Source of the DNA: a virus
Virus record (IMG/VR): IMGVR_UViG_3300046467_000257
Span: 1 to 42,441 of that record
Reading direction: 5' to 3' (one strand)
DNA: 42,441 nucleotides
Shown here: in pieces, positions 1 through 42,441 of the stretch
How positions within the stretch are numbered: position 1 is the first letter of the stretch
Layout: the number at the start of each line of letters is the position of its first letter
Translations under genes and position numbers: made by a program
The notes under the pieces: generated by a model
Database searches by the model: none
Told to the model about the DNA's origin: nothing
What the model saw: the letters and a program-made list of their open reading frames with translations, nothing else

Positions 1-410
1 AACGTCCTAGTTTAATGTTGGTTGTTGGTTCCCAAGTTCAGGCGGTTTTCTCCTGCCGGGATTTGGGGCATTATTGCCCCCTTGCTTTCCCTGAGATTCA
101 GGATTACCCTTTCCTCTCTGAGTATTTGGATTTCCACCTTGTGCCATGTTTTGTGCAACAATACTTGGGATTCTTTCTGCAAGTGCTTCTGATACATCCA
201 TTTTATCATCAAGTCTATGCAGCAATTCTTTTGCAAGGAATTTGGGGTCAATACCCGGTATTTGCAACAAGAAGGGAATTATACGCTCAATATTTTGCAG
301 TTCAGCAGCTTTATTGGGTTTGCCTGTTGATCCTGCTTCAATCTCCAGATAAATCTCATTTAAAATATCTTCTCTCAGAAACTCAGGCCAGACGGCTCCT
401 GCACCTACAA
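1..410. repeat. Terminal redundancy, left copy
   Basis: These bases match 42032-42441 with 15 substitutions and no gaps (about 96% identity), at an offset of 42,031. The segment holds the end of the portal gene. All but one of the substitutions I translated are synonymous. The copies therefore look like two natural variants of one locus and not like read errors. This fits a circularly permuted or concatemeric genome whose ends come from different strains. A genuine diverged duplication is the alternative. Confidence 0.9.
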
Positions 411-2103
411 TTTTTAATACTTCTTCTTTACTCATCTCCAGAAGTAAGACTTGTCCAGCAGCTCTCGTAATTTCGCTCATAAATGAGTCGAGATCGTCAA
501 TATTAGCGCCTATGGCACTCATCCTGCTCGATTCAGCGATGCTAGTTTCAGTTGCAGTACCTTTCGATACTTGACCAAAATTAGCCTCTTGCTGACCGAC
601 AACGAGCTGGACATCATCAAATATAGTTCGGACCTCATACAGATTTGGATCAATACCTATCTGCCGTATTGGTTGCAGTACATCATCCACTTTCTGCCCT
701 GCCGCTAAAGCCTGTAATTCTAAGACTGCATTGGCTGGAGGATCACGCAACTTTTCCTTATCTGCCTCTTCAAGCATCCCTGCTGGTGCGGCATACTTGG
801 GTCTGTTTGCCCTGCGGTGTTCTCTTAATCCTTGCCTTGCACGATTATACTCATGTTGCATTGGCATCAAGAGCTTTATGTCAGAGGGTGGGAATAAATG
901 GTCTTTGTGTTCTATTTCATTAAATGTAAGTGAAAAGAAAGGCCAGAATGTTTCTAATTTCACAGGTGGTGCTTCAGGTTCTTCCAGAAAATCTTCGTAA
1001 CCATCACACACTACATATTTAAGACCAGAGCTTTTATCATATATTTCCCAGACCATAGCAAGCCCTTCACGCAACGAATCTGCACTCATTCCATCAAAAA
1101 GCTCTGTACGATACTTGAAATTTGCCCTTGAGGACATTTCTTTGCCCTTGATATCGTACTGGAGATAACTTTCCTGAATATCTACATCATAAATTTCCTT
1201 TACTTCATCAGGACTTAAAAACAATTCATGTGCAACCCAAGTTGCACCAACGAATCCCCGGAGCTGTCTGCACATTGGGTCTACTATAATTGAGTCACAT
1301 TCTGGAAAATCAAATACCAGACCCTCCTGAATTGTTACTAATGGCTCATCCTGTAATGAATCCATACTAAGGAGAAGTTCTTCCATTTGAGCATCAGCTT
1401 CAGTAATATCTCCCTTTCGTGCTTCCTGAGTCAGTCTTCTTATATGATCAATTTGCCCCTGCACATCAGACATTTTTGCTGATACCTCCGGTAGCCGATC
1501 CATTTCTCTTTGGTAACCAACTTTAACGTAACCCACAGACGTTGTAATCACTCGCCTGACCAGAGACTTCATCTGACTCTTGAAAGTTGGCTGTTGTTCA
1601 TCCATGTAATAACTGAATAACAACTCAAGACTTTCGGCAACCTTATCCAGCATTTTCCTGCCCTGCTGAACAGACTCATAATCCTGCACAATCTGCATAT
1701 CCTGCGGATTTGGTGGCATCTGGCTCATTGCAGCAGCTTGCATTTTTGAATATGCTTCTGCCAATGATTTTTCGTCACCATCCCAGAATTTATAATCTAA
1801 GCGTTTCCGTCTGGAAGCAACACATTTGGGGTTCTTGCTGTAGAGTGCAGCAGTCCGCTGGTGAACGTGCCTATGGAGGATATTTGCAACGTAGCTTTCC
1901 TTGTTCCAGCCCTTGTCTGAATACCCACGAAAAACTGCTTCCATATCTTCACGCATCTGGTCAAATGCTTTTTTATGGTACTGTTTTGCAGACTTGATCT
2001 GTCCCTGAAGCTGAGAAACCAGAGCTTTACGTCTTTCCGTAACCTCTTTTTCTTTTTCTTCTTCCTCTTCAACTACTTCTACAGATATTGCTTCTATTTC
2101 CAT
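7..2103 (-). CDS. Portal protein (head-tail connector)
   Basis: This 698-residue protein follows the large terminase with no gap (stop TAA directly before ATG) and precedes the scaffold gene once the ends are joined. That is the usual position of a portal, the dodecameric ring through which DNA enters and leaves the capsid. The length is close to P22-type portals. Visible features are a very acidic N-terminus (about residues 9-22), a basic RAN/REHRR region near residue 430 and a Gln/Asn/Gly-rich low-complexity tail from about 650. The assignment rests on position, length and overall character, since I see no single diagnostic motif. Only a weak GGTTGG precedes the start, so translational coupling to the terminase is likely. 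Confidence 0.85.
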   Translation of the reverse strand: MEIEAISVEVVEEEEEKEKEVTERRKALVSQLQGQIKSAKQYHKKAFDQMREDMEAVFRGYSDKGWNKESYVANILHRHVHQRTAALYSKNPKCVASRRKRLDYKFWDGDEKSLAEAYSKMQAAAMSQMPPNPQDMQIVQDYESVQQGRKMLDKVAESLELLFSYYMDEQQPTFKSQMKSLVRRVITTSVGYVKVGYQREMDRLPEVSAKMSDVQGQIDHIRRLTQEARKGDITEADAQMEELLLSMDSLQDEPLVTIQEGLVFDFPECDSIIVDPMCRQLRGFVGATWVAHELFLSPDEVKEIYDVDIQESYLQYDIKGKEMSSRANFKYRTELFDGMSADSLREGLAMVWEIYDKSSGLKYVVCDGYEDFLEEPEAPPVKLETFWPFFSLTFNEIEHKDHLFPPSDIKLLMPMQHEYNRARQGLREHRRANRPKYAAPAGMLEEADKEKLRDPPANAVLELQALAAGQKVDDVLQPIRQIGIDPNLYEVRTIFDDVQLVVGQQEANFGQVSKGTATETSIAESSRMSAIGANIDDLDSFMSEITRAAGQVLLLEMSKEEVLKIVGAGAVWPEFLREDILNEIYLEIEAGSTGKPNKAAELQNIERIIPFLLQIPGIDPKFLAKELLHRLDDKMDVSEALAERIPSIVAQNMAQGGNPNTQRGKGNPESQGKQGGNNAPNPGRRKPPELGNQQPTLN

Positions 2104-3705
2104 TTACCAACCGCTAGTTTGTGAAAGTGATAGTTCTCTTTGTCTTATCTGTGAATCCCATTTGATCCAAGCCATTGTGCCTGTCTTTGGGAAATTATTC
2201 TTTACTCTTATGCCATGAGGTGATCTTAAATCGCCCAACCCCATTCCGATCCATGCCAACGTATCAACAAAATCATCATGCCGAGTGTTAGGAAACTTCA
2301 GTAACTCATCCACCGCCTTTTGTCCCCATGATGAAACCTTTGGAAAATAAACCTTTTTCATTGCCATTCGCCCAATTATACTTTGTGATCTCTGTACTTT
2401 ATTTGCAACTGGCGTAACCTCTTCAATCCGGCAATGTGTATGTGTTTCAAACATCCGCTTCCGTAAAAATGGTGCAATTGACTTTGTTATGTGACCCTTT
2501 TCAGCCCACCATATAATAGGCTTGTGTTTTTTCATAAGTCCAATCATTGCATCAACTATAACGTCTGGGGGTTGTCTCGCCCAGTAGCAATCCAATAAAT
2601 ATATATCGTCTTCTTCGTCAACTCCTACAATTAATAAACAGGTTAAATCGTGTCTGGTCTTGTCAGTACCAACAGCATGATCAGAAGCAGCATAAAGTTT
2701 TAGATTATGTGGTAAGTTACTTTTTTCATAATACTGTATGTTTTCCCTTTGGAATAAATCTCCATCTTCCGGACTTGGTTGTTGCTGATAAAGAGCAGAA
2801 AAACCTCTTGGGTCTAAGTTCCTTTGGTCTTCCAGAAATTTCTTGTTAAATCTTTCGGGCCAGAGGACTTCGCCTTCCTTTCGCTTTAATGGATCATTGT
2901 CTCCTGCAAATGCTGGCAAGTTGATTATTTTCCACTTACTACACTCCTCTTCAGTAAAATGAGGATTGCTAGGATCAGTTAATCTGCCTACTAAATCGTC
3001 TTCATGCCAGCGTGTAGTAACTATGACAACCTTTGATCTCTCAGTCATCAGTCTTGTCATAAATACTTGTGTGAACCATGACCAAAGGGTTTCTCTAAGC
3101 GTTGGAGACTGAGCTTCCACAGAGTCCTTGATAGGATCATCAACAACCAGAACATCGCCACCACGCCCAGTAATAGACCCTCCACGACCAACATATACTG
3201 ACATCCCACCATTTTCAGTCTGGATACGAGACTTTGATGCTCCTCCTTGTCTGAAAGCAAATCCCGGAAATACTTGGCTAAACTGTGGAGCTGCCATGAT
3301 ATTCCTGCAATCAGCTCCGAAATCTTGTGCGAAATCCTCATTGTATGTTGCGAAAATAATCGACTTATAAGGGTCTTTGCCCATGAGCCAAGGAATGAAT
3401 CGTCTGCTTACCATTTCAGACTTACCATGTCTAGGCGGTAGCGTTACTATCAGCCTTTTTATCTTCCCCTTTGCTACCTGTTCTAATGCTTTTGCAATTG
3501 CCCTGTGATGTTTTGCATCTTCAAATATTGACTTATCAATATTGTTCGGCTCATTAACTTTTGGCATCGTGAACTTGACAAACTTTAAGAAATCCTCCTT
3601 ACATTCAAGTGCCAGTTTTTGCCGTTTTGCCGCTTGAAGCTGCCTGTTAATTTCATCTAATTTACTTAACTCTTCTGCCACCTTCATCCAATCTAGTGAT
3701 GCCAA
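2104..3705 (-). CDS. terL: Terminase large subunit (packaging ATPase-nuclease)
   Basis: This 533-residue motor protein drives DNA into the prohead and cuts the concatemer. The ATPase domain shows a Walker A motif TLPPRHGKSE at residues 88-97 and a Walker B motif DVLVVDD at 184-190. A TTRWHEDD segment at 230-237 is typical of the family coupling motif region. The C-terminal RNase H-like nuclease has acidic residues at D342 and in HDDFVDTLAW (476-485). The annotated start is TTG. An ATG lies six codons downstream, but neither has a strong ribosome site, so the start is uncertain. The gene abuts the portal gene. The family is firmly recognised. Confidence 0.96.
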   Translation of the reverse strand: MASLDWMKVAEELSKLDEINRQLQAAKRQKLALECKEDFLKFVKFTMPKVNEPNNIDKSIFEDAKHHRAIAKALEQVAKGKIKRLIVTLPPRHGKSEMVSRRFIPWLMGKDPYKSIIFATYNEDFAQDFGADCRNIMAAPQFSQVFPGFAFRQGGASKSRIQTENGGMSVYVGRGGSITGRGGDVLVVDDPIKDSVEAQSPTLRETLWSWFTQVFMTRLMTERSKVVIVTTRWHEDDLVGRLTDPSNPHFTEEECSKWKIINLPAFAGDNDPLKRKEGEVLWPERFNKKFLEDQRNLDPRGFSALYQQQPSPEDGDLFQRENIQYYEKSNLPHNLKLYAASDHAVGTDKTRHDLTCLLIVGVDEEDDIYLLDCYWARQPPDVIVDAMIGLMKKHKPIIWWAEKGHITKSIAPFLRKRMFETHTHCRIEEVTPVANKVQRSQSIIGRMAMKKVYFPKVSSWGQKAVDELLKFPNTRHDDFVDTLAWIGMGLGDLRSPHGIRVKNNFPKTGTMAWIKWDSQIRQRELSLSQTSGW

Positions 3706-3708
3706 TCT

Positions 3709-3915
3709 TCAATTCCAATCAGGTTTTACTACTCCAATAAACTCGCATTGTGGGTGGAGATATTTGTCCACAAATATTTCACCTTGTTCATTAGCCTGTT
3801 CAATCCATGTTTCATTATCCAGATTAGCGGTAACGTATGATCTCCATTGTTCTTTCTGCTTCTGGCTTAGTCTCTCATGTTTTGTACTTAACTGTTTCAA
3901 CTTTTTTGTCTTCAA
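3709..3915 (-). CDS. Small protein upstream of terminase, unknown
   Basis: This 68-residue frame ends 3 bases before the terminase start. The N-terminal third is highly basic and helical (KTKKLKQLSTKHERLSQKQK), followed by a WRSYV segment and a more acidic half. The start shown is TTG with no clear ribosome site. It overlaps the end of the preceding 60-residue gene by 41 bases, so expression by coupling is possible. I do not recognise a family. The tight packing on both sides supports a real gene, but the start could lie downstream. Confidence 0.55.
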   Translation of the reverse strand: MKTKKLKQLSTKHERLSQKQKEQWRSYVTANLDNETWIEQANEQGEIFVDKYLHPQCEFIGVVKPDWN

Positions 3916-4057
3916 ATTCTATATTCTGGAGTGGTCGATGACCTAATGGGTTTTTTGTAACAAGATCGTTTTCCATTGCAATATATTTATCAATCAATTT
4001 ATCTCCAGAGAAAATTTCAACCTCACAAGCAATCTTTTTTGCAAGAGACAGTTTCAT
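3875..4057 (-). CDS. Small protein, translationally coupled, unknown
   Basis: This 60-residue protein begins at an ATG that shares two bases with the TGA of the upstream lipoprotein gene (TGATG), a classic re-initiation arrangement that supports this start. It is charged and soluble with no membrane segment. It carries a segment LGHRPLQNIEFEDKK near its end. Its 3' end overlaps the next gene in another frame. I do not recognise a family. Its position between a lysis-type lipoprotein and terminase gives no clear function. Confidence 0.6.
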   Translation of the reverse strand: MKLSLAKKIACEVEIFSGDKLIDKYIAMENDLVTKNPLGHRPLQNIEFEDKKVETVKYKT

Positions 4058-4383
4058 CAGATAGTCTTAACTTCAGGGTTGATGTTACAAACTTTAATCA
4101 GCCGTTGACCCATTTTCTTTGTTTCATTATCACTCAACTTATTAATGTGTTTATGCGAGTGAGCCATTCGCATTTCATCTAAATAACAATCACACATCTT
4201 TGCAACGTGTAATGGTGGGGTATATGGAGCCTTCATCCGAAAGTTCGTTACACAGAACGCCCACATTGAGCGGAGTTGCTCTGCTGGGTAGTCTCCATGA
4301 AACTTTGGTTTGATCAGAGGCGTTTGTTTGCACCCTAAAGTCAGGAATAAAATCAACAATAATATTGGTATTTTCCAGTTCAA
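4057..4383 (-). CDS. Lipoprotein with cysteine-rich C-terminal part
   Basis: This 108-residue protein has an N-terminal signal peptide (residues 2-17, a run of I/L/F) ending in a lipobox TLGC, so C18 should be lipidated and the protein anchored to a membrane. The mature part has conserved-looking cysteines in FCVTNF and MCDCYLDEMR and a segment SHKHINKLSDNE. The start is TTG, placed about six bases after GGAGA. A longer overlapping frame (4190-4411) lacks these features. It lies next to the endolysin gene, so a role in lysis, for example as an outer-membrane spanin, or in superinfection exclusion is possible but unproven. Confidence 0.75.
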   Translation of the reverse strand: MNWKIPILLLILFLTLGCKQTPLIKPKFHGDYPAEQLRSMWAFCVTNFRMKAPYTPPLHVAKMCDCYLDEMRMAHSHKHINKLSDNETKKMGQRLIKVCNINPEVKTI

Positions 4384-4398
4384 ATTCTATCTCCATAT

Positions 4399-4797
4399 CT
4401 AATATGACCACATAGTAGGTCTAGGATGTTTCTCATCAGAGAGTGTGTCAATGTGAATGAATCTCTTTGCGTGTGGGCCTCTCTGCGATATTCCAACTCC
4501 ACTAATACCATGCTTCCTCGCAATATCTACCAGCCTCAATGCATCAGCTCCCGAAATCAAAATATCGCTTGCCATAGTTCCCTCTTTTCTAGGCACATGG
4601 GGGCCAAAAATACCTGTGGAAGATACAACAGAATTATGTTCAGCGCAGCGTACTGCACTACTGATCTTTAGAGGTCTATTCATATCCTCCCTTATGTTCT
4701 GTAATATGTCCATAAAGTCCATATCCATAGAATCCTCACCACATCCACAATGACACATCATCTCATCTACAGAAAAGTTTTTTGTTATCATCAACAT
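4399..4797 (-). CDS. Endolysin, M15-family peptidase
   Basis: This 132-residue protein matches the M15A D-Ala-D-Ala/L-Ala-D-Glu peptidase pattern used by phage endolysins to cut the peptide bridges of peptidoglycan. The predicted zinc ligands are H67 (in GPHVPR), D78 (in MASDIL) and H115 (in FIHIDT), with D117 close by. The segment SAVRCAEHN (48-55) corresponds to the usual substrate-loop region. There is no signal peptide, so export would need a holin. An MCHCGCG segment near residues 14-20 is a common N-terminal element of these phage peptidases. The start ATG is preceded by GGGAT only, and a second ATG follows two codons later. Confidence 0.88.
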   Translation of the reverse strand: MLMITKNFSVDEMMCHCGCGEDSMDMDFMDILQNIREDMNRPLKISSAVRCAEHNSVVSSTGIFGPHVPRKEGTMASDILISGADALRLVDIARKHGISGVGISQRGPHAKRFIHIDTLSDEKHPRPTMWSY

Positions 4798-4864
4798 AGC
4801 TATCCCGGTTATTGCATATTTACAAAATGTCCTCCGCAGTAATATAGTACCTTTTAGGTGCTAA

Positions 4865-5041
4865 TTACTTAGTCCGTTGCTCTTCAAACTTCTTCAAAAT
4901 CGCATCATCTAAGGTGTTAGAAGTCTTAGAGGTTGCATATTTCAGAAGTTGAAAAATAATTTCTTCCGTCATTTTTTGAGTGAAGAAACTTGTAATAATC
5001 GCCTTAATTGATCCTGTCAATATCGGTATTAAAAATGGCAT
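4865..5041 (-). CDS. Small hydrophobic protein, holin candidate
   Basis: I place the start at 5041, giving 58 residues, because AAGGAG sits seven bases upstream of this ATG and the previous gene stops one base before it (TAA-T-ATG). A longer frame reaching 5119 would begin inside the previous gene and has no ribosome site. Residues 2-20 (PFLIPILTGSIKAIITSFF) form an amphipathic or membrane-associated segment, followed by a charged helical tail. Its position directly upstream of the endolysin fits a small holin or pinholin-like protein, but the single weak hydrophobic segment leaves this open. Confidence 0.65.
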   Translation of the reverse strand: MPFLIPILTGSIKAIITSFFTQKMTEEIIFQLLKYATSKTSNTLDDAILKKFEEQRTK

Positions 5042-5042
5042 A

Positions 5043-5249
5043 TTAACACTCCTTGTTTTTGAATGGTTCAAAGGTTTCGACACATTGCCAGATCGGTAAT
5101 TCATTAGGATGAGTATCAATCCAATATCCTAATCGAGATGGACTTGAACACCCGGTCAAAAAAATTGCTATCATAATAAATCTAATGCTATATCTTTCTG
5201 GATGCCTGAAGCATAGAAAGCTGTTTAGATGATTCAATCTCACGCTCAA
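5043..5249 (-). CDS. Short lipoprotein, possible outer spanin
   Basis: The frame encodes a lipobox FLTGC (cysteine 34 with the start shown), so a lipidated mature peptide of about 35 residues with several prolines is expected. Its 5' end overlaps the end of the upstream membrane-protein gene in another frame by 62 bases. This recalls overlapping inner and outer spanin genes such as Rz/Rz1. The start shown is TTG with no good ribosome site. Later in-frame starts (an ATG nine codons before the cysteine) would leave a very short signal peptide. The gene is probably real because of the lipobox and the tight junction to the next gene, but the exact start is unresolved. Confidence 0.5.
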   Translation of the reverse strand: MSVRLNHLNSFLCFRHPERYSIRFIMIAIFLTGCSSPSRLGYWIDTHPNELPIWQCVETFEPFKNKEC

Positions 5250-5619
5250 TGTTCTCTAGTCTTGCGGATACACTTGCCATGTGACCTGAACACTCAGCAC
5301 TAATTTCCACAAACTTATTAAAGTTTTCCTGCTGAGAAGACCTATTAGTTTTCCCCTCTTTCCATATGAATCCAAAAAGCACCACAATTATTGCTCCGGA
5401 GAAACCTTGAGCGAGTATGATATTAACGGTTTGAGTGACTAAATCGTCTTGTTTACTCTCTTGCTGTACCGGATGCGGTGAAATTCGGTAACTATGCTGG
5501 TCATAATTAGGCGGCTCCGCTTTTGGGCGGTGAGGCATGGAAAAGAATATAACCCCAACTACTAAGGCAATTGATAGAAATATTAATATTCCCGGCAAAT
5601 ATCTTTTTATTAATTTCAT
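5188..5619 (-). CDS. Membrane protein with coiled-coil tail (lysis group)
   Basis: This 143-residue protein has a transmembrane segment at about residues 9-28 and a second hydrophobic stretch at about 70-88, ending in WKEGK. A helical, probably coiled-coil C-terminal region (about 95-135) contains SARLENIEREIESSK. AAGGAT lies about six bases before the ATG. Together with the overlapping lipoprotein gene it could be an inner spanin or a holin, because the two-segment topology fits either. It lies upstream of the endolysin in the same leftward unit. The function is inferred from context. Confidence 0.7.
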   Translation of the reverse strand: MKLIKRYLPGILIFLSIALVVGVIFFSMPHRPKAEPPNYDQHSYRISPHPVQQESKQDDLVTQTVNIILAQGFSGAIIVVLFGFIWKEGKTNRSSQQENFNKFVEISAECSGHMASVSARLENIEREIESSKQLSMLQASRKI

Positions 5620-5720
5620 TCATATCCTTGTAATATAGGAGTTGTGTTTCTAATTATGATGGTTTCGGATACTTAGCCTTTACGCTGGCTCGTTTAGCTT
5701 TCATGGTTTAGTAGGCCGTG

Positions 5721-6026
5721 TTACGCTTGTTCATCCCATGCTTGTGTGTCTTCATTCCAATTATATCGTTTATCGTCAGCATCCAACTCTGGAAGTGGTG
5801 TTGGTGGTTGCCAATTAAAATCAGAATCTAGTGACCAACTTGGGAAAGGTTGTGGTGGGTAGAATACTTCATTTACTTTATCGTATGTGTATCCAATCCC
5901 TGCCTTGTTTAAATTAGGAATCCATAAAGAAGAATCTCCAACAAGACCTAAATCTATAAAATCCTGTTCAGCAACCATAGTTTCTGTAACTATATTATTT
6001 GTATCTATTTTTGCAAAAGTTGACAT
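5721..6026 (-). CDS. Small fibre-associated protein, unknown function
   Basis: This 101-residue protein begins MSTFAKIDTNNIVTETMVAEQ and is rich in Trp and Pro. It contains PPQPFPSWSLD and ends in a YNWNEDTQAWDE motif. I recall proteins of this general pattern near tail-fibre genes of marine phages, where they remain uncharacterised; this is recollection, not a search. It follows the third glycine-rich protein in the same direction, which fits a role as a fibre tip, cap or assembly factor. No enzymatic motif is visible. The ribosome site is weak (AGATAT). Confidence 0.75.
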   Translation of the reverse strand: MSTFAKIDTNNIVTETMVAEQDFIDLGLVGDSSLWIPNLNKAGIGYTYDKVNEVFYPPQPFPSWSLDSDFNWQPPTPLPELDADDKRYNWNEDTQAWDEQA

Positions 6027-6035
6027 ATATCTATT

Positions 6036-7109
6036 CTATTGAAATTTATATCTAAGTATTACACAACCATGACCACCAGCTTTAGCATTAGTAGTAGCAT
6101 TACCTCCTCCAGCACTAGCACCTCCACCAGTATGATTCGTTCCAGCATTTCCATCGCCATCAACTGATCCATTTCCACCACCACCTAATCCTCCCGTTCC
6201 TGCCGTCCCTGCATACCTCTTACCTCCTCCTCCTCCTCCAGAGAAATAAACATTACTGGAATCAACTTGTCCTACACCTTCTGTTGTAGCGTTAGCGTGA
6301 GCTATAATAGTTGTTAGATAACCGATACCACCATTCCCAGCAACAGTACTGGTTGCATCAACGCCTACGGCTCCTGCTCCACCACCACCTCCAGAACATG
6401 CATTAGTAGAAGTAGTGCCTCCCTTAAATCCCTGTGATGAAATAGTTGGAAAAGGAAGAGCATTTTCACCCCCACTTCCTCCACAACCACCATCTAAACC
6501 ATTAGTAGATGTATCTCCTCCTCCACCACCTCCAATAGCCCGAATAAACATATCAGTCGCAGTAACTTGAGACATTCCTCCATTATTACCGGGAATATCT
6601 GTAGTAACTGCTGCTCCACCATTCCCAACTGTCACAGTATAAGTCGTAGAAGCACTAAAAGATGTTGATCCTGCTACTACACCTCCAGCACCTCCAGCAC
6701 CATTTGGCCCAACTCCAGTACCTTGCCAACCTCCTGAACCTCCTCCTCCAGCTACAATTAAATACTGTACAGTACCACCTAATGTTCCTGTAGCAAATGT
6801 ACTGCTTGTCTTATAGACATGAACTTTATAGTCACCTTCTGTATAGATAGTAGTACCACCTGTTGCAGTAGAAACAATATCACTAACAGGAACAGCTTCA
6901 AAAGCAGGGACAGCACCAGCACCAGTTGAAGTTAGAACAGTACCATCTGCTCCAGTTGCTAATCTTGTTAATGCTCCTCCAGCGGCTCTGTAATACACAT
7001 CTCCAGTTGCATCTGATCCTAGAGTTATACTAGGAGAACCTGTAAAGGTAGGACTAGCCAATGGTGCATCGAGCCTTGCTCCGTCTGCATTTTCTCTTGC
7101 TCTTGTCAA
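6036..7109 (-). CDS. Glycine-rich adhesin-like tail protein 3
   Basis: This is the third of three adjacent proteins (357 residues) sharing a glycine-rich module. Residues 10-24 (GARLDAPLASPTFTG) match a common fibre-shaft motif. The glycine-rich part runs from about 115 (YLIVAGGGG) to the end (CVILRYKFQ). Such Gly-repeat regions in phage tip adhesins (gp38 of T-even relatives, for example S16) fold as packed polyglycine-II helices and bind receptors. The start is TTG, three bases from the end of the upstream gene; that gene's last codons supply GGAGG, so the two are coupled. It lacks the MSY(V/I)G N-terminus of the other two. Confidence 0.75.
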   Translation of the reverse strand: MTRARENADGARLDAPLASPTFTGSPSITLGSDATGDVYYRAAGGALTRLATGADGTVLTSTGAGAVPAFEAVPVSDIVSTATGGTTIYTEGDYKVHVYKTSSTFATGTLGGTVQYLIVAGGGGSGGWQGTGVGPNGAGGAGGVVAGSTSFSASTTYTVTVGNGGAAVTTDIPGNNGGMSQVTATDMFIRAIGGGGGGDTSTNGLDGGCGGSGGENALPFPTISSQGFKGGTTSTNACSGGGGGAGAVGVDATSTVAGNGGIGYLTTIIAHANATTEGVGQVDSSNVYFSGGGGGGKRYAGTAGTGGLGGGGNGSVDGDGNAGTNHTGGGASAGGGNATTNAKAGGHGCVILRYKFQ

Positions 7110-7110
7110 A

Positions 7111-8919
7111 TTACCTCCATCCTATTGAAGTTGCGTGAATTTTTGTTGTTTTACTTGCTGATTGATTATGTGTGGTGATCTTGTAGCACATGGCAGTTCC
7201 ACTTGCTCCTGTAAAAGATAAATCGTGAAATGCTAGGATTCTCTTGTTTGTTCCCCAATCACCCTCATCGACTAATGTTCCTTGTATGAAAGTGCTTCCA
7301 GAATCTCTTGAAACATAAGCCTTAATATCTCCTGAAGAAATATCTAAACTTGCAGTTCCTGCGGTATCTTCCATGAGCATTACCATGTCTGCTTTTGTTG
7401 GAGCGGCTTCTGCGGTTGTGTCTGTGGATTGAAGGGTTAGAGGATAATAAGTATCGGGAAGAGTAGTACCACGAATAATTACAATACCAGAACCACCATC
7501 ACCACCCGGCCCTGCCGCTAATGCTCCGGGGCCACCTCCTCCTCCACCTCCACCTGTGTTTGCTGTGCCAGATTCTCCAGTACCGGGGTCTAAAGCATCT
7601 CCTCCTCCATGAGAACCAGTTCCTGCTGTACCCGATCCATTATATGATCCTGAAGCTCCACCACCTCCTCCTCTGTCTGTTGCTGACCCATCAATGGATG
7701 AAGAAAGTCCAATACCACCATTACCACCTGTGTCAGCAGCGGGTCTTCCTTGCCCTACTCCCCCAGCACCACCTCCTCCAGCGGCAGCAAATGGGACAGT
7801 AGCTCCAGACGTACCACCACCAGCATATCCTTGATTTGTGGTTCCTGCTCCACCACCACTATTGTAACCACCACCACCACCACTACCTCCAACGGAGCCG
7901 ACTAAAGTACCTGAAGCACCTCCACCGCCTCCAACAGTTGTAATATCAGTAATATCTGAACCTACTATTGAAGAAGCAACACCAATTTCACCTCTTCCAT
8001 AAGGAGTAGTATATCCATTCCATGTGGCTCCGTCATGACCAGCACCACCTGCTCCTACTGTTATTGTATAAGTCGTACCTGCTACTAATGATAAAGCGGT
8101 TTCGTTAGTACCTCCTCCACCAGTAGCTTCAGAAGCATAGGAGTTGCGATAACCTCCTGCTCCTCCACCTCCAACACCAGACGAGGCTTGTGCCGCACCA
8201 CCGCCTCCTCCTCCTCCTGCTATAACTAAAAAATCCCATGAAGCAGATGAGGTTGTTGTAAAAGTACCAGCACCTGTACCTGTCCATTTGTACCAAGTGT
8301 CACCACCGACTACACCTGTAGCATCCGCATCGTGAGTTATTCCTGTTGGCGGTGTCGATGAATAAACTCCAGAAGTTAATACATGATTAGTAGAAGGTGT
8401 AGCATCTACTCCAGTTGCATCAGTATATTCATCAATGACTTGATCCTGTAAGTTATACTTTGCAAGTGAACCATTTACTGCGGTCTTGAAGGCAAGTAGT
8501 GCTATGTTGGTTTGAACAACATCATCGTTGTATTGAGCAGGAGTTGGAACAGTCTGCCAGCTTGATGTACCATCTCCATCTTCTCTGAGGAACTTACTTC
8601 CACCAGTTTCTCCAGTTGAGATAAGGGCAGTACCTTCTACAGTAGTTGCACTAAAGATCGACAGGGCAACAACTTCTACAACGTCTGAGGCCGTTAGAGC
8701 CGATAGACCTGTGATAGTGCTTCCATTCGTGGCCTGACAGTCTTTTCCTGTACCTACAACCAGCTTAACTCCGTTGAGATAGACTGAGACTTGTCCTGCG
8801 GTATAACCTATGGGTATCCCATCGTCATCAGCAGATACTACTGTTTCACCACCAGATGCTGTGAATGTGAATCTCTGGGCTTTGCCCATGCCATCCGGTT
8901 CTGCTCCGATATAACTCAT
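7111..8919 (-). CDS. Glycine-rich adhesin-like tail protein 2
   Basis: This 602-residue protein begins MSYIGAEPDG. Residues 15-95 form a beta-rich fibre domain (YTAGQVSVYLNGVKL). A linker contains IDEYTDATGVDATPS (about 162-176), and the glycine-rich module runs from about 231 (FLVIAGGGGGGG) to 485 (GIVIIRGT). Unlike its neighbours it carries about 117 more residues after the module, including AFHDLSFTGASGT. It is probably part of the tail-fibre apparatus and may contact the host receptor. AAAGG lies upstream of the ATG. The module is paralogous to those of the genes on either side. The function is inferred from architecture. Confidence 0.75.
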   Translation of the reverse strand: MSYIGAEPDGMGKAQRFTFTASGGETVVSADDDGIPIGYTAGQVSVYLNGVKLVVGTGKDCQATNGSTITGLSALTASDVVEVVALSIFSATTVEGTALISTGETGGSKFLREDGDGTSSWQTVPTPAQYNDDVVQTNIALLAFKTAVNGSLAKYNLQDQVIDEYTDATGVDATPSTNHVLTSGVYSSTPPTGITHDADATGVVGGDTWYKWTGTGAGTFTTTSSASWDFLVIAGGGGGGGAAQASSGVGGGGAGGYRNSYASEATGGGGTNETALSLVAGTTYTITVGAGGAGHDGATWNGYTTPYGRGEIGVASSIVGSDITDITTVGGGGGASGTLVGSVGGSGGGGGYNSGGGAGTTNQGYAGGGTSGATVPFAAAGGGGAGGVGQGRPAADTGGNGGIGLSSSIDGSATDRGGGGGASGSYNGSGTAGTGSHGGGDALDPGTGESGTANTGGGGGGGGPGALAAGPGGDGGSGIVIIRGTTLPDTYYPLTLQSTDTTAEAAPTKADMVMLMEDTAGTASLDISSGDIKAYVSRDSGSTFIQGTLVDEGDWGTNKRILAFHDLSFTGASGTAMCYKITTHNQSASKTTKIHATSIGWR

Positions 8920-8938
8920 GTTTGTTTCCTTTTAATTT

Positions 8939-10612
8939 TTATACTGCGTATCTGATTACCACTATTCCTGAACCACCAACAAAACCATCTACTGCTGCGG
9001 CTGGACAACCACCGCCATCTCCAGTATTTGCACCTCCAGCGGCATAGTCTATGTTATATTGACTCCCAACCGCCCCAGCGGCATAGGTTACATTTGATCC
9101 AGTTCTATAAAGATTGTCTGTTCCTGCTCCAGCATCTCCACCATTTCCAGAAGCTCCAGCAGTACCATGTCCGGCTGAACCTCCTCCACCACCTCCAGCG
9201 GCTGTTGTAGTACTACCACTAAATCCTGCACCACCATTATAAGTTCCAGTTCCTCCTCCTCCAGTATCAGCACCACCGCCTCCACCAGAACCTCCACCTG
9301 TAACACTAGCACCAGACGCATTTCCAGCACTTCCTCCGCCACCTCCTCCAGAAGAAGCAGTTATTGATCCGAATTGACTAAGGCCACCATTTGATGCGGT
9401 AGTTCCATTGCCGGTTCCACCAGCACCTCCAGTACCAACTGTAATAGTATATGTTTGAGCTGTAACAGCATGAGATGCTACGACATTAAAACCTCCAGCA
9501 CCTCCTCCTCCACCACGTTGATAACCACCACCGCCACCAGCACCGACAATGAGAATAGAAACATTTCTGCTATCCCTAACAGTAAAAGTACCACTTGTGA
9601 GAAATGTGTGGACACGATAACCAGAATAAGTTGTTATTGTTCCACCAATAGGTTCTGGATTTGCTGTTATTATATTAAATAATCTAGGAGAAGATTGTGT
9701 CTCTGCATCTGTTGCAGTAACAGTAAAATTATAAGTTGTGTAGGTAGTACCAGTAATAGTTCCTGTAATATCACCAGTAGATGTACTCATTGCCAAGCCG
9801 GGAGGTAATAAATTAGTTAGTGCATAAGAAGTTGCACTCGTTGCGGCTAGGTCTATTGTAGAAATTGCGGAACCTCCAATATACAGAGTACCAAGATTCC
9901 CAGAAGCAGTTGTCCATGCTGGTAAAGCACTATAATCAACATTAATACTTGCCGACAAACCAGATGAATTACTTACTATTAAACCATCAACCTTAGTTCC
10001 TGCTGTCTTTGCTGGAGTACCAGTAACAGTAATTTGAGTTGAACTATCTCTTGTTACTGTACTTGGAGCAGTCCCATCAATAGTAACAGTTGCACCAGTC
10101 GCAAAATTAGTACCAGTAATTATTAGTGTTTGTGTATTAAAGGTTAATGTACCATTAGTAACTGCTCCACCTGTAGTAGATGCACTAAGTTCAAATGCTG
10201 TAGTACTTGTAACAGAAGCAATCGTTGCCCCTACTGGAATCCCTGTACCAGAAACGGACATTCCTACCTTCATATTTGAATTAGTATCATGTGTTATAGT
10301 AGGATCGTTATTGTAGTCACAGGTTGCATCATTAAATTCTCCAACAGTATCCAGAGCGGTATCATCACCGGGATAATTGAGTGAGGAGATTGTAGGAGGT
10401 GAATCTATTGAAGCCCATCCAGAAGCGGCATATTGTTGCATAATGCCAAGAGTGGTATTGTATAGCATCATTCCAACTACAGGAGTCAACGCATCTCTTT
10501 CAGTTGTTGTAGCTGAAGGAATCTTAACGTAGTCACCTAAAAGGTTCAGGTTCGAGGGTATGTCAGCAGAGATTAAAGCGGCTCTGCCGGATTTTCTTCC
10601 TACGTAACTCAT
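8939..10612 (-). CDS. Glycine-rich adhesin-like tail protein 1 with Ig-like domains
   Basis: This 557-residue protein begins MSYVGRKSGR. Residues 30-68 hold a common fibre motif (TTTERDALTPVVGMMLYNTT). The middle shows IPT/TIG-like and putative-Ig (He_PIG-like) segments: TGTNFATGATVTIDGT, and LPPGLAMSTSTGDITGT followed by YNFTVTATDAE. The last 200 residues are glycine-rich, starting ILIVGAGGGGG and ending GIVVIRYAV. The layout is a shaft or anchor, Ig-like spacers and a probable polyglycine-II tip. It lies just after the fibre gene and a small protein and begins the three-member array. Receptor binding is inferred. Confidence 0.78.
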   Translation of the reverse strand: MSYVGRKSGRAALISADIPSNLNLLGDYVKIPSATTTERDALTPVVGMMLYNTTLGIMQQYAASGWASIDSPPTISSLNYPGDDTALDTVGEFNDATCDYNNDPTITHDTNSNMKVGMSVSGTGIPVGATIASVTSTTAFELSASTTGGAVTNGTLTFNTQTLIITGTNFATGATVTIDGTAPSTVTRDSSTQITVTGTPAKTAGTKVDGLIVSNSSGLSASINVDYSALPAWTTASGNLGTLYIGGSAISTIDLAATSATSYALTNLLPPGLAMSTSTGDITGTITGTTYTTYNFTVTATDAETQSSPRLFNIITANPEPIGGTITTYSGYRVHTFLTSGTFTVRDSRNVSILIVGAGGGGGYQRGGGGGAGGFNVVASHAVTAQTYTITVGTGGAGGTGNGTTASNGGLSQFGSITASSGGGGGGSAGNASGASVTGGGSGGGGGADTGGGGTGTYNGGAGFSGSTTTAAGGGGGGSAGHGTAGASGNGGDAGAGTDNLYRTGSNVTYAAGAVGSQYNIDYAAGGANTGDGGGCPAAAVDGFVGGSGIVVIRYAV

Positions 10613-10613
10613 A

Positions 10614-10967
10614 TTATGTGCTTTCTAAATAGGATAATACTATGTGCATGGAATTGGCGGTATTGCTCTGAACCTTGATCTGATCGCCATTAGTTCCGTT
10701 GTGAAACAAGCAAATTTTTTGATCCCCCCCGCAGGTTATCAAACTTCCCCCGGTAGGAATTGGGGCTGATCGAACTATCCAAGTTTCATCAGAACCATTG
10801 ACCAGTTTTACCGATACTGCAATTACTCCTGAAGTAATATTTGCTATCGTCATTCCAATTAATGTCTGGGTAGTGGTTGCGTTAGGAACCGCACTACCGA
10901 TTGCAACATCCGTATCGACAGCCAATGAGCCAGCCCTTACAGTTGTGTTCTTAAATGCATTTGCCAT
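10614..10967 (-). CDS. Small virion-associated protein, unknown
   Basis: This 117-residue protein is rich in Thr, Val and Ile with a probable all-beta fold (TLIGMTIANITSGVIAVSVKL, then WIVRSAPIPTGG and GDQIKVQS). Proteins of this general pattern occur among phage fibre genes as small structural or decoration proteins. It lies between the tail fibre and the first glycine-rich protein and is separated from the latter by a single base. AAAGGATAATAT precedes the ATG. No catalytic motif is visible, and the role as a tail or fibre component is inferred from position. Confidence 0.75.
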   Translation of the reverse strand: MANAFKNTTVRAGSLAVDTDVAIGSAVPNATTTQTLIGMTIANITSGVIAVSVKLVNGSDETWIVRSAPIPTGGSLITCGGDQKICLFHNGTNGDQIKVQSNTANSMHIVLSYLEST

Positions 10968-10990
10968 ATATTATCCTTTTATTCTTGTTG

Positions 10991-12907
10991 TCAGCCTAAG
11001 GCAATCGCCATGCTTATAGCTGTGCCGTTTACTTCTCCTTCAGTTTGTCCTTCTGTTACTGTTGCCCATGATGTACCATTGTAAGCCTTAAAAACATTGT
11101 TAGTGGTATCAGACCATATATGCCCTTCACTTGGAGAGCCGGGTGCGGTTGCAGCAATCTTGTATTCAACAGCATACCTATTAACATCTGCAATGCTTCC
11201 TGCTACTGTATTAACATTAGCTATTGAACCACCTGTCAGATTAACATTGGCAACATTGGTTGCTACTGTTGTTACGTTAGCATTGTTAGTTGCTACTGTT
11301 GTTACATTTGCCGCAATCCCTGAAACAGTATTTATGTGGCCTTGTTCGGTGGTTGTCGGTGTTGTTCTGACCCAAGCTGTGTTACCTAAGTCATAAACCA
11401 TCATTACATTATTAGTCGTATTGAAATAAAGACAACCATCTACTAAGGCGTTTGAATCATTATCTACAGTTGGATCAGAAGACTTTGCCCCCAGGAATCG
11501 GTCATCAAATGCATCATAACTCGCAGCTGCGTTAGTCTCAGAAGTTGCGGCTGCCGTTGCAGAAGAGGCTGAAGCTGTAGCGGAAGCCGATGATTTTGCT
11601 GCATGGTGCAATGCAGAATATCCTGAACCTCCATCTACTACAGAATCTTCCGGCAATACTGCCCAATCTTTTGCCGATCCTGCGGCTACTGTAGTGCCAA
11701 GAGCATATTCCTTTGCTGAGTATTCTGAACCTGTTACTACTGCACCAGTTATTGTGGCCCACGATTTGGCTGAACCATCATTCTTGTGCGTGGATACTCC
11801 TGTTGCCCATTCCTTTGCAGATGCATCTGTGGCTGTAGTGGTTGGAGTTGTGGCTAATATCGCCCAATTCTTAGATGAACCTCCTGCTGCTAATACTGAA
11901 CCTTGTGCAAATTCCTTTGCAGAATATACTCCACTCTGAGCCGTAGGATTGGTGTCTGATACATTCCCTGTTGCTCCATCAAAATGCCTTACTGTTGCTC
12001 CAACTCTGGTTGCATAATCCTGCGCTGTGTCCCGGTGATCTAAAGTATCATCCCGGTAACTCGTAACCTGTGACTTGGTTGCCTCTACTGCATTACCTCC
12101 ACCCCAGACAATGACGTTGCCTGTTCCTACTGCTGGAGCTGTGGTGAAAGTTAAAGTGGTTCCGGAAACTCCAAATAAAGTTGGAGAAGTTAAAACGCCA
12201 GAAATGAAAACCTGAAAATCGGTGTCACTTCCATAAGAATATGTAAGAGTGAATCCCTTGCTTAAATCTACTGCCTGTGAACTTCCTAATGCTGTGGAAT
12301 CTGTGTCTGTTGTGGCTTGGGTGGAACTGTCTATACTTGCAATCTTAGTCCCTGCTGGAAAAGATGCATGAGTTATATGCTGACCTACTGCCGGAGTGCC
12401 TGTTGGTGATCCATCATGGGTTATTACTCTGGCTTCATCTGCCCACGATGAACCCTGTAGGTTTATTGGCCCTAATCCGTTAAATGTGTCTACTGAATGA
12501 CCTGTAACATTAATTGCGGCATTTGCAAGTAATGTCCAGTTTGCTGTGTCTGTGGAAAATGTGTCGGAAGTGTGGACTGTGGAGTTTAAATACGTTGCAT
12601 CATTGTTCGTTACTATATCTCCAACTGCATAAGCAGTCGCTGATGCCCATGCTCCCCTTACTGTGTATCCGGAAAGTCCGATTAAAGCTAGAGAATCCTG
12701 ATCAAATGCATCCTTATGGACTGCTTCATTCGATAACTTGCCATCATCCCTCTGGAGAAGAGCGATGTTCGTGTTTATGTCATCAGTATTTTGCTTTAAT
12801 TCGGTAAATTCGGTGTCAAACTTTGAACCGATATGGGGGTCGGACGGATTGGTGGTTGTCCAATCATTGAATGTGTTCGTCTGGGTATAAGCTCTTGGTT
12901 GTGCCAT
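10991..12907 (-). CDS. Tail fibre protein
   Basis: This 638-residue protein begins MAQPRAYTQTNTFNDWTTT, resembling the anchoring end of podovirus fibres, with HIGSKFDTEFTELKQNTDDIN as the usual helical follow-up. Residues 80-130 look like a small carbohydrate-binding module (GAWASATAYAVGDIV). The middle carries repeats around AK(E/S/D)WA, and the next region carries Asn/Val/Thr repeats (NVTTVATNNANVTTVATN). Near the C-terminus is a PGSPSEGHIWSDTTNNVFK motif found in many fibres. AAGGAG lies ten bases before the ATG. It is the first gene after the 246-base control gap, and it probably provides the attachment platform for the downstream adhesins. Confidence 0.85.
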   Translation of the reverse strand: MAQPRAYTQTNTFNDWTTTNPSDPHIGSKFDTEFTELKQNTDDINTNIALLQRDDGKLSNEAVHKDAFDQDSLALIGLSGYTVRGAWASATAYAVGDIVTNNDATYLNSTVHTSDTFSTDTANWTLLANAAINVTGHSVDTFNGLGPINLQGSSWADEARVITHDGSPTGTPAVGQHITHASFPAGTKIASIDSSTQATTDTDSTALGSSQAVDLSKGFTLTYSYGSDTDFQVFISGVLTSPTLFGVSGTTLTFTTAPAVGTGNVIVWGGGNAVEATKSQVTSYRDDTLDHRDTAQDYATRVGATVRHFDGATGNVSDTNPTAQSGVYSAKEFAQGSVLAAGGSSKNWAILATTPTTTATDASAKEWATGVSTHKNDGSAKSWATITGAVVTGSEYSAKEYALGTTVAAGSAKDWAVLPEDSVVDGGSGYSALHHAAKSSASATASASSATAAATSETNAAASYDAFDDRFLGAKSSDPTVDNDSNALVDGCLYFNTTNNVMMVYDLGNTAWVRTTPTTTEQGHINTVSGIAANVTTVATNNANVTTVATNVANVNLTGGSIANVNTVAGSIADVNRYAVEYKIAATAPGSPSEGHIWSDTTNNVFKAYNGTSWATVTEGQTEGEVNGTAISMAIALG

Positions 12908-12950
12908 AAGTTTCTTTCTCCTTTGGGTTTTTTAAAGCTCAATAAATAGT

Positions 12951-12964
12951 CTACACGCTAAACA
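12951..12964 (-). promoter_or_regulatory. 14-base motif before tail fibre, paired with 13665-13678
   Basis: Read leftward, towards the tail fibre gene, the sequence is TGTTTAGCGTGTAG. The exact same 14 bases occur at 13665-13678 reading rightward towards the early genes. Each copy thus points at the gene group it precedes, which fits a promoter element or activator site. No standard -35/-10 pair is convincing around it. I infer regulation from the duplicated, oriented placement. Confidence 0.45.
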
Positions 12965-12983
12965 GGTTATTCTAAACAATTTA

Positions 12984-13026
12984 TTTGAATATCTTAATGA
13001 TGGAGTATTTGAATGTTTGAATATCT
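12984..13026. repeat. TTTGAAT iteron-like repeats
   Basis: TTTGAAT occurs three times in 43 bases (12984, 13008, 13016), and TTTGAATATCT occurs twice. The surroundings are A+T-rich (13012-13062). Short iterated sites in A+T-rich DNA are typical of initiator or regulator binding regions, but no initiator protein is known here. This may belong to an origin or to late-gene control. Confidence 0.4.
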
Positions 13027-13148
13027 ATATATAGTGAAAGTCCGTTTTATAGCGAATTTATACTGGAGCCGATGATGATGAAATCAGCGAAGCTGTGGTG
13101 ATGGCAGGGGGGTGATCGCATCGCTTTGGATCGCTGGCAAATACTCCA
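13001..13148. repeat. 11-base perfect inverted repeat spanning the gap
   Basis: TGGAGTATTTG at 13001-13011 is repeated in inverted form (CAAATACTCCA) at 13138-13148. The arms enclose 126 bases between the small terminase gene and the tail fibre gene. The enclosed DNA also has several GATCGC/GCGATC repeats (13113-13136). It could be a packaging or origin-related site, or frame a regulatory loop. Nothing proves which. Confidence 0.4.
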
Positions 13149-13153
13149 TATTA

Positions 13154-13594
13154 TTAAGGGGTTACGTCCTTGGCTAGCCTAACCTTCTCACCATCTAGCT
13201 TGTCTATGATACTGGCAAGCTCATCCACGCTCATATCACTAAGACTCTTATCACTCTTGGCGTTGGCTTGGGAATGTTTCCCGAGATCACCAGCCAACTC
13301 AAGACAACTACGAGCGGCTGCAACTCTGGCGCTGCTTGGGGCTTCGGTATCCTGCATGACTTCTTTAAGGGTCTGGACGGCTACAGGCGCAAGGTCTGTT
13401 TGGTAGACTTTGTGTCTTTCCTGTCGAATCCTAGCAATCATCTTAGGGCTGTGGACTAGATTGAAAGCGGACTGCTTCGGGTCTTTATATCCTGCTAGCC
13501 TTGCCGACTGTGTCGGATTGTTTCCCAGCCTAACCAAGTTATAAACAAACTGATCCTGTCTTTCTGTGAATTCTTTATCTTTTAGCTTTGGCAT
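13154..13594 (-). CDS. terS: Terminase small subunit
   Basis: This 146-residue protein begins MPKLKDKEFTERQDQFVYNL and continues with NPTQSARLAGYKDPKQSAFN, the helix-turn-helix pattern of Terminase_2-type small subunits that recognise the packaging site. A helical middle (VAVQTLKEVMQDTEAPSSAR) would oligomerise. The C-terminal part (LSDMSVDELASIIDKL) is likely the contact for the large subunit. GGGGAG lies upstream of the ATG. It is separated from the large subunit by about 9.5 kb of tail and lysis genes, an unusual but known separation. It is the first leftward gene after the 388-base control region. Confidence 0.8.
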   Translation of the reverse strand: MPKLKDKEFTERQDQFVYNLVRLGNNPTQSARLAGYKDPKQSAFNLVHSPKMIARIRQERHKVYQTDLAPVAVQTLKEVMQDTEAPSSARVAAARSCLELAGDLGKHSQANAKSDKSLSDMSVDELASIIDKLDGEKVRLAKDVTP

Positions 13595-13631
13595 TGTCTC
13601 CCCTTTATCAGTTAATAATCATTCTTAGCCA

Positions 13632-13657
13632 TTAATCACATTTCATTATGTGAATAA
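13632..13657. promoter_or_regulatory. Palindromic operator-like repeat, copy 1
   Basis: The core is TCACAT-TTCATT-ATGTGA (13636-13653), with flanks TTAA and ATAA continuing the symmetry except for one base pair. The same 26 bases recur at 13828-13853 with one change. A 17-base partial copy (TTAGCCATTAATCACAT, also at 13625-13641) lies at 13700-13716. Repeated perfect half-sites either side of a divergent gene junction suggest binding sites for a dimeric repressor or activator, possibly a phage-encoded HTH or ribbon-helix-helix protein. Confidence 0.55.
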
Positions 13658-13664
13658 AACCCCT

Positions 13665-13687
13665 TGTTTAGCGTGTAGTTTTACACG
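13665..13687 (+). promoter_or_regulatory. Second copy of the 14-base motif with overlapping palindrome
   Basis: TGTTTAGCGTGTAG (13665-13678) is the exact inverse of 12951-12964. It overlaps a perfect palindrome CGTGTA-GTTT-TACACG (13672-13687). Reading rightward it faces the early genes. It probably marks a regulatory or promoter element shared by two divergent units. Confidence 0.45.
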
Positions 13688-13827
13688 TTCTCTTAATTAT
13701 TAGCCATTAATCACATAAAATCTACTATAAATAACTATAAATACTAATAAATAATAATAACCAATATATATGCTATTAATGTAAAGAATGAAGCAAACCT
13801 GTAGTTTGCAACGTATTACAGAGAGTT

Positions 13828-13853
13828 TTAATCACATTTCACTATGTGAATAA
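13828..13853. promoter_or_regulatory. Palindromic operator-like repeat, copy 2
   Basis: The core is TCACAT-TTCACT-ATGTGA (13832-13849), matching copy 1 at 25 of 26 bases. It overlaps the -10 region of a possible rightward promoter (13806-13834), a placement expected for repression of the early genes. Confidence 0.55.
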
Positions 13854-13919
13854 TGCATAAAAATGATTCCTTACTGATTCCTATGCAGTTTTAGCTTGAT
13901 TCTTGCTAGACATAGCCTG

Positions 13920-13957
13920 TAATCTGGCTTTGCCAGATTATCGGAGGTTGGCAACCT
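13920..13957 (+). promoter_or_regulatory. Two-hairpin leader before first early gene
   Basis: TAATCTGG (13920-13927) pairs perfectly with CCAGATTA (13933-13940). AGGTT (13945-13949) pairs with AACCT (13953-13957) around a GGC loop. An AACCC box and the GAGGTAATATGA start cassette follow. No U-tract follows either hairpin, so they look like leader structures and not terminators. Confidence 0.55.
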
Positions 13958-13982
13958 TCTAACCCAAACCCCTAGAGGTAAT

Positions 13983-14126
13983 ATGACACAGAAACAATTC
14001 AATACCCTGATGGATCATTACAACAATGATAATGAATCCGAAATATTAGCCTTTGCCGAAGGACTTCTGCAATTCAGCAGTTTTCTGGGAATAGCATTTA
14101 TTGTAATGCACATAATAACCAACTAA
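13983..14126 (+). CDS. Early small membrane protein (47 residues)
   Basis: This short gene begins at an ATG inside the exact cassette GAGGTAATATGA shared with six other early genes, which supports both gene and start. The product begins MTQKQFNTLMDHYNND. An acidic helix follows, then a C-terminal hydrophobic segment (FSSFLGIAFIVMHIITN), suggesting a tail-anchored inner-membrane protein. The next gene starts 14 bases after its stop. I know no family. Small early membrane peptides in phages often alter host membrane functions or exclude other phages, but no function can be assigned here. Confidence 0.75.
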   Translation: MTQKQFNTLMDHYNNDNESEILAFAEGLLQFSSFLGIAFIVMHIITN

Positions 14127-14140
14127 CCAAACGAGGTAAT

Positions 14141-14437
14141 ATGAGTAATATTAAATTGTTTAATTATGTAAGCGGATTCGGGGAATGTACCCCACTCTGC
14201 AATATAAAGAAGTTTGTCGGGCTGGAGAATGGAGAAACCTACGGCTATGACAGAAACAAGGTCTGGCATAATGGTTATGCTATACTTACAGATGAAGGGA
14301 AGAAGTTTTTTCTTTCACGCTGGGAACTCACAGACGATGATTTCAGTGAACTTTCAATGGAACAAGTTGAGTTTGAAACAGACGGCATTAATATTGATGT
14401 TGATCCTGAAACCCTAAGAAACTATGAGGTAATATGA
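14141..14437 (+). CDS. Early protein, unknown (98 residues)
   Basis: This gene has the GAGGTAATATGA cassette and stops inside the start of the next gene (ATGA overlap at 14434-14437), so both are translated together. The product begins MSNIKLFNYVSGFGECTPLC and has aromatic and acidic character. It includes DEGKKFFLSRWELTDDDFSEL and an acidic end, FETDGINIDVDPETLRNYEVI. Two cysteines (C16, C20) are present but no zinc motif. I do not recognise a family. Confidence 0.85.
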   Translation: MSNIKLFNYVSGFGECTPLCNIKKFVGLENGETYGYDRNKVWHNGYAILTDEGKKFFLSRWELTDDDFSELSMEQVEFETDGINIDVDPETLRNYEVI

Positions 14438-14976
14438 TAGTTAAAGTAATACACGCAAACTACGCTCACGATATGGTAAAGACTCTTGTCGCTTCTGTAG
14501 ATACTGGCGATATCACAGACCATGACAAAGCGCTTGAGTATGCATACGAGAAAACACAGAACATTTTCGACTCTTGGAGCAATCCTGCTGCAACAGAAGA
14601 TTATGAGACAAACCGGGACGGCGGAGCAATGGTAACAGTTGAAGCGCCGTTGCATGATATAGGCACTAAGCCTTGTGGACTACGCTCATCCATGATGGGC
14701 GATTACTTTCAAGTAATAGACCGGGAGAATTACGATCCTGATCTGTTTTATGTTTGCGCCATGATTGGATTCGATCCATGCGATCCGGTAGATTATCGGG
14801 CAATGGGATTAGATGAGAAAACTGGCTACGGCTCAAGGTTTAGAAAAGGTTATACAGTCCGAAACCCTTCAGACCATTTTTATAGAGATCATCCGGAATA
14901 TGAAACTTACGACGGCTTAGATTATAAAGAATCTGACAGCCGTGACGAATGGACGAGATCAAAGTTTAATTGTTAG
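14434..14976 (+). CDS. Early protein, unknown (180 residues)
   Basis: This gene overlaps the previous one by four bases and carries the shared GAGGTAATATGA start, which here lies in the end of the upstream gene. The product is acidic and rich in Asp and Tyr. The C-terminal half is unusual, with YRAMGLDEKTGYGSRFRKGY, then SDHFYRDHPEYETYDGLDY. No transmembrane segment or enzyme motif is evident. It ends the first early group, and a structured non-coding stretch follows. A highly acidic early protein could be a DNA mimic or an inhibitor of a host nucleic-acid-binding protein, but that is speculation. Confidence 0.85.
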   Translation: MIVKVIHANYAHDMVKTLVASVDTGDITDHDKALEYAYEKTQNIFDSWSNPAATEDYETNRDGGAMVTVEAPLHDIGTKPCGLRSSMMGDYFQVIDRENYDPDLFYVCAMIGFDPCDPVDYRAMGLDEKTGYGSRFRKGYTVRNPSDHFYRDHPEYETYDGLDYKESDSRDEWTRSKFNC

Positions 14977-14980
14977 CCCA

Positions 14981-15053
14981 GCAAACGCACCCACCACCTG
15001 GACAAACTGATATCAGGTCTGGGAGCGTTTGCGAGGGTAGCAATAAAGCTGCC
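14981..15053 (+). promoter_or_regulatory. Structured leader: long interrupted hairpin plus short hairpin
   Basis: In plus-strand RNA, GCAAACGC (14981-14988) pairs with GCGTTTGC (15025-15032). Inside it CCC (14990-14992) pairs with GGG (15021-15023), and ACCTG (14996-15000) pairs with CAGGT (15014-15018). The result is one interrupted stem. A second hairpin, GGTAGC/GCTGCC (15036-15041 with 15048-15053), contains a U-G pair that works only in plus-strand RNA. ATTTTAAACCC and a GAGGT start cassette follow. It may be a regulatory leader or a leaky terminator. Confidence 0.55.
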
Positions 15054-15081
15054 ATTTTAAACCCTAACCCAACGAGGTTGC

Positions 15082-15375
15082 ATGAAAGTATATATAAAAG
15101 GTCAGATTATCATTTTTGACGATGACGGCAAAAAACTTGGTTCTAGCGTGCATTACGCTTTTGACTGTAAGCCAACAGAGGATAATTTTGCATCAGTAGA
15201 AGACGAAGACGAAGAAGAACAGACCTGCACTCTGGACGTACTGGAGAACAGAACGCCCCTGCCGACTCAGAGAGTTGAAACTTTAGTTTCTGCTATGATG
15301 GACGGCATCGGGGATAACTTTGATCTCTGGGAGTTGTATGCATCCAGAGACATGAAAGAAAGCGAGGTTGCATGA
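15082..15375 (+). CDS. Early acidic protein, unknown (97 residues)
   Basis: This gene is preceded by GAGGTTGCATGA, a variant of the early cassette found identically before the next gene. The product begins MKVYIKGQIIIFDDDGKK, a beta-hairpin-like start. It has a strongly acidic stretch (VEDEDEEEQ, about residues 40-48) and ends LWELYASRDMKESEVA. It overlaps the next start by four bases. No family is recognised. It opens the second early group after the structured leader. Confidence 0.82.
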   Translation: MKVYIKGQIIIFDDDGKKLGSSVHYAFDCKPTEDNFASVEDEDEEEQTCTLDVLENRTPLPTQRVETLVSAMMDGIGDNFDLWELYASRDMKESEVA

Positions 15376-15530
15376 CTGAAACAGGTTTTTTTGTTGTACT
15401 TGGGATCATAGTTTTTGCGATCCTTATAAATGCGCTGATCTCATTCAGAGCAAAGCGCATCCGGACTGCTTGGAGAAAAAGCAAACTTAACTCTAAGCGT
15501 AATTTACTAACCCAAAAGAAACAGAGGTAA
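15372..15530 (+). CDS. Early small membrane protein (52 residues)
   Basis: This short gene starts at the ATG of GAGGTTGCATGA, overlapping the previous stop by four bases, and ends in the TAA that lies within the next gene's cassette. The product has one N-terminal transmembrane segment (FFVVLGIIVFAILINALISF, residues 6-25). A very basic cytoplasmic tail follows, with RAKRIRTAWRKSK. The positive-inside rule places the N-terminus outside. The tight coupling on both sides makes it a credible gene despite its size. Function is unknown; a membrane-acting early peptide is plausible. Confidence 0.78.
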   Translation: MTETGFFVVLGIIVFAILINALISFRAKRIRTAWRKSKLNSKRNLLTQKKQR

Positions 15531-15531
15531 T

Positions 15532-15723
15532 ATGACAATGAAAGAAGAATTAATTAAACTTGGTTTTGTCTTGGAGAAAATAGACGAGTATGAAGTATGC
15601 TTTGAGCTTAACCTGTCAAATGGCGGTTGTATCGTGATTAATTCAAATGACGATACAGACAACGAAGATATCCAAATCACGCTAAAGAATGATTCAGGAT
15701 ATGAATTTATTTTTAAACACTAA
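15532..15723 (+). CDS. Early small protein, unknown (63 residues)
   Basis: This gene has the exact GAGGTAATATGA cassette, one base after the previous stop. The product begins MTMKEELIKLGFVLEKIDEY and looks like a helix followed by beta strands with an acidic loop (NDDTDNEDIQITLK). It is soluble and acidic. No family is recognised. A possible second start codon (ATG, residue 3) lies just downstream. Confidence 0.8.
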   Translation: MTMKEELIKLGFVLEKIDEYEVCFELNLSNGGCIVINSNDDTDNEDIQITLKNDSGYEFIFKH

Positions 15724-15737
15724 ACCACAGAGGTAAT

Positions 15738-15992
15738 ATGAGTAAAATAATAATAGATATGCCAAATGCAAAATTGAAAGATGCAGTAGAAAAGAAATTG
15801 GCAGAAGAAACAAAGTATCGTGGCAATGGGCTTGCCGATCCGTGGAAATGCCCAGCCTGTAAAGATACAGTAACAGACTTTCCGGCAATATCACGGAGAG
15901 ACAACGAAACAGAAATCTGCTCGCAATGTGGCAATGACGAAGCCCTAGCGGATTATCGCCGACAATCAACCACACCCAGAGAGGTAATATGA
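15738..15992 (+). CDS. Early zinc-ribbon protein (84 residues)
   Basis: This gene has the exact GAGGTAATATGA cassette. The product has two CxxC knuckles, CPAC at about residues 38-41 and CSQC at about 61-64, separated by about 20 residues. That is the spacing of a zinc ribbon. The N-terminal part is helical (AKLKDAVEKKLAEETKYRG). It overlaps the next start by four bases. Small zinc-ribbon proteins in phages often bind nucleic acid or host RNA polymerase, but the target is unknown here. Confidence 0.82.
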   Translation: MSKIIIDMPNAKLKDAVEKKLAEETKYRGNGLADPWKCPACKDTVTDFPAISRRDNETEICSQCGNDEALADYRRQSTTPREVI

Positions 15993-16315
15993 AGAAACCA
16001 AACAAGGAAGAAAAAGCAATCCTTAAAAAAGACCTGAAAAAGTATGTTAAAAAAGGTTCAACAGTCTTTACCACATTAGGCAAAGACCCTTCCAGTTCTG
16101 GAATGTATCGACACATAAAATTGCTTGTAATAAATAAGAAAAGAATTTTAAATCTTTCTTATAGTGTTGGACAACTCACAGGCTGGACATATAAAGACAA
16201 GACTAATTCAATCGGGGTTGGCGGTTGCGGAATGGATATGGGCTACCATTTAGTCCATAATTTAGGCTATTATCTTTATGATGACGGCTACGCAATCAAG
16301 CATCAATGGATTTAG
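15989..16315 (+). CDS. Early conserved-type phage protein, unknown (108 residues)
   Basis: This gene has the GAGGTAATATGA cassette and a four-base overlap with the previous gene. The N-terminus is very basic (KKPNKEEKAILKKDLKKYVKK). The rest contains PSSSGMYRHIKLLVI, LSYSVGQLTGW and VGGCGMDMGYHLVHNLGYYL, ending YAIKHQWI. I recall phage hypothetical proteins with the SGM(Y/S)R and GGCGMDMG(F/Y)HLV pattern, but not a function. The invariant-looking Cys, Asp and His in GGCGMDMGYHLV suggest an active or metal site. It ends the second early group. Confidence 0.85.
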   Translation: MKKPNKEEKAILKKDLKKYVKKGSTVFTTLGKDPSSSGMYRHIKLLVINKKRILNLSYSVGQLTGWTYKDKTNSIGVGGCGMDMGYHLVHNLGYYLYDDGYAIKHQWI

Positions 16316-16325
16316 TCCCAACTAT

Positions 16326-16393
16326 AGGCAGCAGTCCTTCGGGGCTGTTGCTTGTAGTGTGGATTTACTGCACTACAGTCCTTCAGGGACTGT
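16326..16393 (+). ncRNA. Cluster of three RNA hairpins between early genes
   Basis: Hairpin 1 pairs GCAGCAGTCC (16328-16337) with GGGCTGTTGC (16342-16351) around a TTCG tetraloop; its two G-U pairs work only in plus-strand RNA. Hairpin 2 pairs GTAGTG (16354-16359) with CACTAC (16371-16376). Hairpin 3 pairs ACAGTCC (16375-16381) with GGACTGT (16387-16393). Hairpins 2 and 3 share two bases and so compete. Hairpins 1 and 3 are near-repeats (CAGTCCTTC-GGG-CTGTT). No U-tract follows. They could be processing sites or a regulatory RNA. Confidence 0.55.
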
Positions 16394-16418
16394 TTAACCC
16401 TATCCTACGAGGTAACAC

Positions 16419-16703
16419 ATGGATATAATTTGCAGACATTGCGGAGAGCCTATAGACATAGACGAACTGCACGAAACTAAATACGATTATAAGGTTATGA
16501 GTAACTTATTCCGTATTTATGGTTGTGGTGCTTTTGATCATGTCTGGGGAGATCGTCCGCTAGTGCCTTGTGATCGTTTTGCAATCAATCAAAACGCTGC
16601 TGCTTTATCGGGAGCGATGCAAGATATATCGCCCTATGCAGAAGAATGGTCGCAGGACTTTGACTCTTTACTGGAACAGTCCAGCAAGGAACTTGTAACT
16701 TAA
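16419..16703 (+). CDS. Early zinc-binding-type protein, unknown (94 residues)
   Basis: The start is the ATG of GAGGTAACACATGG, a looser variant of the cassette with a spacer two bases longer. The product begins MDIICRHCGEPIDIDELHE. CRHC plus later cysteines (YGCGAF near 51, VPCDRF near 67) could form a zinc site. An NQNAAALSGAMQDISPYAEEW segment follows. Phage proteins starting with CxxCGEP are common and uncharacterised. It stands alone between two hairpin-bearing gaps. Confidence 0.82.
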   Translation: MDIICRHCGEPIDIDELHETKYDYKVMSNLFRIYGCGAFDHVWGDRPLVPCDRFAINQNAAALSGAMQDISPYAEEWSQDFDSLLEQSSKELVT

Positions 16704-16712
16704 TTAAATCAT

Positions 16713-16734
16713 GGCGCAGCTTTACGGCTGCGCC
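16713..16734 (+). promoter_or_regulatory. Hairpin leader before 16753 gene
   Basis: GGCGCAGC (16713-16720) pairs perfectly with GCTGCGCC (16727-16734) around a six-base loop, 19 bases before the start codon. No U-tract follows. It occupies the same position relative to the start cassette as the other early hairpins. Confidence 0.55.
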
Positions 16735-16752
16735 TCAATCAATAGAGGTAAT

Positions 16753-17334
16753 ATGAGTAAAAAAGATGAATATTTAATATCTGAATTTATTCTTGATAAG
16801 ATCGAGAGAAATTTGGAAGAAGCAATACAGGAAATTAGGCAAGCTAGGGATGCAGGTAAAAGTGCAGGTAAATTAACCAAAGAAGAGAGAGGCTTCACAA
16901 AAAATTATGAGGCTTTCAGTAATCTGAAGACAGGCACATGGATTCGGCTTGACACTTGGCAAATCGAAAACCACACCTACATGATTGACAGGAACTATAT
17001 CAATTTTGCAGGTGAAACAGGAACCATTGTTAAAAATGAGGTTGAGCAGTTGAGGGGAGAATATGGAGTTGGTGAAACCCGGCAATATATTGAACTGAAA
17101 CTGGACAAGCATTTTCCGGGTTTAGATGAGTTTAATAATTGTTTGTCTTGGGAGATTGAGGAGCGTTTAAGATTTGATGGTGACAATGCGCTTTTTGTTG
17201 AGTGCGAGGAATTGATTCCCAGTTTTGATATCCTATTGGATTCCGGGCAGACTCTTGATGGTACAGGATACGGAATTAAACCAAGAAAATCCAACGATCA
17301 GGAAAACATCCGCAGGATTAAGGAAGTTGAATAA
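16753..17334 (+). CDS. Early protein, unknown (193 residues)
   Basis: I start the gene at 16753, in the exact GAGGTAATATGA cassette. The frame opens earlier at 16711, but that part runs through the hairpin and lacks a ribosome site. The product begins MSKKDEYLISEFILDKIERN. A long amphipathic helix (residues 8-45) is followed by a mixed domain with TGTWIRLDTWQIENHTYMID and an acidic C-terminal half. No family is recognised. The gene's last bases run into the A-tract of the opposing-strand terminator. Confidence 0.82.
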   Translation: MSKKDEYLISEFILDKIERNLEEAIQEIRQARDAGKSAGKLTKEERGFTKNYEAFSNLKTGTWIRLDTWQIENHTYMIDRNYINFAGETGTIVKNEVEQLRGEYGVGETRQYIELKLDKHFPGLDEFNNCLSWEIEERLRFDGDNALFVECEELIPSFDILLDSGQTLDGTGYGIKPRKSNDQENIRRIKEVE

Positions 17335-17336
17335 AT

Positions 17337-17376
17337 AAAAAACCCCACTCCGGATAACCCTAAAACCGAAGTGGGG
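17337..17376 (-). terminator. Factor-independent terminator of the replication operon
   Basis: Read leftward, the RNA has CCCCACTTCGG (17376-17366) pairing with CCGGAGTGGGG (17353-17343), 11 pairs including one U-G, followed by six U (17342-17337). In the plus direction the U-G becomes a C-A mismatch and no U-tract follows, so the element works leftward. It lies beyond the end of the primase gene and stops leftward transcription before the early genes. It also sits in the leader of the last early gene. Confidence 0.85.
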
Positions 17377-17400
17377 CAAACCCATCACCGAGGTAACGTG

Positions 17401-17613
17401 ATGAATTTTAATTATAACCTAAAAGGAGATAAAATGAAAGAGAATTTACCCCAAGTCCGAATCTCAAAACAGGCAGATAAACTGCTTGAAAAGTTTCTGG
17501 ACAAGTATGAAGAGATATATGGGCTTCGTCAGACAAAAACATGGTTTGTTACGAATTGTGTACTAAATGGACTGAAAAAAGAAGCTCAGATCAATGCAGG
17601 TGGTAACGAATAA
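17401..17613 (+). CDS. Ribbon-helix-helix-type regulator candidate with two starts
   Basis: Two starts in one frame are possible. One is ATG 17401 (or GTG 17398), next to the early cassette GAGGTAAC (70 residues). The other is ATG 17434, four bases after AAGGAGAT (59 residues). From the inner start the protein reads MKENLPQVRISKQADKLLEK, then RQTKTWFVTNCVLNGLKKE. A short strand (QVRIS) followed by two helices is the Arc/CopG-like pattern of dimeric DNA-binding regulators. It could bind the palindromes of the control region, but that is unproven. It is the last rightward gene and faces the opposing operon. Confidence 0.7.
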   Translation: MNFNYNLKGDKMKENLPQVRISKQADKLLEKFLDKYEEIYGLRQTKTWFVTNCVLNGLKKEAQINAGGNE

Positions 17614-17647
17614 GGCTTGCCCTTATGAAACTACCTTTGTTTTCTGG

Positions 17648-17667
17648 AGCTGTCTTCCTAGATAGCT
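17648..17667. repeat. Hairpin in the convergent gap
   Basis: AGCTGTCT (17648-17655) pairs with AGATAGCT (17660-17667), eight pairs with one G-U in plus-strand RNA and a TCCT loop. It overlaps the stop codon region of the primase gene, between convergent genes. No U-tract follows in the plus direction, so it would be a weak terminator at best. Confidence 0.35.
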
Positions 17668-19700
17668 TCAGAAGCAAACCAACGCTCAGACTTCCTTCCT
17701 GACCCATAACTATCATCTTTAAGACAAACTATCAATCCAGCCTCCGTTAAGTCCTCCAGAATCTCCCTGCGATGTTTAGAGTTACGCAGGAACCTTGTTG
17801 ATCTGTATAAATCTGTTGTTGAAAGACCTTTTGTACTGGAATCAATAATTAATCTCTCAACTCTTTTACTGGTTCTTTCAGAATCATTGTCTGCCAAGTG
17901 CAGAAAGATTTCTGTGCAGGTATTTTTGTTCAAAAACTTTACCAACTCACAAGCATACTCCGCATGATCCGCAGAGATTTCAGATTTATTATCTGAGACA
18001 CAATTAATCAATGCAACTTTTTTAGCCATCTCCGCAGCTCTAACCCACATTGAACCAGTTACGCCAGAGGAATCTATTTTATCATTTGAATAATCCTCCA
18101 GTTTCTCAAACAAATTCCATGCAGGATCAGAATACACAATAACTTCCGGTTCCGGAATTGCCATTGATTCCGACATATCGCCTTTAACTTTATGTGGCTG
18201 AATACTCATGTTTTTAAAATACTGGCATCGGTCAACTATATTTTTTGGAAACTTCCCTATGATCTTTGCACGCTGCCGAGCAGGTCGAATCAGGGGAGTG
18301 CTGAAACAGAGGAAGCGGTTAAGCGATCCATCCCTCACTTTCCCGGAATTTAAACTTTGCCAGAACGTAGAAGGTGTGCTAGTGCCATAGATACTACAGC
18401 AGGGCTGTTGCAGTTCAAATCTCTGTTGCTCCGAAACGGATGCTTTATCCTGTCCAAAGTATGATCCACCAGAGGAAGTGAAGACTTCCATGAATGTGGA
18501 CATGATCTCTAACTGGTGCGAACTTGCATTATTTGAAAAGATTGCTTTCATGTACAGGCCAAACTCATCAATCATAAACAAGGAACTTTCACGATGGGCT
18601 AGAACTCTCTCTATTGCAGCTCTTGAAGTAACTTTTTCTGCACCAAAACATTCCAGTTTCAAGTCTGCATCCAGTTTCTTTATTATATGTCTTGCAGATT
18701 CTTTTCCATGACCAGTTGGAGCAAGTGCAGCAATAAATAAATTAGACCTTGTGTTTTCTTCAGTTGTAACTTTCCTTCCCATTAAAACCCCAGCGTATGC
18801 AAGTGAGGCAGAGAGTGCAAGGATCGGCTGATGGTACTTAGAATTATCTACAATGAATTTGGTTAAGTCTCCAACAAAACCTTTTGGATAGAAAAAATCT
18901 TTGTGCAACATCTGCACTTCAGGTTTCTTGGGAAGCAGAACCTTCTCCCAGACCACAGCATGACTTTGCACCATTTCCCTGAACTTCTCTGCATCATTAC
19001 CTTTTATCTTCAGCCAATCTGTGATATCACCACGTTCCGGAACATCCGGAAGCTCCAGCCAGAGGATTCTTGAGGTTGCAGGTAAAAGTTTATATGCAAG
19101 TAATTCTGTACCTTCCCGACCTGCCTTGTCATTGTCCGGCATACAGCAAACGGATGCACCTTTAAAGTATTGCAAATACTCAGGCCGCCATTTTCCTGCA
19201 CCACCTGGAAAAGTGGTTGCAATCAATCCCAGTTTCGCAAGGTTATCACAGTCCTTTTCACCTTCTACTAACAGGACAGTTCTTTCCTCCTCAATTGCTT
19301 TAAGCATTTCCGGAAGCCGATATGGGACACGCTCAACACCTTCAAGGGTGTATTTGCCGTCAGGTCTTTGGGGGCGAAAGTCTTTAGGTTCAAACCTTAC
19401 AACGCTGAAGACATGATTGCCTTCCTTGTCCTTATATTTATATGTTGCAACTTTCTTCTTGGGGGGTGCAGGTAATTCGGGGGCAAAAAAATCATTTGGT
19501 TCCATACCCAAAGCATTGACAACTTCGTCAAAGCTGCATGAGGCTTGACATTTAAAGAGAATCTTATCCTTAGTGAAGGATGCAGTCAGGCTGGCTCTTT
19601 TATCGTCATGCGCTGGGCAAAGGGCTTCAATGCCATTATCGGTAGGTTTGATCTTCTGTAATTTTGAGCAAAAGACCTTCCATGTTTCGTCTAAATCCAT
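17658..19700 (-). CDS. Primase-helicase (zinc ribbon, Toprim, DUF3987-like ATPase)
   Basis: This 680-residue protein joins primase and helicase functions for replication forks. A zinc ribbon uses C28, H31, C51 and C55. The Toprim core has VEGEKD (145-150) and PDNDKAG (188-194), the acidic catalytic residues. The C-terminal ATPase has a P-loop APTGHGKES (327-335) and Walker B LFMIDE (374-379), as in DUF3987-type helicases. The Lys-Glu after the glycine, where Ser/Thr is usual, is a small deviation. It is the last gene of the leftward replication operon. No polymerase gene is present, so the host enzyme probably extends its primers. Confidence 0.9.
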   Translation of the reverse strand: MDLDETWKVFCSKLQKIKPTDNGIEALCPAHDDKRASLTASFTKDKILFKCQASCSFDEVVNALGMEPNDFFAPELPAPPKKKVATYKYKDKEGNHVFSVVRFEPKDFRPQRPDGKYTLEGVERVPYRLPEMLKAIEEERTVLLVEGEKDCDNLAKLGLIATTFPGGAGKWRPEYLQYFKGASVCCMPDNDKAGREGTELLAYKLLPATSRILWLELPDVPERGDITDWLKIKGNDAEKFREMVQSHAVVWEKVLLPKKPEVQMLHKDFFYPKGFVGDLTKFIVDNSKYHQPILALSASLAYAGVLMGRKVTTEENTRSNLFIAALAPTGHGKESARHIIKKLDADLKLECFGAEKVTSRAAIERVLAHRESSLFMIDEFGLYMKAIFSNNASSHQLEIMSTFMEVFTSSGGSYFGQDKASVSEQQRFELQQPCCSIYGTSTPSTFWQSLNSGKVRDGSLNRFLCFSTPLIRPARQRAKIIGKFPKNIVDRCQYFKNMSIQPHKVKGDMSESMAIPEPEVIVYSDPAWNLFEKLEDYSNDKIDSSGVTGSMWVRAAEMAKKVALINCVSDNKSEISADHAEYACELVKFLNKNTCTEIFLHLADNDSERTSKRVERLIIDSSTKGLSTTDLYRSTRFLRNSKHRREILEDLTEAGLIVCLKDDSYGSGRKSERWFASEAI

Positions 19701-19713
19701 TTAGTTCCACACA

Positions 19714-20109
19714 CTATTTTTGTTTAATTGCTAAAAATTCCTCATAAGTATAACGGCTGCCTTTTTCACGATTACAGTTTTCACAGCAAATAATTAAGTT
19801 ACTTGCAAGTTTGACTTGTGACTTCTTTAATTTTGCAAGGGGCTTCATGTGATCCAACTGAAAATTCTCTGGTGTAACTCTGGTTCCACAGTAACGGCAA
19901 CCAACTGTTCCTTCATCCTGTTTCTGGGCATCCAGCCATTTTTTAATAACAACGGCTCTGGGATACCCACCTTTAAATGACCGGATATGTCCGGATTCCT
20001 TATTACGTTTCCAAGCAGCCTTGTCTTTACAGTTACGGCTACAGTATTTTTGGTTATTGGAAACAGGTAAGTAAGGTTTATCACAATGTTCACAATGTTG
20101 TTTTATCAT
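19714..20109 (-). CDS. HNH endonuclease with N-terminal zinc finger
   Basis: This 131-residue protein has a CxxC/CxxxC finger (C6, C9, C23, C27). An HNH nuclease domain has zinc knuckles C71/C74 and C109/C112 and catalytic-type D86-H87, N104 and N113 (FQLDHMKPL, NLIICCENCNREKG). Free-standing HNH proteins of this kind are often homing endonucleases; some assist packaging or recombination. No ribosome site precedes the ATG; the region is U-rich. A small frame upstream overlaps its start, so coupled translation is likely. It lies between the SSB-like and primase genes. Confidence 0.88.
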   Translation of the reverse strand: MIKQHCEHCDKPYLPVSNNQKYCSRNCKDKAAWKRNKESGHIRSFKGGYPRAVVIKKWLDAQKQDEGTVGCRYCGTRVTPENFQLDHMKPLAKLKKSQVKLASNLIICCENCNREKGSRYTYEEFLAIKQK

Positions 20110-20206
20110 AAGAAAAAATAATAAGTTTACCTTGCCTTACATATAAGAATACACATAAGGCAAGGCCAGAAACACCACAGACAACACCACAAAGGTAGAT
20201 GCCCAT
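20090..20206 (-). CDS. Possible small membrane protein (38 residues)
   Basis: This frame starts at ATG 20206 and ends 20 bases inside the HNH gene in another phase. The product has one hydrophobic segment (IYLCGVVCGVSGLALCVFLY) followed by VRQGK, a plausible membrane topology. There is no clear ribosome site (GTCAGCT precedes the ATG). It would explain how the HNH gene, which lacks its own site, is translated. The evidence is only topology and overlap, so it may be fortuitous. Confidence 0.35.
   Translation of the reverse strand: MGIYLCGVVCGVSGLALCVFLYVRQGKLIIFSYDKTTL
20130..20165 (-). repeat. 10-base perfect inverted repeat upstream of the HNH gene
   Basis: CCTTGCCTTA (20130-20139) and TAAGGCAAGG (20156-20165) form perfect arms around 16 bases. 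Read leftward, the stem is followed after some bases by a U-rich run (TTATTATTTTTTCTT). It could be a weak terminator or attenuator that reduces HNH expression. It also lies inside the small overlapping frame. Confidence 0.5.
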
Positions 20207-20228
20207 AGCTGACAAAAACAATTCCGAG

Positions 20229-20723
20229 CTAAAAAGGGATATCATCTTTGATTGGTTTCCCTGCATCGGCTGGAGGTGGAGTTAATACTTGCGTAGATTG
20301 AGAAGCGTGTATGGGAGCAAAGTATCTTTCCACCTCATTTGAATCTCCATAATCACCAGAACCCTTCTTAGTTTTAAGTCTGGCTCTGACTGCCTGATTA
20401 GAGAATTGGTTTGTATCCTGAATATTTATTGGTTCAGAAAGCCCAATTGCACGAGCCAGCTCCTCAATATATTCCCTCCCAATTCTCTGAGTGGCTTCGT
20501 TATCGTGCCGGATCATGTGATACTGAAAGACCCTCCTGTTTTGATTAGCTCCATCTGGGGATTCCAGAACTACCAGCTCCAGTTTTAAATGTTCTCCCCT
20601 TGCGGATTTTGTTTCCATTATCTCTGCATAATCTATTGACATTAGATATTCTCCATCCGGCAAGGGTTGGAAATCGTTGTCAACTGTTCTTGCATCAGCA
20701 GAACTAAAGTCGTATGTTCCCAT
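20229..20723 (-). CDS. SSB-like protein (DUF669 type)
   Basis: This 164-residue protein begins MGTYDFSSADARTV and has LPDGEYLMSIDYAEIMETK, the start pattern of DUF669 proteins, which replace single-strand binding protein in many phages. It ends in an acidic tip, DDIPF, like the C-terminal tails of SSB proteins that recruit partners. AAGGAG lies eight bases before the ATG. It overlaps the ATPase gene upstream by 20 bases. Next to a Sak4-like ATPase and a YqaJ nuclease, it probably coats single-stranded DNA during recombination and replication. Confidence 0.85.
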   Translation of the reverse strand: MGTYDFSSADARTVDNDFQPLPDGEYLMSIDYAEIMETKSARGEHLKLELVVLESPDGANQNRRVFQYHMIRHDNEATQRIGREYIEELARAIGLSEPINIQDTNQFSNQAVRARLKTKKGSGDYGDSNEVERYFAPIHASQSTQVLTPPPADAGKPIKDDIPF

Positions 20724-21534
20724 CTTTACTCTCCTTTTTTACCTGTTTCTTAGTTTCTTGTTTGGCATCATTGCCCGAACCTGCCCTAGAATCTTCTATT
20801 GCAGACATTAATACACTCCAATCCAAGTCAATCTTGTCTGGAAGTGCTACCCTCGTTTTACTCTCATAACTGGGATCATTCCCAATATTGAGTAAACGCC
20901 TACCTGTGGTAGTTGGTTTAAATTTAGTTATCCCGAACCCTGTAGTCTCCTGCTTTTTTGTGAAAGTTTCCAGCGAAACATAACCCAAAATATCGAGCCA
21001 TTCACGAATATATGAACGCATATTTCTTTCAAGAGCCAAGTCCCAGCGGTCATAATATTGATCAACATTTGGGTCTTTGATCTCTACAACTTTTGCATGA
21101 GAAATAATAAGGATATTAAATCCCAAGTCTCTCAAGTGATCCATTGGCTTCAGGAGTTTTACGAAACGTGACATTGACATCTGATGCCCCACTCCAAACG
21201 AAAGGTCTTTGTCATTGATTGAACCAGACTTAACTCCTCTCTCCTCACATATCTCTGCATGAACTTGCTTCTCTACATAATCTATGCTATCTAAACAAAT
21301 TGTGTCCTGCTTTATATCCTTGTGGTGCGTGTAAACATACTTGAAAAAATCAAGAAGATCATCTGTACTTCTTCCAACCATATTAACGCTCTCACAGTCA
21401 ATTTCACTAAGACCACCTTCAAAGTCTGCAATCAATGCATTTCTGGCATAATAGGATTTGCCTGATCCACCCTGTCCGTATGCTCCAACCTTCAAGGCTT
21501 TCTTCTTCTTACCCTTACTTATTTCTATTTCCAT
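20704..21534 (-). CDS. RecA-like ATPase, Sak4/AAA_24 type
   Basis: I start at ATG 21534 (276 residues) because AAGGAG lies six bases upstream. A frame opening at 21594 would run through the end of the nuclease gene. A P-loop GAYGQGGSGKS (17-27) and Walker B TICLDS (78-83) mark the RecA-fold core. NILIISHAKV follows, as in Sak4-type single-strand annealing ATPases. The C-terminal end is basic and flexible. Sak4 proteins promote strand annealing with an SSB, and here an SSB-like gene follows with overlap and an exonuclease precedes. Confidence 0.87.
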   Translation of the reverse strand: MEIEISKGKKKKALKVGAYGQGGSGKSYYARNALIADFEGGLSEIDCESVNMVGRSTDDLLDFFKYVYTHHKDIKQDTICLDSIDYVEKQVHAEICEERGVKSGSINDKDLSFGVGHQMSMSRFVKLLKPMDHLRDLGFNILIISHAKVVEIKDPNVDQYYDRWDLALERNMRSYIREWLDILGYVSLETFTKKQETTGFGITKFKPTTTGRRLLNIGNDPSYESKTRVALPDKIDLDWSVLMSAIEDSRAGSGNDAKQETKKQVKKESKDGNIRL

Positions 21535-21544
21535 TTGTCTCTCC

Positions 21545-22489
21545 TTATAGGATTTTAAAAGTGCGAAAAGTAGATTTATTAATATACTTTTCATTTTGCC
21601 ACAGCTCCGGCATATCTTCCCTCAATGCCTTCTGATTGAGCTGTGAGCGTGAACCATTTCTCCATTGTACGATCCGTTCCTTAGAGTTTGGAGTATTGAC
21701 GTATGTTGCATCTTCCATCATGTTTTGCATATCCGTTTCAATCTCAGCCATCCTTGCCTTCTTTGTCTTCATTTCCTGTGCAAGTAAATTTGCCTCTAAA
21801 TGTAACTCTAAAAACTTTGGAGTTGCATCAATACTTTTCTCTTCCGGATCAGCACTTGGAAAAATGTAAAGTGCTTCTTCTGGTGAACGAGCTGGTGGGG
21901 ATAATTTTGGAATAACGTAATTTGAATGAAACGCTTTCACCTTCCGAACCTGCTCTGCAATTGCTTCATCGTTCCGCTCAATCTTAAATACCCTGAAATC
22001 GTTGCCTCCAATCAAGACTGCCAACCACCAATAATCCCAGCCTGTAATATAAAGGTAGTGATTAATCTGGCAACGATACTCAATTGGAATTATAGGGTTT
22101 GGAGTTAAGTGTTGGCTGTATTCCTTTTTCTTAAATTCGGATGCAGTCTTAATTTCCAAGCCAACATTCTGGCCTGTGATCTTTGCATCAATATGTCCGG
22201 TTGCCAAGTCCCAATCTTTTGAAACGTATGTCCTGTTTACAAACCTGATTCCCAGATTCATCTCTTTGGCAAACCGCTTGCCAATCTGATCTTCAGCCCA
22301 TTGTCCTGCCTTAACATAGGGATTATCACTTAAATCATCCCTCTCCCTTTTTCCAATGAGCAGATCAAATTCCTTATTCGGGTGACTCCATCGGCTACTG
22401 CCAATACATCCTGCCACGTTACTTCCTGTATATTTACCCTTGCGTACTTCCGGGTCTTGTTCGGGTTTCATTTTTACTATTGCTGCCAT
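21545..22489 (-). CDS. YqaJ-family recombination exonuclease
   Basis: This 314-residue protein matches YqaJ/lambda-exonuclease-type viral recombinases. TGSNVAGCIGSSRW (21-34) is the family start motif. E66 (WAEDQI), D101 (TGHIDAK), E112 and K114 (GLEIKT), and Q141 (RCQINHYL) fit the catalytic PD-(D/E)XK set. The C-terminal third is helical with KTKKARMAEIETDMQ. AGGAGA precedes the ATG. It degrades one strand from DNA ends and feeds the annealing ATPase encoded next. The start overlaps the upstream gene by 13 bases. Confidence 0.92.
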   Translation of the reverse strand: MAAIVKMKPEQDPEVRKGKYTGSNVAGCIGSSRWSHPNKEFDLLIGKRERDDLSDNPYVKAGQWAEDQIGKRFAKEMNLGIRFVNRTYVSKDWDLATGHIDAKITGQNVGLEIKTASEFKKKEYSQHLTPNPIIPIEYRCQINHYLYITGWDYWWLAVLIGGNDFRVFKIERNDEAIAEQVRKVKAFHSNYVIPKLSPPARSPEEALYIFPSADPEEKSIDATPKFLELHLEANLLAQEMKTKKARMAEIETDMQNMMEDATYVNTPNSKERIVQWRNGSRSQLNQKALREDMPELWQNEKYINKSTFRTFKIL

Positions 22490-22995
22490 GTCTCTCCTGC
22501 TCCAGTTCTAAATGCTCCAGTTATATTTACTGGGTTAAGTTCTGCTTGAGTCAGGGCATAACATGGCCCTAACCCAAGGTCTTTGATATTACCGGGTTGT
22601 AAAAATTCTTCTGAACCAATTTCACCAATTATATCGTAGCGTGGAAATATCCCAATTAACAGGACATATTTGTCCGGAGGATTTTTCTTCTTTTTAAGCG
22701 TTGCCATTAGATGCCCATTCGTATGTTTTGTTGTTTTAACATCATAGGTAACTCCATAATAATCAATACAATCATAGGGGGGTAGATTATTTCCAGTTTC
22801 CAAGTCAGGATATATATTCATCACTTTGCAAAATGCCAACTCACCTGCAAAGCCTTCAAGATCAGTTTCTTCATTTGACTGATCACCTATCTTTGTGTCT
22901 TTAATATTTTTTAATCGTGCATTTGCATATCGTTTTTGTCCAATATGTATTGCAAGCCGCTGCTCATTTTCTGAAAGTGAAATTTTATAAGTCAT
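22477..22995 (-). CDS. PD-(D/E)XK-like nuclease-fold protein
   Basis: This 172-residue protein has LEGFAGELAFCKVM (46-59), then PPYDCIDYY (72-80) and TYDVKTTK (83-90). E52, D75 and the D85-x-K87 pair fit the nuclease core found in many phage resolvase- or restriction-like proteins. The C-terminal part (YVLLIGIFPRYDIIGEIG) is a beta-sheet. GGAGG lies close upstream of the ATG. It sits between the structured element and the YqaJ gene. The exact substrate is unknown; a structure-specific or end-processing nuclease is the best guess. Confidence 0.72.
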   Translation of the reverse strand: MTYKISLSENEQRLAIHIGQKRYANARLKNIKDTKIGDQSNEETDLEGFAGELAFCKVMNIYPDLETGNNLPPYDCIDYYGVTYDVKTTKHTNGHLMATLKKKKNPPDKYVLLIGIFPRYDIIGEIGSEEFLQPGNIKDLGLGPCYALTQAELNPVNITGAFRTGAGETWQQ

Positions 22996-23090
22996 TTTCC
23001 TCCATTATGTGAACGGACACTTCGCAACCGGGAGTACATCTTTCCATATAGGCCGAGTCTACCTCCGGGATTTATCTGAAGTGTCCGCAT
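22992..23090 (-). CDS. Possible 32-residue protein coinciding with a folded element
   Basis: An ATG frame of 33 codons ends with TGA overlapping the ATG of the nuclease gene (ATGA), an arrangement seen at many true junctions in this operon. The peptide is basic and glycine-rich, with MRTLQINPGGRLGLYGKMYS at its start and RLRSVRSHNGGK at its end. No good ribosome site precedes it, and the same bases form strong helices. It may be a leader peptide, a small basic protein or coincidental. Confidence 0.35.
   Translation of the reverse strand: MRTLQINPGGRLGLYGKMYSRLRSVRSHNGGK
23013..23088 (-). ncRNA. Two-helix folded RNA element in the replication operon
   Basis: In leftward RNA GCGGACACTTC (23088-23078) pairs with GAAGTGTCCGT (23023-23013), 11 pairs with one terminal G-U. 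Inside it CCGGAGGTA (23068-23060) pairs with TACTCCCGG (23036-23028), nine positions with one A-C mismatch and one G-U. An asymmetric internal loop and a 23-base apical region remain. It lies just before the nuclease gene. It is not a tRNA. It could be a translational control element, a processing site or an origin structure. Confidence 0.55.
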
Positions 23091-23110
23091 TAAGCAACAT
23101 CCATGTCGCT

Positions 23111-23296
23111 CTATAAAACCTCTAAATATGGTTTTTTCCTGTAGTGATTACCTATTGATTTACTCATACGTTTTCGTCTTGCAATCCCTTTTTCCCCTAA
23201 TCTTAACCTTTTCCTGCTTGCCCTTGTAAACGCATGAAGCTGGCTCTTAGTCAACCTGTGATGACCTTCAACTAACATATCCACATACTCTTTCAT
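23111..23296 (-). CDS. Small basic protein, unknown (61 residues)
   Basis: I start at ATG 23296, which overlaps the RusA stop (ATGA) and has GGAG five bases upstream. A longer frame from 23365 would run through the RusA gene. The product begins MKEYVDMLVEGHHRLTKSQL and is then strongly basic (RASRKRLRLGEKGIARRKRM). It is a likely nucleic-acid-binding protein. I do not recognise a family. It is co-translated with the resolvase and could assist it. Confidence 0.72.
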   Translation of the reverse strand: MKEYVDMLVEGHHRLTKSQLHAFTRASRKRLRLGEKGIARRKRMSKSIGNHYRKKPYLEVL

Positions 23297-23658
23297 TTGT
23301 TCTCCATCCGGATTCTCCCATTTTCTGCCCAGAACTTCTTTGCAGATATATCCCAGATACCACAATCATCCGGAACAATTGCATCAAGGCTTTTTATAAG
23401 ATTATCCAAGTCTGGGGTTTGCTGGTGGGGCTTGCCCACCATTGAGGCTTTCTTCTTTTTAGACCATGACTTAGGCATTGGAATATGGAATTCCAAGAGG
23501 AGCCTAAAGCCGGGAACAAACTCATCATATAATACAGACTGCCGAAGATCATCGGCAAATTTGCGGTACTTCTGGACACATTTTCTTGGGGGGGATAACC
23601 ATTTATCCCTCCGGGTCATTCTTGGTTTTGCTACAGGATCAATCTCAGCTAACATCAT
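23293..23658 (-). CDS. rusA: RusA-family Holliday junction resolvase
   Basis: This 121-residue protein has the RusA core TPDLDNLIKSLDAIVPDDCG (81-100). D83, D85, K89 and D97/D98 are the conserved acidic and lysine residues that cut branched DNA. The N-terminal KPRMTRRDKW is the usual opening strand. The length is typical. It resolves junctions made during recombination and replication, clearing DNA for packaging. It overlaps the genes on both sides by a few bases, so it is part of a coupled chain. Confidence 0.92.
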   Translation of the reverse strand: MMLAEIDPVAKPRMTRRDKWLSPPRKCVQKYRKFADDLRQSVLYDEFVPGFRLLLEFHIPMPKSWSKKKKASMVGKPHQQTPDLDNLIKSLDAIVPDDCGIWDISAKKFWAENGRIRMENK

Positions 23659-24262
23659 TTAACTCCTCCATAAGTTGAATTTCGTAGCCATATCCAAACA
23701 TAGTCTCAACAGACCATCCGGATATACTGGTTATATTTACATCAGGTGTTCTTCCATTTAATTGAGGTGGAAAAACCTGAACCCTTCCACCATTTTTCTC
23801 AAATTCTTTTATCTGCCCGGAATATCCAGAATTGGTAAGTGGCAGGGGTCGTATTACAATTTTCGCTAATTCTTTTTTCTTATTTTTCTTGGTGCTTTTT
23901 GGAACTATTAGTTTCTCTAGCTTACTTTCAACCTTTGGCTTGTCCCTTAATTCTTCTTCCCGGAAAGACGTACAGAAATACAAGGTTGCTGGTTTGCGTT
24001 CCTTTTTAGGTTTTGCCTTGCGTTCTTCTCTGGCTTTTCTATTCTCAAGAAGCCTCCGGCACATTACATCACAGCATATATGCCGCTTGTCTCTGGGTTG
24101 GAAAACTGTAGCACAGAAAACGCAAGATTTTATTGGTAGTTTTGGACTGCGTTTCTTGTATTTTTGCTTTTGGATTTCATTGTGCCGATAATCGTAGCAA
24201 GTTTTAGTGCAGTATTTCTTCTTCCACTTACCCAAGACTGTATTGCAGACAATGCACTTCAT
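23645..24262 (-). CDS. Double zinc-finger basic protein, unknown (205 residues)
   Basis: This protein carries two treble-clef-like cysteine sets: C3/C6 with C18/C22, and C47/C50 with C63 or C64/C68. A long Lys/Arg/Glu-rich stretch (RKAREERKAKPKKERKP) follows, then a C-terminal part with VQVFPPQLNGRTPD. The N-terminal fingers resemble those of the HNH protein encoded at 19714-20109 (CxxC, then CxxxC), perhaps a shared DNA-binding module. Its start overlaps the regulator stop by four bases. A nucleic-acid-binding role is likely but the target is unknown. Confidence 0.78.
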   Translation of the reverse strand: MKCIVCNTVLGKWKKKYCTKTCYDYRHNEIQKQKYKKRSPKLPIKSCVFCATVFQPRDKRHICCDVMCRRLLENRKAREERKAKPKKERKPATLYFCTSFREEELRDKPKVESKLEKLIVPKSTKKNKKKELAKIVIRPLPLTNSGYSGQIKEFEKNGGRVQVFPPQLNGRTPDVNITSISGWSVETMFGYGYEIQLMEELNDVS

Positions 24263-24471
24263 CCTGCATACTCTTCTTCAAACAACTCTTTAGTCAGGGT
24301 ATTATTTGCTTCCTTAACTAAAGTGTTTCCGGCTGCATGAATCTTTTCTATCAGGTCTACATTCAGAACCCGGCATACAGTTTGTTCACTCTCTCCTGCT
24401 AAATATGCAACCGATTTTAGCGTAATCCCCGCTTTTTTCATTCTCCTCCTAAGAATGGTTGTGCTTTCCAT
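24259..24471 (-). CDS. HTH regulator, first gene of replication operon
   Basis: I start at ATG 24471 (70 residues), preceded by AAAGGGGAGC. The longer frame to 24561 would begin inside the promoter, upstream of the expected transcript start, and is rejected. MKKAGITLKSVAYLAGESEQTVCRVL forms a helix-turn-helix (about residues 11-35), as in small Cro- or CI-like regulators. The rest is a helical dimer-type region. The palindrome over its own promoter is the obvious candidate target, so negative autoregulation is inferred. A DNA-binding initiator role is an alternative. Confidence 0.75.
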   Translation of the reverse strand: MESTTILRRRMKKAGITLKSVAYLAGESEQTVCRVLNVDLIEKIHAAGNTLVKEANNTLTKELFEEEYAG

Positions 24472-24551
24472 GCTCCCCTTTATCTCTTTACAATAAAACT
24501 TGTAAACCCTATGAATGGTTATACCAACGTGCCTAGATGTATTAGCTATAT

Positions 24552-24580
24552 ATAATATCAAAGATGGGAAATATTGTCAA
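24552..24580 (-). promoter_or_regulatory. Consensus sigma70-type promoter of the replication operon
   Basis: Reading leftward, TTGACA (24580-24575) and TATTAT (24557-24552) are separated by exactly 17 bases. The first is a perfect -35 and the second differs from the -10 consensus by one base. The transcript would begin near 24545, about 75 bases before the regulator start. It should be read by host RNA polymerase early in infection. Confidence 0.9.
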
Positions 24581-24595
24581 TAAAAATTGACAATA
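24572..24595. promoter_or_regulatory. Palindromic operator over the -35 box
   Basis: TATTGTCAA (24572-24580) and TTGACAATA (24587-24595) are perfect inverted arms with a six-base A-rich spacer. One arm contains the -35 hexamer, so a bound dimer would block RNA polymerase. The regulator encoded immediately downstream is the likely ligand. Host repressors are possible too. Confidence 0.75.
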
Positions 24596-24597
24596 AA

Positions 24598-24705
24598 TTA
24601 TCTAGGGGGGAAATAGTTGGGGGGATTTTTACGCAAATGGGCTACAGACAGTTCGTGTAACTTCTGTAACCTTAATAAATGTGCTATTTTTTCTTCTCTA
24701 GTCAT
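24598..24705 (-). CDS. Possible 35-residue protein overlapping the giant gene's end
   Basis: An ATG at 24705 overlaps the end of the 2482-residue gene by eight bases, with AAAGG seven bases upstream. The product is a charged helix (TREEKIAHLLRLQKLHELSV) with a Pro-rich end (KNPPNYFPPR). The two runs of six G on the plus strand are then Pro codons. The ribosome site and coupling make it plausible, but its size allows chance. Confidence 0.4.
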   Translation of the reverse strand: MTREEKIAHLLRLQKLHELSVAHLRKNPPNYFPPR

Positions 24706-27700
24706 AGATCGCCTTTACAACTGCTTTCGATGCAGTTGTTTTAGCTGTTTTGGACGTTCCAACCATTGCAAACAGTCCAGCAAGCAAAGTACCTAGAGGG
24801 CCAAGGTTAGCAAGGAACGTAGGATTAGAGACTGCGGCAACAATAGTTGGAGTTATAACCAGAGTGTAGAAAGCCTCAAGTGCTTTCTTTTCTGCACTTG
24901 TGGTATTGGGTGAATTAGTCTCGTCAATAAAGTATTCAATTATGTTGGTTGCAGGTAGCATATAATACCCCGGAGTTGCACCAACAATACTTGTAGCCAA
25001 GTCTCTCCGGTAACGTACTGCCCTGTATGATTGATACCAAGGTTCTATAAAACCTAATGCTCCGGATCGGTTAAATGAAATTTCTGCAAGATATTTTTCA
25101 AGTGTAAATTCCCCTTCCTTTTTCTTCTCCTCCCATTTTTCCCTGTCCAGCAGGTACATCCTTAAAGCAGATACCATTACATGACCTATATATAATTGGA
25201 ATATCGGCCCCATTAACTTAGCCGCATTAGCATTTGCGGTAATACTCCCCAGATGTTTCTTATCTCTCTGGTAGCGTTTGAACTCTGCGGTTAAGACGTT
25301 ACGAGTAAACGAATAGTTAAATGATTGGATGGAATAAACGAGCCTCCCAACTACAGTTTCCGCATACCTTGGTCTGGAAGAGATCATAGGATTCTGGATA
25401 CTCCTGTCGGTAATCCTGAGAGTTGAGATGGAAAGCAACTGTGCCATTTCTGTTAAAGTTCCATCCGAAAGCATAAGGCTATCGGGAGATATATTATTTT
25501 TATAGACGTTTGTCATGTATTCAGAAAATTCTTTTAGCTGGTTTTTTGGAATACCCAAGTCCATCAGCTCCATCTCTGCTGCTTTCTTATTTTTGGCAAT
25601 TGCTTCCTTACTCATTCCTACAGGGTTGTTGTACTGATCACCAAGTTCCCTCAAATACTGGAAGCTCACCAGCATAGTAGCTCTTCTTTGGGCGTTTGTT
25701 ACGCCCTGAAGAGCAGTCCGCACAAAGAAGGTATTCATACGTTCCTGATTCCGGGGATCGTCAGCCAAGTGGCCTCCCATTCTCTCTGCCATCATTTCTC
25801 CAATATCGGGATCATCGAAAACACCAAGGATTGCCCCAATCTGTTTTTTCAGTTGGGTGCGTTGTGCAGCATCTTTATTTACTTTACCAAGTAGTTCATC
25901 CAGAGTATGAACAAAGGTCTTTAACCCTTTCATTGTAGACCGCATTTTGATCCCTGCAACAAAAGGTTCAGGAAGTGAAGTTGCAACTGCTCTTGGGAGC
26001 AACGACATAAGAGCAAAACTATGGAACGTATTCAGGGTCTTCATTGTGCCAGTATCTATAGGAGCAGTCCTGCCTAAAATACCATCCAGATCATAGCGCA
26101 TCATGTGAATATCATTCTCATGCACACCCTTTTCTGCCATCTTGTCAAAAAGATATTCCTTGTAGTCCCTTAGTTGCATTGATCCGGGTTTGCGTTTATC
26201 TCCTACTGGGATTTTGTGTCTGCCAAACAGTCTCTCGTATTCTACCTTCCTGACCAAGCTGGTGATGTATGATTGGATTGCATCAACTGGGGATAGGTAA
26301 AAATCAACCATTATGGTATCTGCTTCCTTTGGTAGTTTTCTTGACTTTGTAAACTTGCCTCCTATTGGGGATGATTTTGAAGGGTCTTCTCCTGCTTTCA
26401 CAAATAATCGCACCCTCCAATCACTCGCACCAGCTTTTGCCCATTCATCAGAGATAGCTTCATAGCCTTCGGTCATTATTTCTACAGTATCCTCATGTGC
26501 CATTATCTCATCAATTTTCTCCTGAACCTCTCCTATCTTCTCCTCCTTGTTTTCAATATATTCCTTACTATCCTCCATCTCAGTTATTTCATCTTTTAAC
26601 CTTTTTACACGCTTACTGAGTCTTGCCAGTTTATTGATTGCTTCGTTTAAATCCCTGTAGTCTTTTTCTCCTGCAATATCTCCGATACTAACGAGCTGGT
26701 CTGAAGAAGTTGTATCCAAGATACCATGATCATTCTTCCAAATTACGTTCTTGTAGAGTTTCTTTGCCTGATTAAGAAATCCTTGTTGATCACCATGAAC
26801 AAGTGACAAATCAATCATTCTGGGTAAGTATGCGTTCTTATCCAAGAAGTTCATTTCAACATGATTATTGTTTGCATAATCCCAAAGGCTGTTGAGCATT
26901 TTCCTCATATCCTTGGCATAGCCCAATATGTTTTTATCTATTTCACCTCTCTTGGCTTTGGCTAGAGTTTCAGGATCAGAGGTTGCAAACAACCTGAGAG
27001 TCTTTAAATCCTCCTCAGTAAATGCCTCTGCCTTCCATTTGTTTGAGAGGTTTTTAAAGATAAAGGCTCTACGTCTAAGTTCCCTTGGTACAGCATCATT
27101 CCAAGTGTTACTTGTGAACCTTTCCCCACCGGGATCAGGCATTACAAGGTTCATTATCTTTTCAATTTCTTTGATATGTGGATAACGTCTTTGATATGAC
27201 TCAAAGTTACCCTGCTTAGAACCTATATATGTAGACCATACTAAGTCACGCATTTTATAATAGGCGTTTTTCAGTCTGCCAACATCCCTATATTTTAACT
27301 TCCTTTTTGCAAGCCTATCCTGTCTCTTCTTCCATCGGTTTGCCTTCCTCTTGGTTACTGCGGTTCCTTCCTGCCAACCTGTTTTTGTTATCAGGGGAGC
27401 TTGGGGTTCAGGCTTATATAATGTAGGATAGTCGTGTATTGGGCCTTCTTTTGCTGAAGCCGCTTCTTCGTCTTTGTAGAAGACATCTGCCATTGCATCA
27501 AACAGGTCATCGAATTTTGAGAATATATTTAAGCGATCCGATTCCTGTGGAAACATTTTATCTATAAGTGCATAAGAGGAAACATCCTTTGCAGTCATTA
27601 TATAGTCAGAGTTGGGCATACCCAGATATTCTGTCCCCGGCATCTTGGGGTTGACAGCTTCCCCTAGCTGTATTTTATTCCCATTAAATGTGTCCTTGTG

Positions 27701-30700
27701 TGTATGCGCCTGTTGAGTCACTATGTGGGCAACATACGCTTCAAAGGCTCTTGCAAATAGTTCAGTAGGTTCACTCCAATACTCCGCATTTTGACCCGGC
27801 ATATCACCTATGTATTCTGCACCCAACTTAAATTTGCTTTTGTCCAGGTGCTTCTTGCTCATCCCATCTTTCAGCTCCTGTATTTGCCGATTGTATTTGT
27901 CAATTACTTTCTGTGATCTTGCCTTGGTAAGTTTTTGTTGTAAATCCATTATTGCTGCGGCATCTGCACCATGTTCGTAAAACAGCGAATTAAGCAAATC
28001 TGCAAAGGCAAACTTAAATCGTTCTGGAGCAGGTACATTACTCAACCATGCATCGGCAGCTTCCTTGCCCCTTAACCTGCCAGACATTCCTGAGTGCCAT
28101 CCTTCACCCAGTTTGGTTAGGATATGATAGTCAAGAGCATGACCCCATTCGTGAGCAAATGCTTGTGACCTTCCTGTTATTGTAATAAATGGGAATATAG
28201 TGTGACCACCTACCTGCATCTGTGCAGGGTTTGGGTTGTACCATGCAGGGAATTTTCCTGATCGGAGTCTGCCTTGCAATCCCAATGTTCCATCCAATCC
28301 CATGAATTGCAAAGGTATCCCAAGAGCTGCCGCCATACCTTCACCATTCTGGTAAAGGTTCATCATATTGTTAATGGTAACTTCTACAGTAGGTGGGGCA
28401 GGTTGTTTATATACTAACATACCTTTAGGAAGTTCATCATCAACGAACTTAAACCTGAACTTTTCCTCCACCATTTTCTGCATCCTTTTGGCAAGAACCT
28501 TTGGGGGCAGGTTTCTAAGTATTGCTATCCTAGATTCAAGGTCTAAATCAGCAGACATACTTTCGTCCTGCATTGCCATATCAACAAAAATTTGTTCTCT
28601 GACAGAGGAGCTGATTTCCTTCGTCTTGGTTAGGATTCCTTTTGTTCCTTTTTGGGGGGCTGCTCGGACTGACTCTCTTCCGCTAGGACTTCCTTTAGGG
28701 ACTGTTGGACGATCCCCTTCATCAATCTCAAGCTCTCCTTGCTTCTTTTTCTTTTTTGCTTTGGCATCTTTAATCTCCTGTTCTGCTTTTGTTTCCTTAA
28801 TTGATTCTGCTAAAACATCTCCTATGGGAGCTGTTTCAGAGAATTGCTCTAAACCGGGTATCCCAGCAGAGTAGTCTTGTGCAAGAATTTTGTCAACAGT
28901 TCTTGTAAGAACTTTTGTAATAAATTCCTTTGATCTAGTCCTGTCTCCATCATCATTATAAAATGCTTCTATCAGGGATTCGCTCAGTTCCGTTTCTTCT
29001 TGCTCAAATAATTTATCCTGTCTCTGGTCATCTGCAAGTGTAGTCCTAGTTTCCTTAAAGGCTTTAATTTTCTCAACGGCCTCTATTATATAAGGTGCAA
29101 TATCCATATCGGCAGGGATATCGCCTTTATCTATTTTATTAGCTACTTCGGAGAATCTTGGTGCGGCATTTAACATTGCCGATTTAAGTGATTTTATCTT
29201 ATTATCCGGGTCTTCCAGAGCAGCAAGGACAGTTTCGTTTTCACCATAGGCGGCTGTAAGAAGTGCATCTTCAATACGCCTTATTCCTGAAACAGATATA
29301 TCCCTTCCGTTGGCTTGGAAAAAGTCTCCAGCCTCTGTATCAGAAACAGCTTTTGCCGCAAACTGCTGTATAAAGTCTGAGTTAGTTGCCGCTTTTACAT
29401 CTGAACTTTTCATAAGATGGGCAATAGTCTTCAGGACTTTCCCATCAGACTTTGCTCTTTCAAAAGTTGACATTGTGTCAACCTTAGAGATATTGCTTGC
29501 ATCAGCAAATTTAACTGCTTGCTCATACTGTTGCTTTTCGGTCTTGCCCCACTCATCTGTCTTGATACGTTGCACCAAGATAGGACGTTCCATCCCCTCA
29601 ATATCACCAAGTTTCTTCAGTTCTGCTAAGTATTTTTCTTTCTGAACAGAAAGGTCTGGATTATCGTAAAGCTCAGTTATTGTGAGAGTTCTACCATTTC
29701 CTGAAAGGATAACCCCGGATGGTGTAATAAGTGGCGGCCCCGATTCTGAAGTTCTTATAGGCTCAACTACTTGGGCAGGATCAAACTTTACGGCTCTGTT
29801 TCTGGCAAGATCGGCAGACTGTTGTCTTCCTCTATCCCTACCCTGCAATCTATCTCTTGCAAATTCTACTTCTGAAAGATCAAGTATTACAAGGTTCCTT
29901 CCTACTTCCATTGAACCATCAGGAGTAACTACTGTCGCATTTGTACCTTGGATCGCCTTGCGTTTAAATCCCGGTTCTCCTTCTGAAACGAGCTTCTTTG
30001 CCTTAACAGTCTGGGGTGGGATTATTTTTTCCCTAACTTTCGGTTTCTCTTCTACTACTTCCTCTTCTACCTCAACTTCTTCCTCTACTACTTCTTCTAC
30101 TTTTTCATCCTCTGTAAGTTTAATTTCACCTTCTTTTTCGCCTTCCTGAAAAGTCTTCTCTGCTGCCTCCTCATACTCCTTTAACTTGGCTTTTTCGTCT
30201 TCACTACCCTTGGCTATGGTTTCAGGTTCAGTCTCAACAACAACTTCCTCTACAGTAGACTCCTGTTCAGGGCTGACTTCGGTTTTGTCACCTTCAGGGA
30301 ACATTGCATTAAACTGTCCCAAAGCAGCTTTTTTAGTTTTGTATAATCTACCTTCAAAAAGGGTATGCCACTTGTCTCGCTCCCCCTCCCTAAATTCGCT
30401 ATTCTTGTACTTAACAACCCAACGGCTTTTATGCCCCTGACTTCTGACTATTTGATATTCAATCTTGGCGGCATCAGAAAATGCAGAAGGCTCCTGATCC
30501 TCAGTTGGAGAGACACCCTTGGATAGTGGTGTGGACACATCCAAGGTCTGAGAACCAGAAGCCACTTCTTCTTCAGGTCGTGTGTCTGGGGTGAGTTTAC
30601 CAGTAGGGAGACGGACGGATGTTCGTTGTGTTTTGTCAATTGGTTCAAAGGGTTTAGTTGGTCTTTCCCCTACATTGGCTGGAGTTTCTGGGACAAACTT

Positions 30701-32146
30701 TTCAGTTCTACCCTTTATTGGATCAGGAACTTTTATAATTCCGGGGCTTGGTTTTGCAAGCCTTGTTGCTTCCTGTTGTGCCTGTAACTTAGCAAGCTGA
30801 TCCCCAAAATATTCTGACCTTCTTTGTTTAAGGACTGCACTTGCATCTTGGACTGCCCCCACTCCACCTCTAATCGGCCCACCAGCAAGACCACCACCTA
30901 TGAAAGCCTCCTCAAGCTGTTCGGCTTCTTCTCCGGGTTTGTAAAAATCACCCTTTTGCCCTGCTTTCGCAAATGCCTTCTTTGCAGTTTCTTGAATTAC
31001 TTTTTGCTGAGCAGCCTCCGTTCCTGCCTCTCCAAAGAAACCTGTGGCTGTCCTTGCTACTGGTTTTTTAATTACTTCAACAGCAAATTTCCTAGCCGCA
31101 GATTTGCCAGCGTGTTTCTCTATGTACTTGGTAAGTGCAGGTACACCAATCTTTGCTAGTGCAGTCTTTGGGATACCCCTTACAACAAGTCCTAACCCCA
31201 CAATTTCCAATGCACCAGCAATCAATCCTCCTGCTTCTGCCAATTCTAGCTGTGTTTTACTATCCAACCCCGGAATTGACCTTATTTCATGGTTCACCTC
31301 TGCTTCCAAGAGCAGGGGTGATGCAAGCCCCATTGTCACCATACCTGCTAACATTGATGGCCCAGTTGAACCAGCCAATCCTACAAGGTAATCTGTGAAG
31401 TTAGTTCCAAACTCTGTTTCCTTCCATGACAATGGACGGCCTAAAGCACTTGACTTTTTAAACCATTTTTCTGCTTCTTCAAGCAGCTCTATTTCTTGTT
31501 CCTTGCTTAGTTTTTCCCGATCTGGTCTATATTTTGGCGGCCCCATCATTGATGCTCCAATTGCCGCATACGGAGAAAGACCAGCAATCTTTTGCAGATA
31601 TAACTCTGGGTTTTCCCGGTAGGCTTTTTCCTTATCTGCCCAGAGAGTCAGCATCCTTCCTGCTAATCCATAAGAGCCAGATTTAATGGAGTCTATCAAA
31701 TCTGTGTTAGTGAAAGCCTTTGGTTGCTCTTGTGGCTCCTCCATATCCATAGTAATGGGATGGTCGTAGTACATTGGATAACCTTCGGAGCTGGGCTGTA
31801 TCGGCAGGGTAGGATCAGCTTCATGGATTTGTGGGGAGTAAGGTCTGGTGTCAGGGACGGCTGGTTTTTGAGTTGTCCACTCAGTTGCAGACTCCATACC
31901 GGTGGGGGGTATAATTGTCTGGACGAAGTCAGGCTCCGCAATGATCCTATCAATTGCTGAACTTACTGGAGCAATTTCTTCTGGGGGGAATGTGGTTTCT
32001 TCTGGGACAACTTCTGGGACAACTTCTGGAGAGTCTAAATCATCGAAAAGATGGTCAAACTGGTTGTCTTGGGATATGTTGGCCTGAACCCCTAAATCCG
32101 GGGTTGCCGAATCTTCAGAGAATAAATGGTCGAATTGTGTTGCCAC
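24698..32146 (-). CDS. Giant polyvalent virion protein (2482 residues), ejected with DNA
   Basis: This is the last and largest late gene, in the place of the biggest T7-like ejection protein. A helical, Gly/Ala-rich membrane-active-looking stretch lies at about 250-345, and a long acidic low-complexity region at about 630-740. A ParB/DdrB-like domain contains SGNGRT (815-820). A zinc-peptidase-type HEWGH (1332-1336) is followed by an LPD1-like segment around W1457 with ELFARAFEAYV. Hydrophobic segments occur near the C-terminus. Such multi-domain polyvalent proteins are known to enter host cells with phage DNA and counter host factors. The start is GTG with GGGGGAA upstream, one base from the previous stop. 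Enzyme activities are inferred from motifs. Confidence 0.82.
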   Translation of the reverse strand: MATQFDHLFSEDSATPDLGVQANISQDNQFDHLFDDLDSPEVVPEVVPEETTFPPEEIAPVSSAIDRIIAEPDFVQTIIPPTGMESATEWTTQKPAVPDTRPYSPQIHEADPTLPIQPSSEGYPMYYDHPITMDMEEPQEQPKAFTNTDLIDSIKSGSYGLAGRMLTLWADKEKAYRENPELYLQKIAGLSPYAAIGASMMGPPKYRPDREKLSKEQEIELLEEAEKWFKKSSALGRPLSWKETEFGTNFTDYLVGLAGSTGPSMLAGMVTMGLASPLLLEAEVNHEIRSIPGLDSKTQLELAEAGGLIAGALEIVGLGLVVRGIPKTALAKIGVPALTKYIEKHAGKSAARKFAVEVIKKPVARTATGFFGEAGTEAAQQKVIQETAKKAFAKAGQKGDFYKPGEEAEQLEEAFIGGGLAGGPIRGGVGAVQDASAVLKQRRSEYFGDQLAKLQAQQEATRLAKPSPGIIKVPDPIKGRTEKFVPETPANVGERPTKPFEPIDKTQRTSVRLPTGKLTPDTRPEEEVASGSQTLDVSTPLSKGVSPTEDQEPSAFSDAAKIEYQIVRSQGHKSRWVVKYKNSEFREGERDKWHTLFEGRLYKTKKAALGQFNAMFPEGDKTEVSPEQESTVEEVVVETEPETIAKGSEDEKAKLKEYEEAAEKTFQEGEKEGEIKLTEDEKVEEVVEEEVEVEEEVVEEKPKVREKIIPPQTVKAKKLVSEGEPGFKRKAIQGTNATVVTPDGSMEVGRNLVILDLSEVEFARDRLQGRDRGRQQSADLARNRAVKFDPAQVVEPIRTSESGPPLITPSGVILSGNGRTLTITELYDNPDLSVQKEKYLAELKKLGDIEGMERPILVQRIKTDEWGKTEKQQYEQAVKFADASNISKVDTMSTFERAKSDGKVLKTIAHLMKSSDVKAATNSDFIQQFAAKAVSDTEAGDFFQANGRDISVSGIRRIEDALLTAAYGENETVLAALEDPDNKIKSLKSAMLNAAPRFSEVANKIDKGDIPADMDIAPYIIEAVEKIKAFKETRTTLADDQRQDKLFEQEETELSESLIEAFYNDDGDRTRSKEFITKVLTRTVDKILAQDYSAGIPGLEQFSETAPIGDVLAESIKETKAEQEIKDAKAKKKKKQGELEIDEGDRPTVPKGSPSGRESVRAAPQKGTKGILTKTKEISSSVREQIFVDMAMQDESMSADLDLESRIAILRNLPPKVLAKRMQKMVEEKFRFKFVDDELPKGMLVYKQPAPPTVEVTINNMMNLYQNGEGMAAALGIPLQFMGLDGTLGLQGRLRSGKFPAWYNPNPAQMQVGGHTIFPFITITGRSQAFAHEWGHALDYHILTKLGEGWHSGMSGRLRGKEAADAWLSNVPAPERFKFAFADLLNSLFYEHGADAAAIMDLQQKLTKARSQKVIDKYNRQIQELKDGMSKKHLDKSKFKLGAEYIGDMPGQNAEYWSEPTELFARAFEAYVAHIVTQQAHTHKDTFNGNKIQLGEAVNPKMPGTEYLGMPNSDYIMTAKDVSSYALIDKMFPQESDRLNIFSKFDDLFDAMADVFYKDEEAASAKEGPIHDYPTLYKPEPQAPLITKTGWQEGTAVTKRKANRWKKRQDRLAKRKLKYRDVGRLKNAYYKMRDLVWSTYIGSKQGNFESYQRRYPHIKEIEKIMNLVMPDPGGERFTSNTWNDAVPRELRRRAFIFKNLSNKWKAEAFTEEDLKTLRLFATSDPETLAKAKRGEIDKNILGYAKDMRKMLNSLWDYANNNHVEMNFLDKNAYLPRMIDLSLVHGDQQGFLNQAKKLYKNVIWKNDHGILDTTSSDQLVSIGDIAGEKDYRDLNEAINKLARLSKRVKRLKDEITEMEDSKEYIENKEEKIGEVQEKIDEIMAHEDTVEIMTEGYEAISDEWAKAGASDWRVRLFVKAGEDPSKSSPIGGKFTKSRKLPKEADTIMVDFYLSPVDAIQSYITSLVRKVEYERLFGRHKIPVGDKRKPGSMQLRDYKEYLFDKMAEKGVHENDIHMMRYDLDGILGRTAPIDTGTMKTLNTFHSFALMSLLPRAVATSLPEPFVAGIKMRSTMKGLKTFVHTLDELLGKVNKDAAQRTQLKKQIGAILGVFDDPDIGEMMAERMGGHLADDPRNQERMNTFFVRTALQGVTNAQRRATMLVSFQYLRELGDQYNNPVGMSKEAIAKNKKAAEMELMDLGIPKNQLKEFSEYMTNVYKNNISPDSLMLSDGTLTEMAQLLSISTLRITDRSIQNPMISSRPRYAETVVGRLVYSIQSFNYSFTRNVLTAEFKRYQRDKKHLGSITANANAAKLMGPIFQLYIGHVMVSALRMYLLDREKWEEKKKEGEFTLEKYLAEISFNRSGALGFIEPWYQSYRAVRYRRDLATSIVGATPGYYMLPATNIIEYFIDETNSPNTTSAEKKALEAFYTLVITPTIVAAVSNPTFLANLGPLGTLLAGLFAMVGTSKTAKTTASKAVVKAIYD

Positions 32147-32147
32147 G

Positions 32148-33872
32148 TTATTCCCCCGGTGGTGCAGGTAGAAGCTCCTCCACCCATTGCTCTAATTTCT
32201 GTGTTGCTTGATCTTTAGTAAGACCTAACTTCTGGATCATTGACTTGAGAATTTGCGTTCTTGGTGTGATACCTTGTGCATTTTTAACATCAAGTTTATC
32301 TAATTTACCAGTTTCAGCCAACTCCATAATATCACCATACATTTCGTCATGGGCCTCACCCGGCATATCAGGGACATCCTCATCGCCCCCAAGAAATTCG
32401 GGCCAAAAGTTACCGATCCCACCTTTATCTGCCGGAGCTTTTAGTGGAGCAGGTTTTGGAATCATTTTCAATTTCATCTGATTTGCAAACTTCTCTGCCT
32501 CATTTGTAGCTCTTTCTTCTGCGTATTTCTGGAGATGTGGAGAAAGCAACTGCTGTAAGGCATTTTTATTGTTCATATTGGCTTTCTGTAATATCTTTAC
32601 ATTACGGGCCATATTTACGTCATCCGTCCGTGCTTTTGCCAGCTCTATTTGTTGTTCTCCCTTCCGGATTTTTACCTGCAATTCCTCCGCTTGAGCCTTG
32701 ATCTTCGGGTCAAGGGCATCCAATTCTTTCTTACTCATTGAAGCTAGGTTTACGGCTTTCTCTTTTTGAGCAACTGCCTTCCCTTTCCCTGCCCTTGCTG
32801 TTTCCACTTCTAATAGCTTCAGCGTTTCAGCGTGTTTTTGGTTAAGAGCGGCAATCTTTGCATTGTCTGTTTCTTTCAATAATTTTTGTTTAAGGGTATC
32901 GAGTTTTACCTCCAACGCCCTTTTATCAAGATACAACTCACCACCTTTAGCTTCATCTTCCTTCTGTGCAATACTTGTTTCTGCCACCTTTTTCTTAACA
33001 GTTTCCTTGGCTCCTAGTGTTTTTTGTATCTCTGTCTTTATTGTCTGATCGAGTAACTCCCTTCTCTTTTTAGCCGTTGTTGCCTGTTGGAATCCTTGAT
33101 TCCAATTAATTAATACTCTATCCTGTATTTCTTTTATTTTTTCAGCATTTAGTTTGCCAGCATTACCCGTTCTTGCTAAAACTTCCGCAGTTCTTTCATT
33201 TGCTAATTCTACGTTAGCAACTCCCAGATTTTTTGCTGCCGTTGTTCTTGCTTCAAAAAGACCTACTTTACCAGTAGTTTCACTCTTACCCCTAGCGCCA
33301 GAATAATCCATGTCCGTACCAACCTGACCACCTTGTAACGTGCGTATCAGTCTTGCCCAGCGTTCTTGATCACCTTCGGAATAACCCCTTGCAGGTACAG
33401 TAACATTAGATATGCCGGGCCGTCCCTGTGGCCCTGTGAACACACGTTTGGCGTGTTCTGGAGAACCGCCTACTTCCAATCTTTTTGCTAGTGAAGCTAT
33501 TAAGTTCCCCTTATCAACTGCCTGTTTCTGAAGCTGTGCTTTGCCTTCCTGTTCAGCTATTTGTGATGCAAGCATAGCTTCCTTACTTAACCCTCCCCCT
33601 ATGTCAGTAGAACTTGTAGTGGCAGCCCTTAAAAGTCTTCCGTCATCACTCAAGCCCTCTTGCCCAAGCGCAGCTTTCATTGCTTCAACTAACATACTCT
33701 GCTGAGTGTTTTTTAATTGCTGTCCTTCAGTCTTAGACGTTGTCAGATAGTCACTCATGTTTCTGGATCGCCTACCTCCGGCTCCAGAATCAACACCCAT
33801 CATTTTTTTCACATTATCAACTAGACCTGTGATATCTGGGTTTTTATATTTGTAGTTTTCTGACCAAGCCAT
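32148..33872 (-). CDS. Internal virion (ejection) protein, coiled-coil
   Basis: This 574-residue protein is mostly helical and rich in Lys, Glu, Ala and Gln, with long coiled-coil-like stretches (KVDTLKQKLL-type repeats; KAVAQKEKAV; KAQAEELQVKIRKGEQQIEL). Near the N-terminus are GVDSGAGGRRSRNMSDYLTT and LSKEAMLASQIAEQEGK. It lies between a small membrane-segment protein and the giant protein, where T7-like phages encode the middle ejection protein. AGGATAAAAT precedes the ATG. A part in the DNA-ejection tube is inferred from position and shape. Confidence 0.72.
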   Translation of the reverse strand: MAWSENYKYKNPDITGLVDNVKKMMGVDSGAGGRRSRNMSDYLTTSKTEGQQLKNTQQSMLVEAMKAALGQEGLSDDGRLLRAATTSSTDIGGGLSKEAMLASQIAEQEGKAQLQKQAVDKGNLIASLAKRLEVGGSPEHAKRVFTGPQGRPGISNVTVPARGYSEGDQERWARLIRTLQGGQVGTDMDYSGARGKSETTGKVGLFEARTTAAKNLGVANVELANERTAEVLARTGNAGKLNAEKIKEIQDRVLINWNQGFQQATTAKKRRELLDQTIKTEIQKTLGAKETVKKKVAETSIAQKEDEAKGGELYLDKRALEVKLDTLKQKLLKETDNAKIAALNQKHAETLKLLEVETARAGKGKAVAQKEKAVNLASMSKKELDALDPKIKAQAEELQVKIRKGEQQIELAKARTDDVNMARNVKILQKANMNNKNALQQLLSPHLQKYAEERATNEAEKFANQMKLKMIPKPAPLKAPADKGGIGNFWPEFLGGDEDVPDMPGEAHDEMYGDIMELAETGKLDKLDVKNAQGITPRTQILKSMIQKLGLTKDQATQKLEQWVEELLPAPPGE

Positions 33873-33880
33873 ATTTTATC

Positions 33881-34441
33881 CTACGTTACGTTTTTGTTTA
33901 AACCATAAGTCATTCCAGCTCCTCCTAGCTGTGACAGCAAATCTCCCATTCGATCATATTCCTTCCCCTTGAGATTCTTTAATTGAAAATCTAATAAATC
34001 TTGTCCAGCTCTTGTTTGTTGTTGTCCATAAGCTCCTGTTGTTTGTGCTTTCATTAGTTCTGGAGCCAAACTGGCAATCAATCCACCAACATTATCCACG
34101 TTTGCCAAGGCATCTCCAAACTGTCCCAATTCAAAATTTCCCTTATCTTCCAGAGCTTGACCTTCAGTAGACACAATCTGGTTACTAAGATTTGGCGATG
34201 GCGATTCCCATGTTTCAGGAACATAACTTGCCGATGGACTTTTAAAGGAAGCATGATCCTTGTCAAATTTGTTCAGGGCTTCATTCATTGCAGTTGACGA
34301 TCTATCATAGGTCTTTTTACGATCTGCACGTTCAATATCTGAAAAACCCTTTTGTTCATCCTTTACCTTTTCAAACTTCTGGTTCTTTCTATGTATCCCC
34401 ATAGCAGATGCAATTGCTGCTGCAATTAAAATCCAAGGCAT
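33881..34441 (-). CDS. Small internal virion protein with N-terminal membrane segment
   Basis: This 186-residue protein starts MPWILIAAAIASAMGIHRKN, a short hydrophobic segment. A charged helix (KFEKVKDEQKGFSDIERADR) and a Gly/Gln-rich end (AYGQQQTRAGQDLLDFQLKN) follow. The layout resembles the smallest ejection protein of T7-like phages, which inserts into the outer membrane. It heads a trio of 186, 574 and 2482 residues that parallels T7 gp14, gp15 and gp16 in order and relative size. Similarity is by architecture only. Confidence 0.7.
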   Translation of the reverse strand: MPWILIAAAIASAMGIHRKNQKFEKVKDEQKGFSDIERADRKKTYDRSSTAMNEALNKFDKDHASFKSPSASYVPETWESPSPNLSNQIVSTEGQALEDKGNFELGQFGDALANVDNVGGLIASLAPELMKAQTTGAYGQQQTRAGQDLLDFQLKNLKGKEYDRMGDLLSQLGGAGMTYGLNKNVT

Positions 34442-34450
34442 AATAGCTCC

Positions 34451-36124
34451 TTAATTAATAGTTGATGATGAACCGCCACTACCAAATGGTGACGATGTAT
34501 AAGTAGGCACTTTTGACTTTGCCTTTTTTGTCTTCCTCACAGATGATTTTCCTGTTGATCCGTCTACTCCAGAAGCACCGGCATCTCCAGTAACTCCGGG
34601 GGTAGTAGTACCAGAAGGGTAAATCCTTTTAAACTCTTCCAGAAAATTAAAGTCTTGCCCCTCTAAATCCATTAGATCAGCATTATAATTATCACTTTCT
34701 GGATCATAAGCAGACAAATCCAAACCTACATTGGTAATGTTACCCTCATCATCCTCTGCCCCCTCTACATCAAATGTCCAATCACTTAAAGCAGACAAAT
34801 CCGTACCACCATATAATTCTTGAACTTCCGCTGTTTGGGCATCAAGCCATGTATCGAACTCCCCTTGGGCAAGATCACTATAAGCAGTAGCACCGGGATC
34901 AAGTAATGCCGTATCTGCTAAAACTCCTGCATCAACTGCTGCAAGTCCTTCATCATAAGCAGTTTGATCCCAGACTCCACTTAATTTAAAATCATCGTAC
35001 ACTCCTTCTAGGGCAGCATCATACGCTGTTTGGCGTTCATCTGCGAATTCACCACGATAATTCTCTGCAAGTCCAGACATATAATCTGTACCATAAGTAC
35101 CAGTACCAAAATCGGTGAGTGTTCCTAGTGCAGTATCTCTTGCAGTATCGAATCGGGCATTAACCATATCTGCCTCTCCCTGAGTCCAATACATCTGCCC
35201 ATCTTTTCCCTGATACTCTGGTTTGAGATCAAGTTCTGCTGCCATTGCATTAAACTCTTCATCACTCATCCCATCATCATCATCATCATCAGGATCAGGG
35301 TCAGGATCAGGGTCAGCGGTTACTTGATCCAAGAGTCCCATTTCTTCTAATTCCTCATCAGTATAACCTTCTAATGAGTCATCCATAGTATCACCCCCAA
35401 AACCTTCTTCGTCTCTCAATAAACCTGCCGAATCATCAATTAGGCCTTCATCATTCTCTTGTGCTTCATAATCTAATTCTTCTGAATCCTTATCCCCAAA
35501 TTCTTCTGCGTCCACTCCTCCCCTGTATTCGTCCTCCCTTCTCCCTTCTTCCAACACCCTAAATCTTCTCTCTACCTCCTGTTGATGTCTCTGATGCAAT
35601 TGTCTCTTTCTTTCTGTTTCGGCTGCTTCCCTCGCTCTTGCAGCCCTATCTGCTTCAGCCTGTCTTCGGGTTGCTTCTGCCTGTTGTGCGGCTCTTGCCT
35701 CTGCCTGTCTCTTCTCTTCAGCAAGTCTTCTAGTCCTTGCCCAATTCGATTCTCCCCCACCGCCTGTATCCATTCCAGAGCCGATATTTCCACCAGTAGA
35801 ACCGGAGCCAGATTGACCACCACCATAACTACCTGAGTCATTCAAGGTAGGAATCTTTTCACCTTTATATTCAACAAAATCAAAAGGACGAGTATTCTGA
35901 GCGGCAAGTGCCTTTATTTTCGGGCCAGAACCAGAAGAATACCCAGCATCCTTATCTTCCCAACGGAGAGTGTTAAGAGCATGGGCTTCTAAATCCGTAA
36001 GGACGGCAACTTGATGGGTGTCATCAACCCTTCCTCTACCTTCTCCTTTTGGTAATTGTGGTTTGTTCTTTCCTGAACCACCCATTGCCTTAGTCATATT
36101 TGCTACTAGATCGTTTTTAGCCAC
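34451..36124 (-). CDS. Acidic, low-complexity structural protein, unknown (557 residues)
   Basis: Three parts are visible. A Gly/Ser-rich linker (SGSYGGGQSGSGSTGGNIGS) leads into a highly charged RQAEADRAARAREAAETERK-type helix (about 130-210). An Asp-rich region follows, with alternating Asp-Pro then six Asp (near 275-290). Last comes a repetitive Asp/Tyr/Gly-rich domain with YDAALEGVYDDFKL and YDEGLAAVDAGVL. The DNA over the Asp stretch is a run of GAT/CCT-like triplets (35273-35320), prone to slippage. The gene overlaps the previous one by eight bases. It is probably a virion or tail component; no family is recognised. Confidence 0.65.
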   Translation of the reverse strand: MAKNDLVANMTKAMGGSGKNKPQLPKGEGRGRVDDTHQVAVLTDLEAHALNTLRWEDKDAGYSSGSGPKIKALAAQNTRPFDFVEYKGEKIPTLNDSGSYGGGQSGSGSTGGNIGSGMDTGGGGESNWARTRRLAEEKRQAEARAAQQAEATRRQAEADRAARAREAAETERKRQLHQRHQQEVERRFRVLEEGRREDEYRGGVDAEEFGDKDSEELDYEAQENDEGLIDDSAGLLRDEEGFGGDTMDDSLEGYTDEELEEMGLLDQVTADPDPDPDPDDDDDDGMSDEEFNAMAAELDLKPEYQGKDGQMYWTQGEADMVNARFDTARDTALGTLTDFGTGTYGTDYMSGLAENYRGEFADERQTAYDAALEGVYDDFKLSGVWDQTAYDEGLAAVDAGVLADTALLDPGATAYSDLAQGEFDTWLDAQTAEVQELYGGTDLSALSDWTFDVEGAEDDEGNITNVGLDLSAYDPESDNYNADLMDLEGQDFNFLEEFKRIYPSGTTTPGVTGDAGASGVDGSTGKSSVRKTKKAKSKVPTYTSSPFGSGGSSSTIN

Positions 36125-36746
36125 CTTGACCTCCTCTATATGTGTTCATTAAACGTCTCCTATCATCAATCTCTCTTTGAGTGGCAAGCCCCTCTGTGAT
36201 TGAAGCAAAAACGTCAACTAATGGTTCGTATGTAGCTGGAGCGTTAATCAGTCCAGCCTCCCTAGCTGCTGTAGCTCCCATCATTGCAGGATCGGCATTT
36301 GCGATATTTAGAGCGTGCATATCACGCCTTGCTTTGGCAATATCACCCTTATAAGTAAATGCATCTTTATCTGCTCTCTGTCCAGAAAGTATTTGTTGTT
36401 TTTTCCAAGCCTTTGCTGCATCTGCTCTTGCCTTGAGATTGGTTGATCCTTTCCGTCCACCTCTGGCTAAAGCATATTCCAACTCTTTCAGGGCATCATT
36501 ATACTGATCCTTTAGTTCAATATTTTCAAAATCTCTTCTAGCACCCCTGACTTTATCATAATCCTCTTGACCAAACTTATCAAAAACTTCATTGATTGCA
36601 TCTTCCGATTCTCGTTTTAGCCTTTCAGTATTCGCTCTCTCAGCAGCAGCAGCTTCTGCTTCAGAAGTATCCACATCAGGTCTTCTAAAGGGATTCATCG
36701 ACTCATAACTTTGCTGATCCCATAAATGTTTTTTTAACCAACTCAT
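36117..36746 (-). CDS. Helical virion-type protein, unknown (209 residues)
   Basis: This protein begins MSWLKKHLWDQQSYESMNPF and is largely helical and charged. An AEAAAAERANTERLKRESED segment is followed by ARADAAKAWKKQQILSG and EGLATQREIDDRRRLM. It sits between the tail nozzle and the acidic protein in the late unit and overlaps the next start by eight bases. No motif identifies it. A role as an internal virion or tail-assembly protein is inferred from position. Confidence 0.65.
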   Translation of the reverse strand: MSWLKKHLWDQQSYESMNPFRRPDVDTSEAEAAAAERANTERLKRESEDAINEVFDKFGQEDYDKVRGARRDFENIELKDQYNDALKELEYALARGGRKGSTNLKARADAAKAWKKQQILSGQRADKDAFTYKGDIAKARRDMHALNIANADPAMMGATAAREAGLINAPATYEPLVDVFASITEGLATQREIDDRRRLMNTYRGGQGG

Positions 36747-36748
36747 AT

Positions 36749-38854
36749 CTACCCTGCCTCATTTAATTCATAGTGTACTGCAACATTACCAATCTTGGCA
36801 GCTCCAGCTTTTGCGTTTGTCATCCTCAACGCAAGATGCGTGGAGGTACTAGATAATCCCACTCTTCCAAGTGAATAAGTTGACTTTCCTATCGTTGCCA
36901 CTTTTTCATATTGTGTAATATCTGTTGGATCAGTACCAACGTACAAGTCCCAATCATTCTCAAGTGTTGCATCCAGACCTGTCCACATTTTGTTGTGTGC
37001 AGACTTACCTGCATCCAAGAACGGAAGCTGAATCGTGACGGCTGATGAATCATAGGTTGTGTTAGCTTCTCCACCAAGGCTGTATATTGTATCTCCAGAA
37101 CGGCACAGGATTTGTTTGCCATCAAATGCCCAATCTGAAATCACAAACCCCGGTTCATACGTTGACCATGCAGAAATCTTTGAAGAAGGAAAATAACTAA
37201 ACACATACACTTTGTTACCAATTGCACAAAGATATCGCCCATCTCTAGGGTCTAGGATTGCACAGGCATTTCTAGTATCCTCATCTGAAATAGCCATATC
37301 ATCTATTACCAGATCATCTATCGGATTCCCTATATCACCCACAAAAGCCGCATTTGAAGAATCTCTGGACTTTACTGAACGCACCCCAGATCGTGACAAA
37401 TAATAAACATCACTATCGCCTATCTCCTGAATCGTTTTTCTTGCAACTGTACCAGAATTACCAATTACCTGTATTAAACTTCTTAAATCAGCATTAGGAT
37501 CAGCGTTCCAGATTTGTACTGAATCTGTAGCAAATATTGCCACATTCTCAAAATATGGTGCAATGCCCATTAATTCTGAAGACCCCTGTTGGTGGTTTGA
37601 TAAATCTTCTGTATTAACTCCAGCTTGGCTTTCATCACCCCATTCTGTAGGATCATTGATTTTGCTGGTGTGCCATAATGAATCAGACACAGAGTGCATC
37701 ATTGAATTAAATGATCTTACAAATCCACCTGTCACTACAGCAGTAGCACCTACTATTGCACCATAATTCGTATTGGGAATTGATGCTGTCCTTGTTACAT
37801 CACCTGTTGCTGTAACAACTACTGCCAGAGAATTTGTATCAGTACCACCTTCTTTTGCTATTATATTGACTGTAGCTCCGTATGACGTTGCCTCCCATTC
37901 TGGTGAACTTAGGGAATCGTTTATCTCTTCTGCAATCTTCTCCGCAGTATATGCGTGTGAAGTTTCCCAAAGTACAGAGTCATCTATTATACTAACTGAA
38001 TTTACTGTGATATCAGTAACAGCATTATCAACACCACCAGCCATATTAGATGTTGTTGCAACAAAATCTCCTTCTCCACTAAATGAAACAACAAACCCAT
38101 TCGGGTCTGTACCTACACCTGATGCAGTAATTGTAACTGCTGCTCCAGCGGAAGTTGCAGTATAATTAGGGACTGATGCATAATTCGTAATCGCATTGGC
38201 TATAGTAGTTGCTGTCGTTGAGTGAGAACCTGTATGTGAAACTGTACCAGAGATAATATCTCTATCATTTACCCTCAAATATCTTAATAAATTACCCGGA
38301 TTAAATGTTCCACCTGTGACAGTAAATGTTGCAGTTGCAGCCGTTCCTCCTGCTGTTCCTCCTGTTATATCAAACGATGTTCTTGATCTGGCTTCAATCC
38401 AATCTGCAATTCGGTTTGTAGGGTCACTTCCTCCAGTATAACCATTCCAGTAATGATAAATTGCACCACCCGAAAATTGAACGGCAGCGTATGGCTTACC
38501 CACTAAACTATATGTGTCTGAACTAAAAAAATCTACTCCCAGAACTTCTGTCATAACTTCACTTGAAATTGTACTTGGCGGTTGAAACCGAATATAGTTG
38601 ACGTTAGCTGGCACACCAGACATTGATGGTGCTGAAGCTGAACCAAAAACATAAATTTGCCCTCCTGCTGATGCTAGTCCGTGAGTGCCAGCCGGAAGAG
38701 TAGCGTAGGCTACAAATGCCTTCCGTTTCTCTATCTCACCCCCCCTGGAAATATGGCAGTTTGTGAGTGTTCTAGCTGAACCCGGAATTGAGGTTATTAC
38801 TGTCCTCCGTGTATCTAGTCCTGCCCTGAAATCTTCTACTAAAACGTATGGCAT
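36749..38854 (-). CDS. Tail nozzle (tubular B-like) protein
   Basis: This 701-residue protein begins MPYVLVEDFRAGLDTRRTVI, then TNCHISRGGEIEKRKAF. That opening is typical of podovirus nozzle or tail-tubular-B and P22 gp10-like proteins, which form the distal tail tube. Late in the sequence SAWSTYEPGFVISDWAFDGKQ suggests beta-propeller blades. Residues about 160-360 contain two related beta-rich modules, each with an ANAI/EEIN helix, a Tyr- or Trp-containing strand, a GTD(P/T)N turn and a final TG(E/D)-type strand. That looks like an inserted tandem domain. TAA-ATG joins it to the adaptor gene. Confidence 0.75.
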   Translation of the reverse strand: MPYVLVEDFRAGLDTRRTVITSIPGSARTLTNCHISRGGEIEKRKAFVAYATLPAGTHGLASAGGQIYVFGSASAPSMSGVPANVNYIRFQPPSTISSEVMTEVLGVDFFSSDTYSLVGKPYAAVQFSGGAIYHYWNGYTGGSDPTNRIADWIEARSRTSFDITGGTAGGTAATATFTVTGGTFNPGNLLRYLRVNDRDIISGTVSHTGSHSTTATTIANAITNYASVPNYTATSAGAAVTITASGVGTDPNGFVVSFSGEGDFVATTSNMAGGVDNAVTDITVNSVSIIDDSVLWETSHAYTAEKIAEEINDSLSSPEWEATSYGATVNIIAKEGGTDTNSLAVVVTATGDVTRTASIPNTNYGAIVGATAVVTGGFVRSFNSMMHSVSDSLWHTSKINDPTEWGDESQAGVNTEDLSNHQQGSSELMGIAPYFENVAIFATDSVQIWNADPNADLRSLIQVIGNSGTVARKTIQEIGDSDVYYLSRSGVRSVKSRDSSNAAFVGDIGNPIDDLVIDDMAISDEDTRNACAILDPRDGRYLCAIGNKVYVFSYFPSSKISAWSTYEPGFVISDWAFDGKQILCRSGDTIYSLGGEANTTYDSSAVTIQLPFLDAGKSAHNKMWTGLDATLENDWDLYVGTDPTDITQYEKVATIGKSTYSLGRVGLSSTSTHLALRMTNAKAGAAKIGNVAVHYELNEAG

Positions 38855-39568
38855 TTATGAAACTCTTGCTATTAATACTGGCCCCCTTGGTTGATAACCT
38901 GCTGGTTCTTCTGCACCAAAAACTACTGATGTAGTCTTTGAAAGTCTCGCTTTTATCCGCTGATAATGTTGTTGGGCTTGTTGCATTTTTATTTGTGCAT
39001 CTGGGCTTTTTTGTCTTGCCAATAATTCTCCTGCTGCAAAAAGCACAATCAATTGATCATCTAAATCAGCCGTATCTGTTTTTGCAGACAGGGCATTTAG
39101 ATTCTTAATACCCTCCAACCTCAGTAGACCTTCTTTCGTTGTTGTCGATCCATTGTTTGACGGCACAGGCCAGACTTCAATCTGTCCTGCAATAGTTCCA
39201 TACGCATCAAATCTCATAACAGGCCATGAGCGTACATCAAGGTCAGAATCATATTGGTTGTAATGACCTGCATCAATTCCGAAAGTTACCCTATCCCAAT
39301 GGTTCCCCCACCTGAAACTAGCATTTTCAATTCGTTCTAAGGTGAGGGGTGAAGGAATATCGTAATACCTCTGACCTGCTTGCATGGCGATATCAGACTT
39401 TACTCTCAGGAAAGGCCATGCAAAATCTTCCCACAAACGCCTTTGCACCCTGTTCAGTAATTTCAGTAGCATTGTCTCGGTTGCCTGACCAAAGTTTGAG
39501 GCAATCGAGTGTCCTGCTTCTGCCCTTAAATCATCCAACAAAACTTGGAGAGTGGTATTTCTAGCCAT
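38855..39568 (-). CDS. Head-tail adaptor protein
   Basis: This 237-residue protein begins MARNTTLQVLLDDLRAEAGH. It continues with MLLKLLNRVQRRLWEDFAWP, a pattern frequent in podovirus adaptors (P22 gp4/T7 gp11-like) that sit under the portal. The YYDIPSPLTLERIENASFRWG segment and a helical C-terminal LLARQKSPDAQIKMQQAQQH support this. The start overlaps the upstream stop (TAATG). The order capsid, small protein, adaptor, nozzle is standard for the group. Confidence 0.78.
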   Translation of the reverse strand: MARNTTLQVLLDDLRAEAGHSIASNFGQATETMLLKLLNRVQRRLWEDFAWPFLRVKSDIAMQAGQRYYDIPSPLTLERIENASFRWGNHWDRVTFGIDAGHYNQYDSDLDVRSWPVMRFDAYGTIAGQIEVWPVPSNNGSTTTKEGLLRLEGIKNLNALSAKTDTADLDDQLIVLFAAGELLARQKSPDAQIKMQQAQQHYQRIKARLSKTTSVVFGAEEPAGYQPRGPVLIARVS

Positions 39569-39912
39569 TAATCCTCTTCTTCAGGTTCAGATTTCTTTTC
39601 AAATTTTCCAATTGGTTTTGCACCTTCTTCCATTAAATTAGGATCAATCTTTACCTCTTTAATGTCCATAGGCAACTCACCAAATTGACCAAAAATTTCT
39701 ATAACTTTTTCATCTGAGTATGCTTTCCCCAAACGATATCTTTCGCCCTCCGAATCATACTTTTCTTTGCCTGTCAAGCAAATATTTGTGATAGACGTTG
39801 GCAAATGCACATATCTTAGGATTACTAATTCTGGGACTGTAACTCCAATCTTTACAACCACTTGTCCTAAGTCACCGCCCAGAGCCACATTACAACGATA
39901 TACATTTTTCAT
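39568..39912 (-). CDS. Small protein downstream of capsid, unknown (114 residues)
   Basis: This protein begins MKNVYRCNVALGGDLGQVVV, with beta-rich N-terminal two thirds (VTVPELVILRYVHLPTSITN). A charged tail rich in Lys and Glu (KKSEPEEED) follows. It lies between the major capsid gene and the adaptor gene. A head decoration or head-completion role would be usual in this place, but I see no diagnostic motif. The start follows a hairpin in the intergenic DNA. Confidence 0.7.
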   Translation of the reverse strand: MKNVYRCNVALGGDLGQVVVKIGVTVPELVILRYVHLPTSITNICLTGKEKYDSEGERYRLGKAYSDEKVIEIFGQFGELPMDIKEVKIDPNLMEEGAKPIGKFEKKSEPEEED

Positions 39913-39932
39913 AATATTCTATTGTTAAGGTT

Positions 39933-39956
39933 AGGCAGCCCCCGAAAGAGCTGCCT
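39933..39956 (-). promoter_or_regulatory. Hairpin downstream of the capsid gene
   Basis: In leftward RNA AGGCAGCTC (39956-39948) pairs with GGGCTGCCT (39941-39933), nine pairs including one U-G that forms only in this strand. The loop is six bases and no U-tract follows. It may stabilise the capsid mRNA or allow partial termination, raising capsid over the downstream genes. Confidence 0.6.
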
Positions 39957-39969
39957 GTTAAGTCAAGGT

Positions 39970-41025
39970 TTACTGAATTTCGTAAACGCCATGACAGTTA
40001 AGTTGAGAAGCACAAAGTACAGCAGTAGTCGTGATCGCACGATAGATAACATAACTATCATGTGGTCTTGCTGGAGAGTGCCTTGCCATTTTCTCACCAT
40101 CCATATAATGCAAATACATTTTAGTAGGATCAATGATGTAACAGCGTTTGTTACCATCTTTTCCAGTGAGGTTAATGTCATCAAGTTCAGGATCATACTG
40201 AAACTTAATCCCTTGATAAAACAACTCACCCATTGAAAAGTCTTGTTTCCCTGAGAAACCAGTTTGGGTATAGTTACCCTTTGCCCTCAATTGACTTGCA
40301 AGACGATCCAGAAAAGCACTTCCGCAAACTGCTATTGAAGGTTTTCCTCCATAGCGGCGCAGTTGCCGAATTTCTGTATGTATCAAGTCAGTCAATTCTG
40401 ATCCAGTTGCAGTAGTTGCAATTGAAACATTAGTGCGGTTTCTCCACCATGTATTTGACACAGTAGAAAGTCCACCAACTGTAGTACCCGATGCCGTGGG
40501 GTCTTGAGTAATAATGGACTGAATACCAGCGAGTGCTTTCGCATCACCAGTTCCGTCACCATAGAGTAAACTGTTCATCCCACGAGCATAACCCTCTGCC
40601 ATGTCTTCCAATTTGTCATCTAACAAATTAGCTAGTGCGTGTTGCTCACGCCCTGACATAGAAGATGTTGACTCACCAGTTGTTGAATCAGAAACGGAAA
40701 TTCCGTCATGCTTCAACTCTGTGAGAGTCACACTAATACCTGTGTGATGTTCCTTCCAAGGATAGTTTACCCTCTGGATATTCGCAGGATTTGCGTAGGT
40801 GACTGTATCAGTCGCTACGTATCCGGTAACTCCAGAAGTATAGACTCCCTTGACTGCAAGCGAAACATTTCCCTTGCCGCCCGGCATGGTTTTCGCTGTC
40901 TTTTCCATCGCTGCCAGCAATGGTTTGTCTTGTAGGGTCTGGCTAAAAATCTTCCCCTTATTGACATAATAATCCAATGCAGCATTTGCTACGTTGGCTA
41001 ATTGGGCAGTTGTAAGTGCTGCCAT
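39970..41025 (-). CDS. Major capsid protein
   Basis: This 351-residue protein follows the scaffold gene, the normal order. It begins MAALTTAQLANVANAALDYY and contains YPWKEHHTGISVTLTELKHD. A long helix is followed by EGYARGMNSLLYGDGTGDAK, which looks like the spine helix and P-domain of an HK97-fold capsid subunit. LRRYGGKPSIAVCGSAFLDR and FQYDPELDDINLTG continue it. AAGGAG lies upstream of the ATG but inside a palindrome. The call rests on position, length and overall HK97-like character. Confidence 0.85.
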   Translation of the reverse strand: MAALTTAQLANVANAALDYYVNKGKIFSQTLQDKPLLAAMEKTAKTMPGGKGNVSLAVKGVYTSGVTGYVATDTVTYANPANIQRVNYPWKEHHTGISVTLTELKHDGISVSDSTTGESTSSMSGREQHALANLLDDKLEDMAEGYARGMNSLLYGDGTGDAKALAGIQSIITQDPTASGTTVGGLSTVSNTWWRNRTNVSIATTATGSELTDLIHTEIRQLRRYGGKPSIAVCGSAFLDRLASQLRAKGNYTQTGFSGKQDFSMGELFYQGIKFQYDPELDDINLTGKDGNKRCYIIDPTKMYLHYMDGEKMARHSPARPHDSYVIYRAITTTAVLCASQLNCHGVYEIQ

Positions 41026-41026
41026 G

Positions 41027-41054
41027 ATAACTCCTTATATATAGGTGGAGTTAT
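41027..41054 (-). promoter_or_regulatory. Palindrome holding the capsid ribosome site
   Basis: ATAACTCC (41054-41047 on the minus strand) pairs perfectly with GGAGTTAT (41034-41027), which includes most of the capsid gene's AAGGAG. The left arm overlaps the scaffold stop codon. Pairing would hide the capsid ribosome site until ribosomes end the scaffold, so it may couple or limit capsid translation. Confidence 0.55.
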
Positions 41055-42028
41055 GCTTCCATTTGCAGGGCTTGAGAAACTATGTCCCTCATATTACTAG
41101 GCTCTGCAACTGGAACTCCACCAAGTTTACCTTTTGTGGTAGACTTCAGCGGTTGTTTACTTAGTTGTCTCGACTTAAATCTCTCATTAATTGTATCATA
41201 AGCATCATTTGCGATACTCAATACATCTTCTGGAGATTTAGGTTTTCCACGCTCAGAAACTAACGCTGAAATTCTATCGTTAAATTCATCTTGCTTGAGA
41301 GAAAAATCCGGATCATTGGTTAAAGTAGCTTCACCCCAAGTTTTTATTGTGTCAGACAGTCTTTCCTCACTTGCAGATTGCGCTGCATTTGAGAATCGCT
41401 TCTGAGTATGCTGTCGCATTGATCGTTCACGATTTAAACTTGCCCTTGCTTGAGATAATTCTTTAGCCGCATCCTCGTCCAGATAGCCGTCATTCACTTT
41501 TGCCTGAATATCTTCCGGTAAATTCTGTCCAGTTAATTTCCCAACATTATCCATGTGTGCTTGTAAGCGTTTATAACCATCTTCAGGGTTATTCCGCAAC
41601 ATAGCCATGAGCTTAAACCCTTCAACTGCATCTTTTGCAGTTAGATTATTCAGCTCAATAAAATTGGTAATTTTTTTATACTGTTCAGAATCGGTTTGAT
41701 ATTTAGTCGCAAGTTCTTTTTGCTCATTTTTCTCGGCAATGAGTTTTCGGAATCTTGGATGCTTATTAAATGGTACGTCAGAAAAATCCTCAGATTCAGC
41801 TTCCGCTGTCTCCTCAGATTTAACCTCCATAACTTCTTCCGGTTCTTCTTGTAAAACTTCTTCTTCAGCCTGTTGAACTTCTTCTTCAGCCGGAAGTGCA
41901 TCTTGCACTACCGATAACAGACTTTCTTCAGTTTCTACAGCATCAGACGATGATGCCTCAGTTTCGTCAGTTTGCGCTTCAGTAGTTTCAGAGGACGAGT
42001 CTTCAACTATTTGCTCTTCAGCTTCCAT
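41051..42028 (-). CDS. Capsid assembly scaffold protein
   Basis: This 325-residue protein is very acidic in its first 85 residues (EAEEQIVEDSSSETTEAQTD, later EEEVQQAEEEVLQEEPEEV). It is then helical, with HPRFRKLIAEKNEQKELATK and RASLNRERSMRQHTQKRFSN. It ends in a basic or neutral tail (KSTTKGKLGGVPVAEPSNMR). This acidic-then-helical layout and the place just before the capsid gene are typical of scaffold proteins, which guide prohead assembly and leave before packaging. No protease motif is visible. The start lies ten bases after the portal stop in the joined genome. Confidence 0.82.
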   Translation of the reverse strand: MEAEEQIVEDSSSETTEAQTDETEASSSDAVETEESLLSVVQDALPAEEEVQQAEEEVLQEEPEEVMEVKSEETAEAESEDFSDVPFNKHPRFRKLIAEKNEQKELATKYQTDSEQYKKITNFIELNNLTAKDAVEGFKLMAMLRNNPEDGYKRLQAHMDNVGKLTGQNLPEDIQAKVNDGYLDEDAAKELSQARASLNRERSMRQHTQKRFSNAAQSASEERLSDTIKTWGEATLTNDPDFSLKQDEFNDRISALVSERGKPKSPEDVLSIANDAYDTINERFKSRQLSKQPLKSTTKGKLGGVPVAEPSNMRDIVSQALQMEA

Positions 42029-42031
42029 AAT

Positions 42032-42441
42032 AACGTCCTAGTTTAATGTTGGTTGTTGGTTCCCAAGTTCAGGCGGTTTTCTCCTGCCGGGATTTGGGGC
42101 ATTATTGCCCCCTTGCTTTCCTTGAGATTCGGGACTTCCCTTTCCTCTCTGAGTGTTTGGATTTCCACCTTGTGCCATGTTTTGTGCAACAATACTTGGG
42201 ATTCTTTCTGCAAGTGCTTCTGATACATCCATTTTATCATCAAGTCTATGCAGAAGTTCTTTTGCAAGGAACTTAGGATCAATACCCGGTATTTGCAACA
42301 AGAAGGGAATTATACGCTCAATATTTTGCAGTTCAGCAGCTTTATTGGGTTTGCCTGTTGATCCTGCTTCAATCTCCAGATAAATCTCATTCAGGATATC
42401 TTCTCTCAGAAACTCAGGCCAAACTGCTCCTGCACCTACAA
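42032..42441. repeat. Terminal redundancy, right copy
   Basis: This is the partner of 1-410, with 15 substitutions and no indels. The changes cluster at codon third positions, for example GAC-CCC-AAA against GAT-CCT-AAG. It shows that the sequenced unit wraps around and that two related strains or diverged copies contributed to the sequence. Confidence 0.9.
42038..42441 (-). CDS. Portal protein, C-terminal part (second copy, cut by window end)
   Basis: This is the same reading frame as the end of the portal gene at 7-2103, here entering at the window edge (first full codons give VGAGAVWPEF). The 134 or so residues differ from the first copy at one position only: the Asn of GKGNPESQ is Ser here. 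The coding part is intact and ends in the same TAG. It is best read as the overlapping end of a circular or permuted genome and not as a second gene. Confidence 0.88.
   Translation of the reverse strand, partial: VGAGAVWPEFLREDILNEIYLEIEAGSTGKPNKAAELQNIERIIPFLLQIPGIDPKFLAKELLHRLDDKMDVSEALAERIPSIVAQNMAQGGNPNTQRGKGSPESQGKQGGNNAPNPGRRKPPELGNQQPTLN

Follow-up and report, generated by a model that had tools for sequence, protein, structure and literature searches.

A 12-bp translation start cassette, GAGGTAATATGA, is repeated through a hypervariable operon of an uncultured phage, and we conclude that this start-associated element of a presumably early operon probably also functions as a joint at which genes are exchanged. 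The phage is represented by IMG/VR record IMGVR_UViG_3300046467_000257, a virus sequence of 42,441 bases that was analyzed over its whole length (the window). Most genes of the window run leftward; they include those for the portal, large terminase, tail fibre, endolysin, major head protein, small terminase, primase, and HNH endonuclease, as well as an SSB-like protein, a Sak4-like annealing protein, and a RecE-like exonuclease. The main rightward block comprises about eleven small genes, nearly all without a database assignment, and its layout suggests that it is expressed early. A nucleotide search with this region against annotated phages gave no match, and a conserved end protein of 59 to 70 amino acids showed no sequence match among solved structures.

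13983..17613, + strand: hypervariable, putatively early operon of about eleven small genes (from gene layout and comparison with relatives)
20229..20723, - strand: SSB-like protein, candidate recombination partner
20704..21594, - strand: Sak4-like ssDNA annealing protein, candidate recombinase
21545..22489, - strand: RecE-like exonuclease

A uniform start cassette in the rightward operon

Seven exact copies of GAGGTAATATGA were found in the window, all on the + strand and none on the - strand, and 7/7 are located inside the rightward operon. Two genes carry the variant GAGGTTGCATGA, and the two remaining early starts have GAGGTAACACATG (16419) and GAGGTAACGTGATG (17401). The initial annotation had listed the seven 12-mers and the two variants, and all of them are present before rightward genes; the range that it gave extended to 17434, but the start at this position has its own AAAGGAG site. 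In the following list, L013 and L016 are related contigs, which are described below.

13975..13986, + strand: start cassette GAGGTAATATGA of gene 13983-14126; left homology to L013 stops here
14133..14144, + strand: start cassette GAGGTAATATGA of gene 14141-14437; exact copy
14426..14437, + strand: start cassette GAGGTAATATGA of gene 14434-14976; supplies the TGA stop of gene 14141
15074..15085, + strand: variant cassette GAGGTTGCATGA of gene 15082-15375; right homology to L013 begins here
15364..15375, + strand: variant cassette GAGGTTGCATGA of gene 15372-15530; overlaps the stop of gene 15082
15524..15535, + strand: start cassette GAGGTAATATGA of gene 15532-15723; supplies the TAA stop of gene 15372
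15730..15741, + strand: start cassette GAGGTAATATGA of gene 15738-15992 (zinc-ribbon-like); exact copy
15981..15992, + strand: start cassette GAGGTAATATGA of gene 15989-16315; supplies the TGA stop of gene 15738
16409..16421, + strand: lengthened cassette GAGGTAACACATG of gene 16419-16703; spacing 5
16745..16756, + strand: start cassette GAGGTAATATGA of gene 16753-17334; left homology to L013 and L016 stops here
17390..17403, + strand: variant GAGGTAACGTGATG of gene 17401-17613 or of a leader ORF

At the GAGGTAACGTGATG site, initiation at the neighboring in-frame GTG (17398) would again give a spacing of 3. The 12-mer has stop codons in both non-start frames, one TAA and one TGA, and therefore closes the preceding open reading frame in two of three frames. 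Three upstream genes indeed end inside a cassette, two of them at its TGA (14437 and 15992) and one at its TAA (15530).

The most common combination of an 8-mer and ATG in the window was GAGGTAATATG, that is, GAGGTAAT followed by ATG, which occurs seven times; in 100 Markov shuffles, the top count for any such combination was 2 to 3 and never exceeded 3. The uniformity extends beyond the Shine-Dalgarno (SD) sequence. The spacer was AAT in 7/9 cases (P = 2e-4, given the spacers of the leftward genes), and an A at +4 was present at 10/11 early starts versus 14/36 leftward starts.

Shine-Dalgarno properties of the cassette

The cassette is almost certainly an SD translation start signal. When aligned to the anti-SD sequence, the spacing was 3 for 9/11 early genes, and for leftward genes with an SD it was likewise most often 3 and mostly between 1 and 5. 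The difference noted in the initial annotation (short spacing for early genes, longer spacing for late genes) was thus an artefact, because the sites pair with different parts of the anti-SD. The accompanying statement that late genes mostly use AAGGAG did not hold either, as the leftward sites are mixed and 12/36 lacked an SD of at least 4 nt in the anti-SD scan. The pairing energy of the cassette was -6.2 kcal/mol, while leftward sites reached up to -10.4 kcal/mol and many of them were stronger. A stronger SD was therefore discarded as the reason for the cassette; being neither stronger nor differently spaced than the sites of other genes, it does not owe its uniformity to SD strength. The predicted accessibility of the start and SD was not higher at early than at leftward starts (p=0.42). 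A search of RNA families yielded no convincing match, the best being anti-hemB with an E value of 0.35, far below the cut-off.

Leaders and hairpins upstream of the cassette

An AACCC-type box had been described before many early genes, and we found AACC within positions -60 to -9 of 9/11 early starts and AACCC in 6/11. For comparison, AACC occurred in a fraction of about 0.20 to 0.27 of random 52-base stretches and at 10/36 leftward starts. The leader is poor in G, with a fraction of 0.095 compared to 0.183 before leftward genes (p=0.005 on the counts). Across 18 mutually different leaders, AACC is located near -22 to -19 and an A at -15. The positional information amounted to 8.5 bits, compared to 5.7 and 5.3 bits expected from letter permutation and window shift, respectively (p<0.0005), to which common descent of the leaders may contribute. 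Since spacer, +4 A, and leader are conserved despite an ordinary SD energy, the earlier proposal that selection or cassette duplication maintains something beyond a simple ribosome site is supported.

Directly before the leader, a hairpin is present at every non-coding junction of the operon (z scores of -2.5 to -4.6).

13915..13961, + strand: two hairpins before the first leader
14981..15053, + strand: hairpins before the leader of gene 15082
16314..16393, + strand: hairpins before the leader of gene 16419
16713..16734, + strand: hairpin before the leader of gene 16753
17343..17376, no strand assigned: hairpin ahead of the gene 17401 leader, resembling a terminator on the - strand

Related contigs retain these hairpins with altered sequence. 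Each of the five hairpin groups contained at least one compensatory pair and the last contained four; the counts per group are small and mostly non-significant singly, and all five point in the same direction.

Relatives and homology breakpoints

Relatives of the primase (70 to 98% identity) were detected on eleven contigs. L013, L016, and L105, and also L049, cover the early region, and L010 and L014 contain part of it. GAGGTAATATG stands before many genes in L013 and L016 and before the one or two early starts present in L105, L010, and L014. A second, overlapping type of start, e.g., AAGGAGGATGTATGA, is used by some early genes in L010, L014, and L016. The same cassette thus occurs in five related viral contigs, whose gene sets differ, and it precedes homologous as well as unrelated genes. 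Stretches of about 28 bp comprising leader and cassette also recur ahead of different genes. These observations further support maintenance of the cassette by selection or duplication; rather than having unrelated start regions, the relatives carry the same element. An IMG/VR scan with the pattern AACCC..GAGGTAATATGA returned, outside this lineage, matching loci with one GAGGTAATATG each, and at the sensitivity of that scan the cassette array looks lineage specific. L013, L016, and L105 encode ArdA (PF07275; E value of 5.5e-28 for the L013 copy), so that anti-restriction genes belong to the early operon in these relatives, where the cassette precedes them. Among ArdA relatives from other phages, those whose start regions were inspected showed no such cassette.

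A point absent from the initial annotation is that gene content changes between relatives at the cassette. We extended homology outward from every cassette pair in six contigs, using a score threshold of 14 (99.9% of random pairs score 7 or less). Homology on at least one side was found for 21 pairs, which are not independent and represent about ten distinct junctions from about six contigs, some of them partial. Both sides were homologous in only 2/21. In the ten left-only pairs, homology passed through leader and cassette and ended at the ATG in 9/10; in the nine right-only pairs, it started at the cassette in 8/9. Right homology to L013 and L105, for instance, begins at the cassette 14426..14437. 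Judged by one blast criterion applied to both groups, homology was continuous across the start for 5/28 early genes versus 20/37 leftward genes (p=0.004). When the window is compared with L013, three indels, each one or two genes long, run from cassette to cassette: genes 13983 and 14141 are missing from L013, a 79-amino-acid gene of L013 is missing from the window, and gene 15532 is missing from L013, where the start of the next gene differs too.

In any mosaic phage, breakpoints naturally fall at gene starts. Selection for a site at each gene would also retain the cassette on both sides of joints made elsewhere.

Comparison with known repeat elements

The closest known kind of element is the SAS/ESAS pair of cluster K mycobacteriophages (PMC3203893) and Microbacterium cluster EF phages (PMC7302621). 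Like the cassette, SAS are short, near-identical repeats at the ribosome-binding position of many small non-structural genes that belong to different families; both mostly include ATG, sometimes contain the upstream stop, and lie mostly in one orientation. In about half of the cases, SAS have a further element immediately upstream, and the cassette likewise has an upstream element. The sequences differ, however: SAS read GGGATAGGAGCCC or GGGAAAGGACCCC, and the cluster K consensus GGGATAGGAGCCC is not matched by GAGGTAATATGA. ESAS are 17-bp inverted repeats that were judged unlikely to form RNA hairpins (PMC3203893), whereas the window has no conserved 17-bp inverted repeat but hairpins of varied sequence with compensatory changes. 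The cassette is therefore the same kind of element as the cluster K SAS but belongs to a different family.

Gene-content breakpoints coincide with the cassette, while in a comparison of the cluster K phages Anaya and Pixie, which offers few pairs, both sides were kept at 1/5 SAS starts versus 6/22 non-SAS starts. As starts in these phages break with or without an SAS, the breakpoint pattern alone is no proof of recombination at the cassette. What goes beyond the Anaya/Pixie pattern is the identical sequence at nearly all joints, the indels from cassette to cassette, and the leaders that stay with the upstream neighbor.

A 26-bp start repeat has been described for Citrobacter phage Mordin (PMC4611695). 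It resembles the cassette in combining an A/C-rich leader with an SD before small left-arm genes and in being followed by different genes. Comparing Mordin to Felix O1, we found that the copies share about 60 to 70 bp upstream and that 3/25 homologous pairs keep both sides; the common unit in the window is shorter, at 12 bp and at most about 28 bp.

Nearest in evolutionary role, as far as summarized in PMC4503421, are the promoter early stem-loops (PeSLs) of T4-like phages, which are reported to mediate gene shuffling (Arbiol 2010 and Comeau 2014, via PMC4503421). PeSLs are likewise repeated regulatory cassettes with a stem-loop at gene boundaries in variable regions, but in the window stem-loops occur at non-coding junctions only, no sigma-70-like promoter was found, and what is repeated is the translation start. 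Nearest in concept, judging from the account in PMC3029335, are the boundary sequences of lambdoid phages, short conserved sequences that were suggested to direct homologous recombination (Clark 2001; Susskind and Botstein 1978, cited in PMC3029335). For PeSLs and boundary sequences as described in these sources, gene content shifts at the element between relatives, as it does at the cassette. Distinct from the lambdoid case is that one sequence occupies nearly all boundaries of the operon and is the ribosome site. The cassette thus differs from SAS/ESAS, the Mordin repeat, PeSLs, and lambdoid boundary sequences in a tested feature each. A search of the literature on exchange of phage genes guided by ribosome-binding sites produced nothing specific.

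Proposed role and alternative explanations

The core GAGGT-AAT-ATG-A is an SD site of ordinary strength with a fixed 3-nt spacing, preceded by the leader, which is poor in G and has AACC near -22 and A at -15, and, at non-coding junctions, by the hairpin. A uniform translation entry is well supported: every gene on one long, presumably early transcript receives its own comparable ribosome site, making gene order irrelevant. With the same 12 bp (up to about 28 bp) at nearly all gene boundaries, the cassettes would probably also provide short direct repeats for insertion, deletion, and exchange of genes. A role of the cassette in recombination is likely in view of the breakpoints and indels. More tentatively, the start cassette itself may be the joint, a dual signal for translation and recombination at which annealing recombination adds a gene that is translated at once. 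A possible agent is the phage's own annealing recombinase, for which the window encodes the Sak4-like protein, the RecE-like exonuclease, and the SSB-like protein. A length of 12 bp is short for homologous recombination.

The main competing explanation, which we consider unlikely, holds that the cassette is a translation signal only: selection would keep one optimal start before each gene, illegitimate exchange would occur anywhere, and those joints at gene boundaries that have a good start would survive. The constant spacing by which the cassette is fixed to the start codon and the positional consensus of the leader agree with this idea, as do the cluster K starts, which break alike with or without an SAS. 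Newcomers should then carry leader and SD types of their own, yet homology meets the cassette in 8/9 right-only pairs and the indels join cassette to cassette. Moreover, SD strength and accessibility are unremarkable, and the exact AAT rather than TGC spacer is hard to explain by strength alone.

The initial annotation favored a dedicated regulatory mark beyond the ribosome site. As such a mark, GAGGTAATATG in early mRNA would be read by a phage or host protein or RNA that switches translation, as RegA and RegB of phage T4 do at other sites. Conservation beyond the SD was borne out, since the uniformity exceeds the SD, leader positions are conserved, and the exact copies are confined to the operon; the RNA-binding regulator found no support, as no candidate was identified among the families searched. 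One leftward gene (6036-7109) also carries the near copy GAGGTAAT, there before a TTG start, and we regard such a mark as improbable. A DNA-level element (promoter, operator, or stoperator-like site) is very hard to credit: TAATAT resembles a -10 box by eye and the repeats share a single orientation, but there is no -35 partner, a scan limited to sigma-70-type promoters gave no hit at the cassettes or in intergenic regions, and the cassette is locked base-exactly to the start codon while its distance to other features varies.

Candidate host and implications

Homologs of the primase N-terminal domain and of the small terminase were found at the end of an 862-kb contig of a SAR324 metagenome-assembled genome (MAG), which we treat as a lead only. 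This 3.2-Mb MAG contains no copy of GAGGTAATATGA, and GAGGTNNNATG shows no excess over the reversed control. Provided that SAR324 is indeed the host, and only then, these counts argue against a site typical of the host.

If our preferred reading of a start cassette that doubles as an exchange joint is true, the phage would gain and lose early genes, which in the relatives include anti-restriction genes, at a 12-bp start socket that closes two of three upstream frames. As one short sequence is present at nearly all joints, the question of exchange can be tested by scrambling that sequence, and SAS elements gain a concrete hypothesis of their role. In viral metagenomes, the cassette also provides a marker with which operons of early accessory and possibly anti-defence genes can be found.

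Other features of the early operon

Two copies of the palindrome TCACATTTCAYTATGTGA (window positions 13636-13653 and 13832-13849) lie in the AT-rich stretch separating the rightward early operon from the divergent small-terminase gene. The pair is operator-like, and the exact form of the palindrome had no match in the related viral contigs. Towards the other end of the operon, a hairpin whose arms covary (CCCCACT/AGTGGGG) was found at 17343-17376; a run of A residues lies on its 5′ side. On the minus strand, this hairpin resembles an intrinsic terminator and could halt the leftward replication transcript ahead of the early operon.

A short leader open reading frame (ORF) that starts with GAGGTAACGTGATG occupies 17398-17433 and has counterparts in the related contigs L013 and L016. 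An early stop ends the leader ORF in these two relatives; in the window and in L010, another related contig, it is joined in frame to the following gene. The last product of the early operon (17434-17610 in the window) is a conserved protein of 59 to 70 amino acids, which was found in the relatives covering that end. Judged by eye, it is ribbon-helix-helix-like; sequence searches gave no assignment.

Related contigs and leftward genes

An ArdA anti-restriction gene, absent from the window, is present in three relatives (L013:13476-13994, L016:2869-3387, and L105:5001-5087), each time preceded by the same start cassette as the early genes of the window. The early regions of L010 and L014 displayed a second, overlapping start type, AAGGAGGATGTATGA; here, short coding stretches at the 3′ terminus of the preceding gene recur between genes.

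Among the leftward genes, three neighbors (genes 6036, 7111, and 8939, within 6036-10612) are apparent paralogs, all matching phrog_2295. Gene 6036, the first of them, has a TTG start preceded by GAGGTAAT. Homologs of the small terminase and of the primase N-terminal domain were located at the end of an 862-kb contig (L112) of a SAR324 metagenome-assembled genome, representing a possible prophage and a possible lead to the host.

Follow-up and report, generated by a model that had tools for sequence, protein, structure and literature searches.

The closest described counterparts of the protein analysed here are ejection proteins of short-tailed phages on the one hand and polyvalent proteins on the other. 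T7 gp16 has a DNA-binding C-terminal part, assigned to the cytoplasmic side, and an N-terminal transglycosylase located in the periplasm; this transglycosylase is not conserved in P22 or Sf6 (PMC8954989), so that it is confined to T7 within this comparison and does not define the wider protein D family. The concept of polyvalent proteins predicts injection, and in the literature surveyed it came without a tie to an ejection machine of known structure (PMC5512222). Iyer et al. also proposed the processing of polyvalent proteins, with DdrB of P1, reported to be processed and packaged, as the case with known processing (PMC5512222). For other polyvalent-protein peptidases the same authors noted a profile match to the zincin fold, and they counted LPD1 among the domains with an elusive precise function (PMC5512222). 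At the locus described here both lines appear to meet: with a probability of roughly 70%, its giant gene encodes a gp16-type ejection protein of a short-tailed phage that has been enlarged into a polyvalent protein with enzyme cargo.

The giant gene and its genomic setting

The window, that is the whole stretch of DNA analysed, is a viral record of 42,441 bases. Its two ends match each other at 96% over 410 bases, which indicates a nearly complete genome. As expected of a short-tailed phage, the window encodes the large terminase subunit together with a capsid protein and an adaptor of the SU10 type. The phage also has a separate M15 peptidase gene. A minus-strand run leads from the capsid via the tail to small internal genes and closes with the giant gene, whose GTG start lies one base past the preceding gene. 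This order of capsid, adaptor/tail, small internal proteins and large protein corresponds to the T7 gp16-type arrangement. The features are as follows:

24698..32146, minus strand: giant ORF of 2482 aa with a GTG start, matching at full length in its own record
30767..32146, minus strand: residues 1-460, acidic N-terminal segment containing a single hydrophobic stretch at 307-325 (hydropathy scan)
29942..30769, minus strand: residues 460-735, variable E/K/V-rich linker with a dN/dS (0.44, from L002 only) exceeding that of the following domains
29012..29941, minus strand: residues 736-1045, ddrB-like ParB module with a conserved helical continuation (PF18763; tblastn with P1 DdrB; 58 relatives)
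29687..29704, minus strand: SGNGRT, residues 815-820, with the ParB/Srx-type Arg819 (motif scan; conservation)
27482..28528, minus strand: residues 1207-1555, predicted single zincin metallopeptidase domain of the CLCA_X type (predicted structure, VIA-align, invariant residues)
28130..28153, minus strand: HEWGHALD, residues 1332-1339, putative zinc-binding/catalytic helix (H, E, W, H and D invariant, 78/78)
27491..27793, minus strand: LPD1, residues 1452-1552, proposed C-terminal half of the zincin (PF18796, E 3.7e-10)
27740..27763, minus strand: ExxARxxE, residues 1462-1469, with the proposed third zinc ligand E1462 on an LPD1 helix (E1462 and E1469 invariant, 78/78)
24701..27226, minus strand: residues 1641-2482, all-helical part resembling gp16, internal virion protein D (hhalign, VIA-align, BFVD Foldseek)
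32148..33872, minus strand: 574-aa gene preceding the giant gene; its position and size alone suggest a possible gp15-like protein
36749..38854, minus strand: 701-aa tail/packaged-DNA-stabilising protein, named by position
38855..39568, minus strand: SU10-type adaptor protein (PF24175, E 1.4e-11)
39970..41025, minus strand: SU10-type major capsid protein (PF17236, E 2.8e-05, barely above the cut-off)

The original prediction had given the extent of the ORF, its 2482 residues and the position of HEWGH (1332) exactly, and it had named SGNGRT, which starts at 815; it had omitted the strand, which is minus. Its placement of the gene at the ejection-protein position agrees both with the location downstream of the SU10-type capsid and adaptor genes and with the gp16 homology of the C-terminal third of the protein.

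A scan with the whole protein found three close relatives, and scans with the HEWGH-LPD1 and C-terminal parts about 85 distinct proteins, mostly from IMG/VR and a few from alphaproteobacterial genomes; these counts are biased, as the scan patterns included FAHEW and some of the loci are near-copies. Most relatives are at 20-40% identity, and a single named phage is among them, Microcystis phage Mae-Yong1326-1. Synteny was assessed in 58 relatives with at least 5 kb of upstream sequence: the adaptor lies upstream and on the same strand as the giant gene in 33 of them and a homologue of the DNA-stabilising protein likewise in 53. The 574-aa gene had no Pfam match and no homologue in this test. 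The profiles of the 209-aa and 557-aa genes came to match identical ORFs, which points to profile drift, and their counts were therefore left unused.

HEWGH and LPD1 in one predicted zincin

HEWGH is the sole HExxH in the whole protein, and LPD1 behind it reaches 40 bits against a Pfam cut-off of 27. Taking sequence conservation and a predicted structure together, we conclude that the two are halves of one zincin metallopeptidase related to CLCA_X, whose site is probably gluzincin-like, with E1462 of LPD1 as the proposed third zinc ligand. This conclusion draws on i) invariant residues, ii) a reverse search with LPD1 and iii) a fold model. Ten residues on both sides (H1332, E1333, W1334, H1336, D1339, Y1456, E1462, A1465, R1466, E1469) are invariant in 78/78 aligned relatives, and in a wider set nine of them are kept in 88/88 and Y1456 in 87/88; FAHEW was part of the scan patterns used for the collection, but the viral scan did not select for H1336, D1339, E1462 or E1469. 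LPD1 was matched in every one of the 78 relatives.

For the reverse search, the Pfam LPD1 profile was run on more than 1400 whole genomes, with already known genomes set aside. It returned six new LPD1 proteins above the cut-off (L122-L126, L128), all of which carry HEWxHxxD upstream in the same ORF and five of which show ExxARxxE by pattern. Genome searches for LPD1 within orders and classes yielded few additional cases, and a sub-threshold match of 26 bits in L127, a protein without HExxH, was judged spurious.

The fold model (residues 1167-1656, 77 sequences, mean pLDDT 78.7, pTM 0.74) was built, like that of the C-terminal part, from an alignment that left out the sequences of the phages collection, and it places E1462 and E1469 on a helix (294-314 of the model) with a mean pLDDT above 90. 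In VIA-align, zincins or HExxH-domain structures occupy rows 1-12 and 15. The highest score went to the catalytic domain of anthrax lethal factor (Z 9.9; rmsd 5.1 A over 190 residues), and the other rows include the Bacteroides zinc peptidase 4l7a (Z 8.0), an oxygenase HExxH domain (7.6) and, lower down, M30 (5.1) and M61 (4.2) peptidases, with the first unrelated row at 5.4. Foldseek against the PDB returned nothing at E <= 0.001 for this model, and a PDB sequence search with the zincin profile found no relative.

The original prediction, like the LPD naming itself, implied that HEWGH and LPD1 are two separate domains. Pfam indeed holds LPD1 as a 78-residue family of its own, and the HEWGH and LPD1 motifs are 78-143 residues apart, but this arrangement is very improbable in view of the joint invariance of HEWxHxxD and ExxARxxE, the presence of HEWxH in 6/6 independent LPD1 proteins and a single fold model that covers both. 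Hence the metal-peptidase character assigned to HEWGH gained from the fold model and the invariance, whereas its separation from LPD1 did not stand. At the profile level, the ddrB-ParB and LPD1 segments that had been named beforehand both pass the curated Pfam cut-offs, whereas none of the peptidase models of Pfam or NCBIfam reaches its own and no Pfam peptidase family lies over HEWGH.

The CLCA_X model of NCBIfam (NF041907) matches only in part, with profile positions 180-221 on residues 1452-1493 and 30.2 bits against a cut-off of 260, and by this model the predicted zincin is a relative of CLCA_X and not a member. HEWGHALD has an Asp three residues beyond the second His; the CLCA_X paper prints the consensus HExxHxxxD and proposes the Asp after HExxH as an extra ligand (PMC3650047). 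In a phage-type MPTase clade described by Iyer et al., an Asp follows HExxH at a distance of three residues and a conserved His closes strand 2 (PMC5512222); compared with this clade D1339 fits, and the candidate His is not conserved in L002 or L005. In bacterial genomes the predicted zincin also occurs as a stand-alone protein of 263-273 aa (L111, L123, L124), which is also the size of the founding CLCA_X protein (PMC3650047). In the literature searched, we found no paper linking LPD1 with the CLCA_X zincin. Thus LPD1, a Pfam domain of unknown function, gains a likely role as half of a zinc peptidase, and because the predicted catalytic site is invariant we infer that this peptidase is active.

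The gp16-like part and the modules in front of it

The model of the C-terminal part (residues 1572-2482, 50 sequences, pLDDT 83.8, pTM 0.81) is all helical. Ranks 1-3 in VIA-align are the podoviral ejection cores of T7 (Z 8.3, 264 residues), PhiM1 (7.1, 263) and E1004 (6.7, 280), and the rows beyond them align at most 81 residues, except one at 18 A rmsd. Since a Z of 8.3 for a helical protein is within the noise that the tool states for helical bundles, homology to gp16 requires that fold and sequence profiles agree. Foldseek yielded nothing at E <= 0.001 against the PDB and 56 matches at this threshold in BFVD, many of them labelled as polyvalent-protein or internal virion proteins; the annotated internal virion proteins among them have E-values from 1.6e-8 to 5.1e-6.

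Because helical folds match by accident, a sequence test was added, using a gp16 profile built from protein D of T7, KNP, ICP3, yong1, Ninurta and SP6. In hhalign this profile matched the family over 337 columns (residues 1997-2366) with a probability of 85.7 and a P of 5.5e-6, and it scored 61.9, against 18.9 with the profile reversed and 25.7 for the highest of 60 column shuffles. In forward searches with segment profiles, five T7-type gp16s ranked above every shuffled or reversed decoy (C2), and SP6 gp37 ranked first with an E of 4.7e-6 (C3). The reverse search of family sequences with the gp16 profile was weak (best score 8.7, decoy 6.9), and the case for homology therefore combines the fold with the forward and profile-profile results. 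Judged by these profiles and the predicted structure, the C-terminal ~840 residues are homologous to gp16 of T7 and SP6 (internal virion protein D). Pfam gave no transglycosylase (SLT) match in the giant protein. A profile comparison with Bbp10 of BPP-1 was not significant; by eye, Bbp10 shows HESGH and EQFARGFEAY.

In the N-terminal half, the DdrB/ParB-like segment of the original prediction corresponds to a PF18763 match at residues 751-861 (E 6.6e-16, 59 bits, cut-off 27.6). P1 DdrB was matched by tblastn over residues 790-1001 only, at 27% identity. SGNGR is kept in 56-57 of the 58 ParB-bearing relatives, which exceeds chance, and R819 and Y839 are each conserved in 57/58, in agreement with the active-site Arg and the extra-helix Tyr of DdrB-like ParB domains; they are presumably the two residues intended by Iyer 2017. 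PHROGs matches were to families of unknown function only, and the significant ones cover the ParB part. The module is a putative DNA-binding or nuclease-type domain. With ddrB-ParB and LPD1/zincin in one ORF, the protein combines at least two domains of disparate activity and was rightly called polyvalent.

In the ~85 relatives the zincin-LPD1 unit is followed by the same C-terminal part, always in fusion, and the neighbouring module varies. The complete ORFs among them (n = 57) measure 1748-2906 aa with a median of 2307, and 41/57 have the ParB module. Wherever it was found, ParB stands in front of the zincin in 57/58 proteins. In its place, L070 (3'-incomplete) has an ADP-ribosyltransferase of polyvalent proteins (E 2.8e-29), Mae-Yong1326-1 has a second zincin-like motif, HELGH, and most relatives without ParB have nothing that Pfam recognised. 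The N-terminal segment 1-460 is poorly conserved, its profile matching only 8/93 relatives. In comparisons with L002 and L003, dN/dS amounts to 0.21-0.32 for ParB, 0.20-0.28 for the zincin and 0.15-0.19 for the gp16-like part; every module covered by the two close relatives is thus under purifying selection.

Proposed delivery into the host and comparison with known systems

By analogy with T7, the giant protein probably delivers enzymes to the bacterium as soon as infection begins, packaging and ejection being deduced from the gp16 homology. The C-terminal ~840 residues would be the ejection chassis, which is packed in the head, threads out via portal and tail and helps to form the DNA-carrying envelope channel as T7 gp16 does. 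The N-terminal half would be cargo on this chassis, consisting of the DdrB-like ParB module and one zincin. The N-terminus of T7 gp16 remains in the periplasm, which is hard to reconcile with an N-terminal module acting on DNA if that module is never released, since it could be of use only once in the cytoplasm. We therefore propose a release step: a peptidase located between cargo and chassis could solve the location problem by acting mainly on its own polypeptide and cutting the ParB module free after entry, which would then act on DNA in the cytoplasm. The zincin is the sole enzyme kept by every relative while the cargo changes. We offer this self-release tentatively, at a little below even odds.

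The peptidase might instead be an effector that cuts host proteins (restriction, nucleoid or other defence) after entry, with ParB acting separately on DNA. The stand-alone zincin proteins in bacterial genomes indicate that a fused substrate is not needed, and Iyer 2017 leaves room for targets in the host for peptidases of this kind (PMC5512222), but the constant fusion of zincin and gp16-like part beside a varying module fits processing at least equally well, and we consider the effector role rather unlikely. Action on host defences, as suggested in the original prediction, is possible. An envelope role, in which the zincin would act in the periplasm on peptidoglycan peptides or envelope proteins and replace the transglycosylase of T7 gp16, would suit the periplasmic location of gp16-N (PMC8954989) and the missing transglycosylase match. 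It is nevertheless improbable: Mae-Yong1326-1 retains this zincin next to a further zincin-like motif, bacterial chromosomes also carry CLCA_X relatives as stand-alone proteins with no evident envelope role, and the phage already owns an M15 peptidase gene. That we deal with a structural or tail protein whose enzyme domains have decayed into inactivity is hardly credible, given predicted catalytic residues that are invariant in relatives mostly at 20-40% identity and the low dN/dS in both modules.

If self-release holds, gp16-type proteins could form a general delivery chassis in a large group of short-tailed phages, where a zincin fixed in front of the constant gp16-like C-terminus frees exchangeable N-terminal cargo (ParB, ADP-ribosyltransferase, a second zincin or others); this extension is speculative and in our judgement rather unlikely. 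If true, the changing cargo on a constant chassis would reveal what such phages bring in at entry, and why.

Compared with T7 gp16 and SP6 gp37, the giant protein shares the homologous C-terminal helical part and the position as last large gene of the head/tail cassette. In T7 gp16 (1318 aa) the N-terminal part is a transglycosylase, whereas the 2482-aa protein has ParB and the predicted zincin in its N-terminal half; the large size noted in the original prediction is hence explained by N-terminal cargo. Like P1 DdrB, it joins a DdrB-like ParB domain to a metallopeptidase within one polypeptide, but here these are fused to a gp16-like chassis, while P1 is a myovirus. CLCA_X likewise is an HExxH zincin with a following Asp and occurs in phages and plasmids; its description proposes this Asp as an extra ligand (PMC3650047), in contrast to E1462 of LPD1 proposed here, and PF18796 is read by us as the C-terminal half of the zincin instead of a separate domain of unknown function. 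ORF38 of Mae-Yong1326-1 (2441 aa) shares zincin-LPD1 and the gp16-like part at 25-30% identity as well as the gene order, but it is without ParB and has HELGH (M78-like, weak) instead; its annotation as peptidoglycan transglycosylase is unsupported by Pfam. The virion RNA polymerase of N4/DEV likewise combines enzyme and zincin-like parts in one giant protein that is ejected (Iyer 2017, PMC5512222), whereas the protein described here, a predicted ejection protein, is without RNA polymerase and has other enzyme cargo. Polyvalent proteins are thus a known kind, and the new element is the fusion of such cargo to a gp16-type ejection protein, a homology that gives polyvalent-protein delivery an ejection machine and makes this delivery directly testable.

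Genome ends and cell-wall enzymes

Positions 1-410 and 42032-42441 of the window match at 96%, with 15 mismatches, and this likeness suggests a circular or terminally redundant genome. The two ends are not identical, and the sequence was perhaps assembled from a mixed population. Outside the giant gene, the following features were recorded:

4399-4797, minus strand: Peptidase M15 gene (E-value 6.8e-14)
14141-17613, plus strand: nine small ORFs of unknown function, a block opposite in strand to the late genes

The Peptidase M15 gene is the sole clear cell-wall enzyme seen in the window, and a Pfam search of the giant protein found no transglycosylase.

Identity of Mae-Yong1326-1

Mae-Yong1326-1 has been published as a Microcystis phage with a flexible, 340-nm tail (PMC9503304). 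However, its deposited genome (OP028995.1) has a GC content of 71.6% over 43.5 kb and contains a podovirus-type cassette including a gp16-like giant gene, among whose relatives are Sphingopyxis- and Devosia-type genomes. Taken together, there may therefore be a mismatch among genome, micrograph and host.

Related and possibly related proteins

In Bordetella phage BPP-1, bbp10 (L129:6187-12345; 2052 aa) occupies the same cassette position as the giant gene and carries LPD22 and PBECR1 as well as, by eye, the motifs HESGH and EQFARGFEAY. Bbp10 may be a remote relative whose cargo is an RNase, but profile comparison with the giant-protein family gave no significant match. A protein encoded on an alphaproteobacterial contig (L107:3-5561) has both the LPD1-zincin and the ddrB-ParB module in common with the giant protein, but in reversed order, as the LPD1-zincin comes first and the ddrB-ParB module lies at the C-terminal end.
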